From: Rhyzopertha dominica
Lineage: Eukaryota; Arthropoda; Insecta; Coleoptera; Bostrichidae
Direction of reading: 5' to 3'
DNA length: 64,000 nucleotides
Assembly: GCA_025024175.1 (NCBI GenBank)
Contig: QCXZ01000137.1
Location: forward strand, 24,242,001-24,306,000
Part shown: piece by piece, positions 1 to 64,000 of the stretch
How positions within the stretch are numbered: position 1 is the stretch's first letter
Layout: each line of letters begins with the position of its first letter
The notes under the pieces: model-generated
Told to the model about the DNA's origin: nothing
What the model saw: only the letters and a program-made list of their open reading frames with translations
The model's database searches: none
Translations under genes and position numbers: made by a program

Positions 1-132
1 GCCTTGTCTGGAGTTTGGATAACCACATCTAACGCCAAATCTACATTACCAAAAATAACTGCCCCAATGAGATCTGTCCATTTACCTTCCAAATCTTCGT
101 TGCCTTGCAATGGAAATGAAACTAATTTGTAA
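1..132 (-). CDS. IR exon 6 (S1 lobe, runs off the left edge)
   Basis: Follows a 58-base intron (133-190), acceptor TTGTTTCAG. Phase 2 joins TC|T. It encodes Y-K-L-V-S-F-P, a glycine and acidic loop, W-T-D-L-I-G-A-V-I-F-G-N-V-D-L-A, then an I-Q-T-P run matching the S1 ligand-site region (usually 'it..R'). The exon is open to position 1. Confidence 0.78.
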
Positions 133-3100
133 CTGAAACAATTGATAGTTACGAAGAAAGTAGAAATAAGGAAATTGGAGGTTTACATACGACGAATTGG
201 CATAAGTGGTGATACACTTCAGTATTTCATTCAAATTATATTCGTTGTCTTCGTCTTCTATTACATCTTCATCTACACCTGCGTCCAATGTTTTCTGAGA
301 TGAATGTTTTCGACCAATGACTAGCGGAAACCCGTGCATGTTTCTTCGTTTCTCTATGACAGTGAAAGGGGTTAGAAATTTCGTTCCGTTGCTACTATCC
401 CAAGGACCTACAAGCATATAATGTAAGTATTATTATTACTAGGATAAAATACGTAATCAATGCTGTAAGCAGTGGTGATAAAATAGTTTGCAGGATGATT
501 TCATCATGAAAAGTACATAAACGTAAGCCAATAATTTCACCAAAACTTGGCAGAAAAACAGATAATTTGTTTTCAGAACTCTAAGCCAGCAAGATTTTTG
601 TTTGTTTCTGTAGAATGTGGTTTATACAAAAATGTATTTTGCAAATAAAAGATGCAATACATGTAAATAATAGAGCTTACCGAGAGGTTAGGTCTACTGA
701 GTAAAGTTACTGAACACGTTCAAGACAGCGACAAGATTAAATTGAAATTATAACACATACATATAATAAACACTGGCATAGACAAAGTCATGATGCAGAG
801 CTGAAATTATAGGTTACATTTTAATCTATTTGTTATTTAAATTACTGATTTAGTGAAATATGGTAGTATGCTTGTTAGCTTGTCTCCGAATAAGCCGTTA
901 TTGTGTACCGATATTTTGTAGTCTGTTAATAGCTTAAAGTTAGTAATCTATACTCCTTAGACGTTTGGAAAAAAACTATAACACTGGCCAACACGATTTA
1001 TGTACCGCAGTTCAGCCCATTGTTTTTAAAATGCTAATACATTTCTAATAATAGATAAAATATTCATAAAGTCCTAATATGTCTACTTTTTAGTGAGCTG
1101 AGTAGACCCTTTTATATTGGCAAATAAATTTTTTGACGGGACATCCAAATGGGGGTGCATTTTAAAAACGTCAAACGTTGTCGGTGTATTTCGAGGACAC
1201 CCTGCATATAACATAGTCGATAAACGGGGTTAAAAAAGCTTGTCAAATCACTTTTCCAATACATTTTAAATTGTACCGTTCTATACGTGGTTTGTCTAGT
1301 GTTACTAAAACCTTACGTGTAACAACATTTTTTGGCATTTTCAGGTGTAGATAGGTCATTTTACTATAGTATGCTATTAAGCTTTATGTTACAACAAAAA
1401 GAAATTGTCGATCAGTGTAATTATTTTCTGTAGGAGAATAAAAAACTACATATTGAAATTAAAACTTGCGCAATATATTTACCCATTTGTTCAACTACTA
1501 TGGACTGATTAGACTGTGATTTTATTTTGTAAATCTGCAAAAAGTAAAATCTCTTGGCGCAGCCATCGCAGTGGGTATTGCCAAAGTACCTGGCGTTTAA
1601 ATAACCAGTTTCATTCAGAATTGTCCTGTTGGTAGTCTTGTAACGCAAAATAACACGATCCCTTGCAGAGTTATGGTTATCAACTTCCTAAAAAGTGTAA
1701 CAAAACGTTATGTTTGTATAGTTCCAGAAAGTTTTTCTGCTTCCGCAGATAACAGAACATTGAAACGCCCTCTAAAATTTCCAACGTTACAAAAGAGTTT
1801 TTTTGCAATATTTTAATAACCTCCTGAGTCACCCATTAAAATAAATAATAACATTTGTTATCAGGTCACACTGGCACTCGCCGCAAGTCTGACTCAAGGG
1901 TTATCACAGAAATCACCTGAATATCACGGTCAGTAGCAGTAGCAACAACGATGTCAGCATCCAAGCCAATGTTTGCAAATCTTAATCTGTCGGAAATAGT
2001 GGTGTCATTAGGTTCTGTTGCAATCACCAACCATGACCGGTTATCAACAAACATTCCATGTTTAGATGCCTGAAACATGTTAACAGGCACGTATAATTAA
2101 AATCGATAAATTAATTATCAAATATGTAAAACTTTCTTATAAGTATCTGGGCTAGACTTTTACGTGTTACAGGAAGCATACCTGAAATGAAAAAGAAGTT
2201 TTACTTTTAGTATAATATGCAAAATAAGTACGCTGGAATAACTTAAAGTCGTCGCCATTACTCCTTTGTGGCTTTAGTGTACGTACAAAATTAAAAAAAA
2301 ATTGTTGACAGTTATGTTGTATACTGTACTAACATGTTAGGCGTTGAAGGTTTAAAACAAATCATGCCAAAAATGTAAGAACGTAAGCTTTCGCGGCCAG
2401 AGTTTAATTGAAATCTTAGTCTTTTTGGGTTAGATCGCGTCTGATTTTGGAATGAGGTCGACGTTTCGCCTGCACTTGTAAGGGGCATCGTCAGGACAGG
2501 AATAAGGAGTATGGAATGTGGTACAAACTTAACGCGAGATACCCGTCCGAACTGAACCAAATGTTTAAATGGTACAAAATGATATACATATTGATCAAAC
2601 AACTCTTAAACAGGTCAATTTTATATTTCACAGGGACACTTTGTCTATTTCATGGTGGCGTCACATGGAGTTTCAAGAAACATGGGTTAAATAGGATTTA
2701 TGTTAAAGTCCATTAGAATCTATTTACAATAAATATTTTTTGTCTCTTAATTTGGTACATTTGCCAATCGTTTGCTTAATTAAATTGAAAACTCTTTGCA
2801 CTAGAGACAACAGAAAACAAGCCGTCAGCCACATTAAGTTCGACAGAATGTCTGTGCTTTGCTAGTTGCATCAGAACAACCAGCAAACAGCTATTTCGTC
2901 TTATTCAGCTTCATCAGTCCCAATGTAGACAACGTGGCACACAGATCTGTTTTTTCTTATATACACCAAGGTAGACCACGTGCGTGAATGCAAGAGACTT
3001 TAGCGAGCAACATAATGTTATTTATATCCATACGACCCAATCGCCTGTAGCCTCATAGCAGGCGTTCCACAAATGGAGATCTCCACCGACGGCTTTTGCG

Positions 3101-6100
3101 AAAAGCTCAGTGCCCTTCAGATTGACAAATACATAGCCGTGGTGATGAGGTTTATGCGCAAAAACCGTCACTGGTGACGTGGAATAAACTAAGTATAGTT
3201 AAAAAAGGTGCCAAAAGCACGAAAGTACCTAATTCTATTGAGAGTTTTGTTTATGTTTTGTTTGTTGTAAATACAACAAATATTTAGTATATACGTAGCA
3301 ATGTACTAAATCAGTGTATAAATGTAAAATAAAAATTTACTATTTAGAAATAATGGTTATGTTATTAACATAAAAACCAAAGTGCCTGCATAACAAGCCT
3401 GTGAGAATGAGGCGAAAATAATAAGTCACCAGTTCAAAATTTTTGGTTTATTCTTTTGCGCTACTTTAATTTCGCATGATGTCGATTAGTAAAGGGAGGG
3501 CGGAATTTATATTATCATAATTACTCTTACTCTTTACTTAGACATAAATTGAATTAACAAAAAGATTACTATGGTTAGGCGGGTTTGATAAAAAATGGTG
3601 TTCTACAAGAATAAGTCTAATGGTGGTGGTTACCCAACATATCTTAAGACAATTTTTATCAGGACTTTTAGACTACAATTTACAGTCAATATGGTTTCTG
3701 GTAAAGTATTACTAATTAAAAATTTAAGTATCGTGCGCTTTGCTACGTAAGTAAATTTACAAGCAAATTTACATCGAATTTGAGTACTGTGTAATGCAAA
3801 ATTACATTTCTGTGACGTTGCCGGTTGCTATAACCTAGTCAGAGCCATCGTACAAGCATGTCAAAAATTGGCATGCCATTAAAGCAACAATGAACACCCA
3901 TTTTAGCGTCTATCTTNACAGATACTCAATAAGTGGATGTGCCAATACGACGCATGTGACGACAAAAAGAAAGAAAGTGGGCTTTGACTGAGTTATGTAA
4001 GTTATGCGCAGTCGACGTACCTACTATGTCCTAGGACAACAAAACTGATCGTTACACCAAACAATAGGTACGTAGAAAGACGCAGATATTACAATTGTGA
4101 CATCAATCTCATCAATTACTGCATAGTCACTTTGAATGCAACACACTTAAACATTAAAGGTTGTGAACCAAGCCCACTTGTGCAACTTACCTGAATAAAA
4201 AAATTGCTTGACGCGTAATGATCCTCGTGGTCCAAAATAACTACAATACCTAAGCGGCTTAGATTACTACTTGTGAAAAATAACTCGGCCAATTTATTTG
4301 GGGTACAAGCAAGCGATCGTATACTATAATCACTGAGGTGTTTCATGATCTGAAAGGAACGGGGTTGCTTACCTCCTACAAAAAAGGAATAAAATTATTA
4401 AACATGGAAGTCATTTAAAGTAGTATATTATATTTATAGCCCAAGTAACCAGGTAAACCTTAGCGCCCAAAGGTAAGGATGAAATTGTATTTTTATAATC
4501 TCCTTGTATTGAGAGCAGTAGTGATACACCGAGTTTTCTAATTGAAAACACCTACAGTATTTTTGTGGTCTAAAAATTGCAAATATAATGGGAACTGAAT
4601 GATTTTAGAGTTTTACTTGTTACTGTTTATTTAAAAAAGAATCCAATTTAAGCAAATTCGTCATTAAAACTAAATTAAACTCAATAATAAGCGAGATGTA
4701 CCATCAGGAACATATGTAGTCGTAGAGAAAAAATTGTGGTTATCTAACATTTATATTAAGGGCAGTGTACAAAAACTGAAAGAAATGAAATTAATCATGT
4801 ACGGAATGTTATGTTATAACAAAAATAATAATATTTCATAAATCATAATACTATATTTCGCAGTTTCGCAGTTTTGGAAATCAAGTAATAACGGAAACGG
4901 ATCAGAGCAGGTGTCCAGTTACCACATCAAATTGGGTCATCGTAGCTATCGCTTCTTCGCTTCATGTTCTTGGAAAGACGTTTCGCAGTAAAAATTCTGC
5001 TTAATAACGTTTTTCATTACAAGATGGTACTATTATTAGGGAACAACATTACAGCCGGGTAATAATTATATTATACTATGAAATAAATTANCTCACCTAA
5101 ACAACCCTCCTAGATCGTTCATTCTCGAAGTGCACGTGCAATTAACTGCAATTAAAGCACTGTATCCAGAGATAATAGATAACTGAGAAGAGTTTCGGAA
5201 GCTGGATCTTTAGTCATAGAATCCAAACCATGATATCAACGTACCCAGTCCCACTCTGCTAGCGTCGAACAATTAGTTAACGCTCATATCACGAACATAC
5301 AATGCCAATAAAACCCTTCTCACGCAATAGCTATTTCTTCACTGGTAACATCTATCGTCTTAAACACTTTACTTATGGAAGACTCTCCAAAGGAGTACAA
5401 CAAACAGGGAGGAAGTTTTATTGTACCTACTAAGGTTATGGACGATAAGGATAATTACCAACGAAATAATATTTGAATCATGTGGCGCAGAACAACATAC
5501 CTGGTAACACTTTCTCCCATATGTTTGTAAGAAAATGCGTGAAACGACTAAAAATGTACTGACAGTTTGCTATTATCAGATGGCTTAACGGTAGCATATG
5601 ACACTTCAATTTCTTTACGTAGCTTGTCGATTCTTGCTAGCTTATGTCGATAGGTGTACCACAGAGGTAAAGTCGAGAGGTCTCAAATCAGAAGACCCAG
5701 GTCAACATAACATTACCTCTTCGATCCACCCACTGGCTGGGTAGAGTTGAATCGAGATACTACCTGACACTTTAATGGTACTGAAGCTTCCATCTTGTTG
5801 CACGTAAAAAAATTGAACGCTATTGAAGTTTTGGATGGCATGCAAAATTTTTGTCTGAAGTCTAACCAATTACGGTACCCTCAAAAAAGGGGGCAATCAA
5901 ATTTTAATCTACAGAATATTCGGCCGAAACTTTGGAATTGGAAAACGACTTTTTACTACTGAACTCGGTATATTTAAATAAATAAAATTTTATGCACAAT
6001 GCAGAAAGACCTATTTTTAATCCATCCATGGGACTATTAGCAAATACATATTATACTAATACTCAAATATATTTTTTCTCCAATTTAGTTTGCATTTTAC

Positions 6101-9100
6101 GGATATTTTAGGCCTCGATACCACTATAATATATTGATATATTAACTTCATTGCTCTTTAGACGTTTGAGATTTCCAAAGCTTTATAAAAAATTACAAAA
6201 CTTTAGACATAAAATACCTATTTATATACAGTTAAGGTTAGTCAGAAGATTGGTTAAATAATAATGCGATGATTTAAGGAAAGACGCAAGCTTATAGAAG
6301 AATTATTTTATTAGTGCCTTGTTTATGGTAATGGAGTCAACGTATTTTAGATACAAAAATAAGTTCTATAATGAAGAGGAAGGGGTACCAGTATAAAAGA
6401 TTTGACTGAGAAATGTATACAAAAGGCGGAAATTTCTCTAATTAAAAAAAATGTGGATGACATTATCACGGCTGTACTAGAAGGAGCAATAGAAATAAAC
6501 ATTAAATGTTTCCATTGTCACTAAAATCTACATCTGAAGAAGAGAACGATAACGTACTAATAAACCTCAAAACTTTTTTTTGCGTGTTCCAAAGTACAAC
6601 AAAAAGCTGACTGACCAGAATGAAAGACAAGAACAAGTTAAGACGGTAAGGACTATTCTGGAGGAGAATTATTACCTAACACACACGTTGAAAGGTACTA
6701 GATAAAATAACACATTTAATTTATAACAGCAAAGAGGAAATTGAACACCGCCAAATGAAGAAAGGGCTCCCGGCAGCAAGTCAGAAAAACGATCTTGAAC
6801 AGTAGAACATGATGTATAATATAGAATGCAATAGCTGTGAAAAATCGTTCATTGAACAGACCAAACAAAGCTTGGCAAAGCGAATTTATGCTCACGAAAT
6901 TAAAGAAATGAATGATTGTAAAGAATGAATGAGAGAATGAGAGAAAATAATACCGGAAAAACATACTTATTAGGAAGTAGGACTCAAGGTAATTCAGAGC
7001 GAAGCTCATCTAAACCCTAGACTGCTGACGGAAATTATCTAAAAAAAAAGGATTCGGATAATTAACATTAGCGAGTTAAATGTTGAATATACAAATATAC
7101 AAAAACCTCTAAGATCAAAGAAGTACGCGGTCATTCCGGATGTCGCTGACTTTCATAATCTACGTGTTTTTAAAAGAATTTCAATGTGCAAAACGTGGTT
7201 GAATGGTTTTAATATCTTTAATTTTGTAAAATTTGATAAGTAAGTCTCCTTGTATGTCAGTTGTTCTGGTATTGATGAGCTCGAGGAAGCTCGTCGAGAA
7301 ATAAGGGGCGAAACGTCGCAATATAAAAGCAAAGAATAAACTACTGTATCGATTTATTTGAGTGATGTAGAGGCCAAAGTGCCGAAAATCCCCCTAAAAA
7401 TTAAATGTAGTAGGCCGCGAGAACAACATTCTGCTTCCTTAGAACATCAAGATGACATGGTTTAATTTCATTTCGCGCTTTAGTTGTAAAAGTAGGAGAC
7501 CTTAGATGAATATTATGCTGTTAAGCTGTTTGCATCGTAACAAACCTAAGACGGAACAGATTCGCTTTTGTTAAAGCTCGTCAGTCGTCAGTGCAAAAAG
7601 CACTCGTAGAACACTACTGTCAAGTTGACGTATGCAGGTGAATGCCAACTTGTTAGATTACGCGGCACTATCCGTTAAGGGAGGTAGTTCCCCTCGGGGC
7701 GGCTAACTAACTTTGTTATTTCACTCAGCATCGCTATCTAAACCTAAACCCTCGGGGAAAACGTTGTGCGTATAAACCAGATAAGTCTGGTTATCCCCAC
7801 AAGATTTAGTTAACTGAAACGGAACCAGCTGGAAGAAACGCATTAGTCGATGCTCAAATGGACGTTTTTTGACCACTATTGCAGGAGTAAACGGCAAACC
7901 AAAAAACATGTACTTAATATGGAAGTCTCTCAATATTTCGTTGAGACACTGCAGATTTAGAGGACTGCGTTATAATTTAAGTATATGCGTTTGTTAACCC
8001 ATAAAGGTCTGCTCCCTCATCAATAATAGAATGGATTTATCAGATTTCAATATAGATACAAAAAGTAGCTTTCAAATGGAGTGCAACATAACCGTTCTAA
8101 CCAGCCTTGGTAGTCCATCATGTAGCTCGTTACGATGACCCATCGTGACCTGTTGTTATGTCAGGAATTGTAACCTGATATAACGATTACTCTGCATTGT
8201 CGTCAGGGCCACGGCAACAAGGAACATCGAACAGAAGTAGTTGTTAGATATTCTTTAAGTTAGCATAAGACAAACGTTGGCAGTCGCTGTAATTTCCAAT
8301 ATAAATAGTTTTTTTTTAAACTGTAACCAAGTTAACCATATTCTAACTCGCGTCTATTTCTAGACCAAGAGGCTGCGAGTACTAGTCCCGCCTAGGACAA
8401 TAACGTTACTTTGGATTTTGAGAAATTTATGTGTGACTAGAGCCTAGTGTCTAATTTGAGGAATTTTGTGAAAATCTTGTAAAGTATTTTTTCAATGAAC
8501 AGCCTTGTCGTTAGAGTATTAATTTTCCAAATTTGTCTAAAAGGTCACTTGAAGTGAACCAATAATCACAATTTACACATTTGTCTAAAGTAGATATGCG
8601 ACGTAAAGGGTATGCTATTTTGGACCCATTTACGGGATATTGAAGCTATTATAAAAAAACTATCACTTCCTAATTTTTGGCGTTTCTGGGGACAGGTTCT
8701 ATCGATTTAATCTACAGGGCAATTTTGAAAATCTATTTCCTTTTTAGGCACATTTCATAAAAGTGAAGACCGCAATACTCTATTTTCTACAATAGCACCA
8801 ATACCTTCGCAGTATGTATTCTGTTGTTCAACAATTTTGGAGAACGAGATCATACCAAGAACATTAATATACCACTAACGGATGAAAATAACTGCTTTTG
8901 CTCTGTGTTGCTCAACACGTTGAAGAAATTCGCTAAACGTCAAGTAGTACTTGAATATACTTGACATATAGCCGCTTATACCTAAAAACCTAACTTGTGT
9001 AATTATAGATGTTTAGGAGAGATAATTATTTAAACCGACAGTTATGAAAACTTTGAATGTAAATAGCAATAGCCTTACCGTTACTATGAGGAATGTCAAA

Positions 9101-9232
9101 TAGCACCAGGTNACTTATGTCCCTAAATTTAACATAATCTTTTATAAGTTGCGTTATACTCCCGACATCTTGTAGACTTTCAGTGGTGTACAATATTGTT
9201 AAAAGTAGGAAAAAGTTTAGCAAGAGAGCCAT
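1..9232 (-). CDS. Ionotropic receptor, IR75-like (six exons, 3' end outside window)
   Basis: Spliced by eye from exons 9232-9079, 4375-4191, 2069-1917, 1534-1483, 407-191 and 132-1. Every junction keeps phase (1, 0, 0, 1, 2), giving about 297 codons before the window edge. The product starts with a hydrophobic signal peptide (MALLLNFFLLLTILY). It continues with the divergent amino-terminal domain of IR75-type receptors, including a W-L-V motif after a short helix, and then the first lobe (S1) of the ligand-binding domain: a G-P-W stretch, an R-R-N-M-H-G-F-P-L motif, and a W-T-D-L-I-G-A-V segment followed by a D-L-A-L strand. Family knowledge: insect IRs are variant glutamate-receptor channels that detect acids and amines on sensory dendrites with a co-receptor. 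The rest of S1, the pore and S2 lie to the left of the window. One unknown base (9112) falls in exon 1. Assignment to the IR family is fairly firm; the IR75 subfamily is likely but not proven. Confidence 0.8.
191..407 (-). CDS. IR exon 5 (start of ligand-binding S1 lobe)
   Basis: Acceptor GCTTGTAG before 407; donor TC|GTATGT after 191. The 72 codons begin P-W-D-S-S-N-G, then carry R-R-N-M-H-G-F-P-L-V-I, the characteristic strand that opens S1 in insect IRs, followed by an acidic loop (D-E-D-V-I-E-D-E-D). Confidence 0.8.
1483..1534 (-). CDS. IR exon 4 (short linker exon)
   Basis: Short 52-base exon: acceptor CTTTTTGCAG before 1534, donor ATGG|GTAAAT after 1483. It encodes I-Y-K-I-K... and V-V-E-Q-M-G, matching the 'vYki......l.v...G' linker before the ligand-binding domain. 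An alternative acceptor near 1688 would extend it by about 51 open codons; the short form fits the family spacing better. Confidence 0.6.
1917..2069 (-). CDS. IR exon 3 (amino-terminal domain)
   Basis: 153 bases, phase 0 at both ends: acceptor GTTTCAG before 2069, donor CAG|GTGATT after 1917. The 51 codons contain the helix-plus-W-L-V motif (residues A-S-K-H-G-M-F then N-R-S-W-L-V) and the L-D-A-D-I-V-V strand. The pattern 'as...mF...WL' is a hallmark of IR75-type N-termini. Confidence 0.75.
2300..2730 (-). mobile_element. Decayed Penelope-like element end, in IR intron 2
   Basis: The minus strand carries CTGACGA (2494-2488) followed, after a loop-like stretch, by GAAACGTC (2467-2460). This pair recurs at the ends of other PLE fragments here and resembles a hammerhead ribozyme core. 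No reverse transcriptase or endonuclease sequence could be read around it, so this is probably a terminal remnant; the limits are approximate. Confidence 0.4.
2460..2494 (-). ncRNA. Hammerhead-like motif in IR intron 2
   Basis: CTGACGA, TGCCCC, loop, GCAGGC, GAAACGTC. Both core blocks are intact; a GCC/GGC pairing is available for stem II, one base away from the core. The very short stem III (AC/GT) fits the minimal type described in PLEs. Confidence 0.45.
4191..4375 (-). CDS. IR exon 2 (amino-terminal domain)
   Basis: Acceptor TTTTTTGTAG at 4385-4376 and a consensus donor CAG|GTAAGT (intron starts at 4190). It encodes 61 codons with I-M-K-H-L-S near the start and R-L-G-I-V-V-I-L-D near the end, matching the order in IR75 N-termini. 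A second possible acceptor (TTTCAG, exon from 4349) lies 26 bases further in; both give the same frame. The longer form joins exon 1 in phase and is preferred. Confidence 0.72.
6480..7345 (+). mobile_element. Penelope-like retroelement, decayed 3' half with GIY-YIG remnant
   Basis: The plus strand reads, with stops and frameshifts, through the region after the reverse transcriptase (6600-6700, a charged helix ending I-L-E-E-N-Y-Y) into a GIY-YIG endonuclease remnant at about 6810-6890 (I-E-C-N-S-C-E-K-S-F-I-E-Q-T, then a short R-I-Y-A-H-E). The usual Y-I-G of the second motif is changed to F-I-E, so it should be inactive. Near the 3' end, GAAACGTC (7310-7317) follows TTGATGA, a degenerate form of the hammerhead-like end seen in other copies. 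It lies antisense inside IR intron 1. Confidence 0.7.
7560..7720 (+). repeat. Dispersed repeat, copy 1 of 3
   Basis: Shares an ordered series of blocks with 10375-10515 and 15085-15235: a run with CAAAAAG, GTCAAGTTGA, ATGCAGGTG.ATG.CAACTTG, a purine-rich GGTAGTTCCC block and an end rich in GTTAT..TCA. The copies are strongly diverged, so the family is old. No coding seen. It could be a SINE or a MITE; the copy at 15 kb lies in an insert with a 13-bp duplication, which favours target-primed insertion. Confidence 0.5.
7721..7990 (-). other. Unrecognised open frame, possibly from a mobile element
   Basis: About 83 codons open from 7972 to the TGA at 7721, with better composition than the surroundings (R-S-P-L-N-L-Q-C-L-N-E-I at the start, a G-L-P-F-T-P-A segment, an acidic end). 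It starts exactly where the dispersed repeat breaks off. I recognise no domain. It may be a chance frame or a piece of an inserted element. Confidence 0.2.
9079..9232 (-). CDS. IR exon 1 (signal peptide, start codon)
   Basis: ATG at 9232 opens a 51-codon exon: about 18 hydrophobic residues, then a helix with D-Y-V-K-F-R-D and the L-V-L-F-D-I strand typical of the first beta-alpha unit of IR amino-terminal domains. It ends in AAC G|GTAAGG (donor 9078-9073), phase 1, which joins the GA-GGT start of exon 2. The start was chosen because the signal peptide begins directly at this ATG. The base at 9112 is unresolved. Confidence 0.75.
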
Positions 9233-10374
9233 TGTAGTTAAAGCTTCACTGCGTTTTAAATCATGCTTGGTATTAAATAAGCCTTCCTTGTGTAGGCGTC
9301 CCCGGATTTCGTGACTTATGCAATAAATTATACGACTCTAGTACTCATTTTAATGAACGTAAAGAAAGCTCATTACGTTGGTGACAAACGCAGCGTCCCA
9401 TTCGATAATCACGAGCGACACACTAATAGAACAATGTATGTCAAGCCCATAAATACGTAATTTATGACTTTTAGCATTTGTGTTATTGAAGACTGCTGTA
9501 GCTCTGTGGGTAAAACCAGGAGTTACTGTCTTTGAAAAGGTCTTTTTCGTGTAGTACGTAGAAACGCCTGCATAATGAATAAATCTGTACAGTTGGGAAT
9601 TAAGACTTATATCGGAGCGTCTACTGGTGTATAAAACCATAAAAAAATTTTCGCTTTTGAAGCTATAACCCCCCCTGTGTCCAACAGCTTCGTTTTTCAA
9701 GAAATACGTTTCTCTTATCTAAATATCAGGATAAAGACAAATTTTATTGCAGTGTATCCTACCTTTTTAAGTTTACAGTTCTTAAAAGATTAAATCAGTC
9801 CTTAAAAAAACGCGTTAATAGAAGTTGAACAAAGCACCAACTAGATAATATGGTCTTTCTCGTAAACTAAACAATCAACATCTGACATTCTAAAATTTTC
9901 TTAAGTTCCCTGATACCTATCCATTATTAAGCCGATGTATTTAATACTTTTGCGGTGCATCGTTTACCATACGGTTGTAATGACTGTAACCTGACTTAGA
10001 GGTTAATGCGTTAAAAACCGCAAAAACATCCTAAGTGCTTTTTTCCATAGAACAAAGCAGTGTGGTCCACACAAAGTGTGCCAATGGTATCGGTAGAACC
10101 TATAAGAGTAGGTACCTATAGTTTAAAGGATTGCAGTTTGCAATGAAAAAAATTGGATGCATGGGAAGATGTTTATTACTGACAAATATTTTACCTCTCT
10201 TTCATAATGGATTGTCTTTGCAGATGTTCCGAATACCAATGAAGCAAAAAACTACATCCAGGAGCGATCTCTAGACTGACGAAGTATGTTTTGGCGCCAT
10301 ATAAAGGAATTGCGTTTCTGCATTTGGTTGTGGGGTTGACTGCACATCAAACCGTTTCAAAGTGTGTCGGGTTT

Positions 10375-10515
10375 AGCTGTTTGCAAAAAGAGCAGTGGGG
10401 AGATTGCTATCATGTTGACANATGCAGGTGTATGTCAACTTGACAGATTACAGGGTAATTCCCATTAGAAGAAGTAGTTTTCATCCAGACGACTAGTTGT
10501 TATCATGTCATCTAT
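10375..10515 (+). repeat. Dispersed repeat, copy 2 of 3
   Basis: Same block order as the copies at 7.6 and 15.1 kb (GCAAAAAGAGC, GTTGACANATGCAGGTG, TCAACTTGACAGATTAC, AGTAGTT, GTTATCATGTCA). One base is unresolved. No open frame of note. Confidence 0.5.
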
Positions 10516-11577
10516 TATATATAAATCCCCCATTATTATTAAAAAGTTTTTCCTCTACTGCTGTCAACCATAGCAGTTCTTGGGAATTTTATTTATTGCG
10601 CACCGTCATGCCATCCTTATTTCTTGAGGAACGGTTTTATCGAGTAGCTTTGGTGTGTCAATGAATTTCAAAAGGTATCCAAATTTAAAATTTTCAATAG
10701 GAATAGTAAATTCTAACACCTATATTCACATCTTCCTTACCTTTTTGGTCGAATTGATTTTACGAATAAACAAGCCTGTTGCTATGGAGATCTAATGGAT
10801 GTGTGGTAATTTCTGTTTGTCAAGTTTTCGTGTTAACTTGATACCATAAAATGTATTAGAAATGCGTTAGATCCATGGAAGTAGTCTTGTTTATCCTCAA
10901 ATTTAAAGAAAGATGTTAGTACGGGTGTAAATCTCCAAGATGATATAGAAACAGGAGTTAGTTTTCATCTCTGTCAAATTAAATATCAATTCCTAACAAA
11001 TCTGGCACAACAGTCTCTCGTAGTGCTTGATATAAAGCCTAAGTAAATTATTTCGTAAGAGCAAATGCTAAATAACTGACAATCGCCTAGCATGCTCATA
11101 CGATATTTATAAAGAAATATAACCAAACTTTAAGTTTTTAAATAGTACTAGCTTTTTGCAGTATAGTACCTATTAAAACTCGCACTTCGCTATCTTTTTT
11201 ATTTTCGTAGATATTGATATTTTCGCAAGCACTGTAAACGTCAGTTTTAACAAATAGCGCCAAAATGGCCTATTTTAGACAACATGTATGGTTAATAAAG
11301 TAACCCTAAAATTGAAAGCAGAAACTAAAAATATACAGGGTGTTCTTCTTGAAATAATGGGGTTAGCATTTACTTGGAAATACTTTGATTGAACTGAGCA
11401 TCACACTGCAAAATCTGAGAATTCGATTATAAGTATTTCCCCGTAAATGTCTAATAGGACTCGTCGTCGCACACCTTGCATATTCTAGACAATATGTTCG
11501 ATAACCCAACATAACATCTATATCATAATAATAGTTGTGCCCTAAAAATGTAATGTTTATCTTGTTACTTTAGCGGC

Positions 11578-11608
11578 CTGAAGAAGCCCCAGATAAAGGG
11601 AAAAACGT
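11578..11608 (+). ncRNA. Degenerate hammerhead-like PLE end
   Basis: CTGAAGA followed by AGCCCC, a six-base loop, AGGG and then AAAAACGT, where intact copies have GAAACGTC. The stem-like GCCCC/GGG arms remain but the second core block is altered, so cleavage is unlikely. No other PLE sequence was recognised around it. Confidence 0.3.
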
Positions 11609-12091
11609 AGCGGTTAAACAAATTCTTAACGGAACTAGGTGTGGTTCTTTAGAAAATCTGACCTTACACTCAGAAAAATATGTGGTTAAAGTAACTAAAA
11701 TTTAGGTGATCCTCACAATATTGTATACTTAGTATAGAGACAAACATATATTTTGTTATTGCGACCTACAGTGTATTGTAACCAATATATGGTATTAGCA
11801 ACTATACATGTTGCTAGAGTGATTATGTATAAACAAATTATGTAACAATACGTTTAGTTTACATAATTAAGCACTATATCGTTGCAAGTACAATACGTAT
11901 AATACGATCTCAGTTATTGCAACTGTATTTACATTGTACAGGTTACAATAAAATAGGGCATACAGTACTATAAAATTTGCTTTATGTTAGCTATATTATA
12001 TGTCAATAGTCTCCATACACCTTTGTCACGTCAACGACATTAATTTGCAACAAAAGCATTTCCAATAGTGAAATGTTTGTACTTACCTTGT

Positions 12092-12252
12092 TGTAGCACC
12101 AATGCCATATAGTAACGATACATCGGTGTGATTCGATTACTGTTACTTGTATGCACAAAAACACTTTTACAATTCATATCATTATTTATATCACAAACCC
12201 AATACACATATATAAAGTATGCTAGTATTTCAAATCTGTTATTCACTGTCAC
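12092..12252 (-). other. Possible coding exon, minus strand
   Basis: Open minus frame ending in a consensus donor, AAG|GTAAGTAC (intron from 12091). The peptide before it (S-N-S-N-R-I-T-P-M-Y-R-Y-Y-M-A-L) looks coding but matches nothing I know. Could be part of the same unknown gene as the candidates at 12.37-13.43 kb. Confidence 0.25.
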
Positions 12253-12372
12253 AGAATTTATATGATCAGATTCACGGGAAAAATAAAATGCACTAGTGAA
12301 ATAAGTAGCGTGTAATGAAAAAATGTCAATACAGACAACAATAACATGTAAAAAGCTTCTGGGCTTTCCACA

Positions 12373-12510
12373 GTCGAAGTACTTGGAGATGACGATACAG
12401 CGAGCAGTACTACTCCTACATCTGAAGAAGAATACTTTTCACGTTTCTGTTTAAATTTAACCCTATCCCCAACATTTGAATGCTTCGATATCCACATTCT
12501 CTTCTGTGAG
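12373..12510. other. Exon-like stretch, strand ambiguous
   Basis: Both strands are open and bounded by splice-like signals. Plus: acceptor GGGCTTTCCACAG before 12373, then E-V-L-G-D-D-D-T-A-S-S-T-T-P-T-S-E-E-E, and a possible donor TCT|GTGAGA at 12508. Minus: a strong acceptor GTTTTTCTCACAG, then K-R-M-W-I-S-K-H-S-N-V-G-D with a basic run. The local base composition is less AT-rich than its surroundings. No family recognised; strand not decidable by eye. Confidence 0.3.
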
Positions 12511-12884
12511 AAAAACAACATAAAATAAGTATATAAGTTTATGTGAACAGTTCTTTCATACAATGTCAGCGCAGTATACAGGGTGTTAATTCATTTAATG
12601 TCATAGCTTATGTCCAAGACGACTTCATCAGAGTGCATTAAACAGTTTAGATATATTTGATTATTTCTGATATTTATAAAACGTTTTGGTGGCAATTAGT
12701 GCATGGCCAGTTATTATGTAATTTAGTTTTTTTCGAAATTGGTGCGTCAAAGAAAACATATTTTTGTAAATATTTTTTTACAAAATATTTATCTTTGTAA
12801 GTCGTTTACATAGGTACCTACACCAAGTTTTAACAAAACATCCACTGTGGTTTTGGAAATATAAAAAAATCAACTTTATAAAAG

Positions 12885-13020
12885 CAGCATCTTGTAATGA
12901 CGAAGACGCTTCCGATCGGGGATATATTGTCCAAATAAGATTTGAAGTTGACATTAATAAACTAGCACCCATCATTATATCTAAATTTTGTTTAATCGGA
13001 ATCGGTTACGACAACTGCGA
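12885..13020. other. Exon-like stretch, strand ambiguous
   Basis: On plus, about 45 open codons (N-D-E-D-A-S-D-R-G-Y-I-V-Q-I-R-F-E-V-D) end in GAG|GTATGC at 13020. On minus, an open frame (I-M-M-G-A-S-L-L-M-S-T) follows AATTTAG. The plus reading has more natural amino-acid composition. No match to a known family. Confidence 0.3.
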
Positions 13021-13368
13021 GGTATGCTCATGACTACAAAATTGACAATCGTCCTACTCATAGCCTTTTTATAGTTTTTACTTATTCAACAATGTAACAA
13101 ATGTGCGTTCATTTGCTACAAAAGGGCAATAACGATCACCATAGCCGCAGTCGCTGACAATACCCCCGCGGATCACAATCTACAACAATGCTACATGCAG
13201 GTGCTGTGCATTACTCTGGTTATAACATGCTATGCATTTACATTTACGTACTATAAATTTGTAACACTATAGCACTTAAACTACAGCAAGAATAATAAAA
13301 AAGGCGGTACACCATGCACACATTAAAACATCTTACACAAAATGTAATATTGCGCCATCTGCAACTTA

Positions 13369-13430
13369 CCTTCGAACTTCACTTCTGGTACACGTGAGGC
13401 AATCCTTCTTCGAGAAGTTGTTTTACTTTT
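13369..13430 (-). other. Possible coding exon with consensus donor, cut by a repeat
   Basis: Minus strand reads K-T-T-S-R-R-R-I-A-S-R-V-P-E-V-K-F-E ending GAAG|GTAAGT, a consensus donor. Its 5' side runs directly into the end of the 0.87 kb repeat at about 13430, so if this was an exon the repeat may have truncated it. Confidence 0.3.
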
Positions 13431-14157
13431 ACTTCCACATCCAACGGATAGGAAGTATTGTATCGCGAAAAATTTGAGCAAAAACAAATTTCTTCTCTTT
13501 GTGTCTGTGGTTTTGTTTGTATACATGATAACTTTCGAAAGACTTAATCTATCAACTTGAAATTTGGCAAGCGTATAAATCTCAACTACCCAAAGCGACC
13601 TATTGTTTGTGGGGTAAGTAGGATATCGGAAAGAGGGGGTAAATACCCTTTCTGCAAATTTTTATTTTTTTTATATTTTTTTTCGTTTTAGTATGTGATT
13701 AGTAGTACAACTGTGAGTATTATTGGTTTTTATAAATTTTCGGTGCAGCAAACTGTTTAGAAGATATTAGCAAAAAAGCGTCACTTAAAGAAAACGGTTT
13801 TTCCTAAATATCTCCAAATATATTTAATATATTCAAAAAATAAAAATGCCATCAGATAGGAAATAAAATTTCTCACAAAAAGTGTCTTAGAAAATTTATT
13901 CAAAATTTTGACATTCTCGAAATATTTCCAAAAAACCTATTTTAGTCCCTGCTAGTACGATTTTTTTAAATTTTGGTATTATATAGAAAATAAAATTTCT
14001 AATCAGAAAGCACTCTAGTATTTTTTTTTGTTAAGTTAATAATTTTAGAGTTATTTGAAAAAAACCTATTTTAAAATTTATATATTTTTGCTAAAGACCA
14101 AGTGATTCAGGGTATGTCGACCTGTAAGCTACACGTAAAAGAGTACTCTTTTTTCTT

Positions 14158-14194
14158 AAGCTAAGCTTTCNAATTTATTTAAATTCTTCTTCAG
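14158..14194 (-). ncRNA. Hammerhead-ribozyme-like motif in PLE terminal repeat
   Basis: CTGAAGA, then A, GAATTT / AAAT / AAATTn as a hairpin, then GAAAGC-TTA-GCT. This matches core CUGANGA - stem II - GAA - stem III - UH in order, with one extra base next to the core and one unresolved base (14171). Its partner in the other terminal repeat (15759-15796) has CTGAAAA, losing the conserved G. Hammerhead motifs are known in PLE terminal repeats. Confidence 0.5.
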
Positions 14195-14357
14195 AGCATC
14201 TACAATTCAACTTAATTAATACAACAAACTATATGGAACCTTATATATACTTACAGAAATTTGAGGCTAGGTGTAAGTTATAAATATGCGCAACAGTGTT
14301 TTTTTACGAAACATAAGTTTTTTCTACCATAAATGACTTGTGTCAAATAAATTAATT

Positions 14358-14789
14358 TTAATTTGTTTTTTTTGTCATTTCCTTTGATAGCAGATATGTG
14401 TATATACTACTTAATTGTTGTGTGTCCGATTTTTTATTCATTACATTATTAATTTTGTTGATCTGGTACATTTCCAAGATTAGTCTTTTACTGTTATTAA
14501 TTTCAGTATCTAATATTTTTACCCCATCCCAATCTAGCGTGTGGTTGTTGTTGACCGCATGTGTGGCTAATGCACATCGGTCTCTTTTCATAGAAATATC
14601 GCTTTTATGCAATGATATTCTGTTCTTTACCCACTGAGATGTTTGACCCACATATATGCTATCACAAGTGTTACATTTTAAACAGTAAATTACATTGGAT
14701 TTGAATTTTGTTGGTGTTTTTGATTTTAATTTAGTAAACAAATTCGAACACTTTTTGATATTTCGTCTTGCAATTTTAATATTTTCCAA
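14358..14789 (-). pseudogene. PLE GIY-YIG endonuclease domain
   Basis: 143-codon open frame. GIY-YIG core: V-I-Y-C-L-K-C-N-T-C, then S-I-Y-V-G-Q-T, R-I-S-L-H-K, and a later glutamate in L-I-L-E-M-Y. The cysteine pair before Y-V-G-Q-T is typical of PLE endonucleases, which nick target DNA for retrotransposition. The domain itself is intact, but the element is 5'-truncated and disrupted upstream by an insertion, so it is a relic. Confidence 0.85.
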
Positions 14790-14871
14790 ATTAAATGTTC
14801 TAATAATTTTGAAGTTAATTCCGTAATATTTAGTAGTGACCCATACTTTTGTGTTTCAGCCCTATTAGTAC

Positions 14872-15068
14872 TTAAAATGCATGTCTATGCTGTGCTGTCC
14901 ACACCTCAACCAACTGCAGATAGTACTATTTCGCTGTCATTACAGCTCATCAGTGCAGTTGTTGTCTACATTAGACCTAAACTGCACTGATGAGCTGTAA
15001 TGACAGCGAAATAGTACTATCTGCAGTTGGTTGAGGTGTGGACAGCACAGCATAGACATGCATTTTAA
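14872..15068. repeat. Perfect palindrome, 89-bp arms, 19-bp loop
   Basis: Arms 14872-14960 and 14980-15068 appear to be exact reverse complements, from TTAAAATGCATGTC outward to AGTGCAGTT at the loop. Part of the same sequence occurs alone at 23380-23418, so the arm is a dispersed unit that was duplicated in inverse here. Confidence 0.85.
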
Positions 15069-15259
15069 TGTATGTTGGTTCTTGCCCGTCAGCAAAAAGT
15101 GCCGTGGGGGCCTGCTGTCAAATTGAAGTATGCAGTTGCATGCCAATTTGTCAGGCTACAGGTCACTTCCTTTAGGAAGTAGTTCCCGTTATGGCAGCTA
15201 GGTGGCGCTTTGTCATCATGTCAGTGTAACACTGACAGATGGCATTGCCATCCTAAATT
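14874..15259. mobile_element. 386 bp insert inside the PLE, with 13-bp duplication
   Basis: Flanked by CCTATTAGTACTT at 14861-14873 and 15260-15272; removing it restores the order of the PLE post-RT region. The left half is a palindrome; the right half (15085-15235) is copy 3 of the dispersed repeat found at 7.6 and 10.4 kb. The 13-bp duplication fits target-primed reverse transcription (SINE-like). No A-box/B-box promoter or poly(A) tail was recognised. Confidence 0.7.
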
Positions 15260-15758
15260 CCTATTAGTACTTGTTTGGCTTAAAACTGAATTTCTCATTC
15301 CATCGTCCACATTTCCGTTAATCCTAAGACCTACTGTTCCTTCTTCAACATGCATTCCATCATCGAGTGAAAGGCTGCTCGTGGAGTATAATATTTTATT
15401 TATAAGGCCTTTTGGGTATGAATTTTGGATTAGTAACTCTTTTAGTCTGTTTAAATTTTTGTTTAAGAAAACGGGATTTGAAATTTTCTGAATTCTGTTT
15501 TTCATTTGTTTTAGAAAATAGTTGAATGATCAGACAAAAAATTAATATATCTTCCTGAGGCTATAGGTTTTTGATACCAGTCTAATATTATACGTCCATT
15601 ATGTCGAATTACCCTAGTGTCTAAGAAAGGCACTCCACCATCAACCTCTCTCTCTATGGTGAAATGGATGTGTGGATTATACGAATTGAAAACGGTTTAT
15701 AAGTATATATAAGGTTCCATATAGTTTGTTGTATTAATTAAATTAAATTGTAGATGCT

Positions 15759-15796
15759 CTGAAAAAGAATTTAAATAAATTCGAAAGCTCAGCTTA
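15759..15796 (+). ncRNA. Hammerhead-like motif, mutated core
   Basis: Inverted partner of 14158-14194: CTGAAAA, GAATTT-AAAT-AAATTC hairpin, GAAAGC-TCA-GCT. Stem II is perfect at six pairs but the core CTGANGA has G to A, which should abolish cleavage. Confidence 0.45.
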
Positions 15797-16050
15797 AGAA
15801 AAAAGAGTACACTTTTACGTGTAGCTTACAGGTCGACATACCCTGAATCACTTCGTCTTTAAGAAACTACGACCGTCATAGTCTCCAGCTTATTTTTGCT
15901 AATATCACGAGGACTTTGTCTTAGAAAAAATGTGTTGAGAAACAAAATGCTCAAAATCTGATTACTAATTGTACAGTATAAGAAATAAAAACGTAAATGT
16001 CATTTTGACAATTGGATATGGAAGTATTGATTCAATTTGCAGCGGTTTTT

Positions 16051-18804
16051 CCATAGTTGTAGCGCAGTTTAAAGAATAGAATAGAAGAAGAATAAACTGT
16101 GGTTGTAGTATGTTTAGGTAGCTCCCTATGTAAAAAGCCTCCTAAATAATTGGCATTTTGCAAAACAACACACGGTGGCATGATAGAACCCTTCGATGGA
16201 CAGTGGAGGATAGTGGATTTAAGGTTCAGGGATGAAGCCGGATTGCCAAATGCAGTGCTGCCAAAGCTCCGATCACTATATTTCGCTATGGGCAATTAAA
16301 TTCTCCAAAAGCAAACGGATGAACGGAATTCTCAGCCTACTATAAATAATTTGACAGTTGATGATTACATTTTTTTGTTTATTGGCAAAGTAGAAACCTA
16401 TAGTAACAGTAAATCCCAGGAAAGTTGTTAAAATAAAATTAATTTTTACTTGCATGATATTTTATTATTATTATTATTATTATTATTTATATACGCATTA
16501 CAGTGATTTATTACGTTTTATTAATATGCCTTAACGTCTTATAACATACCATTACACTTTATTGACAATGATACGAAAAATTAATATTGAAAAAATTGAT
16601 TGAGAATTTCCAAGATCTTTGATTTTTGCGGGGAGAATCATATTTCTTTGGGACTACTTACTCCCCGCTAAAGCAAAAAACCGTTGGCATACAAATTCTC
16701 CGTCAACTTCGTCAACTGGCAGCACTGGCCAAATGCATAAAGTTAGCTTAAAGATACACATCTGTAATTTATTTTTGAATTAGACGAAATCGTTACTTTA
16801 ACAAAATATATTTGTAAAATGCGGACCATACAAGTTGCAGATGGAACTAGGTAAATAGTAAACGTTACTTGACCATAATGCGACGCGCATGTATTGGAAC
16901 TACAACAATATGTGCATTAACGTGAACTATAAAGTAAATAACTATTTAGATATCGTAACGAAAAACAACAGGATCTATTCGATTAACAAAACATATAGTA
17001 ATAATAACTGAAATTCAGCTCACAATCACGTATTCTATGTATTACTATGAAAACTTTTTTCAGTGTATATTATTTCTCATAATTCATTCATTAAATGTTA
17101 TAGCAGAGTAAATAATTCTTTGTTTTGTGTGAAATCTTGATTCAAAATAATACCAAGTAAAGTTGAGGTATATTAGAGCATAACAAAAAAATTGCGTTCT
17201 CCCGTCTTAAAACCCTCTAACTGTTTCGTAGCTTCAAACATAATCTGCACGCTATTTCCGCAAACAAGTATATTAAAAATTGTTTTGCATTTTTGTATAA
17301 ATGTAAACTAACTTTAACCTTGTGGTATAGTTAAGGTTCTGCTGAATTCCGCACTGTAAATTCCGTAGACTAGGTGCACACCCCTCATTATTGAATACAC
17401 TTTTAATTGCCCCACAGATCATTGTGATTCTTAAAAATTTCTGTACCGTGGGAAATACGAAATAGTTTTAAAAACAGATTTAAGTGTTGTCTCATCTGAT
17501 GTAATTGACTCGCCGGAGACCCATTTTCAGACTTTCTAAATAAATAACGGCTATGAGTATTGCGTATACAAATATTGATTGTGCACAAATAATAACAACG
17601 GTACGTCAAACATCGTGTGCGCCAACACTTATATAACTTTAATGTTGTCATTGTTATCAAAGAGAGGTACTTTTGTGCTCCATCAAGCAGAATTGTGTAA
17701 TTGGTGGTCGTTTGAATCATGTCTTTTGCGATGACCCAATTTTTTATGGCAGTCCCATTTCTATCAAAATATTTCTGGACTTGTTGAATTATAAGAACCT
17801 TCAAATTTACAGTACATGTCAAGGTATTTACTGCAATAACATAAATATTTAAATTGCTGACTGTTGAAAATGTCTTTATAACGATCGTATTGAATTTAGT
17901 CGTTGAAGCAGTCAGTATCTAATAAGGCAGTAAGTGAATACCCCCTTCGGTCGGTGGTGTGTATGGCCGGTGTTTGCTTTCAGTGATAGAAATGTGCAAA
18001 CTTTTGTAATAATTGTAAGTATTATTAAGTAGATATTGATGAACATTAATTAAAAAAAGAATGATACTTTGCTGGACTCTCTGATCCTAAGGAGATCTAG
18101 AATGCAATTACATTACTGTGTATGTAAGTATTTCGTAACATTAGGTATAGTCAATGCTTATAGTTTATTTACTCATAACCAAAGCTCAGAACTAACTATT
18201 AAACAAACGCTTTGGCAATTATGTGATAATTATAAACTTTCTATGCATGCAATGCAATTTTGTATAAAAGCATATGCGATATAGTGCTGTATCGTGTGTA
18301 GTGAGAATTTACTTTTCAAGTTTTTCGTTTATCCGAGGAAAGCGTTTTTATGTACACTTTTTCGTACCTTGATGCTAGGCTGAATTCGATAACAATACTA
18401 ATGATAAATATGTATATTAAATTTGATACCTATTTAAAATAGATGGACTTGTAGTAGTTGTGAAGGAGAGGTACATCCAATTAGCAGTCAGTTTTAGGCA
18501 AAAATACTGGTTGCGTCTAACCCTTAGGTGATTATTATTGCGTAAAGACATTATGGATTTTACGACGTTCATGATAGTAAAGTTTAATAACCTGGCACTG
18601 ATTCTTCTAACGTTTGCGTTAGCACAATGCGTTTCTAGGAATGTGTTTCTTTCATTTGCTAATTGGTCAACATTTTCTTGTTATGCAATAATTTCCGAAT
18701 AATGTTATCTTAAAGCGTAGTTGATCACGACATGAATTAGCAACGTGTGGTCTTCAGAAATAACATTAAAAATTTTAGAGTACAAAGACAGAAGAACTTT
18801 CAGC
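16051..18804. other. Intergenic, AT-rich
   Basis: Contains a (TTA)n microsatellite near 16457-16490 and one long minus-strand open frame (17403-17822, 139 codons) that I cannot relate to any family and which may be chance at this base composition. Nothing else supportable. Confidence 0.5.
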
Positions 18805-18814
18805 ACTAACCACC

Positions 18815-19225
18815 GGGATTGGGCTATACTAAAAATGTCGATATTTTTATTAATATTAAAAGTAGCTATAATATTCGAGATATCGAAATATCGATAATTC
18901 GATTTATTGATATTCCGATTTATCAATAATCCGAATCATCGATAATTTAATGTATGGATGTGTAGCGCAAAGTAGCATAGATCGCAGCAGTATTTCACAT
19001 TAATCTAATTCTAATTCTAATAGGGCCACAAATATTTAACTGCAAAAAAACTATTTTTAATTTGCATATAAATGTAGGTGTATTTACCGATTAATGGAAT
19101 TGTCGATAATACGGAATAATTCTACTTATCGATAATTCGAATTATTGATAATAACGGTAACTCGAATTATCGGTATTTGACATGTCGATAATTTTACCGA
19201 TATATCGGCAAAAATGCGCACCCCT
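18815..19225. mobile_element. hAT-type MITE rich in TCGATA
   Basis: About 411 bp flanked by ACTAACCACC at 18805-18814 and 19226-19235 (8-10 bp shared; hAT duplications are 8). The right end reads, inverted, AGGGGTGCGCATTTTTGCCG, a typical hAT terminus; the left end GGGATTGGGC is a diverged match. The interior is dense in ATCGATAATTCGAATTAT-like palindromic units. No coding. Confidence 0.65.
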
Positions 19226-19299
19226 ACTAACCACCAATATCATTTTAATAAATCGAAACTGTATTTATGCACTTTGAACCATATGCATTGTGCAAAACT

Positions 19300-19475
19300 T
19301 TACAAGTTATAAATGAATTCCTTTAATATTACTGAAAAGCACCAAATTTTGTGGTGGAGTAAATTCAGGCCAAAGTTAAGCCACCCTTTAAAGTCATGTA
19401 ACAGCAAAATTCGACATCCTTTTTGACTTATGCAATTGTAATTACATCCGAACGCGCTTACTGTCGTCATGTTCT
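19300..19475 (-). other. Possible degraded THAP-like zinc-finger start
   Basis: The minus strand from the ATG at about 19471 reads M-T-T-V-S-A-F-G-C-N-Y-N-C, then L-H-D-F and a W. This recalls the start of THAP domains (C..fGC.n..., hrFP, W), which occur in P-like transposases and their domesticated relatives. The later conserved C-x2-H pair is not seen. Upstream (19476-19600) is locally GC-richer. Weak evidence. Confidence 0.2.
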
Positions 19476-19609
19476 GTTGTCTTACGAGATCACTTTCACA
19501 AATCCGAGGGGGGCGGTCTTTTGTCGGCGGCGTTTGGAAATTCCAATACGCTGATCGTGCATACGTGCCCTCTTCATCTGGATAAGGTAGGGGGATAAAA
19601 AGTAGCACA

Positions 19610-21761
19610 TCTCAAGATTCGATTTTTGGGGCTCATCTGGCTATATATTTCAATTACATACTGCGGCACGCGTTTAGTCGTTTGTGACTTATTACGGCAT
19701 TATTATGAGGAATGCTGGATACAGTAGTGTATGCTGAGGCATCAATGGGAAACGGATATCGAGATAAAGCATTAGTGATGATCTGAAGGAGGGTACGTTT
19801 GCAATAGTTATGTAGAAGTAATTTATTGAAGACGAAGGAAGAGGTATACCTACAAATAGATTGATTTAGTGACTATGATTATTTTGAACTAATATACCTG
19901 CGAGTAAGTATATTGCTGCAATACTTACTAAGTGTTTTAGATAACTATTCATAAATAACGCCGCTGATAGTGGGTACCTTAATAACAACAAAGTATCTAT
20001 TTGTGTTCGAGAGACATATGCTTATAATATTTATATTAGCTTTTGTATCTTGGATGTTCAGCTAAGGCCAGGTTCAATTAAATTTTTGAACCTACTTTAA
20101 ATGTGTATTATTAAAGCTTATTAGCTGACAGAAAACCTGCATATACATGAATCGGTGCGATGACACTATGAAAACCATTAATTATGATAACAGGTATTCA
20201 AAATAAAATCGTTAAGTCGCTTACGGACGAAGATAGCGCGAAAAAAGGATGAGATTTATTGCTTACTACTAATTCGAATTGAGAGTTTTTATAAGGTAAA
20301 CCATTCGACAGAAGGCTTCGAAATATCTATTTAATGTCGAGTTTTTAATCGCTATAGCGTACTTAGAATTTTCTTATTCACTGTTGTTTCCTCTTACTGC
20401 TCGTCTCCCTCCGTTTTAACTTGGTGCGTTATTGGCGAAGCAGTTATATTTTACATAACATAAGTAGCTACTAAAATGAGCAATAAATAATATTACTCCC
20501 TATTCATCTGTATTGTAAATGCAAAAAGAAAAGGCCGTCTTCATATTTGATTTATATGGTATTCGACAAACATTAGTTGACTGTTATAGACAACAAAAAA
20601 GAACAATGCTTTAAAAAGACTGTTTAACATGAATATTACCTACAAAAACTGACCTATATATCACTGAAGAGCATTTACAGTAGAGCTATCTGAATCCAAT
20701 AGAATTCATGGAAATCCTATCTTAATTTTCTCAACGCTGCTGGGTTGTCTATTCTTCTTTTTGAAAAGAATTTCTTTACGTTCACTGACTAGAGGTAGCT
20801 AGCAAATTAAAGCGGGCGACTCTTTAATCAAAAAAATTCGCATTTTATTATTCGAGTCATCTGTTCACTTGTTTATTTATGCCCTAATGCATAAAATACA
20901 GTTTTCTTCAAAGAAAGGTACACATAATTGCGTTACCATTGAGGCCCATTAGCGTTATTAGTTATTTTACTCCCATACTTCATGTAAACATTTTCTTGTT
21001 TTCTAGTGTAATTAAAAATGTAGCAGTATTAGGTACTATGTAATTAATCTGAGAATTACTTAAAAATAACAAAACGTATCTGTATTTAGTTTTATGTACT
21101 GTAGGTCCTATTTATTTGAATTTTGAGATTCATTCATTTTCTCGTAAACGCATCATATAGAAGGTAGCATGAGAAACTGATAAATAATCATCTGTGCAAA
21201 TGCTAGATTAATTGAAGTGATTGACAAATGTAGTTAAATGCAGGTTAAACACCAACGACTAGAAATTGCTTTTAACTCTTTATTGCTGGATTTATTTCTA
21301 TATACAAGGAAATACATTATAATGACGTTTATTTATTTACATAGTAGTAAATTTACTTTGTTGATCGCAGCACATACCTATATAATCGTAAAGCATAAAA
21401 AACATGAGAGATATTTATTAATAAGGGAGGTTTAACTCGACTTCATGGTACGTAGTAGGAATATACTTGTATTTGCCCTGTTGTATGCTATAACGCCCCT
21501 TAGTCCATAAATAAAACTTAACCACCCACTGTAATGTGACCCTTTAATGAATTACTTAAGTTGCCTGATATGGGAGATATCTCACGTATGCACACTCCTC
21601 ATGTTTCACAAACCAAAAAAAGCGCTACATCATTGCATCACACATACACAGAGAGGAGAAAGCGAAACGAACACGCGACACATTGAAATTCATGATCCGA
21701 CATATGCCCTTTTTCATTACGTTTACTTTACACATTCTTTAATATTACTTTTAATTTACAG
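19610..21761. other. Upstream region of the desaturase gene
   Basis: AT-rich, no readable gene. The desaturase start codon lies six bases after an intron acceptor (TTTTAATTTACAG, 21749-21761), so at least one non-coding 5' exon and the promoter must lie in or beyond this stretch; I cannot place them. Confidence 0.5.
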
Positions 21762-21766
21762 TAACT

Positions 21767-22022
21767 ATGGCTCCAACACCGTATATGCCTGCAACTGCCG
21801 TCCTTGCCGAATTAGCAACAACGCATATCGGCAAAGAAGGACTATCGTATGTGAGAGCTGATGCTAATAAGGTGGACACAAAGGTTCCCGTAGCCGATAA
21901 ATGGGGTTTTAAAACGCCTTTAATATGGGGAAATATTATCCCCATTGCTATGTTGCATTGCCTCACTCTATATGGAGTGGTTACGTTTCCGTACATATAT
22001 CACATCAGGACTTTCTGTTTTG
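21767..22022 (+). CDS. Desaturase exon 1 (start codon, first membrane helix)
   Basis: ATG in a good context (AACTATGG), directly after an acceptor, so a 5' non-coding exon exists upstream. It encodes the cytosolic N-terminus and a first hydrophobic hairpin. Donor TTG|GTAAGT, phase 1. Confidence 0.93.
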
Positions 22023-25000
22023 GTAAGTAAAAGACGCTCTGTTGTAGAGGCTCTTTTGTAGAAAATATTAGATCAGCATAGATACATAAACGTTTCCGTT
22101 TAGAGATAAATAACTTCGATATATTTTTGACCGAGTATAATATCTAATACAGCCCTACCTAAAATTCAGTTCAACCGACATACTTCATCCTTTACAAAGA
22201 ATGTTTCTTGACTTTTTTATGTCTGGTATTGCACGAGTTCAGTTTTTAAGAACAAATTAGTTCTTCCAGGAATTACCTACTTTATTATTAACTGAAGGCA
22301 AATAACACCTTATCACATACCTTGTCTGCCAATTAATTTATAGTATTTCAAGAAAATATTATTTTCAAACAATAAATTACTTAACTTTAACGAAACATCT
22401 TGCAATGTAAAGTACCAATAACTATAATAACTTTATTAAATATAATTGCTTTTAAGACTGTTTAGATATACATAATAATTTTTTGGTTTAAATAATATTC
22501 TCACTAATTGCAAAATCGCAGACAATTGTTTTTACGAACTATCATATCGCTGCATCTCTATACAGAAAGCCTCTATAGAGGCCCGTATATTGATAAAAAA
22601 CTCTAATCTTCAAAACCTTTCTTTAAATATGTTTAATGTTTTGGTTACATCCACGTATTGTATATTTGAGGAAACACTACATTTATTTTTTTACCTAAGT
22701 GAATACTACTTATAATTTTGCTCTTCTAAAACTTCTAGCCGTTTTTATGGGACTATTAGGAGGATTTGGAGTAACAGCCGGTGCGCATAGACTATGGTGC
22801 CATCGATCGTACAGAGCAAAACTACCACTTCGCATATTTCTAGTAATATGTTACTCGATAGCTGGTCAGGTTAGTATAGACTATTTAATAACCAAAATCA
22901 GCAATTTGCCGTATTGTATTTGCAGAACACTCTCTTTGACTGGGTGAGAGATCACAGAGTCCACCACAAATACAGTGAAACTGATGCAGATCCTCACAAC
23001 TCAAATAGGGGATTCTTTTTCGCCCACGTGGGATGGCTAATGATGAAAAAGCACCCTGATGTTCTTCAGAAGGGAAAGAACGTCGACTGCAGTGATCTTT
23101 GGGATGATCCTGTGGTTGTCTTTCACCAGAAGTAAGTAACTGCATGCAGTGCGGTAGTTAGAGCTTTGGGATATTGGCTATGACGATATCTAGATAAATA
23201 ATGCAGTTAATAAATTGAAGTAGTAATAGTGTAACCATATTTTACTCTTGGTAAAAAAGGACAAAAGGGTATCGATGGAAGAAAAAAAGAGGAGAACAAG
23301 AGTACATTACCAGGTTACTCGGTTCTAATGCACACAATAATAACATAAATATTATGCTTTCTTTCTATAAAAATAAAATCTGCAGTTGGTTGAGCACAGC
23401 ATAGACATGCATTTTAAAATAAAATCAGTTTAATAAAATTTAAAAAAAAATAATACAAGAAATTTAATTTTAACGTTCTCAGTTTCATAATTTTTAAATA
23501 TAAAAATTATAACAGAAAATAACGTAAATAATTTTTTTCAGCTAAAAGTAAACAATTAATGGGTATGTTGTAAAGTAGCGCTAATTTTAAATTAAGAACG
23601 AACACGATGTAACGAAAATCGTGTACCAAAAAGTACGCTTTTATAAAAAGGAAACAAGTATCACAAGCAGTAGGTATATTTCAAGACTTGTACTATAAAA
23701 ATGTTTATCTTCTGGAAACAAATTGATTATAAATTGTCATTCCCATTGCTTATAATTAATTCTTAACAATAATAATTAAACACTAAATGATAACGAATAT
23801 TGTTGTGTAAAAATTTCAATTCAAAAAATCTGGTTAGTGCGTCAAATGATGATCGCAGAATAAGACATTAATTACATTAAGTATCTGTAATTAAATTATG
23901 CGGATGAACAATACTGAAGATTCTAGTTGCCTAATAACTTACCTCATAAAGTCACAAATTCAGTTACTAAACAGAAATTTCTACCGTAAACGCACAGAAC
24001 CAAACGTAAAAACGTAAACCGAAAATGTGGGATGACCACGTGTCGCTTTTTCTTCCACCAATTGTAATGTTTTACTTAACAAAAAATCTCGACAAGCACG
24101 ATCGTGTGATCGGAGCATTTAAACTGGTGTGCATTAATTATCTATCTCACAAATAAATTTCTTCGTCCTACTTTTTCATCTGGTAAGTTTTTTTAATGTG
24201 TGGCTAAGGGCAAAAGCGCTGTGTGGTATATGGCAGTGCTGCCATAAGTACAGACTTCAGGTGTCTAACCAAATGCGGTTTCTACCCCTTGCGATGATTT
24301 GCAATGAGCCGTTGTACGGGCGCTGTTTTCCTATCAGTTATAAGCAATATTTTCTGCGAGTATCAAAGTTACTATGGAGGCTAACCGAGATATGTTTTTT
24401 TTTGTTCTCGAGGGCGGTTTCTACCCCTTGTGATGATTTGCAATGAGCCGTTGTACGGGCGCTGTATTCCTATCAGTATAAGCAAATATTTTGTGCGATT
24501 ATCAAAGAGTTACTATGGGGGCTAATAGGGATATGATTTTTTTAAGTTTTAATAGATATTAGACTATGGTGTGATTTCTACCGCTTCGTGCTGGTTGCGT
24601 ATCCAAATAATATTACAACGATGTTATAGAAATTTGTTTTACAATATGGTGACTGGATAGAAGCTCATTGCCTAAAGAAATTCCACCCCCTCCCCTCCGC
24701 ATATGATATTTTCTAAAAAATACATTTGTGCTGGTTTGCATCCACCTTGCTCCACCAAGATTAGAGCTTGCACCATCAACCCTGAATAATTACAAGGAAT
24801 TTACTTTCAAGGACAAATTCAAAATTTCCCACCGCATATAATATTTTCTAAAATTTACACTAGCTCTGGATTGCACCCACCTTGCTTAAAGCTTACACAA
24901 TTACACTAATTGCACTAATTACAAAAAAAATACTTTCAAGGTCAAATGAATATTTTCCCCAATTTTATAAATAGAAGTAGAAGTTTGCCGCTTGAGTGTA

Positions 25001-27705
25001 TTGTTTCGATATCGCCCTACTTCAATATAAGATATTTAACAATTTTCAAGGTTTTAATACTTATTGTAGTTTTAAATTTATCATAATCTAAATTTTGAAA
25101 TAAAAACACTTTAATACCATGTATAAAAACAATTTTAAGTAAACCTGTTAAAAATGAAAACGGAATCAAATAAGCAATTCATATAAATTAACAAGTCAGT
25201 TAAAGATAACTTATTTTTTTCTAAAGCTGATAAAGAAAATGTTTCGTTATTTTAGATAAAAATGAGTGAGCACATTAATAAAGTTTCAAATTTTCTAAAC
25301 GATACAAACTTTGTTTCAATTGAAAGTGATCATAAAATTAATTGTAATTCAAAATTAAAGGATTTATTCGATAAAGTGGAATCACGTATTATGAATATTA
25401 TGAACCTTTCAACGTTTAGATTTTAAGGTCCTTCTAAGATTCATAAAGGGGGTTACCCTATTAGACGAAACAAGTACATAAACTTTCTTTCAAATTAGCA
25501 AAATGGTTAAATTTAGCTTTACGTGGAGTTCTAAATTTTGTGAAAAATTTATATCCTTGTATTTTTCCTAAAAATTGCATTAAAATTATAAGTGATCTAG
25601 TTCTGATTTAGCTTTAGCTCATAAAATGAGTTATTTTTTAGCTAACCAAATTTATCTTTGCTTTCATAATTTCTTTTTATTCAATAATCAAAATTCTGTA
25701 CAAACTTTACGTTTAGCTTTGGGTTCTTCTCTTNGCCCTCTTTTGGCTGAACTATTTATGAACACTCTTGAAAAAGATTTGTCTCGGCATATCTGTTTTC
25801 AGTCTAATATGCGCTTTTATTTTCGTTATGTAGATGATATTTTGCTCCTTTTGAAAAGTAAAGAAGTTAATATAATTAATTTTATTTCTTCATAAATTTA
25901 TTATTACATCCATCTACATATATATTTTAGTTCCTAGATTTATGAATTAAACGTAATGAATCATATACTTGGTTTCCTTTCTAAATTTTTGGAAAGCAAT
26001 GTGTACAAATAACAGCATTTCCTATAATTCTTNTAATCCTTACCGACATAAATTACTCGTTTTTCATTCTATATTTCATAAACTCTTTAAAATACCTATC
26101 TCCTATGCAGCTTTTCGAAAAGAACACACCATGTTCTTTTACAAATGCTTATAACAACGAATAGAAATAGAAAAGTTATATCTAAAATACTTATCAAAAT
26201 TGAAGTGTTCTTATTCTTTTTCTTTTTCCTTTAATACTGTTAATTTACAAATTTACAAAAAAAGAAAAAAAGTTGGTATTCGCTTAAGTTCATTAGTTTA
26301 GTTCCAACAAAAAATTTTAAATTATTTTTATTTCACCGAATTCATATAAATTTTTCGGCAACATATAGCCATAGACCATAATAAAGACAAAATTTAACCT
26401 TTGAGGTATACAGTTTTCATGTACTGCAATTTATGTAGGACAAATTGCGAAATCTTAATGATTAGAGCTACGGAATACCTCAAACAATACGAAAGATATA
26501 AAGACACTGATACAGTAATGACAAATCTGTTTTCATGGGGTCTATAAGTCTAATAAGCTTATCAAGTGTGCGGGTGCATTTCAAAGAGCGCGGCCGGGTT
26601 CAGGGAAACGCGCTGAACTCGCCTCACGCCTGCCCACGCCGGCCATGTATACGGGCTGGAAATCGGCGGTCTGAAGGGTTGATGGCGCAAGCTCTAATTT
26701 TGGTGGATCAAGGTGGGTGCAAATCAGCGCAAGACATGTTGATTTCAACTGATACTGCAGTTTTATTTTAATTGTTCAAGAACGTAAGAACTTTAGAATT
26801 TTTTTATCAAATTATACAATTCGCGAACACGAAATCAATTATTTATTTATCTTCATTGTACCTGCTAAAATTTTATGGACAATTGTTTTTCAGATTATTT
26901 GCAAATAATGTTGTCACCCTACATAATCGATATTTTAGAGATTAACCGTTTAATTGTGAACAGATTTTATTTTAAAAGAATAAATCAGTTATTATCTAGA
27001 TGAAGCAGTTTTTGAATAATGTGCTGTTAAAAGTGTCTCTTTAAGCCAGACTCACATGTATCTAACATAAGATTTAGTAAAATAGCAAGGTTAGATTTGA
27101 ACAAAGTTCGTATTACTGTTATTTACTTTGCCCATTAATTTTTAGATATTTCTGGGTATTCAAGATGCTGTGCTGCTTCATCGTGCCGACAATGATACCA
27201 CCTCTTCTTTGGAACGAAACCTGGTATTGGGCGTTCATGACTCAATCAGTTTCACGTTACTGCTTTAATTTGAACTGCACTTGGTTGGTCAATAGTGCAG
27301 CACACATGTGGGGATACAAACCTTATAACAAGTAAGTATCTCATATAGATGCTACCAATGCCTTTTTCGCAAATAAGATTCACGTCTAAATAAAACGTAT
27401 ACATTTTAAAATATGATTTTAGAAAAATCAGTCCAGTGGAAAGCTTGGGTGTGGCAATTGCTGCACTGGGTGAAGGATGGCACAACTACCATCACACATT
27501 TCCCTGGGACTATAAAGCTGCGGAATTGGGAAAATACGGAGTGAACTTGACGACTATGTTGATTGACTTTTTCGCAAAGATCGGTTGGGCGTACGACTTA
27601 AAATGTCCGTCGAAAGACTTAATAAAACGAACTGCACTGGCCCACGGGGATGGAAGTCATCCTGAATGGAGTGCCGAATCGGACGCTGAAAAGAAACTCA
27701 GTTGA
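21767..27705 (+). CDS. Acyl-CoA desaturase (delta-9 type fold), complete, five coding exons
   Basis: Exons 21767-22022, 22700-22869, 22926-23131, 27146-27331 and 27423-27705 join in phase (1, 0, 2, 2) to 366 codons, a usual length for insect acyl-CoA desaturases. The enzyme is an ER membrane di-iron oxygenase that puts a double bond in fatty acyl-CoA using cytochrome b5. Seen: histidine box 1 HRLWCH (residues 115-120), box 2 HRVHH (152-156), the N-S-A-A-H ligand region late in exon 4, and box 3 HNYHH (293-297) in G-E-G-W-H-N-Y-H-H. Hydrophobic segments lie near residues 50-75, 93-113 and in exon 4. All splice sites are GT-AG. The cysteine in HRLWCH (often A or S) is unusual. Regiospecificity cannot be told from sequence; insect members make membrane lipids, cuticular hydrocarbons or pheromones. 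Confidence 0.96.
22023..22699 (+). other. Desaturase intron 1
   Basis: 677 bp, GTAAGT...CTAAG. AT-rich; I see no repeat or gene in it. Confidence 0.8.
22700..22869 (+). CDS. Desaturase exon 2 (histidine box 1)
   Basis: Acceptor TTTTTTACCTAAG. It encodes F-M-G-L-L-G-G-F-G-V-T-A-G-A then HRLWCH, and ends at GGTCAG|GTTAGT, phase 0. The 56-bp intron after it is among the shortest in the window. Confidence 0.95.
22926..23131 (+). CDS. Desaturase exon 3 (histidine box 2)
   Basis: Acceptor TTTGCAG. It encodes W-V-R-D-HRVHH-K-Y-S-E-T-D-A-D-P-H-N, the most conserved block of the family, then an F-F-F-A-H-V-G-W segment. Donor AGAA|GTAAGT, phase 2. Confidence 0.96.
23380..23418 (+). repeat. Solo fragment of the 15 kb palindrome unit
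   Basis: CTGCAGTTGGTTGAG, then GCACAGCATAGACATGCATT, the same as the right arm of the 14872-15068 palindrome apart from a nine-base deletion. Shows that the unit is dispersed. Confidence 0.7.
24275..24560 (+). repeat. Tandem repeat, 139-bp unit, two copies
   Basis: Units begin at 24275 and 24414 with GCGGTTTCTACCCCTTG, share GATGATTTGCAATGAGCCGT and TACGGGCGCTGT, and differ by scattered changes. A weaker third start (GATTTCTACCGCTTCGTG) follows near 24574. Confidence 0.8.
24690..24960 (+). repeat. Tandem repeat, about 135-bp unit, two diverged copies
   Basis: CCGCAT.TGATATTTTCTAAAA followed by TTGCA.CCACCTTGCT at about 24697 and 24832. Part of this unit (AGATTAGAGCTTGCACCATC) recurs inverted at 26670-26725, beyond the PLE, so it may belong to that element's ends. 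Confidence 0.65.
25260..26540 (+). mobile_element. Penelope-like retroelement, decayed, inside desaturase intron 3
   Basis: Plus strand reads, with several stops: an N-terminal helix region (25262-25420), P-S-K-I-H-K-G-G (the PLE 'lPKiHK' motif, 25430-25455), the reverse-transcriptase core with L-L-A-E-L-F-M-N and catalytic F-R-Y-V-D-D-I-L (about 25740-25850), then the post-RT region (N-P-Y-R-H-K-L-L). Any endonuclease is eroded. Unresolved bases at 25734 and 26033. Same orientation as the host gene, so removed by splicing. Confidence 0.8.
26570..26740 (+). repeat. GC-rich islet with inverted copy of the 135-bp unit
   Basis: From about 26575 to 26690 the sequence is far richer in G+C than the flanks (blocks such as GAGCGCGGCCGGGTTCAGGG and CACGCCTGCCCACGCCGGCC). 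Then GGGTTGATGGCGCAAGCTCT matches, inverted, the tandem unit at 24.7 kb. Not recognised as rRNA, tRNA or a gene. Confidence 0.5.
27146..27331 (+). CDS. Desaturase exon 4 (membrane hairpin and N-S-A-A-H)
   Basis: Acceptor AATTTTTAG after a 4 kb intron. It encodes a hydrophobic hairpin, then N-C-T-W-L-V-N-S-A-A-H-M-W-G. The histidine of N-S-A-A-H is a metal ligand in stearoyl-CoA desaturase structures. Donor ACAA|GTAAGT, phase 2. Confidence 0.95.
27423..27705 (+). CDS. Desaturase exon 5 (histidine box 3, stop)
   Basis: Acceptor GATTTTAG after a 91-bp intron. It encodes I-S-P-V-E-S, then G-E-G-W-HNYHH-T-F-P-W-D-Y, ends with the charged C-terminus E-K-K-L-S and TGA. Possible polyadenylation hexamers ATTAAA lie at 27730-27735 and 27822-27827. 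Confidence 0.96.
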
Positions 27706-28921
27706 ATGATGTGTGATAATTCATTAAGCATTAAAACAAATTCAAATGCCATAAATAATTTAGTCATAGAAACTGCATTACTTCATTACTTTTGTCACTG
27801 TAAAAATAATTGTTCTTGTAGATTAAAGACAAATATCGATTTTCTTATAGGCTTCTTATTCTTGCTGTGTTATATTTGATTACTTATTTATGTTACCTAA
27901 TCACATCTTATTGTCAGTTTAAATTAATGAAGCAAATACAGTTTTATTCTCGACAAAATAGCTCGAGACTAAATAGCCCGGCGACAAAAAGGCCCCCGAC
28001 AGAATAGCTTAGCAATATAACAGCCCATTAAATAGCTTATTCCAACCGCAGTTGGCCCTACACTCATAAAAATGTACGCGATTAATAACGACTAAAAAAT
28101 ATTCTTAACGACCAAATAAATTTTCTTAACCATTGACAGTGTTTGAGAAGTTTGAAACATAAAAAAAATCATGATTAATATAAATTAATGTTTGGATTTA
28201 CCTACGATTGGATTAAGATCTAATCTAAACGATAAACAAAACATCATCATTGATGAAATTTAACGATTGTCAGATGTAAGCGGTACAGGAAACGACTAAA
28301 TAATTATTCAATTTAAGTTTTACCAGATAGAAATATTTAAAAAATCTGATAAAATTTGGACTCTTTCGTAACAAGCCAAAGATTCCATTGGGTTAAAGAA
28401 TTGATCAGATTAATATTTATACAAATAAATACATATGTATGTGTTATCGGATAAAAACAGAAAATTGACACTTTTAGTAATTATCCAGTTAACAGTTAAT
28501 AATGATACACCTAATTTTAATCTATTTACTAATAAGATTGTACATTATTAATTATAAATATAAATAAAATTGCTCTTTTACAGATAAAAGCAAATATGTT
28601 TTTCCAGATAGTTTTCCGAACTGCGGTGGAAATATACAGCAACTGTGATCATAAAAGCTTCATTCCAAACACTCCAGAATACTAATTGAAAATTAAAAAC
28701 TAATGTCGTTATTATTTAGAAAAGATGAGTGTGTTTTTAAACATAATTTATTTTTTCTTATTTTAAAGCAGTTTTTCAAATAAAACCATAGTGGTTCACA
28801 TGACTACGTAAATTAGTTACTTTTGTATAGTCATCAAACTGTTTTAATATCGGAATTTTGTTTCTTTTGTAGATTACTATTATAGTATTATTATATATTA
28901 TTACTACATCCAGCACCGGAG
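27706..28921. other. 3' flank of the desaturase gene
   Basis: UTR with ATTAAA hexamers, then AT-rich sequence. A short run near 27955-28035 repeats ACAAAATAGCT-like words. No gene seen. Confidence 0.5.
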
Positions 28922-29065
28922 ATGGAAGGACCTCTGAAGAAGCTTGCCACTCGTGCTAGGGAATCGTTAAGATGCAATTCCAACCGACGACGGCCTCTAG
29001 ACCCGAATCAGGGAAACAGCTCATCACCTGACCGCGAAAGCCTTAACCAATTAGTCAAAGTCTAG
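28922..29065 (+). other. Short GC-richer open frame, 47 codons
   Basis: ATG to TAG; the start reads M-E-G-P-L-K-K-L-A-T-R-A-R-E-S and the rest is arginine- and serine-rich. It is notably less AT-rich than all surrounding DNA. No domain recognised. It may be a small gene, an exon or a mobile-element piece. Confidence 0.25.
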
Positions 29066-30323
29066 CCTTCTACGATTTTTACTTGCAAATCTAACTACAT
29101 ATTATATGGGAAACATCTGTCTTCACATCTCATGAACATGACTTCCTCGCACGTCGCGCGTCACTAGGCGGAACTTTAGATTCAAATGCATTCCGTCAAA
29201 GCGTTTGTTACTCATCAGTCACCAATACCCTCACCGTCTTGGTGGGGGGGGGTAATTACTTTCATTACCCTTCCATTAAATACGCGCCTGTTTGGTTACT
29301 AATACTTTTCCGTGTAAAATAAAAAAGCAAGAAAAGAGTTGATATCAATATAGTTATTAAATTATGATAAAGTTTTGTCAACGAAGATTTAAAGAATTAA
29401 TCCAGGCAATGGGAGAACCTTAGTAAGCAGGTTGCAAGAAATATAGACACGAATTTGGTTTATAATTTGCGAAACCGTGCCTGTTCGTTTTAACCGATAT
29501 CCACCCCTCCAATTCAATTAGTCTTTACTCGTCCTGTCTAGTGTCGTTCATTTAGTTTCCCAAATACACATTCTATAAGTTTATTTTCCTCAAATAAATA
29601 CACTTCATCTAATGAACTTTGAGCAATAACTGAGTAAACACTTTATTTACCTATACCTTTATTATTTACGTAAGTAACATGCTATCAAAACCGATATAAC
29701 AATCTTTATGTTGGTGAGATACGCCGCCTATTCTGGTTGTAATCCTTTTCTGTAGACAAAGACTGCCTTGTACAAAAAATACTAAGTGCGCAATATTCTT
29801 CGCTTCCTGGTTAATGTGTTTATCCAGGAAAAATAAAGAAGTATTTATTAGACTTGCTGAGGCATAGACACCTTAATTGATCAGTAGATTAGCTTTAAGT
29901 CAAGCTCTTCTGGATATTTCAAAAAATTAAAATCTAGCGCTATACTAATGAGAGCAATATACCTGTATACATCAATGTAGGTAATTGTTATTCATATATA
30001 AAAAGATTAAATGTTTTTTTTTCACCTTTTCTTGTTCACCTTGAACCGAATTTTTTAACCAATTGTGACACAAACGCTAAACACAGAATTAATAGAAAAA
30101 AGGCATTAACATCATATTCCCTTATAGGTATTGCTTGACTTTAAGCACTAGTACGTCCATACGTGCGGCAATCCGCATGGTATATTTTAAACCTCACTAA
30201 AATTTTTGTTATGAATGATATAGAACTTTTTTCATATTTGTTTGCGCATATTAGCCTATGACCGTACAAAACAGGAAAATTACAATTATATTAAATGTAT
30301 GGGATGAAGATTATTACTTGTCA
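29066..30323. other. Intergenic, no supportable gene
   Basis: AT-rich with a short G-run near 29245. Nothing readable on either strand. Confidence 0.5.
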
Positions 30324-31205
30324 AAAAAACCGCTGCAAATTGAATCAATAATTCCACATCCAATTGTCAAAATGACATTTACGTTTTTATTTATTATACT
30401 ATACGATTAGTAATCAGATTTTGGGCATTTTTCTTTCTCCACATTTTTTCTAAGACAAATAGTCCTCGTGATATTAGCAAAAATACATACATTTTTAAAA
30501 TCGGTTTTTTGCTAATAACTCGAAAATTATTAACTTAACAAAAAATTACAACAGTGCTTTCTAATCAGAAATTTGATTTTCTATACAATACCAACATTTT
30601 AAAAAAATCGTGAGAGCAGGGTCCAAAATAAGTTTTTGGAAATATTTCGAACATGTCAAAAATTTGGATAAATTTTCTAAGACACTTTTTGTGAGAAATT
30701 TTATTTCCTATCTGATGGTATTTTCGTTTTTTGAATATATTAAATATATTCGGAGATATTTAGGAAAAACCGTTTTCTTTAAGAGACGCTTTTTTGCTAA
30801 TATCATCCAAACAGTTTGCTGCACCGAAAACTTATAAGAACGAATAATACTCGTAGTTATACTACTAATCACATACTAAAACGAAATAAAAATAAAAAAA
30901 TAAAAATTTGCAAAAAGGGTAATTGCCCCCCAATTTCGCCGACTTCCCGGTAACCTACTTACCTTACAAACAATAGGTCACTTTGGGTATTTATGATTTA
31001 TACGTTTGCCAAATTTCAAGTTCATATATTAAGTCTTTCGGAAGTTATCGTATCCACAAACAAAACACAGACAAGAAATTTGTTTTTGCTCAAATTTTGC
31101 TTTTTTTTGCGTTTTCGACCATTTTAAAGCAAATGAGCAAATAAAAATTTTAAAATTTTTTTTTTGCAATACAATACTTCCCATCCGTTGGATGTGGAAG
31201 TAATT
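30324..31205 (+). repeat. 0.87 kb repeat, copy 1 (intact)
   Basis: Runs from AAAACCGCTGCAAATTG to TTGGATGTGGAAGTAATT and matches the copies at 56570-57430 and, inverted, 13429-16050 over the whole length with moderate divergence. Internal inverted sequences near the two ends suggest a non-autonomous DNA element. No coding frame shared between copies. Confidence 0.85.
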
Positions 31206-32382
31206 AACTAAACATATAGAGATTATATTGGTTCTTATTGCCAGCTGGTAGAAATTGAAAATCTTGCTAAAGTTGATATCCAGAAGCTTTTAGGGACATC
31301 ATTAAAAGACAGAACTGTTTCTGGCATACATAAGGTCGCCTCTAGAATTTAATTGTGCTGTGGGTAAGGGCACTTGAATTTACTAGGACAGTATACCCCT
31401 AACGTTTCTGTACTGCAAACCGCGTATATTCATAAACATATCTGACAAGATCGGATTGTAATCATAGTGTATAGCCAACCCACCAATTTTTAACCCCAAA
31501 TCTAAACTATTCTGATCATTTGCGCCCAGTAATAGGTTAACACCTGTAAATTACTGTTGTTTTAAAACAAAAAATCACCCATAGAAGTGCTATATAATGT
31601 CGCATATATAGCTCAGTTGGGCAGTTTGTAGCACTGTAAATAGTTCTCGAAGATGTTGAGTGTCTAGCGTATCCAAATTCTAGGTAATAGGATCGCAGCC
31701 AACTACATGCCGTAGTGACACCAAATATTAACTGCCTAGTTACTTAATACTTGTAGACCTGGCTCCCATAACACAATAGGCAATAAAATTGATGTGCTAT
31801 TTATAAATTTTTATTTGCTGTGATGACAGACCCAATGCAAATGCTGCTTAGCTTTAATTGAAGGTATGAGGTTGTGGAACAACTGTTAACTATTTTATTA
31901 CAGTTGGTGATTTTCTGTATGCACAAAAAAGCGCATCATTAAATTATCGTCAATATTTGACGATATCATAAAAGACCCTAATCAACTAGCTTTCAATATT
32001 CTTAGAAGTGGGTTTGGGAAGAAAAGTAAACAGAAAATTAGTTGTAAGTATCTATGATTTGTGAAATACTTACAAAAATGTCACAAGTAACGTACATATA
32101 TGCTTTTTCAACTTAGGCAAGGAAACACAAACATTTACGATTCAATAAGTGTACCTACATTTTTCACCCCATTCGTCATCGCTTTCTGTTTAGCACAAAC
32201 TAATCACTACTTCAAATCTATATGGAGCATTCGTCCTTCTTTGCTAGTACGTCCTTTACTCGCTTCGGAAATGCTTATCCAGTGAGCTATTATAGAAAAA
32301 AATTAAGTATGGCATGGTAACCAACATTTTATTACCGCCAGATAAATATTGATGCATAGTGCAGACCTTTGGTTTAGGTAGG
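31206..32382. other. Intergenic
   Basis: No gene or repeat recognised. A short TAGCTCAGTTGGGC at about 31609 resembles a tRNA A box but has no matching B box or cloverleaf. Confidence 0.5.
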
Positions 32383-32388
32383 TGTTCT
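32383..32388 (+). repeat. Target-site duplication TGTTCT (left)
   Basis: Abuts the AGTAGGGGG tip of the left arm; identical in sequence and orientation to 44362-44367. Confidence 0.85.
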
Positions 32389-32874
32389 AGTAGGGGGATG
32401 GTGAGACTTCTGGGTCACTCATTTGCATATTAGCCCAATCGAGCGTAATTCGCGATCAAAAATTTTTTTAATTTTCGATTATTTTTGCTGAATGTGACGG
32501 GATGAGAAATATGACGTTCATACGGTAATTAGCGAATTTATTAAGTGTCAATTATTTTTATTCGACTTTTTTGAATTTGGTGTGATGGAATGGGATGTGA
32601 ACTGTGACTGACATTTGTATTTTATACCAGCATGTTTCTGACTGAGGCTTTTACGCCCTAATGAGATGGGGGGCAATATCAGCGAAGGTGGGTTGCTGAT
32701 GTGTAATTGATATGAAATATTTATTTGCTATTACCACATATTGCTTTTGTATATAATATGCATGGCGATATGACCAATGTACTCCTAACCATTGTTATGA
32801 TATGGTGGGGGTTGGTACCGCGGTCCATGCTCTATATATAGGCAACCCCCAGGACAGGGGTAGGTGGGATTTTT

Positions 32875-32955
32875 TTTACTATGCCGAATGCTGGATTTGA
32901 ACCCGCTACCTCCGGTATGGCAGTCCAACACCTTACCGCTGCGCCAAACGCAAAC
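32875..32955 (-). repeat. tRNA-derived (SINE-like) head in left arm
   Basis: Minus strand has an A-box-like TGGCGCAGCGGTAAG (32946-32932) and a B-box GGGTTCAAATCC (32904-32893) at tRNA spacing, but the flanking bases do not form an acceptor stem. This is a tRNA-like relic or RNA polymerase III promoter of a SINE, not a functional tRNA. Confidence 0.55.
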
Positions 32956-33185
32956 TTACCTAACGGCCGTTATTATTGTCTATTTAAGAGTAGGGCCACT
33001 CATCAATTTATCATTTTTAAACTGAGATGGGATATTAGGTAAAACTTACCGCTAAGTCCGCTTAGGGAGCACATTTTGACAGTAAATGGTTAATAATTAC
33101 CTATGCCCATGTTTTTCTATGGTTTTATACTATTTTTTGTCATATTTCATACAATGGATTTTCGTTGTGGCCTGCTGGAGGGTTT

Positions 33186-33781
33186 CAATGATTATCAGTT
33201 ATCTGGAATAAGAATAAACAAATTAATATTAAGAGTATTCATAGATTTGAACCGTGATTTTGTGGCAATAACGTCAAATAACGGTTACAGCGTGCCTTAA
33301 TTGAGCTAAATAACTGTCATTTCACAACCTAGGCTAATCCACAGCAGGTTTGCGATTTCTTAAATAAATGCACTAAATAAGAATGTAAAGCCACCAGCAT
33401 GCAATGATTATCAGTTATCTGGAATAAGAATAAACAAATTAATATTAAGAGTATTCATAGATATGAACCGTGATTTTGTGGCAAAAACATCAAATAACGT
33501 TTACAGCACGGCTTATTTGAGCTAAATAATTGTCATTCCACAACCTAGGCTAATCCACAGCAGGTTTACGATTTCTTTAAAAATGCACTAGATAAGAAAT
33601 TAAAGCCACCAGCATGCAATGATTATCAGTTATCTGGAATGAGAATAAACAAATTAATACTAAGAGTATTCCTAGATTTGAAACGTGATTTTGTGGCAAA
33701 AACGTCAAATAACGGTTACAGCACGACTTAATTGAGCTAAATAACTGTCATTTCACAACCTAGGCTAAACCACAGCAGGTT
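33186..33781 (+). repeat. Tandem array, ~215-bp unit, 2.8 copies (left arm)
   Basis: Units begin at 33186, 33402 and 33617 with CAATGATTATCAGTTATCTG and share TGATTTTGTGGCAA and CAACCTAGGCTAA..CACAGC. Mirrored at 42969-43564. Confidence 0.85.
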
Positions 33782-33869
33782 CAGATAGCTGAGCAAAACG
33801 GTGAATATAAGTTTAAAATTACTAAACTAGCATAAATCTACGACTGTTAGTCAACTCTGTTTATATAAA

Positions 33870-35010
33870 AGAATGGATTTCAAATGATTGAAGTTATATT
33901 AGAATAAATGAAATACTTGCTACTATGTCTATTGAGAGTCATAGAAGGAACAAGCTGAAGACCAAAACACACACGGTAAGAATGTGTTTAAGGCAGGTAA
34001 ACTAATAAAAAACACACTATACTTCGTTGTATATCGTGATTTTGCTTTTTAACTAGTTTATGCATGCTGATTGTAATAAATAATGTTAAAATTGTCAGCT
34101 TTTTTTAACTAATTCTTTTCATCAATAAGCATATATTTCATGTAATTGTAAATAAATTGAAATTGACTTTTGTTGGTACTTTATTAAATATAATTCGCAT
34201 GTCAGTTATCAATCTTGTAGGTTGAGAAGTTGCTTGTTACCGTCATCTATCATAGCATACAGGGTATTTGATGTAATAAATAACAATCAGCTACATGCTA
34301 TTAGACTAGCAAAAATCTATGATTTCCTAAAACCACCCTCGTACTCCATATGTCGTGAACGTAGTCAATTCTGTTTACATAAAAGAATGGATTTCAAGCG
34401 ATTGAAGTAGAATTAGAATAAACGAAATTGTGTTTTCACAGCATATGGAACGTTTTAAATATATAAAAAAAAAATTGGCGAGTTTTTTCATTATTTTTGC
34501 ACTAGATTGCTTAAATTATGCCACTACATGCTTTTTTTCTCTAAAATGAGCAATACTCGTACGCTTAATTTGGAAAAATACTTGATGCTGTGTATGTAGA
34601 TAATCATAAATGGAGCAAGCTGATGAAGCACGGTAAAAATGCGTTTAAGACAACTAGACTACTGAAAAATATACTGTGTCGTACTTCGTTGTATATCGTG
34701 AATTCCCCTTTTTATTAGTTTCTGCGTGTTAATTATATTAAATAATGTTAAAATTGCCTGCTTTTTAACTAATTCTGTTCGTCTAATTGCATATATTTCT
34801 TGCGATTGAAGTAATGTACTTAAATGAGTATTGTTTGGACTTTAATAAATATAACTAGCATTTATTATATGTTGAGAAGTTTCTTATTACCGTCATCTAT
34901 CATAGCATTTAGGGTAATTGATAAATAGAAAAAAAATGACGCGATTTCCTTGTTTATCTTCCTAACACTTGCTTATTTAAATTATGACGCAGCATACTTT
35001 TTGTCTAATT
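33870..35010 (+). repeat. Diverged ~650-bp repeat units (left arm)
   Basis: Words such as CTTCGTTGTATATCGTG (34024, 34685) and CCGTCATCTATCATAGCAT (34238, 34890) recur at about 650-bp spacing, with an additional AATGGATTTCAA..GATTGAAGT pair (33873, 34387). Mirrored in the right arm at about 41740-42880. Confidence 0.6.
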
Positions 35011-35338
35011 AGCAGTACATATGTCTCTAAGTAATAACAAGAAGCAAATTGGGAGAGCAGAAGCAAACAGTCGATCAGGAACGATGAAAATGTGTTTAAA
35101 AGAACTAAACTACTCGAAAATCTACTTCATGATGTGTTATGAATAGTCTCATCAACTAGCAATCGGTATTGACATTGACTAATGTTTGATTTTAATCAAT
35201 TCTCTTTCTGTATTTTTTGCTCATATAGCATATAGAGCGTTTGACATGGATAAAAATATAACGAGATTACTTTGCCATTTTCCCTTACTTATATTGTTAC
35301 CTGTTTCTCTCTATAATATGCTATACTTATACAGGTCT

Positions 35339-35790
35339 TAATGATGGTGGGAAAAATTCATATTGCTATTATATTCATGTGATAATCTACAACAAACAAA
35401 TTGATAACCCGAAACATTTGCTGAATGAGCATCCAAATTGGTTTCGAACAAGATTATGACCATAACCAGCTGAATCGGTTGGTTGAAAGGCCGTAATCGA
35501 AGACACGGCGAGCTGTAGGGGTGAAATGGTAGCAGATAATCGCTATAAGGCATTTGCTTTCTAAAGTAATGATTGTGGGAAAAATACATATTGCTATTAC
35601 ATTTATGTGATAAAAATGTTTGATAATCTACAACAAACAAATTAAAACGAGAAACGTTTGCCGAATAAGCATACCGATTGGTTTCGAACAAGATTATGAC
35701 CATAATCAGCAGAATAGGTTGGTTGAAAGCCCGTAATCGAATACACAGCGAGCTCTAGAGGTGAAATGGTAGCAGATAATCGTTATAATA
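35339..35790 (+). repeat. Tandem pair, ~229-bp unit (left arm)
   Basis: Two units beginning TAATGAT.GTGGGAAAAAT near 35340 and 35569, each ending GGTAGCAGATAATCG. Mirrored at about 40960-41413. Confidence 0.8.
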
Positions 35791-37226
35791 CTCCTGTTTA
35801 GAACATAGTACACCTCAAATTCATCCTATTACAGCTGGAAAAAGGTTGAAATGGTAAAGTTGTGAAGAAGTTAAGACCACTTGCGTTTTTGTTTGTTGAA
35901 CATGGACTTGCATTGCTTATTCATGTGGTTTCCAAATGCGTTATCTGATCAAAACAGTCTTATGGAAATTATGCTAATCATATAGATACTTAGAGGAAGT
36001 GAGTCTAACAAATTATAGGTAACGAGAAATATAAGTGATATTTGTCGAAAAGTATTCAAATCCGTTTATATATTATCATTAAACTTATATTTCCAATATC
36101 TAAAGTCTCCTAGTTAGCTCACATTCCAAGGGAGCATTAAACTTATTGTTTAGACTGACATAAAAGCCTTAAATGTAGTATGTTGTTTGAAAACATAATT
36201 TTCTGCTATTGCTATTCAAGAACTTTAATTTGGTGAATTAACCTCCGATTAGGCAAAAGAATAACTGTAATATATATTTCATAAGTATTATTCACACTTT
36301 AACGTCGAATGAAATATGAAATTAATATTTTATTTTCTTGAAACTACCGAACTGGCCAATATCGTGCCCGTTTAGTTTGTCATTCATTTCTACATAGTGG
36401 TAGCGGAAGCTACGGGGAAGCTAAAGTAGGTACGCACTGATATTTAAATATGCATACACACGAGCTTTACACAGGAGAAACATAAGACAACAAGTAGTTT
36501 TTTTGTTCTTTAGATAACTTTTCATGCATTTTCTCCCTAAAAACTTGCACATTTATGCATTATTTTGTAAACCCAATGTATCCGTCACTGAACCCCATTG
36601 TAATAGTTAAAGCTAAAAAACGCTGTCAGTTACCTATTGTATGTCCAGCAGCATTTAATACTATTAAGGTTCTAATAACTACAATAATATATCGCAGATA
36701 TACTTTGATTTTTTAGTGCAGATATTAATGGCGATGCCTTCTTCTTCAAAATTATATCAAATTATCACGTCTTTTTACCATATTAATGGAGATCACTTTA
36801 AAAATGTCTACATATTTATTACAGAAATGAACTTCTGCCAAAAAAGGCCACCATTAGCTATTTCAAAATCGATGAGCATGTATTACATGATCGAATGATG
36901 TTTTGTTTTTTTAAAAGCCTCCAAATTTATGAAACAGTAAATACATAAATCGACAAACTAGTGTCAAATAAGAAAAGGGATCAAGTACACCCTATATAAA
37001 ATACTAAGAATTTGAACAAAAGACGTAATTTTGCGAAAAAAAATCATTGAAAATTGACAGGTAATTTTGTAAATTTATAGAAAATCGCATATTGTATGTG
37101 AAATGCGTAAATCGACAAAATTAAAGCAATAAAAGAGTGTAAATATGAGTAAAACTTGTTATTATGGTTAGTATATCCTACAGTTATTCAATTTCAGGAT
37201 AACGTGCTTTATAAATATAAAATGTT

Positions 37227-37326
37227 NNNNNNNNNNNNNNNNNNNNNNNNNNNNNNNNNNNNNNNNNNNNNNNNNNNNNNNNNNNNNNNNNNNNNNNNNN
37301 NNNNNNNNNNNNNNNNNNNNNNNNNN
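37227..37326. other. Assembly gap (100 N)
   Basis: A run of exactly 100 N at the inner end of the left arm, a conventional placeholder for unknown length. The missing DNA could hold the element's coding core. Confidence 0.95.
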
Positions 37327-39532
37327 CGTATAAAAAAAACGGTTTCGTATCAAAATTTTCGATTGTACAGCTCCAGTTCTGTGCATGAGGGGGTGTGGGT
37401 TAAGATGTGGATAGGTATCAGAATAATGGCTACTACAAAAAAATTCTTCCAAATATTTCACTTTCTATGTGTATTAAATCGGTCTATGTGTTGCTGTCAT
37501 GCTTTATAGAAAGAAAAACATCAAATCTCAAAGCATTGTTCTAAAATAATTTAACATCGTTTTAATGACGTAATAGAATATCTGTAATAAAATAATTTAC
37601 CTATCAAGGGAAGTGTGAGATATCTCAATATATTTGACTAGTTGGCTATAAACGATCGTGATCATGTTCATACTTGTTAGGTAAAGTAGGTAGGTAAAGC
37701 ATTGACAGTCATAAGAAGCCTACATAACGTATTCTTCACGTATTCGCCATGCCTCGTGGAATTTAAACTCCAATATCGGAGGGTTGTGGTTCTCTTTCTA
37801 TAAAATTACTCCAATCTCATAACAATTATGAATATTTTTCATATTAAGTCTAAATTTTCGATGAGCTATTCCTTTTTAACCTGCTTAACGCGTAGTAAAG
37901 TATTATTATTTTGGTGTAGTTGTTGGAGGAACACGTAATTTGTTGAATATAAACTACACTTCTTTGTGGTAAGTTACCTATTTTTAAAATTTGCAATGGC
38001 AGAATAATAATATATAATAATATATAATATAATAAATTTGTGCTTTTATAATTTCCTAAGAATTAATGCCAAAAAAAAGATTATATGTAGATAATTACAA
38101 GTGCTCAATAGCATGCACATTGGTATACCATTGATAAGTACAAATTCTAAAATGAAAGAGTAAATTAGCATGAATAATGACATATATCAATATTTTTTTT
38201 TGCAACGGGTTTGCTTCACAGGGTATTATACTAAGTTATGATTGCAAATACTACCTACAAGGTTAACAATAGCGTATAAATTGGTGTACTTATGTTAAGA
38301 TGTCTTACATGATTTCAGGATGGCGTATGCTATTACAAGCAAAACTATTTTGTTACAAGATTATCCTGTAGGGAACGCTTAGATAACAAATTTCCACGTC
38401 GTGGATATAAGTTAAAATGGGACAAACCTAAAAACAGGGGTGAGTTGTGATATTAATCTTGGCAGTGTCTCAAGTTCCTCTTTAAAATAAATGGTTTAAG
38501 TTATTTTAAGATTCGCTTAAAGAAAAAGTATTGTCATAATATGATGCAGTTGAGTTCTTTAGCAACTATTCCATATTATCCAATAAAAAGTCTGGTAAGT
38601 GCTGAACGCAGTGTTTATTAACCCTAAACAAACTACATGGTTATTAAGATTTAGAGTTTTCGGATAATTAACTACCTAATTCATGATTGTTCTTATCTTT
38701 CAGGTGCGTCGTACACTTCATAATATGCACAATATCCATCAGCAAGATTGGCTTTAAAATGTTACACACTGAATAAATAAATATTTAACCTAAAATTAAT
38801 TAAGATTAATACATTCCTACTGAGGGAACCAATGATATCTGACATTATAACCAATCAGAGGCAGTACTGAAGTTTCCTAAGTGAATGAAATGCACCTGTA
38901 CCTGCAGTTAAAGGTTAATAAAGTGTATGTCGCTATGTCAATCTAGGTCTCAGGTGGGAATTCTTATTGCCTTAATTTGGAAAAAAAAAAAAATGTCAAT
39001 AACGCTTCTAGGTCACTGAAAAAGTATACCGTTGCGTAGCAAGAACATAAAGGTTCAGATCGAGTTTGCCCACATTTTTAAATGAATTGTTTCACATTTA
39101 CACCTAATGTAAGTAGTCATGCAGGTACTGATCTTTCCGGAATATATTAAAGCTAACCTTTTTAGCTCGAGACAAGTTGTTTTTGTCTAAGATCTGCTGT
39201 TATGGGTTAAGAGTAATAACAAATCGCCTCTTTCATGTCCATGTAATTAGAATGGCAACGCTATTGTGTACTTATCTTGACAATAAACTTCGTCAAAAGA
39301 ACATTTCACTTATTTATGCTTCTGAATTTTCGTTAATCTTGATTTATTTAAAATCATTACATTATAACAAGACAGCCTTCTCGGGTGCATTAAGGGCAAT
39401 GTGTAGTATACGGCGGTAACAAGGAGAAGTAATTTATGTTTGATTTTGGCTAATGTGAGATGGGTTCCTCTGCGATATACTGTACGGTAGGTTGTGAAGG
39501 GGAAAATTTCCTTAGGCATGCTTTCCATAGTA
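37327..39532. other. Centre of the 12 kb element
   Basis: AT-rich, with an AT-repeat near 38004-38036 (TAATAATATATAATAATAT). No open frame above about 80 codons and no recognised domain. Confidence 0.6.
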
Positions 39533-40959
39533 AACATTTTTATATTTATAAAGCACGTTATCCTGAAATTGAATAACTGTAGGATATACTAACCATAATA
39601 ACAAGTTTTACTCATATTTACACTCTTTTTATTGCTTTAATTTTGTCGATTTACGCATTTCACATACAATATGCGATTTTCTATAAATTTACAAAATTAC
39701 CTGTCAATTTTCAATGATTTTTTTCGCAAAATTACGTCTTTTGTTCAAATTCTTAGTATTTTATATAGGTGTACTTGATCCCTTTTCTTATTTGACACTA
39801 GTTTGTCGATTTATGTATTTACTGTTTCATAAATTTGGAGGCTTTTAAAAAACAAAACATCATTCGATCATGTAATACATGCTCATCGATTTTGAAATAG
39901 CTAATGGTGCCTTTTTTTGGCAGAAGTTCATTTCTGTAATAAATATGTAGACATTTTTAAAGTGATCTCCATTAATTGGTAAAAAGACGTGATAATTTGA
40001 TATAATTTGAAGAAGAAGGCATCGCATTAATATCTGCACTAAAAATCAAAGTATTATCTGCGATATATTATTGTAGTTATTAGAACCTTAATAGTATTAA
40101 TGCTGCTGGACATACAATAGGTAACTGACAGCGTTTTTTAGCTTTAACTATTACAATGGGGTTCAGTGACGGATACATTGGGTTTACAAATAATGCATAA
40201 ATGTGCAAGTTTTAGGGAGAAAATGCATGAAAAGTTATCTAAAGAACAAAAAAACTACTTGTTGTCTTATGTTTCTCCTGTGTAAAGCTCGTGTGTATGC
40301 ATATTTAAATATCAGTGCGTACCTACTTTAGCTTCCCCGTAGCTTCCGCTACCACTATGTAGAAATGAATGACAAACTAAACGGGCACGATATTGGCCAG
40401 TTCGGTAGTTTCAAGAAAATAAAATATTAATTTCATATTTCATTCGACGTTAAAGTGTGAATAATACTTATGAAATATATATTACAGTTATTCTTTTGCC
40501 TAATCGGAGGTTAATTCACCAAATTAAAGTTCTTGAATAGCAATAGCAGAAAATTATGTTTTCAAACAACATACTACATTTAAGGCTTTTATGTCAGTCT
40601 AAACAATAAGTTTAATGCTCCCTTGGAATGTGAGCTAACTAGGAGACTTTAGATATTGGAAATATAAGTTTAATGATAATATATAAACGGATTTGAATAC
40701 TTTTCGACAAATATCACTTATATTTCTCGTTACCTATAATTTGTTAGACTCACTTCCTCTAAGTATCTATATGATTAGCATAATTTCCATAAGACTGTTT
40801 TGATCAGATAACGCATTTGGAAACCACATGAATAAGCAATGCAAGTCCATGTTCAACAAACAAAAACGCAAGTGGTCTTAACTTCTTCACAACTTTACCA
40901 TTTCAACCTTTTTCCAGCTGTAATAGGATGAATTTGAGGTGTACTATGTTCTAAACAGG

Positions 40960-41413
40960 AGTATTATAACGATTATCTGCTACCATTTCACCTCTAGAGC
41001 TCGCTGTGTATTCGATTACGGGCTTTCAACCAACCTATTCTGCTGATTATGGTCATAATCTTGTTCGAAACCAATCGGTATGCTTATTCGGCAAACGTTT
41101 CTCGTTTTAATTTGTTTGTTGTAGATTATCAAACATTTTTATCACATAAATGTAATAGCAATATGTATTTTTCCCACAATCATTACTTTAGAAAGCAAAT
41201 GCCTTATAGCGATTATCTGCTACCATTTCACCCCTACAGCTCGCCGTGTCTTCGATTACGGCCTTTCAACCAACCGATTCAGCTGGTTATGGTCATAATC
41301 TTGTTCGAAACCAATTTGGATGCTCATTCAGCAAATGTTTCGGGTTATCAATTTGTTTGTTGTAGATTATCACATGAATATAATAGCAATATGAATTTTT
41401 CCCACCATCATTA
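40960..41413 (-). repeat. Tandem pair, ~229-bp unit (right arm)
   Basis: Reverse complement of 35339-35790. Confidence 0.8.
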
Positions 41414-42968
41414 AGACCTGTATAAGTATAGCATATTATAGAGAGAAACAGGTAACAATATAAGTAAGGGAAAATGGCAAAGTAATCTCGTTATATTTTT
41501 ATCCATGTCAAACGCTCTATATGCTATATGAGCAAAAAATACAGAAAGAGAATTGATTAAAATCAAACATTAGTCAATGTCAATACCGATTGCTAGTTGA
41601 TGAGACTATTCATAACACATCATGAAGTAGATTTTCGAGTAGTTTAGTTCTTTTAAACACATTTTCATCGTTCCTGATCGACTGTTTGCTTCTGCTCTCC
41701 CAATTTGCTTCTTGTTATTACTTAGAGACATATGTACTGCTAATTAGACAAAAAGTATGCTGCGTCATAATTTAAATAAGCAAGTGTTAGGAAGATAAAC
41801 AAGGAAATCGCGTCATTTTTTTTCTATTTATCAATTACCCTAAATGCTATGATAGATGACGGTAATAAGAAACTTCTCAACATATAATAAATGCTAGTTA
41901 TATTTATTAAAGTCCAAACAATACTCATTTAAGTACATTACTTCAATCGCAAGAAATATATGCAATTAGACGAACAGAATTAGTTAAAAGCAGGCAATTT
42001 TAACATTATTTAATATAATTAACACGCAGAAACTAATAAAAAGGGGAATTCACGATATACAACGAAGTACGACACAGTATATTTTTCAGTAGTCTAGTTG
42101 TCTTAAACGCATTTTTACCGTGCTTCATCAGCTTGCTCCATTTATGATTATCTACATACACAGCATCAAGTATTTTTCCAAATTAAGCGTACGAGTATTG
42201 CTCATTTTAGAGAAAAAAGCATGTAGTGGCATAATTTAAGCAATCTAGTGCAAAAATAATGAAAAAACTCGCCAATTTTTTTTTTATATATTTAAAACGT
42301 TCCATATGCTGTGAAAACACAATTTCGTTTATTCTAATTCTACTTCAATCGCTTGAAATCCATTCTTTTATGTAAACAGAATTGACTACGTTCACGACAT
42401 ATGGAGTACGAGGGTGGTTTTAGGAAATCATAGATTTTTGCTAGTCTAATAGCATGTAGCTGATTGTTATTTATTACATCAAATACCCTGTATGCTATGA
42501 TAGATGACGGTAACAAGCAACTTCTCAACCTACAAGATTGATAACTGACATGCGAATTATATTTAATAAAGTACCAACAAAAGTCAATTTCAATTTATTT
42601 ACAATTACATGAAATATATGCTTATTGATGAAAAGAATTAGTTAAAAAAAGCTGACAATTTTAACATTATTTATTACAATCAGCATGCATAAACTAGTTA
42701 AAAAGCAAAATCACGATATACAACGAAGTATAGTGTGTTTTTTATTAGTTTACCTGCCTTAAACACATTCTTACCGTGTGTGTTTTGGTCTTCAGCTTGT
42801 TCCTTCTATGACTCTCAATAGACATAGTAGCAAGTATTTCATTTATTCTAATATAACTTCAATCATTTGAAATCCATTCTTTTATATAAACAGAGTTGAC
42901 TAACAGTCGTAGATTTATGCTAGTTTAGTAATTTTAAACTTATATTCACCGTTTTGCTCAGCTATCTG

Positions 42969-43564
42969 AACCTGCTGTGGTTTAGCCTAGGTTGTGAAAT
43001 GACAGTTATTTAGCTCAATTAAGTCGTGCTGTAACCGTTATTTGACGTTTTTGCCACAAAATCACGTTTCAAATCTAGGAATACTCTTAGTATTAATTTG
43101 TTTATTCTCATTCCAGATAACTGATAATCATTGCATGCTGGTGGCTTTAATTTCTTATCTAGTGCATTTTTAAAGAAATCGTAAACCTGCTGTGGATTAG
43201 CCTAGGTTGTGGAATGACAATTATTTAGCTCAAATAAGCCGTGCTGTAAACGTTATTTGATGTTTTTGCCACAAAATCACGGTTCATATCTATGAATACT
43301 CTTAATATTAATTTGTTTATTCTTATTCCAGATAACTGATAATCATTGCATGCTGGTGGCTTTACATTCTTATTTAGTGCATTTATTTAAGAAATCGCAA
43401 ACCTGCTGTGGACTAGCCTAGGTTGTGAAATGACAGTTATTTAGCTCAATTAAGGCACGCTGTAACCGTTATTTGACGTTATTGCCACAAAATCACGGTT
43501 CAAATCTATGAATACTCTTAATATTAATTTGTTTATTCTTATTCCAGATAACTGATAATCATTG
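42969..43564 (-). repeat. Tandem array, ~215-bp unit (right arm)
   Basis: Reverse complement of 33186-33781 with the same unit boundaries. Confidence 0.85.
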
Positions 43565-43794
43565 AAACCCTCCAGCAGGCCACAACGAAAATCCATTGTA
43601 TGAAATANGACAAAAAATAGTATAAAACCATAGAAAAACATGGGCATAGGTAATTATTAACCATTTACNGTCAAAATGTGCTCCCTAAGCGGACTTAGCG
43701 GTAAGTTTTACCTAATATCCCATCTCAGTTTAAAAATGATAAATTGATGAGTGGCCCTACTCTTAAATAGACAATAATAACGGCCGTTAGGTAA

Positions 43795-43875
43795 GTTTGC
43801 GTTTGGCGCAGCGGTAAGGTGTTGGACTGCCATACCGGAGGTAGCGGGTTCAAATCCAGCATTCGGCATAGTAAA
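43795..43875 (+). repeat. tRNA-derived (SINE-like) head in right arm
   Basis: Mirror copy: A box near 43804-43818, B box GGGTTCAAATCC at 43846-43857. The two heads face away from the centre, pointing toward the element's ends. Confidence 0.55.
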
Positions 43876-44361
43876 AAAAATCCCACCTACCCCTGTCCTG
43901 GGGGTTGCCTATATATAGAGCATGGACCGCGGTACCAACCCCCACCATATCATAACAATGGTTAGGAGTACATTGGTCATATCGCCATGCATATTATATA
44001 CAAAAGCAATATGTGGTAATAGCAAATAAATATTTCATATCAATTACACATCAGCAACCCACCTTCGCTGATATTGCCCCCCATCTCATTAGGGCGTAAA
44101 AGCCTCAGTCAGAAACATGCTGGTATAAAATACAAATGTCAGTCACAGTTCACATCCCATTCCATCACACCAAATTCAAAAAAGTCGAATAAAAATAATT
44201 GACACTTAATAAATTCGCTAATTACCGTATGAACGTCATATTTCTCATCCCGTCACATTCAGCAAAAATAATCGAAAATTAAAAAAATTTTTGATCGCGA
44301 ATTACGCTCGATTGGGCTAATATGCAAATGAGTGACCCAGAAGTCTCACCATCCCCCTACT

Positions 44362-44367
44362 TGTTCT
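44362..44367 (+). repeat. Target-site duplication TGTTCT (right)
   Basis: Abuts the CCCCCTACT tip of the right arm; the pair implies insertion of the whole 12 kb as one unit. Confidence 0.85.
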
Positions 44368-44469
44368 TTTAGGTAGCATTATATTTACAATCAATTGGTA
44401 TTAAAACAAATTAANAGGTTTTNACTTATAAAACACATCTCCATAATTGAACTCGATGGAATTTTCGCA

Positions 44470-44503
44470 GACGTTTCGCCACACGTAACTGGTGCATCTT
44501 CAG
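44470..44503 (-). ncRNA. Hammerhead-like motif at PLE 3' end
   Basis: CTGAAGA (44503-44497) then TGCAC, a loop, GTGTGGC and GAAACGTC (44477-44470). Both core blocks match the consensus; stem II is imperfect by eye. Very similar in layout to 2494-2460. Confidence 0.45.
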
Positions 44504-44549
44504 TGCTGTTAAGCTGCTAACTGGATAGTCCGATGACAAGAACGGGTCT

Positions 44550-44927
44550 TTATCCCTTGTTTGATGGGTTGAAAGATTTGTTCCGACTGGATGCTTTTCG
44601 ACGCGTTTCGTCCTGTTTGTTGCCTAACGCTGGTTTCAATGTGCAACTGTTGTGATACCCCTCGCCTCTGTTGAGGTTATTCAGATGTAATATTGCCAGG
44701 GCTTCTCTCGGGACCAAGTTGTCGAAACCATTAACTTTTGTCAGAACGGTGGTATCACCAAAACTAACGGTGTGTTCTTCCGTTAGGGCGTGATCTGCCA
44801 ATGCCATCCTCTCAGGTTGTTTCAGACGCAGACATCTCTCGTGTTCTGTTTTTCGTATGTTGATGGAACGCTTGGTAATACCTACGTATACCTCGGGGCA
44901 ATCTCCACAATAGAATCCTATAAACAC
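44550..44927 (-). pseudogene. PLE GIY-YIG endonuclease (frame-shifted at its start)
   Basis: About 120 codons: C-G-D-C-P-E-V-Y-V-G-I-T-K-R-S, then a histidine helix T-E-H-E-R-C-L-R-L and a late glutamate, P-R-E-A-L-A-I-L. The G-V-Y strand just upstream lies in another frame, so one frameshift near 44900 separates it from the rest. Confidence 0.82.
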
Positions 44928-45680
44928 CTGTGTTTACAAAGGGTGCAGTTTGGAACTACGTAGTACTTGGCTGACTTTGGTTGGTGGCATCAACGACCTG
45001 TTGTAGGCCTTGTTAGCAGGAGACAAGGAAGCGTGCGATTCTCTTCCACCTCCATGACGAACCTGATGCTGTCGTGGAAACTGGTTAGGTGTTCTCAGAA
45101 GACAGCAACGATTTTATATCCATGTGGCCAAACGATGAACGTATCATCGACGTAACGTAGCCAGCACTTCGGTTTATACGGTTCAGTGTGTAGACGATCT
45201 TCTTCGAAGTATTCCATGAAGAAGTCAGCGACAATCGGACTGATTGCTGCCCATAGCGACGCCATTCTTTTGTTTCTAGTAGGTCCCATTCAATAAGAAG
45301 TATATGGAAATTAGACACAGGTTGAACAAGGTGATCGTGAGGTCGTCGAACTATTCTTTCAGTAGTGCTACGGTGGATTTCACAGGAACTTTGGTGAATA
45401 GAGATTTCACGTCGAAACTAACCAGGATGTCTTCCGGATCCAGTTGCATGCCATTGATGATCTCGACAAAATATTGAGAGTTCCTGATGTGGTGATTTAC
45501 CTACTAGAGGTTTCAGAAGTCTTGTAAGGTGTTTGGCGATGAGTTGTAAGGGATCTCCCTTCTTGTGAATTTTAGGTAGACCGTAGTGTCTAGGTGAACG
45601 GCTGCAGGTGGGAATCAGGTTCTTGACGGTGTTGATGTTCCATTCTCTTGCTTTCAGTAATTCTGTAACCTGTAACGAGC

Positions 45681-48600
45681 CCTTATATGTAGTCTACATA
45701 ATGCAAAAACATGTCGTGTGTGAAAAGTTTAACTCCTTCCATGTGTTTTGTGACTTAGATTCATTTCATTTATGCATCGTTGCCAAATATTATAAACCAT
45801 GTATATTGACAAATGAACAGTAGGCTGAAAATTGTTTTTGATCTTTTTTTGTTAATCTTAAAATATTTTACTTTAAGTGTTATATAACATATGCTTCTGG
45901 GTACCTATTGCGTTCCTTAATATTTCAAGTTGCGGTCAGTAGTTACTTCACATTCCAACAGAATAGAACAACAGGGAATAGAAAAAGTTAGCAATTATTG
46001 TACGAATTTTTCTGTAGCAATTAGAATTTATTTCACCGAGCTTACAGCTTTAAAAGCTGAATTGTAGATGTTACTGCGCTTAAAAATGCAAGTGGACCTT
46101 TTATGTTTAAAGCAGACGTACTTTAAATGAAATACTTACAGCTGATTGACGTACAACCAGCATCTAAGTTTGTGGCATAAAGCATTATGATGTAAGTATG
46201 CGTAAAATATCTAAGATTGCGTGAAACATGTTTTATTTGAAGTATGCCTGAACAGTTATTTAAAACAAGTGTTTACAACTTTGGTTTTAAAATGATAGCT
46301 TTGTATATTGTACTACCTAATCACTTTCTATTTGCGTCATAAGTGAAGCACTTTTGCTATAAAAATTGTCAGGTGCTGGGCTTAAAAATTAGAAAATTTC
46401 ACATTTGCGTATGATCTATTGATTTTAAACTATATGCAAATATTACATGAATGTTATTTGAAGTCAAGATCGAATTATTCGGAAACAGTACAAATATGCA
46501 GACAAAACAAACAATTACAGTTCTCAACTCCTCAACAGTCATTAACGTGACAATGTGAGTTTTAAGTAATGCGATTCGTTTTAATTCCAAATAGTGCTAC
46601 GTGACATTGCTCGCGTGTAGTGAGCGCGTTGCATATTGCCAATACTAAAGTGCGGTTCTGGTATCAAACATTATACTGGGCTATATCGGTACATGGCAAT
46701 TTAAGCTGAGTATCTACATATTAATCCCAACTGTTTACGTAAAGCGTCACTTAGTATAGAATATAGTTATAGCACCAATTATATTTAAAATTCAGTAGGT
46801 ACCTGACGCTTTTTAGTCTAATGACATCTAAATGCATACATATGGTAAATTCTTACTGTAGCGTAGATATTTCTGTACATCACCTATAGTCAAATAACAA
46901 TTTTCGGTGTGTCTCAACAAAGCAGGCCACATACTCCAGCAATTTATACCAAAATACCATACTCTACTTATCTTGAAAGGAAAATTTTATTTCATAAAAA
47001 AGCACTCAACATGTCTTTGACCAGCAGTCCTTTCTCATTAATTTCCACAACACTATAGTAAAAAAGAAGGGCATGTATAAAACATTCCTGCAAAGATCGT
47101 CCTCCTCTAGCTACCGCTTTTCGTATGAGAATCAACCAAGACAGTTGTTGTTGAAGTCACACATATGTATATGGGCTGGTATTAACGATTATCCAAATTA
47201 TGAATGTGGACAAATAGAAAATTTTGACTATATGTTCTTATAATGTCCCATACGAAGGTATACTGATAATATTTTGTCGGATAGATCGCTGTCTCTTGAA
47301 AACACTGACAAAAAGTTAATAGTCTGACGTTTCGAAATTTTTTTTTCAAAATTTTGTTTGAACTTGTGTCAGGCAAATTTTGAGGTTCTTCGTCTTTGAC
47401 GTTCAAACTAGTACCTGTCATTATAAATGGTTAAAACACGGATCACGGATTTTGCCACGTTTCCTGTGTATAATAATGTAACAGAGTGTAATTCACGTAA
47501 GCACCACCGTGGGGCTGCAATCTTAAATTTTATTGCCTATTGAACTCTTGTATGTCACACCTTGACAGCTTATACATAAAACATCATGGTTGTTACATAG
47601 CAACCAAATTAAACTGTGTTTGGTGGAAAGTCTCCAGGCCAAGCTTTGTTGACCTATACCACTAGACATGAAATTGGTTTTACGAATGTTTAATACCAAC
47701 ACTGTTATACCGTTCCCTTTTCTTACACATAAATATTAGTCTCTAAATCCTTTCCTATTTGACACAGGCTTTTACTGCAACCTACCAAAGATGTAACGCT
47801 TATATGCTGGATTTTCTGGCCGTCCGTGGATAGTGAGGTCTCAGCTCTTAACCATCGGATCGACTTCGGAGTTTTGCTAGATTGTAGCTTAGGTGCGTGG
47901 CGAAACAAATCTTTTTTAGATAGCGTCACTAGGGTGCTGCCTCTGGGGGCAATATGTGCATTTTTCGTACAAAATTGAATATATTGCTTCATGGATAACG
48001 TTGAACGTGATATTTGATGCTGGTAACATGGGTTTTGTTGATGCGACCAGCATTTTAGCTTACTTACAAACAAGCAGGCCCAGAAGGATGGTGTTTGTGA
48101 TTTTTGTTTGTGATGGCCTTAATAGAAGAAGCTACAAATTGGTTCAAATCAGCTAAGCCTACGAAGAAAGCTTGGTTAACATAATCTGCTCAATTCCTCG
48201 CAGTTTTAAATTTCATTGAACAGATTGCTCAAGCTGTTAATGAACAACAATAAGTATGCGGAAATACATTTGATAGACGAAATGTTAAATTCCATAAGTA
48301 CTACTCTTCAAATGATGAAAAATGAATAGTTTGCTGTTCTCGTAGCCCTTTGTTTTGATTCCGTTAAAAATGACTTTGTTTGATGTCGATATCAAAGCTA
48401 ATCATGTGGGAAAGAAAAGTATTCGACCCCATTTCTCTTGTTAGTCATCATTATGAGTTGCATGAATTGACGATTTGTCTTCTAATGATGATAAAACATA
48501 ATATTGAATAGTTGAGTTTTTTTGGCAGTTTTTAAATAATAATATTAAAACATTTATATACGATCCTCTTTTCAAAATTTTATTTTTGGCAAAGTCAAAG

Positions 48601-48790
48601 GCTAGCATTTCAACCACCAAGCGGCCTTCTGCGGTGGCGTAACATGTGTGACTAAAATAAAATAGTAAAAACATGTACACATATCGTAAAACATAGATAG
48701 GTACAGAANTATGTGGTGTGGGAATTTGTTTATATTATATTTTTGACTTTACTTTGCGATAAGTGGATTATTTAAGAGATTCATATTTAG
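45681..48790. other. Intergenic, no supportable gene
   Basis: AT-rich. The open frame near 47723-48073 (minus) has no recognisable domain. Nothing else found. Confidence 0.5.
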
Positions 48791-49045
48791 CAGATGGTTT
48801 GAATTGCGAAACATGTAAACGGCCTCCAAGGGGTTCAATTGGCGCGTGTTGACGGTATGATGTTCTTGACGTTGGCTGTATTAAATTTGTGGCCCGTTTC
48901 AATATTATATAATTTTTTTCCGTTACTATTGTTTACGTGGCACATATGGCCTTTGAATCTAATACTTGCTTTACGTCTTGTTTGACCTATGTACTTTTTT
49001 GGGCAGAACAGCATTTAGTTTCATAAATTATTTATCCAGGGTGTG
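48790..49045 (-). mobile_element. PLE fragment, GIY-YIG part only
   Basis: Minus strand reads C-P-K-K-Y-I-G-Q-T-R-R-K-A-S-I-R-F-K-G-H, then E-T-G-H-K-F-N-T-A-N-V, with small breaks. This is the endonuclease part of yet another PLE; no reverse transcriptase is found to its right. Could be an old 5'-truncated copy. Confidence 0.65.
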
Positions 49046-52000
49046 CCTAATAATTAACCTAAACCTTTTCAATATTGTTACCCCTGTAACCTTGTGCTGA
49101 GACGTATTTTTAACTCAGTGTAGATTCTAGTTGATTCCACCAAATGTTGAAAAAAACAATAGCGTGTCCCTTCAATGAAATTTATTTGCCAACTCTGTGC
49201 GGTTATCACCAGTTGTACACTAACCTTTCTGCATATAACAAAATAATACAAGATCAGAATAATAATTATAACTAAGGGATTTCCTACCTGCACCAGGCCG
49301 CTAATGTCTTCAAAATCCAAACTAATTTTGATACACCAAATAATACCTAAAAGGCTGCAGAAGGTTGTACTTCTCGCACGGTGGACAACGCGAATCTGGC
49401 CATTTTACAGCAAGAAACACCAAACAAAAACCTCACCCAAAAAAGATAAATAAAAAGAGCGGTTCAGCTCAACCTGTTACAAAATCTGATTTTACCGCCA
49501 GTTATTAACGTGTTATGTTTACAAAACAAACAATGCAAGCAAATGCAAAATATATATAAAAATGAATTAATAATATAGTCACTGTATTGTTTTGCATTCA
49601 CACTTTTTTACGTTAGGTTTACTTTCACTTAGAGTCCATCACAAGTCATGTTCCACATTGAGATGGTTTCTGGCCTTTGTTTTCTGTTATTACCACACAA
49701 GCCACTTACATTTAAAGATGTTTGATAGTGGGTCATACAAAGCTAATCATTATTTATTAACCTCGGTGGTTCATTGGGTCTGCCTCTGGAGCTTCAGGTT
49801 TAAAAGGTGTTGTCTGAGACTCAATTGTGTATTATAATCAAATTTTAACTACAGATTAAAATAACAGGGTTGTTAATTAGGCTATCACTAAAGGTTGTAA
49901 TACATAAAGATATACAATCATAGTACAAGAGTTGTCTAGAGATCCGTAAGGGTGGAATAATTTTTATTGATATATATAATGCAATTTTTGCTTCAATCAG
50001 ATTGTCGATGCTATCAATATTGTTACTGTACGATGCAGATGTAGAACTGGATCCTAACTGTCTAAATAATATCAGTAGGTGATTAAAAATTCAATACCAA
50101 CTGACCAACTGTATAGACAAATGATAAGTTCTAATTTCTTTCTCATAGTTTATTTTTCCAGTTACCGAAAACCGAATGATAAAATGTACTGATCCCAGTT
50201 GGTATGCGATGCTATTTGAATAAATTTCAAATTAGTTGTTTCAAGAAAATACAAACAATCGAATTGACATTTAAACCTTATGTATAGGTAATTAAAAAAC
50301 TTAAATTAATTTTGATGACAAGCAAATCTAGAAGTGTGCATGGTTGTTTTTTGCCTAAGATGATATAATACTCACTGAAAAGGAGCTTAGTGTTTGATCG
50401 ATTTGAACGCATTTAATGAGTACGTTCCGTACTAACCCTACATACTGAACATAATAATGAGCTGCAAAAGGCAAAAGAAGAAAGGCTAAGAAACAAATAT
50501 TCATTTACAGCCTTCCTTCTTCTTTTTATATCCAATAGATTAAGGCTATATACTTTACACAATAGTACACCGACGCTAGTCAGCATAAGATACATACATC
50601 TTATATTCGTTCTGAAAACGATACATTATACGTCAGTGATTAAAGGCAAGTGGTGCTTGTTGAATATTTCAACTGTAATGATACCCGGTTAAAGTGCAAT
50701 ACGCCGTAGATACAATCTTAAAGATATGCAAAATATTCTTACATTTCACTTGTAATTTGTACCTCACCTCATCTACGAAAACAAACAACGGATGAAACTT
50801 GTACCTTAAAATGTTTTTTTCTTAAATCGCTAATCATATAATCCATCTACGAAACTGATTATAAATATGACAAGTCTAAGACGATTGATGAAACATTACA
50901 TAATATTGTAACTTATAACGCGTCTTCTAGAGATAAATCGTTAACTTCTTGAATCAGGAGTGATGAAATTTAGAGGCCAAAGTGTAAAAATAGATCGTTC
51001 TAATTTCTAATCCCTTTTTCAGGTACCCATTAATCTATTTTAAAAATATTATTTGCAATATGTATTCGTCACAACTGTATTAATGAAACACGCGAGTAGA
51101 GCCAAAGATCATCAGGTACATCACTGATGACTATACAAGTATGTTTGGCAGGTACAAGGTTTAAGATGTAATTACACTGCACAGTGAGACACTTAAGCAA
51201 TTGATTTAACATAAATGTTTACCTTACTGGGTGTATAAAAAGTATAAAAACAATTCGATAAAGAAAAACACGGGTGTGTTTTGATTCTTAATTTTGGTTA
51301 ACTTTCACATTTAATTGCTTTTGCTATATGGCATCATTGATACACCTTTCAAACAGAAATTTCCATTTTTTTTAGCTAAAAAAGATGGATTTTTTTTCTA
51401 GTTGTCGCAAGAAAATCTTCAACGCTTAACGCTAAAAATATTTGCTGCGATGAGCTCGTGAAGTATTACATACGTTTTTGAGCCATAATGTCAGCAATTG
51501 CTTTTCAATTGGTAATCTAAATTTTCCTTTTGAGGATTTCCATGACGCACAATTTTCATAAAGGTGTGACTTTGAAGCGGAACGTTTACGATCCGATTAC
51601 AACGTTTTAAATAGTAAGATCATATATTTATCAAGAATGCACTGCACAAATAAACGATTTTCATATATTATTTCCTTAACCATTTCAAGATGGTCCGTCG
51701 TTTGGGTGAAAGAGGGAGAATAGAAATTTTGATGCCGATCGGATACTGAGATAGAGTTCACACAGGTAGAAGTTTGCTGCTTATTTAGTAACGCGTATAT
51801 TAATAGAGAACCAATGACACAGTCAACTACTGCTAACAAGATCAAGCTAAAATTTTTGGAGGTTCACCAAGCAACAGATCGCCGTAGAATTGGTCGTCCA
51901 CTAAGAATATTACATTTTTAGATTTATTTCGATGGCAGAGTAAACCGACAAAGCTGTTAATATTAGTCTCCTAGCAATTCATCCTTTGCTGATTTTCTGG

Positions 52001-52838
52001 TCATATGCCATAAGTAACTTTGTAAATTAATTTAAAAAAACCTTAATAAAAACAACGTGTTCGAGGAGTTCTGGGCTAACCAGCTTTTTTTTATTTAAAC
52101 GGTGTACCTTTGATATTTTATGTATAAAGATTGTATAATTTTTATAATTCAGTAAATATAGAAGTTGTACTATATAGATGACGAAATAAAGCTACTTATA
52201 TTCTAGGAACTGTTAATAATTTCTTGGTAGACAGGTTAAAAAATCATTATCTTCATTTTCTGCACGCATTATCGTCACAATAGCTCCTTTCCGGTCAAAA
52301 ATAATCTAATTCAATTTTCTCTATAACAATAGTTGTAAATTGTTATATGGTTACATCACTTCAAGGGTTGCAAGATAGGCGTAAAGGGAAAGGTTGATTA
52401 AAATTTTTGTTTGCATTTAATAACATTAGCTTAATTAAGACAGGGTATTCCTGCTATGTGTTACATTACGAATATCTAAGGTGATTAAAACATAACAAAA
52501 ATTATTGGATGCAAGATCAATTCAAAGCGACTTTTTAGGAGCGCAATACATGGTTCCTAAAGGATTTTAAAAGCAATTGAATAACGCGAAAATGGAGTAT
52601 GAGACATCCTTTACAAATCTCCATAGCGAGAATAACAACGCCAAGCATAATCTTTTTTCGAATGCAATTTAATTCTCTTGATGTATTTTCTATTTTATGC
52701 GTTTTAGGAGTAATGTACCTACTTCTGGAATATTCTCCGTTAGGTATACCAAAATCTCAGCAGTTGAAGATATTCAACTTCAGTTGGTTTTTTTTGTAAT
52801 GATCTGCAAGGGAGTATAGTTTAACGCATCCTTTTACT
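49046..52838. other. Intergenic, no supportable gene
   Basis: AT-rich on both strands, without recognised genes or repeats. Confidence 0.45.
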
Positions 52839-53116
52839 CAGTGGCGTGTCTAGACTTTGACTGGGGGGAAAGAGGCACTTACATGCTACATGCCTACGGA
52901 GCGGGCGGGGGAGAGACAACAGCAATTTAGTGAAACACAAACTCGAACATCTTTTTATCGATTTTTGATGTTTAATATTTTAGTTATTCGTTCTGAAATT
53001 AAAATACTTAGACAAAAATTCTCATTTTGATCAGTCCTCTTTTCATGAATCTTGTCATGGGTCTTGAGGGGGTTCTAACCAGAACCCCCACCCCACCCCG
53101 CCCTATGGCGCCACTG
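52839..53116. mobile_element. Candidate MITE with CAGTGGCG ends
   Basis: 278 bp bounded by CAGTGGCG and CGCCACTG, with an interior G-run (GGAGCGGGCGGGGGAGAG) and C-run (AACCCCCACCCCACCCCGCC) that can pair. No duplication was found directly at the ends, so limits and superfamily (hAT-like?) are uncertain. Confidence 0.45.
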
Positions 53117-55578
53117 CATCCATAATCTTTTGTTATTAGATTTTATCATTTAAGCAAACCGATTTGACTACGTGGCGTTTTATAAGAACCTGCGTCATGG
53201 AAGCTTATATTATCTACCTCTACCTAACACCTTATCGTTAAAGTACGTAGGTGTAGCTAGTTCATTTGCACTGAAAACAATTTGAACGATTTAAAGAAAT
53301 TTTGTGTTGTCATCATATTTTCTGGGTGATTTGATAAACAACTAACGGGGGTACATTCATTCTGTTTTAGATGACCTGAAAAAAAACAGTAACCTTCAGG
53401 TAAATTAATATACAAGATAAGGTTTAAGTATTTCATATAATCATTTCGGAATATGCATTTATGGAATTTCTGCTTAAAATAATTGATGATATTTGTGGTA
53501 AAATATTGTCACTGCACTATTGTATTTGTACATGTCTACGTAAAAAAGTACAAATTCAGAGTTAAAATTTCTTCTAAGGTCATGATATTTCTAGCATATG
53601 AATATATGGATTTAAATTAATATTTTAATTTATTCCTTTTGCACTTTTCTCAACTCAATTAAAAACAGTCATCTAGTGTCACTTCGTATTCTACTAAATT
53701 TGCTCTAAAACCAGTTTGTGTAAAATTTAATTTAAGGGTTTCCAACGTAATACTGGTGCTTTCTGAAGGTGATCTAATTTTTGTCCATAAAACCTCTGAA
53801 GTATCCGCTTTGACACTGTCAAAACTTCACTTTTAGTTGAAATTGACATTTTCAACATAATGCACAAACACGTAAAAGATCTAGTTTATTGACAATATGT
53901 GGTGTGTTCTCAATTTCTGTGTCACAAAACTAAAGTAATTTACATATTTTTCTTATTCGAAACATTTCCTTTTAAAGAACCGATGAAATTTTTTATATGG
54001 ACTTAACAAAAGCAGTCAAGAAACGTTTCGAGACCAGATGAACGTGCTCCTAAAGTCTTGGTCGCCTCATCAATAGCTCTGCACCGCATTTTGTAAAACA
54101 GTAAAAGTTACATCACTCAATTTAATCAGTATACTGGGTGTCAATTACAATACAATAATGCAAAATAATCATTAGTAACTAGAATCAAAGGACACGGGGT
54201 GTTTAACTCTGTTTAGTAAAGCATTCGTTGATTAGTAGCAGGAATAAACTAATGGTTTGTAGATGAATACAATGAAGTATGTTTAACAAACCTGTGAATA
54301 AACAAATTCTGAACATTCATTAAAAACAGCTTATTTTGAGAACAATAGGTACGCGTTGTTCTAAAAATTTCAATAATAGGTGACTGTTTACCGACCTGTA
54401 ATTTCTAGTTGTTATTAGCATACATGTACTGTTGTTTTATAGCTATTATGCTCTAATGAAAACACCATTCTCATTTCACAGGTACCTATTGTAAAATTGT
54501 AATGTAACATACCCAGACCTGTATGTATTTAAATTAAAATGTGATCATCGAATACTTACCAACGTGTTATTTTTAATTCATTCTATCTTCATTTCTATCT
54601 CTTCTATCACTCACGTAAATAATTAGATTTGATGCAATCGTAAAAAAATAGTATGAAACGATTTGGATACACCCGATTTTATAAAAATCAAAATTAAACG
54701 AGTTCTATTAATTAACAATTAATGAATTGCATACCCGTCTATAATCAGCAGGTCCTGAGGTCTCATGTAAAATGTAATAATTAATCCAGTAATATGTACC
54801 TAGTTCAATTGTGTGTTGCAAAAATCTTGGCCTTCCTACACACAGAGAAAATCTTCACACCATACAGGTATAAACGGTTGCTGCGAGGATACAGCTAATT
54901 TACACATTACGAGACACATCAACTAAGAAAATGACAAAAACAGTTTGTTAAACAATAATGCATAACATGAAGTGTTCCTTGTAAGGCTCAAAATTTTTAA
55001 TTAATTTATTAACAGAAACAATTTCGCTTAAACAATCGGGCTGATTTAGTGAAAATCATTCTAGTTTTAAATCCACATACATAATTTGATTGAGCACAGA
55101 AAATAAAAACAAAATTAAAATTTAAAGTGTTCTAGTCTTTGAACAGTGCGTGTACCCCAAACAGACTGAAACTGAAATGCAACCGTTTTACATGCACTTA
55201 AGAAGCTGCCTATTGGAACTCATCCTAAAACCATTTTAAAATGTAACAACAAGCGTTTCGAAGTAATATGATTATAAAATACTTGGGTACTCCAGTTTAC
55301 AAATGAACATACACGAACTGCTTTAAACTAAGCGCATTTCAACCTAAATATGGATTATTATGTTTTGCTAATTATGAAATCGTACAAAGAAAACTAAAAT
55401 TATAATAACTTTCGTCGAGCTTAAATGATACATATATTAGTATAGCTGATATAATAATATAATAATTGATGCAATATCTGTAGTTCTTCATTTGGCGCGG
55501 GGTACAGTTTAGAAATTTTAAGTCCAAAGGTGCATCTAGATGATATGCTTTGTACGGCCAATTCCTCATAAAATTAGG
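53117..55578. other. Intergenic, no supportable gene
   Basis: AT-rich; nothing readable on either strand. Confidence 0.45.
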
Positions 55579-57695
55579 GAAATAATAATAATAACGTCTT
55601 TATTTAAGGCATAGTCTGGCACAATTGCCATTCAATTTACCCCAAAGTACAAAAAAAGAAAAAGTATGAAAATGGATACTATTAAAGTAACAAAAAAAGA
55701 AACAATGCTTATGTATACATGCACGTAATAAACTAAATTACGATGTATTAGATGCTTTTAACAGAAAGTTCCTTAAACGTATTTTAAAACAACCCTGATT
55801 ATAGTTTTTTTTTTGACGGGAGTCATCTAAAGAATTAAACAGCTTGACAGCATTAAACGAAAAAAAGCGCTGAAACAAAGCCTTCCTACGCTTAGGAATT
55901 GTTAAGGACATAGGCTTTCGTATATCTAAATTATGAACTGCATTACGTGGAATTAACTTATTATGTAGATATCCAGNCAGAAGTGCTGAGTACTCTTATT
56001 ATGAACAAAACAAATTGATACTTCAACAAGTCTTACAATTTAAGCCATGATAACTGTATAAAAAAACTAGATATGAGATCATACTTTCTTAAGTTGTTAA
56101 TAAATCTGCAGCAAGTGTTCTGAATTTTCTGAAGCCTACCACAGTTAAGAACATCAAGACAAGGAAAGTAAATTACATCACGATATGAGACTTTAGACAT
56201 AATTAAACTCTCAAACAACATTTTCTCATTGCATCATGATTTAAGGCTCTTTTGTTTGCATATACCACTTTCGGCTTAAAGAAACATTGCTTGCTTACCT
56301 CAGAAACTTGTTCAGTAAACCTTAAATTTTCATCAACAGCTAAGTTGTTTTACCACTTACAATTAATGACAGATTTGACTTCAAAAAAATCTTTATACTT
56401 TTTCCGACAAACAAGTAGCAGTTTAGATTTATCTGGATTTCAGACTAAGCTATGATCATCTACATATTTACTGATGAGTGCAAGATCTTCATTAATATTA
56501 TTCATAGCTGTTTTGTGAGTAGGTACTCCGTACCTTTGAGTGTGTGACAATGTGAGCAGTATATAGTACAAAAACCGCTGCAAATTGAATCAATACTTCC
56601 ACATCCAATTGTCAAAATGACATTTACGTTTTTATTTCTTATACTATACGATTAGTAATCAGGTTTTGAGCACTTTTTTCTCTGCACATTTTTTCTATGA
56701 CAAACAGTCCTCGTGATATTAGCAAAAATATATAAATTTTAAAATCGGTTTTTCCAAATAACTCAAAAATTATTAACTTACCAAAAAAAAACAAGAGTGC
56801 TTTCTGATCAGAAATTTGATTTTTTATTTAATACCAAAAATTAAAAAAAATAGGTTTTTTTACAAATATTTCGAAAATGTCAAAACTTTGGATAAATTTT
56901 GTAAGACACTTTTTGTGAGAAATTTTATTTCCTATCTTATGGTATTTTCATTTTTTTGAATATATTAAATATATTCGGAGATATTTAGGAAAACCCGTTT
57001 TCTTTAAGAGACGCTTTTTGATAATATCTTCTAAACAGTATGCTGCACCGAAAATTTTTAAAAACTAATCATACTCGCAGTTATACTACTAATCACATAC
57101 TAAAACGAAAAAAAAATAAAAAGATAAAAAATTGCAAAAAGGGTAGTTACCCCTTAATTTCCACCTTCCCGATATCATACTTACCTTACAAACAATAGGT
57201 CGCTTTGGGTAGTTGACATTTATACGCTTGCCAAATTTCAAGTTCATATATCAAGTCTTTCGAAAGTTATCGTGTTCACAAACAATACCGTAGACACACA
57301 GACAAGAAATTTTATTGCTTAAATCTTGTTTTTTTGCGTTTTCGACCATTTTAAAGCGAATGAGCAAATAAAAAATTTTGAAAATTTTTTCGCGATACAA
57401 TGCTTTCCATCCCTTGGATGTGGAGGTAATAACAGTGGTCCAAGTACGGAACCCTGTGGCATACCAGACTGTATTAATTTTGGTGTCGAAAGCTGATTAT
57501 TTAGATGTAAGTGTTGACATCTGCAGTCTAAATAGCTTTCAATGAACCTGCAGGCAAGATTATTAAATCAGAAATATTTACATTTTGCTATTAACAGTTT
57601 GTGGTTAATGGTATCAAACACTTTTCTAAAATCCAAAAACACTGCTATGGTAGCAAGTCCCTCGTCCAATGCTCTGAGAAAGGTAAATTATTTTC
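55579..57695 (-). mobile_element. LINE (jockey/CR1-like), 5'-truncated and interrupted
   Basis: Minus strand: A-V-F-L-D-F-R-K-V-F-D-T-I-N-H-K-L-L (57640-57590), a fingers segment, then G-M-P-Q-G-S-V-L-G-P-L-L (about 57475-57440); after the repeat at 56570-57430, F-V-L-Y-T-A-H-I, N-P-D-K-S-K-L-L-L-V (about 56430) and the C-terminal L-Q-K-I-Q-N-T-C-C-R-F-I (56150-56100). The canonical A-D-D box was not found and stops occur, so it is dead. The 3' end (55579-55610) has AATAAA-like and (TTA)n tail sequence. Confidence 0.82.
56570..57430 (+). repeat. 0.87 kb repeat, copy 2, inserted in the LINE
   Basis: Matches 30324-31205 over its length. It interrupts the LINE reverse transcriptase within one conserved motif; the LINE reading resumes in the same frame on the other side. 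No clear target duplication could be set. Confidence 0.85.
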
Positions 57696-59226
57696 TGTTT
57701 TTTTAAAAGTTATGGCTATGGCTATTTTCAGTAAGTGAGCTGACCTAACTACTTTCTATACTATACCCTTCACAATTGATCTATGTGTGTNGATTGCGCA
57801 TGAGGTGTTAACGAGGTACTATTATCCCGAAAGATATTTTATGATTTTCATGTGCATGCAGTTCAAGTGACACCAAGAAGCTTGTTGTTAGCATGCATTC
57901 AATTTCCTACCAAAAACAAAATTTCGCATTGTATTTCGTCGTTCACTATTAATGCAACAGTAACTGTATTTTAAAAACGACATACATATAAGTATAAAAG
58001 AATGTACTACATTTACATCACGACGATATTTATGTAGTTTTGTTTTGCTTAAAAGGACGGAAATATAAATAAAAAATAGCACTTGAATCACGGGGTAGCT
58101 AACTAGGTATAGTTAGCTGAAGCTATAACGACTGCGTTGCATTTTTCACGTACGTGTTAAATATTCGCTGCAAGCAGGTAGTTTACATTCAATTTGGCCC
58201 TAAAACATACTGACATAAACCGTTACATTCTAGCGAAGCCATTTAAATTCCAGACATTCTCGATTAGTGTAATTACGCCAGGTTGAATAGCGAACGAAGC
58301 ACTTTGCTATTAAGTAGCAGATTAGCTGATCAAACAGCAAAGACACATTTTAATTTAAACTTATTCTTTGTAAATGCATACGGTAGTTTCTTACCTATAC
58401 ACATTCAACTTTTTATCAAGCTTCAAATAACGTTACGCTGCCCCATTCGTGTCGTTTAATAAACTTTGTGTGATATTGCGATAATAAAGTGTCGAAATGT
58501 GTTGCTTTCGTGCTTCAAGAACGTGAAATTGCAGCCGCAGAAATAATTTCATTACTTTCAAATATCAAACACGTCGCAAGGAAAAAACAAAGTAATGTGG
58601 ACATTTCATCTGTGTTAAAATTTCAAAATTCGGTACAAGATTTTTGTCTACTCATTAAGAACAAAATATAAATTATGTAATGATAATATGGCAAGTTGAA
58701 AAAAAATTATCTTTTTACCCATCTCATGTCTGCAAGTTGGATAATCAATAGGCGTGGCAACAAAATATAGGTACCTAAACAAACGTATCAACTATTAGAT
58801 TAAACAGACATGAACGAATTAAGTAAATAGTTTGGTCTGGAATATGAACTAGAACTAGAACTAGAACAATACACTGGCCTTGGAATTAGCATTAAATGCA
58901 GCAGCAATAATTGAATGTGCGACTACAATTCTTATTTAAACATACATATGCATGAAATTATGCAAGTAGTTTAAAACTGCGATGAAATATTTGCATTTGC
59001 GCTAAAATTGTGACTTTAGATTTAGGAAATCCTTTTTTACCATTACTGTCATTATTACTGTTTTGTCGGGAAAACTGTATATTGCGATTATTAATCAGTT
59101 TTTTTTGAAGATTTGGCAGTGAGTTTTGATTCTTTAAGATAGTATACATGGTATACTAGTGCAAGAATAAAAATTACAGCAGAGTAACGTGCATAGATAG
59201 TACGAATGTACAATATAGTAGCTTTG
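57696..59226. other. Intergenic with one coding-like short frame
   Basis: At 58489-58671 (+) about 60 open codons (S-K-C-V-A-F-V-L-Q-E-R-E-I-A-A-A-E-I-I-S at the start) end in TAA. Composition looks protein-like but there is no in-frame ATG start and no family match. Could be an upstream exon of the gene at 63 kb or chance. Confidence 0.25.
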
Positions 59227-59234
59227 ACTGTCAC

Positions 59235-60128
59235 CAGAGCTGGGAATTTTTTTTTAATGTATCTAAGTTACTTTGCATAGTTACTTAATAGAAAGTAACT
59301 TTAGTTACTTAGATAATTAGATACTTATTTACCAATGTAGTTACAAGTAAGTAACTTATTTTCGGAGGAAGTAAAATAAAAGTTAGGTAATACATATAAG
59401 GTTTAAAGGTTGAATAAATGATTAGTACATAAATGAACGATCCATAAGTTGCAATTTGAATAGGTAGATATGAACTTACAAAACACTGATTTATTTATAT
59501 GTAACTGTAATTAAAATGTAAGTTAAAAAAACTTACAATAAACTCCATATGTATACAAATACAACAACGTATAAATAAATATACAATTCTAACAACTTTA
59601 ATAAAAATTGTTGATGTACTAATCAAAAATTAAAATATGACCTTGGTCCGTTGTTTCTCTGTTAGGTAGGGCAAGGTTGAGTATACTGTACCAACTCCTA
59701 AACTGGACCAGTCCAATATTCCAAAAACTACAATTCGTACATGCTTGAGAGCCCAAAATGTCCTAAGTGATTCAATATAGGCATAGACAACCTTCCCTTA
59801 CATTTTTATTGATACTTTTGTTTAGCTTGTTTATTCACTGCACCGTTAGCCCTCATCAACACCAACCTTTCAAAATTGACATCTGCCGAAACGTGCCTTC
59901 AAGGTACGTTTGTTTGTTCATGTCTGCGCAGGCGTATTAGATCAAAAGAGTAAGTTACCCCGAAGCAACTAAGTTACTTCAGAGTAAATAAATTACGACT
60001 GTAAATAAGTTACTGAAAAGTAACTTAGTTATGTTACAACAAAACTGTTACAGTTAAAGTTACATTTTTAACAAGGAACTACGTTATTAGTTATTAGTAC
60101 CTTAGTTACAAGTTCTTTCCCAGCTCTG
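59235..60128. mobile_element. Non-autonomous hAT element, 8-bp TSD
   Basis: 894 bp with terminal inverted CAGAGCTGGGAA / TTCCCAGCTCTG, flanked by ACTGTCAC at 59227-59234 and 60129-60136. Near both ends it is rich in AAGTAACT/AGTTACTT words, forming subterminal inverted repeats. No transposase frame; it would need an autonomous hAT transposase in trans. Confidence 0.9.
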
Positions 60129-60479
60129 ACTGTCACAGACCGTTTATTCAAAAAACGTCGACCATTAGAAACTCCAATATATGTGTGTACAGTGCATCAA
60201 AAGAAACGAAATCTATGTAAAATGCAAAAGCTTCCTGTAGTTGTTTTATATAAAAAAAATGTAGCTGGGTAGGGTTATGCAAAATACTTCTCAAGTTACA
60301 CAGCTATGTCTTACAGGTTACTTTATTTAATGAGCCCTGGTAAAACTACTGGTTATGCTAGAAGTAGCTTTGCTATTTTCCTTGTAGGTATATGTTTTGC
60401 ATTTATCTAGAATTATTTTTCACTTCTTGTTTTAAGGTGCCTAAATATAGGTAATCAGTATAAAGGGTTACAACCAATA

Positions 60480-60960
60480 TATAGATAGTAAAAAGACGCA
60501 TCTAATTTGTCTTGAAAGCTAAATCTCACAGCTTGAGAAGATTAATATGTTGAGTCTTATTTATTGCGATTGCCTTTGATCCACTTACTGCTATGTAGTG
60601 AACTAAGTTACCACGTTATTTTAGGTCAGAGAGTCTATCTACAACCATTGCACTTTATACAATCGCATATCCATACGCTGTGATGTAGGTAGTACAGCTG
60701 ATCTGGATGGATCTATTTCGTTTTTTTTCTTCCTTGTATTATTCCACAGTGCCACTTTTTTTATACTCTGAAGATTATCGGTAATATTCGGAGTTAATTA
60801 TTTATCTTTTATTGATAAAGTAACTAAGGATAATAATAGTATGATTAATATACTTAATTGTCCTACTACTTTTTGTCAGCACAGCCGCATACTTAATATT
60901 ATATATAAGCCGTTCTTAATTAGTATCTAGTTATATAAGCTGATATTATTCATGGAATAG
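60480..60960 (+). repeat. Diverged direct repeat, copy 1
   Basis: Shares ordered blocks with 62240-62750: AGCTAAATCTCACAGCTTGAGAA / AACTAAATTCTACAGCTTGAGAA, AGTCTATCTA.AACC.TTG, GGATC/AGATCTGTTTCGTTTT, and a terminal CACA.CC.CATACTTAA. Old duplication or dispersed element. Confidence 0.55.
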
Positions 60961-62239
60961 TTTTGTAGTATTACCGATGAGGCCCAGAAACTGAACTTTG
61001 GACCTCTACCCCATTATGAGTGAGTGCAGCATACCTCATAAAACATAATGTGCCTCATAACCTATTAATGAAATGCCCTTCAAACAATCTAAAAAACGAT
61101 CAAATTCTGTTTACATATTTAGCTAGAATAACAATATTAGATCCGTAAGAAATCAAGACGAACAATATGATGATAAAAAAAGCTGTCGTCGGACGACAGT
61201 CGTCCAGTAAGCGCTTCTGGTAGCTTGCCTCATAAGCCGTAGGTTTAAGAACTTTAGCATGCATTCTGTATGTTTTTGACGTCTTTTTGTAAACGTTCGG
61301 TACAGACCCAAATGTTTGTTTTATGAGACTACTGATTTTCGGGATATAACTTATAATACTGATAATACATATAAGTAATACCTAGACGCTATCATGAATG
61401 ATCTGGCTTTGTATAGAAACCGTTCAGCATAAAGTCGCTGTGTAGCGCGACCACTTTGTGGGCATTCACCATACAGATAATTTATAACGAACTCCTCCGC
61501 GTTTGTATAATAAACCCCCATATTCAAAAGTCACTTAACTCTCACTTATTTAATATTTAAATAAAAAAAAACAAATTTCCAAACAGCAAATCACAAGAGC
61601 TGATTCTGTGACTTGCTTGTTAATTTTGTTTTTCTTCAATATCATTATTCGTGGTAAACGTAGACTTTTTTATAATCTCATTCATCTTCCTATAAGAAGT
61701 TTTACACTAAAAATAAGTGTGTAGAAAAACTTCGGGCATTTGGCACAAATAATAACTTTAAAAATGTCATTTATTCTGGAATTCAAAAATAAACACAACA
61801 TTTGGATTTAGGTTTTTTGTAATTGTCATAAGGCTTTCGTTCAGAAATGAAAATACTCTAAATGTCATTTTTTATACCTGTATCACGAATAAAGTACTGT
61901 TATAAATTAATTTTTCTTATTTATTTTTAAGGGGCACATAATGTTTATTTATTTATAAAAAATCTCACAAAAATATCAAATATTTGTGTACATACGTATC
62001 CAGAAAAATATGTTCCAATAAAATAATATGTAACCAACATATACCGTTCTATAAAAGAAAAAAACAGTTGGCTATCGTTATTTTATTTTAACACGTCTTT
62101 TTTACGCCAGATGTGCGATTTGCGAAAATATATACTTTATGGGGCATATCATTTACCTGAAATAATCAAATTATAAGGGTGCGACAGGCAACCTGGAACA
62201 TCTAGTATAATATACTACCTTTAGATAGAAGAAATGCCT
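60961..62239. other. Intergenic, no supportable gene
   Basis: AT-rich; a small inverted sequence GTCGTCGGACGACAG near 61185 is the only structure noticed. Confidence 0.4.
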
Positions 62240-62750
62240 ATATAGAAATGTTTCTGATCTTGAAAACTAAATTCTACAGCTTGAGAACATTAAGATCGGT
62301 AGCCTTACTAAACGTTATTTTCTTGGATTCGATATGTGGTGAACTATAAGAGCTTCATCCACGTTTTATGGACGACAAAGTCTATCTATAACCGTTGTAC
62401 GTCACACATTCTGACATATCCAGAATATCCGCACGCATTGATGTCCTGCTGCTTTGGGTAGATCTGTTTCGTTTTGTGGTAACTTGTACCTATTTCTTGC
62501 TTAGTGGATGAGTTAAAATCTTCACGATTTCCTTCGGATTGTTACATCGTACAGTATCGCCACTTTTTATAACTGATGAATCTAGGAAATATTTGCGGTG
62601 ATAAATGATGAACATAAAAATACTAACGAAAATTGTCTTACTAACTCTTTATTCACGTCGTATTCATATAGGTACTTATTTCACCCATTCTTTGTCTACA
62701 CAACCACATACTTAACTGTTCACAATTAGTGGTTATTTAATTAATAAATA
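62240..62750 (+). repeat. Diverged direct repeat, copy 2
   Basis: Partner of 60480-60960, about 1.75 kb downstream in the same orientation. No coding seen. Confidence 0.55.
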
Positions 62751-63287
62751 GGTAGGTTCAGTTCGTGCTTGGTTTCATCAGTCTAGTCAAATATACCCAC
62801 TACTTTTTGATATTTACATGAATAAGTACTGCTTGAAATAAACTATTTGAGCTAATTTTGTTATTACTTACCTAAATGATTTTATAGTGAATACGTTTTC
62901 CACCTGAACAGTGGTTCGTTTATTAGCAAGTAAATAATAAATATAAGTAATACATTTTTAAACGTTGCTTAAACGATGCCATCACATGACATTTTGAAAA
63001 TAGTGGCAACATCAAGGTCAGTTTATGAACATTTTTATTGCTTATTTACTAGATCCCGATAATACATTATTAAAAATAACGGTCATATCTTTTTTATTTT
63101 TTGTGATTTATTTTTTGTTTGTGATTTTTCATCTTTATACTCGATGTTTTATTTCAGCACTCTACACGGATTTTTTCTCTTTAAGAATCTAGAAAAAATT
63201 TTGTGTAGTATTTAAAATATTTGCAAAAGAACGTCGCGATTTTTTATGTAATACATATATATTTCAACGCTATCGGTAATTTACCTA

Positions 63288-63542
63288 AGCAAATAGTTAT
63301 GAAAAGACTCATTGAAAGAGATGTTTGGGATGATGGAATCTTTTTAAAAATTGCCATTTCAGAAACAAAGGTACATGTTATTCCCGAATTTGTGATCACT
63401 GGTGAAAATATTGACGGTGTAAATTTTGTCGATCTTATCAGAAGATATACAGTAGTCGTTTTGTACACAATTAGAAACACAAAGTTGACATACACATTAG
63501 ATCTCCATCTACAAAGCATGGCAGATGGTTTTTTAAAACATT
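63288..63542 (+). CDS. Unrecognised gene, candidate exon 1
   Basis: About 85 open codons with natural composition: K-R-L-I-E-R-D-V-W-D-D-G-I-F-L-K-I, then V-H-V-I-P-E-F-V-I-T-G, then V-N-F-V-D-L-I-R-R-Y. The frame is open back to about 63221, so the true start or acceptor is uncertain (an ATG lies at 63299). It ends AAACATT|GTAATT; phase 1 fits the next exon. No family recognised. Confidence 0.5.
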
Positions 63543-63639
63543 GTAATTAAATATTTTGAGTATATTCTGTGGAATTACATATATTTGGAAAAATAGACTA
63601 TAATACGCTATGACATACCTACCTAGGGCATCGTTTCAG

Positions 63640-63865
63640 ACGCTCATTGGTGTCCCCTTCTGGCAGCTTTAGGAACAGATATCCTAAGAATTGAAAAGCA
63701 CGGAGGTAAATATTATATAGAAAGGGCTGTAGAAAATAAAAATAAAAAAGAATCGCTAACAACACTGAGTGAAACCTCTGGTACACAAGATTTGGATTCG
63801 AGGCGAGGCGAGTGCAAGAGAATATCCCTACAGAATATGAAATCCTCCTTGACAAATTTTGTTAG
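63640..63865 (+). CDS. Unrecognised gene, candidate exon 2 (3' limit uncertain)
   Basis: Acceptor GGGCATCGTTTCAG, after a 97-bp intron. In the phase set by the previous exon it reads A-H-W-C-P-L-L-A-A-L-G-T-D-I-L, then a charged stretch with N-K-N-K-K-E-S and S-R-R-G-E-C-K-R-I. Coding character fades after about 63860, where GTTAGT could be a donor; the frame stays open to a TGA near 63979. The gene continues beyond the window or ends there. Confidence 0.5.
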
Positions 63866-64000
63866 TAGAAAGTTGTTTTCAATATCTATAGATTTGAAAT
63901 ATAATAAATTAACCAATAAATTATTCTTTCAAACTACTAGTTGCCTAATACTTTTACATAACTACTTTTCGTATCTGTGACAAGACAGTTATGAAAAAAG

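Follow-up and report, generated by a model that had tools for sequence, protein, structure and literature searches.

The 479-Mb genome of the beetle Rhyzopertha dominica carries a multi-copy family of transposed elements, most of which, where the interior could be read, are built as palindromes, with two mirror-image arms meeting at a central loop. In our favoured reading, to which we give a probability of about 0.6, the palindromes, in which no gene was recognised, likely owe their insertion to the integrase of Polinton/Maverick elements that share the genome, and their second arm is likely remade from the first during copying. One copy lies in the window, a stretch of 64,000 nucleotides from contig QCXZ01000137.1 (assembly GCA_025024175.1, positions 24,242,001 to 24,306,000). 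Its features, in window coordinates, are the following; C53a is another copy of the family, used as a reference.

32383-32388, + strand: left 6-bp target-site duplication TGTTCT, adjoining the left tip
32389-37226, + strand: left arm as assembled, 4,838 bp, ended by the gap; aligns with C53a arm bases 1-4815 (99.2%)
32389-32393, + strand: left tip AGTAG, common to 19/19 paired copies
32422-32433, + strand: subterminal motif TTTGCATATTAG, present in 19/19 paired copies at a distance of +31 or +34 from the left tip
33186-33781, + strand: 215-bp tandem units of the left arm, 2.8 units
35339-35788, + strand: second tandem pair within the arm, about 84% over 223 bp
37227-37326, no strand: 100-N assembly gap inside the copy
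37327-44361, - strand: right arm as assembled, 7,035 bp; aligns with C53a arm bases 7008-1 (99.0%)
42969-43564, - strand: right-arm counterpart of the 215-bp tandem units
44317-44328, - strand: subterminal motif TTTGCATATTAG of the right arm, placed from the arm-to-arm match
44357-44361, - strand: right tip AGTAG (CTACT on the + strand)
44362-44367, + strand: right 6-bp target-site duplication TGTTCT, adjoining the right tip

The first-pass annotation of this DNA had described two near-identical inverted arms with AGT/ACT tips and a TGTTCT duplication, and these were confirmed. Aligned with the reverse complement of 39533-44361, the left arm (32389-37226) is 99.59% identical across 4841 columns, and the 6-mer adjoins both tips; a match of random 6-mers at two given positions occurred in 225 of 400,000 simulated random pairs. 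Of the 25 columns that differ, 20 fall in the 690 bp next to the gap, most of them reflecting a run one base longer or shorter; the outermost 4.15 kb of the arms holds one substitution, two Ns and two one-base differences in T runs. The dimensions given in the annotation, a 12 kb element with 4.8 kb arms taking up 80% of it and a 2.2-kb middle, proved to be an artefact of the assembly gap. The supposed middle (37327-39532) matches both arms of C53a at 98.2-98.3%, immediately inward of the stretch to which the left arm aligns, and by this comparison it reads as the inner continuation of the right arm; a unique 2.2-kb middle is ruled out, the sequence being that of the arm. Because the left arm is ended by the gap and the right arm continues through 37327-39532, 4.8 kb is a minimum arm length and the right arm measures at least 7,035 bp; the 12 kb length, with a gap inside it, is an assembly value. 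Measured against C53a, about 3.4 kb of left-arm and about 1.2 kb of right-arm sequence appear to be missing at the centre; the gap probably conceals these inner ends of both arms together with the centre itself. Comparison with the other copies suggests that this unassembled centre is palindromic too.

Besides the window's own copy, 18 further paired copies were found in the same genome, bearing out the suspicion that the element belongs to a family. AGTAG stands at both ends of every paired copy (n = 19), followed by G or A as the sixth base, so that the full (AGT)2 is not reached. In each of the 19 copies at least 39 of 40 bases are alike just inside the two boundaries, and 7-17 of 40 outside them. 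A direct repeat of exactly 6 bp, and of no other length from 2 to 12, flanks all 19, and the 19 duplications have 19 different sequences. The script that set these boundaries looked for AGTAG as the boundary; BLAST boundaries, obtained without that condition, fell exactly on AGTAG in 13/19 copies and 1-7 bases outside it in the remaining 6/19. C136b sits within a reading frame that it splits; the portion in its left flank is similar to reverse transcriptase (PF00078, E 3.4e-19, profile from position 36). An ordinary local inversion is ruled out by the matching duplications, which occur at 19 unrelated sites and agree with the earlier view that the whole moved as one unit; all 18 other paired copies have boundaries that coincide with the AGT tips and the 6-bp duplication.

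The interior was read in 13 copies. In ten of them (C53a, C41a, C136c, C3b, C1a, C75a, C41b, C53b, C64a and C136d) a single contig covers both arms and the centre between them without a break, forming a near-complete palindrome. The centre is unassembled in the window's own copy, C3a and C136b. Paired long arms are present in all 13 interiors as far as assembled, with lengths of about 7-8.3 kb in most copies and 5.3 kb in C41b; around the centre, C41b, C41a and C53b are asymmetric. Two copies have longer spans, of which 10 kb each was read: C64a shows arm sequence repeated around its gap and C136d a nested retrotransposon-like frame, and in neither 10 kb were genes of the element's own found that would explain the extra length.

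The two arms of a copy resemble each other far more than they resemble the arms of non-sister copies. Arm-to-arm substitutions within a copy amount to 0.03-0.47% (11/11 copies), whereas non-sister copies differ by 2.0-7.7%; each copy has thus had its arms homogenised. Copies vary in how many 215-bp units they carry, yet the two arms have equal numbers in 9/10 copies; in C136b they have 4 versus 6. Changes between related copies tend to be found in both arms: 133 sites in both arms and 2 in one between the window's copy and C1a, 38 versus 8 between C75a and C41b, and 81 versus 10 between C136c and C3b. A pattern in which left arm equals left arm and right equals right was found at no site in 8 copy comparisons. 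Closely related copies show the reverse, which counts against our favoured reading: sites changed in one arm are more numerous than those changed in both (C41a and C53b, 21 to 1; the window's copy and C53a, 12 to 2; the window's copy and C3a, 54 to 8; C53a and C3a, 38 to 6), and in the last three pairs many of the one-arm sites adjoin contig ends.

The strongest competing explanation, which we regard as possible but weaker than our own, is that the arms are alike solely because gene conversion evens them out once the element is inserted, as happens in chromosome palindromes, with replication playing no part. Long, perfectly paired arms are good substrates for gene conversion. In two of the three copies tested, arm differences are patchy (C41a, P 0.00025; C136b, P below 0.00005), a pattern more in keeping with gene conversion or recombination than with copying of whole arms in these two. 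Against conversion as the sole cause, most differences between related copies inserted at different places are both-arm sites, as in the 38/8, 81/10 and 133/2 comparisons. That pattern is the direct result of whole-arm copying, while conversion would have to be nearly complete in every copy to produce it.

The palindromes share the structural hallmark of the Foldback class, long inverted arms that contain tandem repeats, and could in principle be ordinary Foldback elements, moved by a Mutator- or P-type cut-and-paste transposase, whose arms grew by tandem duplication and stayed similar through gene conversion. The closest likeness is Galileo copy 112 of Drosophila willistoni (P superfamily), which spans 9,021 bp, consists almost only of two long TIRs of 4,246 and 4,680 bp, and has tandem repeats of about 140 bp inside its arms and no transposase (PMC4168063). 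Arms of this size are therefore not unprecedented, contrary to the first-pass annotation; a foldback-shaped palindrome with Polinton ends did not turn up in the literature searched. According to the same source, however, copy 112 is the longest of three extended-TIR copies in its family, whereas paired long arms occur in all 13 interiors read, as far as assembled, and D. willistoni Galileo makes duplications of 7-8 bp with the consensus GTATTAC (PMC4168063), as against 6 bp and 19 different sequences in the palindromes. Tetris of Drosophila virilis, assigned to Mutator by its authors, likewise resembles the palindromes in its tandem arm units of about 220 bp and, with other Foldback elements, in its lack of coding capacity and unknown helper; it differs in its 8-10 bp duplications and in a variable middle domain between the arms (PMC4079207). 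Duplications of Tm1 are mostly 9 bp (PMC3169594). The 8-10 bp duplications of the Mutator/Foldback elements Tetris and Tm1 are thus absent from the palindromes, where the length is 6 bp only. The tandem arm units and the patchy arm differences in two of three copies speak for an ordinary Foldback origin; the exact 6 bp in 19/19 copies and the AGTAG tips throughout speak against it, and we consider it unlikely. Two other groups of elements were rejected: IS3EU/GingerRoot fits in its 6-bp duplication but not in its TA..TA ends, occasionally TG..CA in GingerRoot (PMC10045372), and Dada combines 6-7 bp duplications with a lack of terminal inverted repeats and with small RNA gene targets (PMC3706591), whereas the palindromes end in long inverted repeats and the window contains no Rfam match.

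An assembly artefact, in which palindromic reads or a collapsed repeat made a false second arm, is disfavoured and highly improbable: a 100-N gap does occur in 11/13 interiors read and contig ends do repeat sequence (about 960 bp in C53a, several kb in C64a), but C136c and C41b have no long gap, the flanks of each copy are unrelated yet carry a matching 6-mer in 19/19, and every copy has its own number of 215-bp units and its own substitutions.

The ends and duplications resemble those of Polintons, as the first-pass annotation had suggested, with AGTAG tips and exact 6-bp duplications in 19/19 paired copies. Vertebrate Mavericks make 6-bp duplications, and their commonest ends are (AGT)2//(ACT)2 (PMC8097293). 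The R. dominica genome holds 64 matches to the protein-primed-type DNA polymerase PF03175, all over the cut-off; none was found in 14 control genomes. One PolB-bearing element was measured at both ends (C41:37210457-37228345); it has AGTAGT tips, a 6-bp duplication (AACGTT) and a TIR of at least 360 bp at 99.2%. The ends of this single element share only AGTAG with the palindromes, with neither TTTGCATATTAG nor any longer similarity. The palindromes further differ from Polintons in their arms of about 5-8.3 kb, compared with TIRs of 46-1,447 bp in intact vertebrate Mavericks (PMC8097293), and in the lack of a recognised Polinton gene (PolB, integrase or capsid) in the assembled element. None of the 64 PolB places lies inside the 19 palindrome spans. 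With no Polinton gene recognised and no PolB place in their spans, we classify the palindromes as Polinton-ended and probably Polinton-moved, not as Polintons. Among open-licence texts searched with limited wording, we found no palindromic or non-autonomous Polinton-ended element of this kind; the few papers that came up on palindromic transposons deal with other things, as far as titles and opening lines of abstracts show.

The coding content agrees with the non-autonomous look noted earlier. No Pfam match above the cut-off was obtained for the 23 open frames of the window's element or for three longer frames of other copies, and the idea of a coding element was rejected. A 138-aa arm frame is longer than in 482/500 simulations and has no homologue in the protein collection. 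Outside the element, protein searches gave one hit for a frame at the edge of the window and five for a flanking GIY-YIG frame. The exact 26-base tip was not found in viral contigs.

In the favoured reading, insertion by a Polinton integrase with remaking of one arm from the other, the integrase would recognise the AGTAG ends and attach them to the target at cuts staggered by 6 bp. A single strand of the element, either displaced or extrachromosomal, may fold back on itself along its entire length, and the hairpin may then be copied from its open end around the loop, so that both arms would derive from one template and be kept identical, much as protein-primed replication keeps terminal repeats identical. 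Gene conversion between arms may contribute further. A bolder version, which we put forward only tentatively, is that the palindromes are one-ended hairpin replicons: Polinton satellites without recognisable genes that borrow the protein-primed polymerase and integrase, have their folded single strand copied round a loop, and rebuild both arms from one template in each cycle. They would then be a genomic parallel to the defective, symmetric genomes known from adenovirus-like systems. Adenovirus has defective genomes with inverted duplications of one end, symmetric molecules maintained by the protein-primed system of their full-length relative. The palindromes would resemble them in that mode of maintenance and differ in being integrated copies with target duplications rather than viral DNAs.

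If this is true, Polintons have palindromic satellites, and the two arms of each insertion would record whether they were copied from one template, providing evidence on Polinton-type replication from genome sequence. The palindromes would also explain the assembly breaks seen in most of the interiors read. Long palindromes of this kind may, in addition, be sources of chromosome rearrangement, as reported for Galileo (PMC4168063).

The window's copy is delimited by the following features.

32383..32388: direct 6-mer TGTTCT, adjoining the tip of the left arm
37227-37326: 100-N gap, the last left-arm base lying directly before it
44362..44367: direct 6-mer TGTTCT, adjoining the tip of the right arm

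The duplication and the two near-identical inverted arms proposed in the first-pass annotation were confirmed; alignment of 32389-37226 with 39533-44361 gave 99.59% identity over 4841 columns. Most of the differing columns (20/25) lie within 690 bp of the gap and are mostly one-base run-length differences, and over the first 4.15 kb the arms differ by a single substitution (33337/43413), by two Ns and in the length of two T runs (one base each). The separate 2.2-kb middle was not upheld: against C53a, a full-armed copy elsewhere in the assembly, it proved to be the next 2.2 kb of arm, joined to the right side. The left arm runs directly into the gap and its full length is therefore never seen; by analogy with C53a, the whole copy is likely to span about 16.5 kb, with a putative centre that is unassembled. 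The 9-mer TTTAGGTAG occurs on both flanks outside the duplication (32368-32388 and 44362-44382), and a short imperfect repeat is therefore expected in the empty site. By eye, frames beside the palindrome at 44426-45417 resemble the C-terminal part of Penelope; the two frames tested there had no Pfam match. An inserted element at 14092-15861 has 162-bp inverted ends (95.7%), a 206-bp palindrome at 14869-15072 and, at 14358-14855, a frame with a GIY-YIG match in Pfam (E 6.2e-06). It resembles a Penelope-type element and splits one copy of a repeat with further copies at 30325-31208 and 56570-57433.

With the outer 200 bp of the element as query, the assembly that contains the window (479 Mb in 138 contigs) gave at least 56 matches. 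We assign 40 of these to element ends, namely the paired ends of 19 inverted pairs and two ends standing alone, and take the remaining 16 to be secondary, partial hits within or next to those ends; all family counts are lower bounds, with 40 of 115 first-look candidates scored. In every one of the 19 pairs, the window's copy included, both ends carry AGTAG and the direct repeat is 6 bp long, no more and no less; the 19 duplications all differ in sequence. The boundary script took AGTAG as the boundary; BLAST boundaries, made without that condition, fell on AGTAG in 13/19 pairs and 1-7 bases outside it in 6/19. The two single ends also carry AGTAG, had no partner among the matches listed and were left out of the pair count. 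As assembled, 17 copies span 6.8-24.1 kb; the other two are far longer, C137b at 67.5 kb and C64b at 184.8 kb. The ends of C64b (L042, L043) and C137b (L044, L045) have matching 6-bp duplications; scaffolding may have misplaced contigs inside a palindrome, or the inserts may be very large. Frames on both sides of another copy, C136b, reach its boundaries: that on the left (L013:2-523, minus strand) matches reverse transcriptase (PF00078, E 3.4e-19), and that on the right (L014:7846-8268, minus strand), without a Pfam match, may by eye be the other half. C136b seems to have landed inside a retrotransposon, which supports its being an insertion.

Interiors were read in 13 copies (C64a and C136d over the central 10 kb only), leaving out C64b, C137b, C136e, C136f, C137a and C3c. 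The palindromic structure is present in 10/13, where one unbroken contig runs from arm through centre to the other arm (C53a, C41a, C136c, C3b, C1a, C75a, C41b, C53b, C64a and C136d); a gap hides the centre in the window's copy, C3a and C136b, and 11/13 have a 100-N gap somewhere within. The yardstick arm of C53a is 8,279 bp, with pairing to base 8,246 and a loop of about 62 bp. In C53a about 960 bp is present in both contigs that border the gap, so the true length of this copy would be nearer 16.6 kb than 17.6 kb. The palindrome is imperfect in some copies: C41b is paired over about 5.3 kb and lopsided beyond, C41a and C53b have the loop region on one side only, and one arm of C136c is about 970 bp longer. 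Nested in the left arm of C136d is a 1,183-aa open frame (L049:2-3550, minus strand), which resembles a BEL/Pao-type retrotransposon polyprotein.

Consistent with the earlier remark that no Polinton gene is visible, 23 open frames of the window's element, chosen from those listed, gave no Pfam family over its cut-off; seven further frames, from beyond the element, were also searched, and one of them has a GIY-YIG domain. One frame from the innermost 1.2 kb of arm (known from other copies only) and the longest insert frame of each of C41b and C136c gave nothing in Pfam. Within the 8.3-kb arm no frame exceeds 138 aa, a length reached in 18/500 simulations, and Rfam had no match in the window or in 32380-39532. 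The arms contain 215-bp tandem units. The tips are mosaic, with AGTAG, one of a few blocks, and then TTTGCATATTAG at +31 or +34; 16/19 copies have an extra TTTGCATATTAG 47 to 335 bp deeper. The deeper one is absent from the mutually closest copies (the window's, C53a and C3a), whose tip aligns with the inner unit of C1a. By eye, a tRNA-like stretch lies at 32890-32950 and at the mirrored position in the right arm, its minus strand holding a B-box-like word; it may be a captured SINE head, and was called by neither ARAGORN nor Rfam.

The arms are homogenised within each copy. Substitutions between arms of one copy amount to 0.03-0.47% (11/11 copies); between copies, left-arm divergence is 0.15-0.59% within three sister sets and 2.0-7.7% elsewhere (2,156-4,686 aligned bases per pair). 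The pattern in which left matches left and right matches right was found at zero sites in eight pairwise comparisons.

Both-arm/one-arm sites in pairwise comparisons of copies (own, the window's copy)
own-C1a: 133/2
own-C136b: 125/12
C136c-C3b: 81/10
C75a-C41b: 38/8
own-C53a: 2/12
own-C3a: 8/54
C53a-C3a: 6/38
C41a-C53b: 1/21

Many one-arm sites in the close trio (own, C53a, C3a) cluster beside contig ends, where run-length errors are plentiful. The number of 215-bp units is equal between arms in 9/10 copies. Arm differences are patchy in C41a and C136b and not in C41b (column totals for C136b and C41b rounded by hand), which suggests that conversion or recombination also acts.

The PolB profile PF03175 had 64 above-cut-off matches in the genome and none in 14 control genomes; 23 of the 64 have stop-free open frames of 879-1,301 aa, and none lies inside the 19 palindrome spans. 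One PolB element measured at both ends (C41:37210457-37228345) has AGTAGT tips, TIRs 360 bp or longer (99.2% identical) and the duplication AACGTT; a second copy has an identical right tip and a different flank. Polymerase, length, tips, TIR and duplication are the grounds on which the C41 element is classed here as a Polinton, and its tip type and duplication length agree with vertebrate Mavericks, in which duplications are 6 bp and the most frequent end is (AGT)2 (PMC8097293). The genome contains a PolB element with the palindromes' tip and duplication length, the two sharing AGTAG and nothing longer.

The palindromes are alike in shape to Foldback elements, but the duplications of Foldback elements, Galileo and Tetris are 7-10 bp, compared with 6 bp here. 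Arms of the size given in the first-pass annotation, which placed them outside ordinary TIR transposons, are known from one Galileo copy (4.2-4.7 kb; PMC4168063), and the 215-bp units are comparable to the ~220-bp units of Tetris (PMC4079207). IS3EU shares the 6-bp duplication but ends in TA, not AGTAG (PMC10045372). The suspected Polinton resemblance stands for the AGTAG tips and exact 6-bp duplications; the palindrome is not itself a Polinton, because the defining genes were not found in it. We file it as Polinton-ended, foldback-shaped and non-autonomous. The palindromes also invite comparison with adenovirus-like symmetric defective genomes. At integration the palindrome likely works like a Polinton, with Polintons supplying, as we infer, the integrase, and a putative mechanism of hairpin copying would keep both arms alike.
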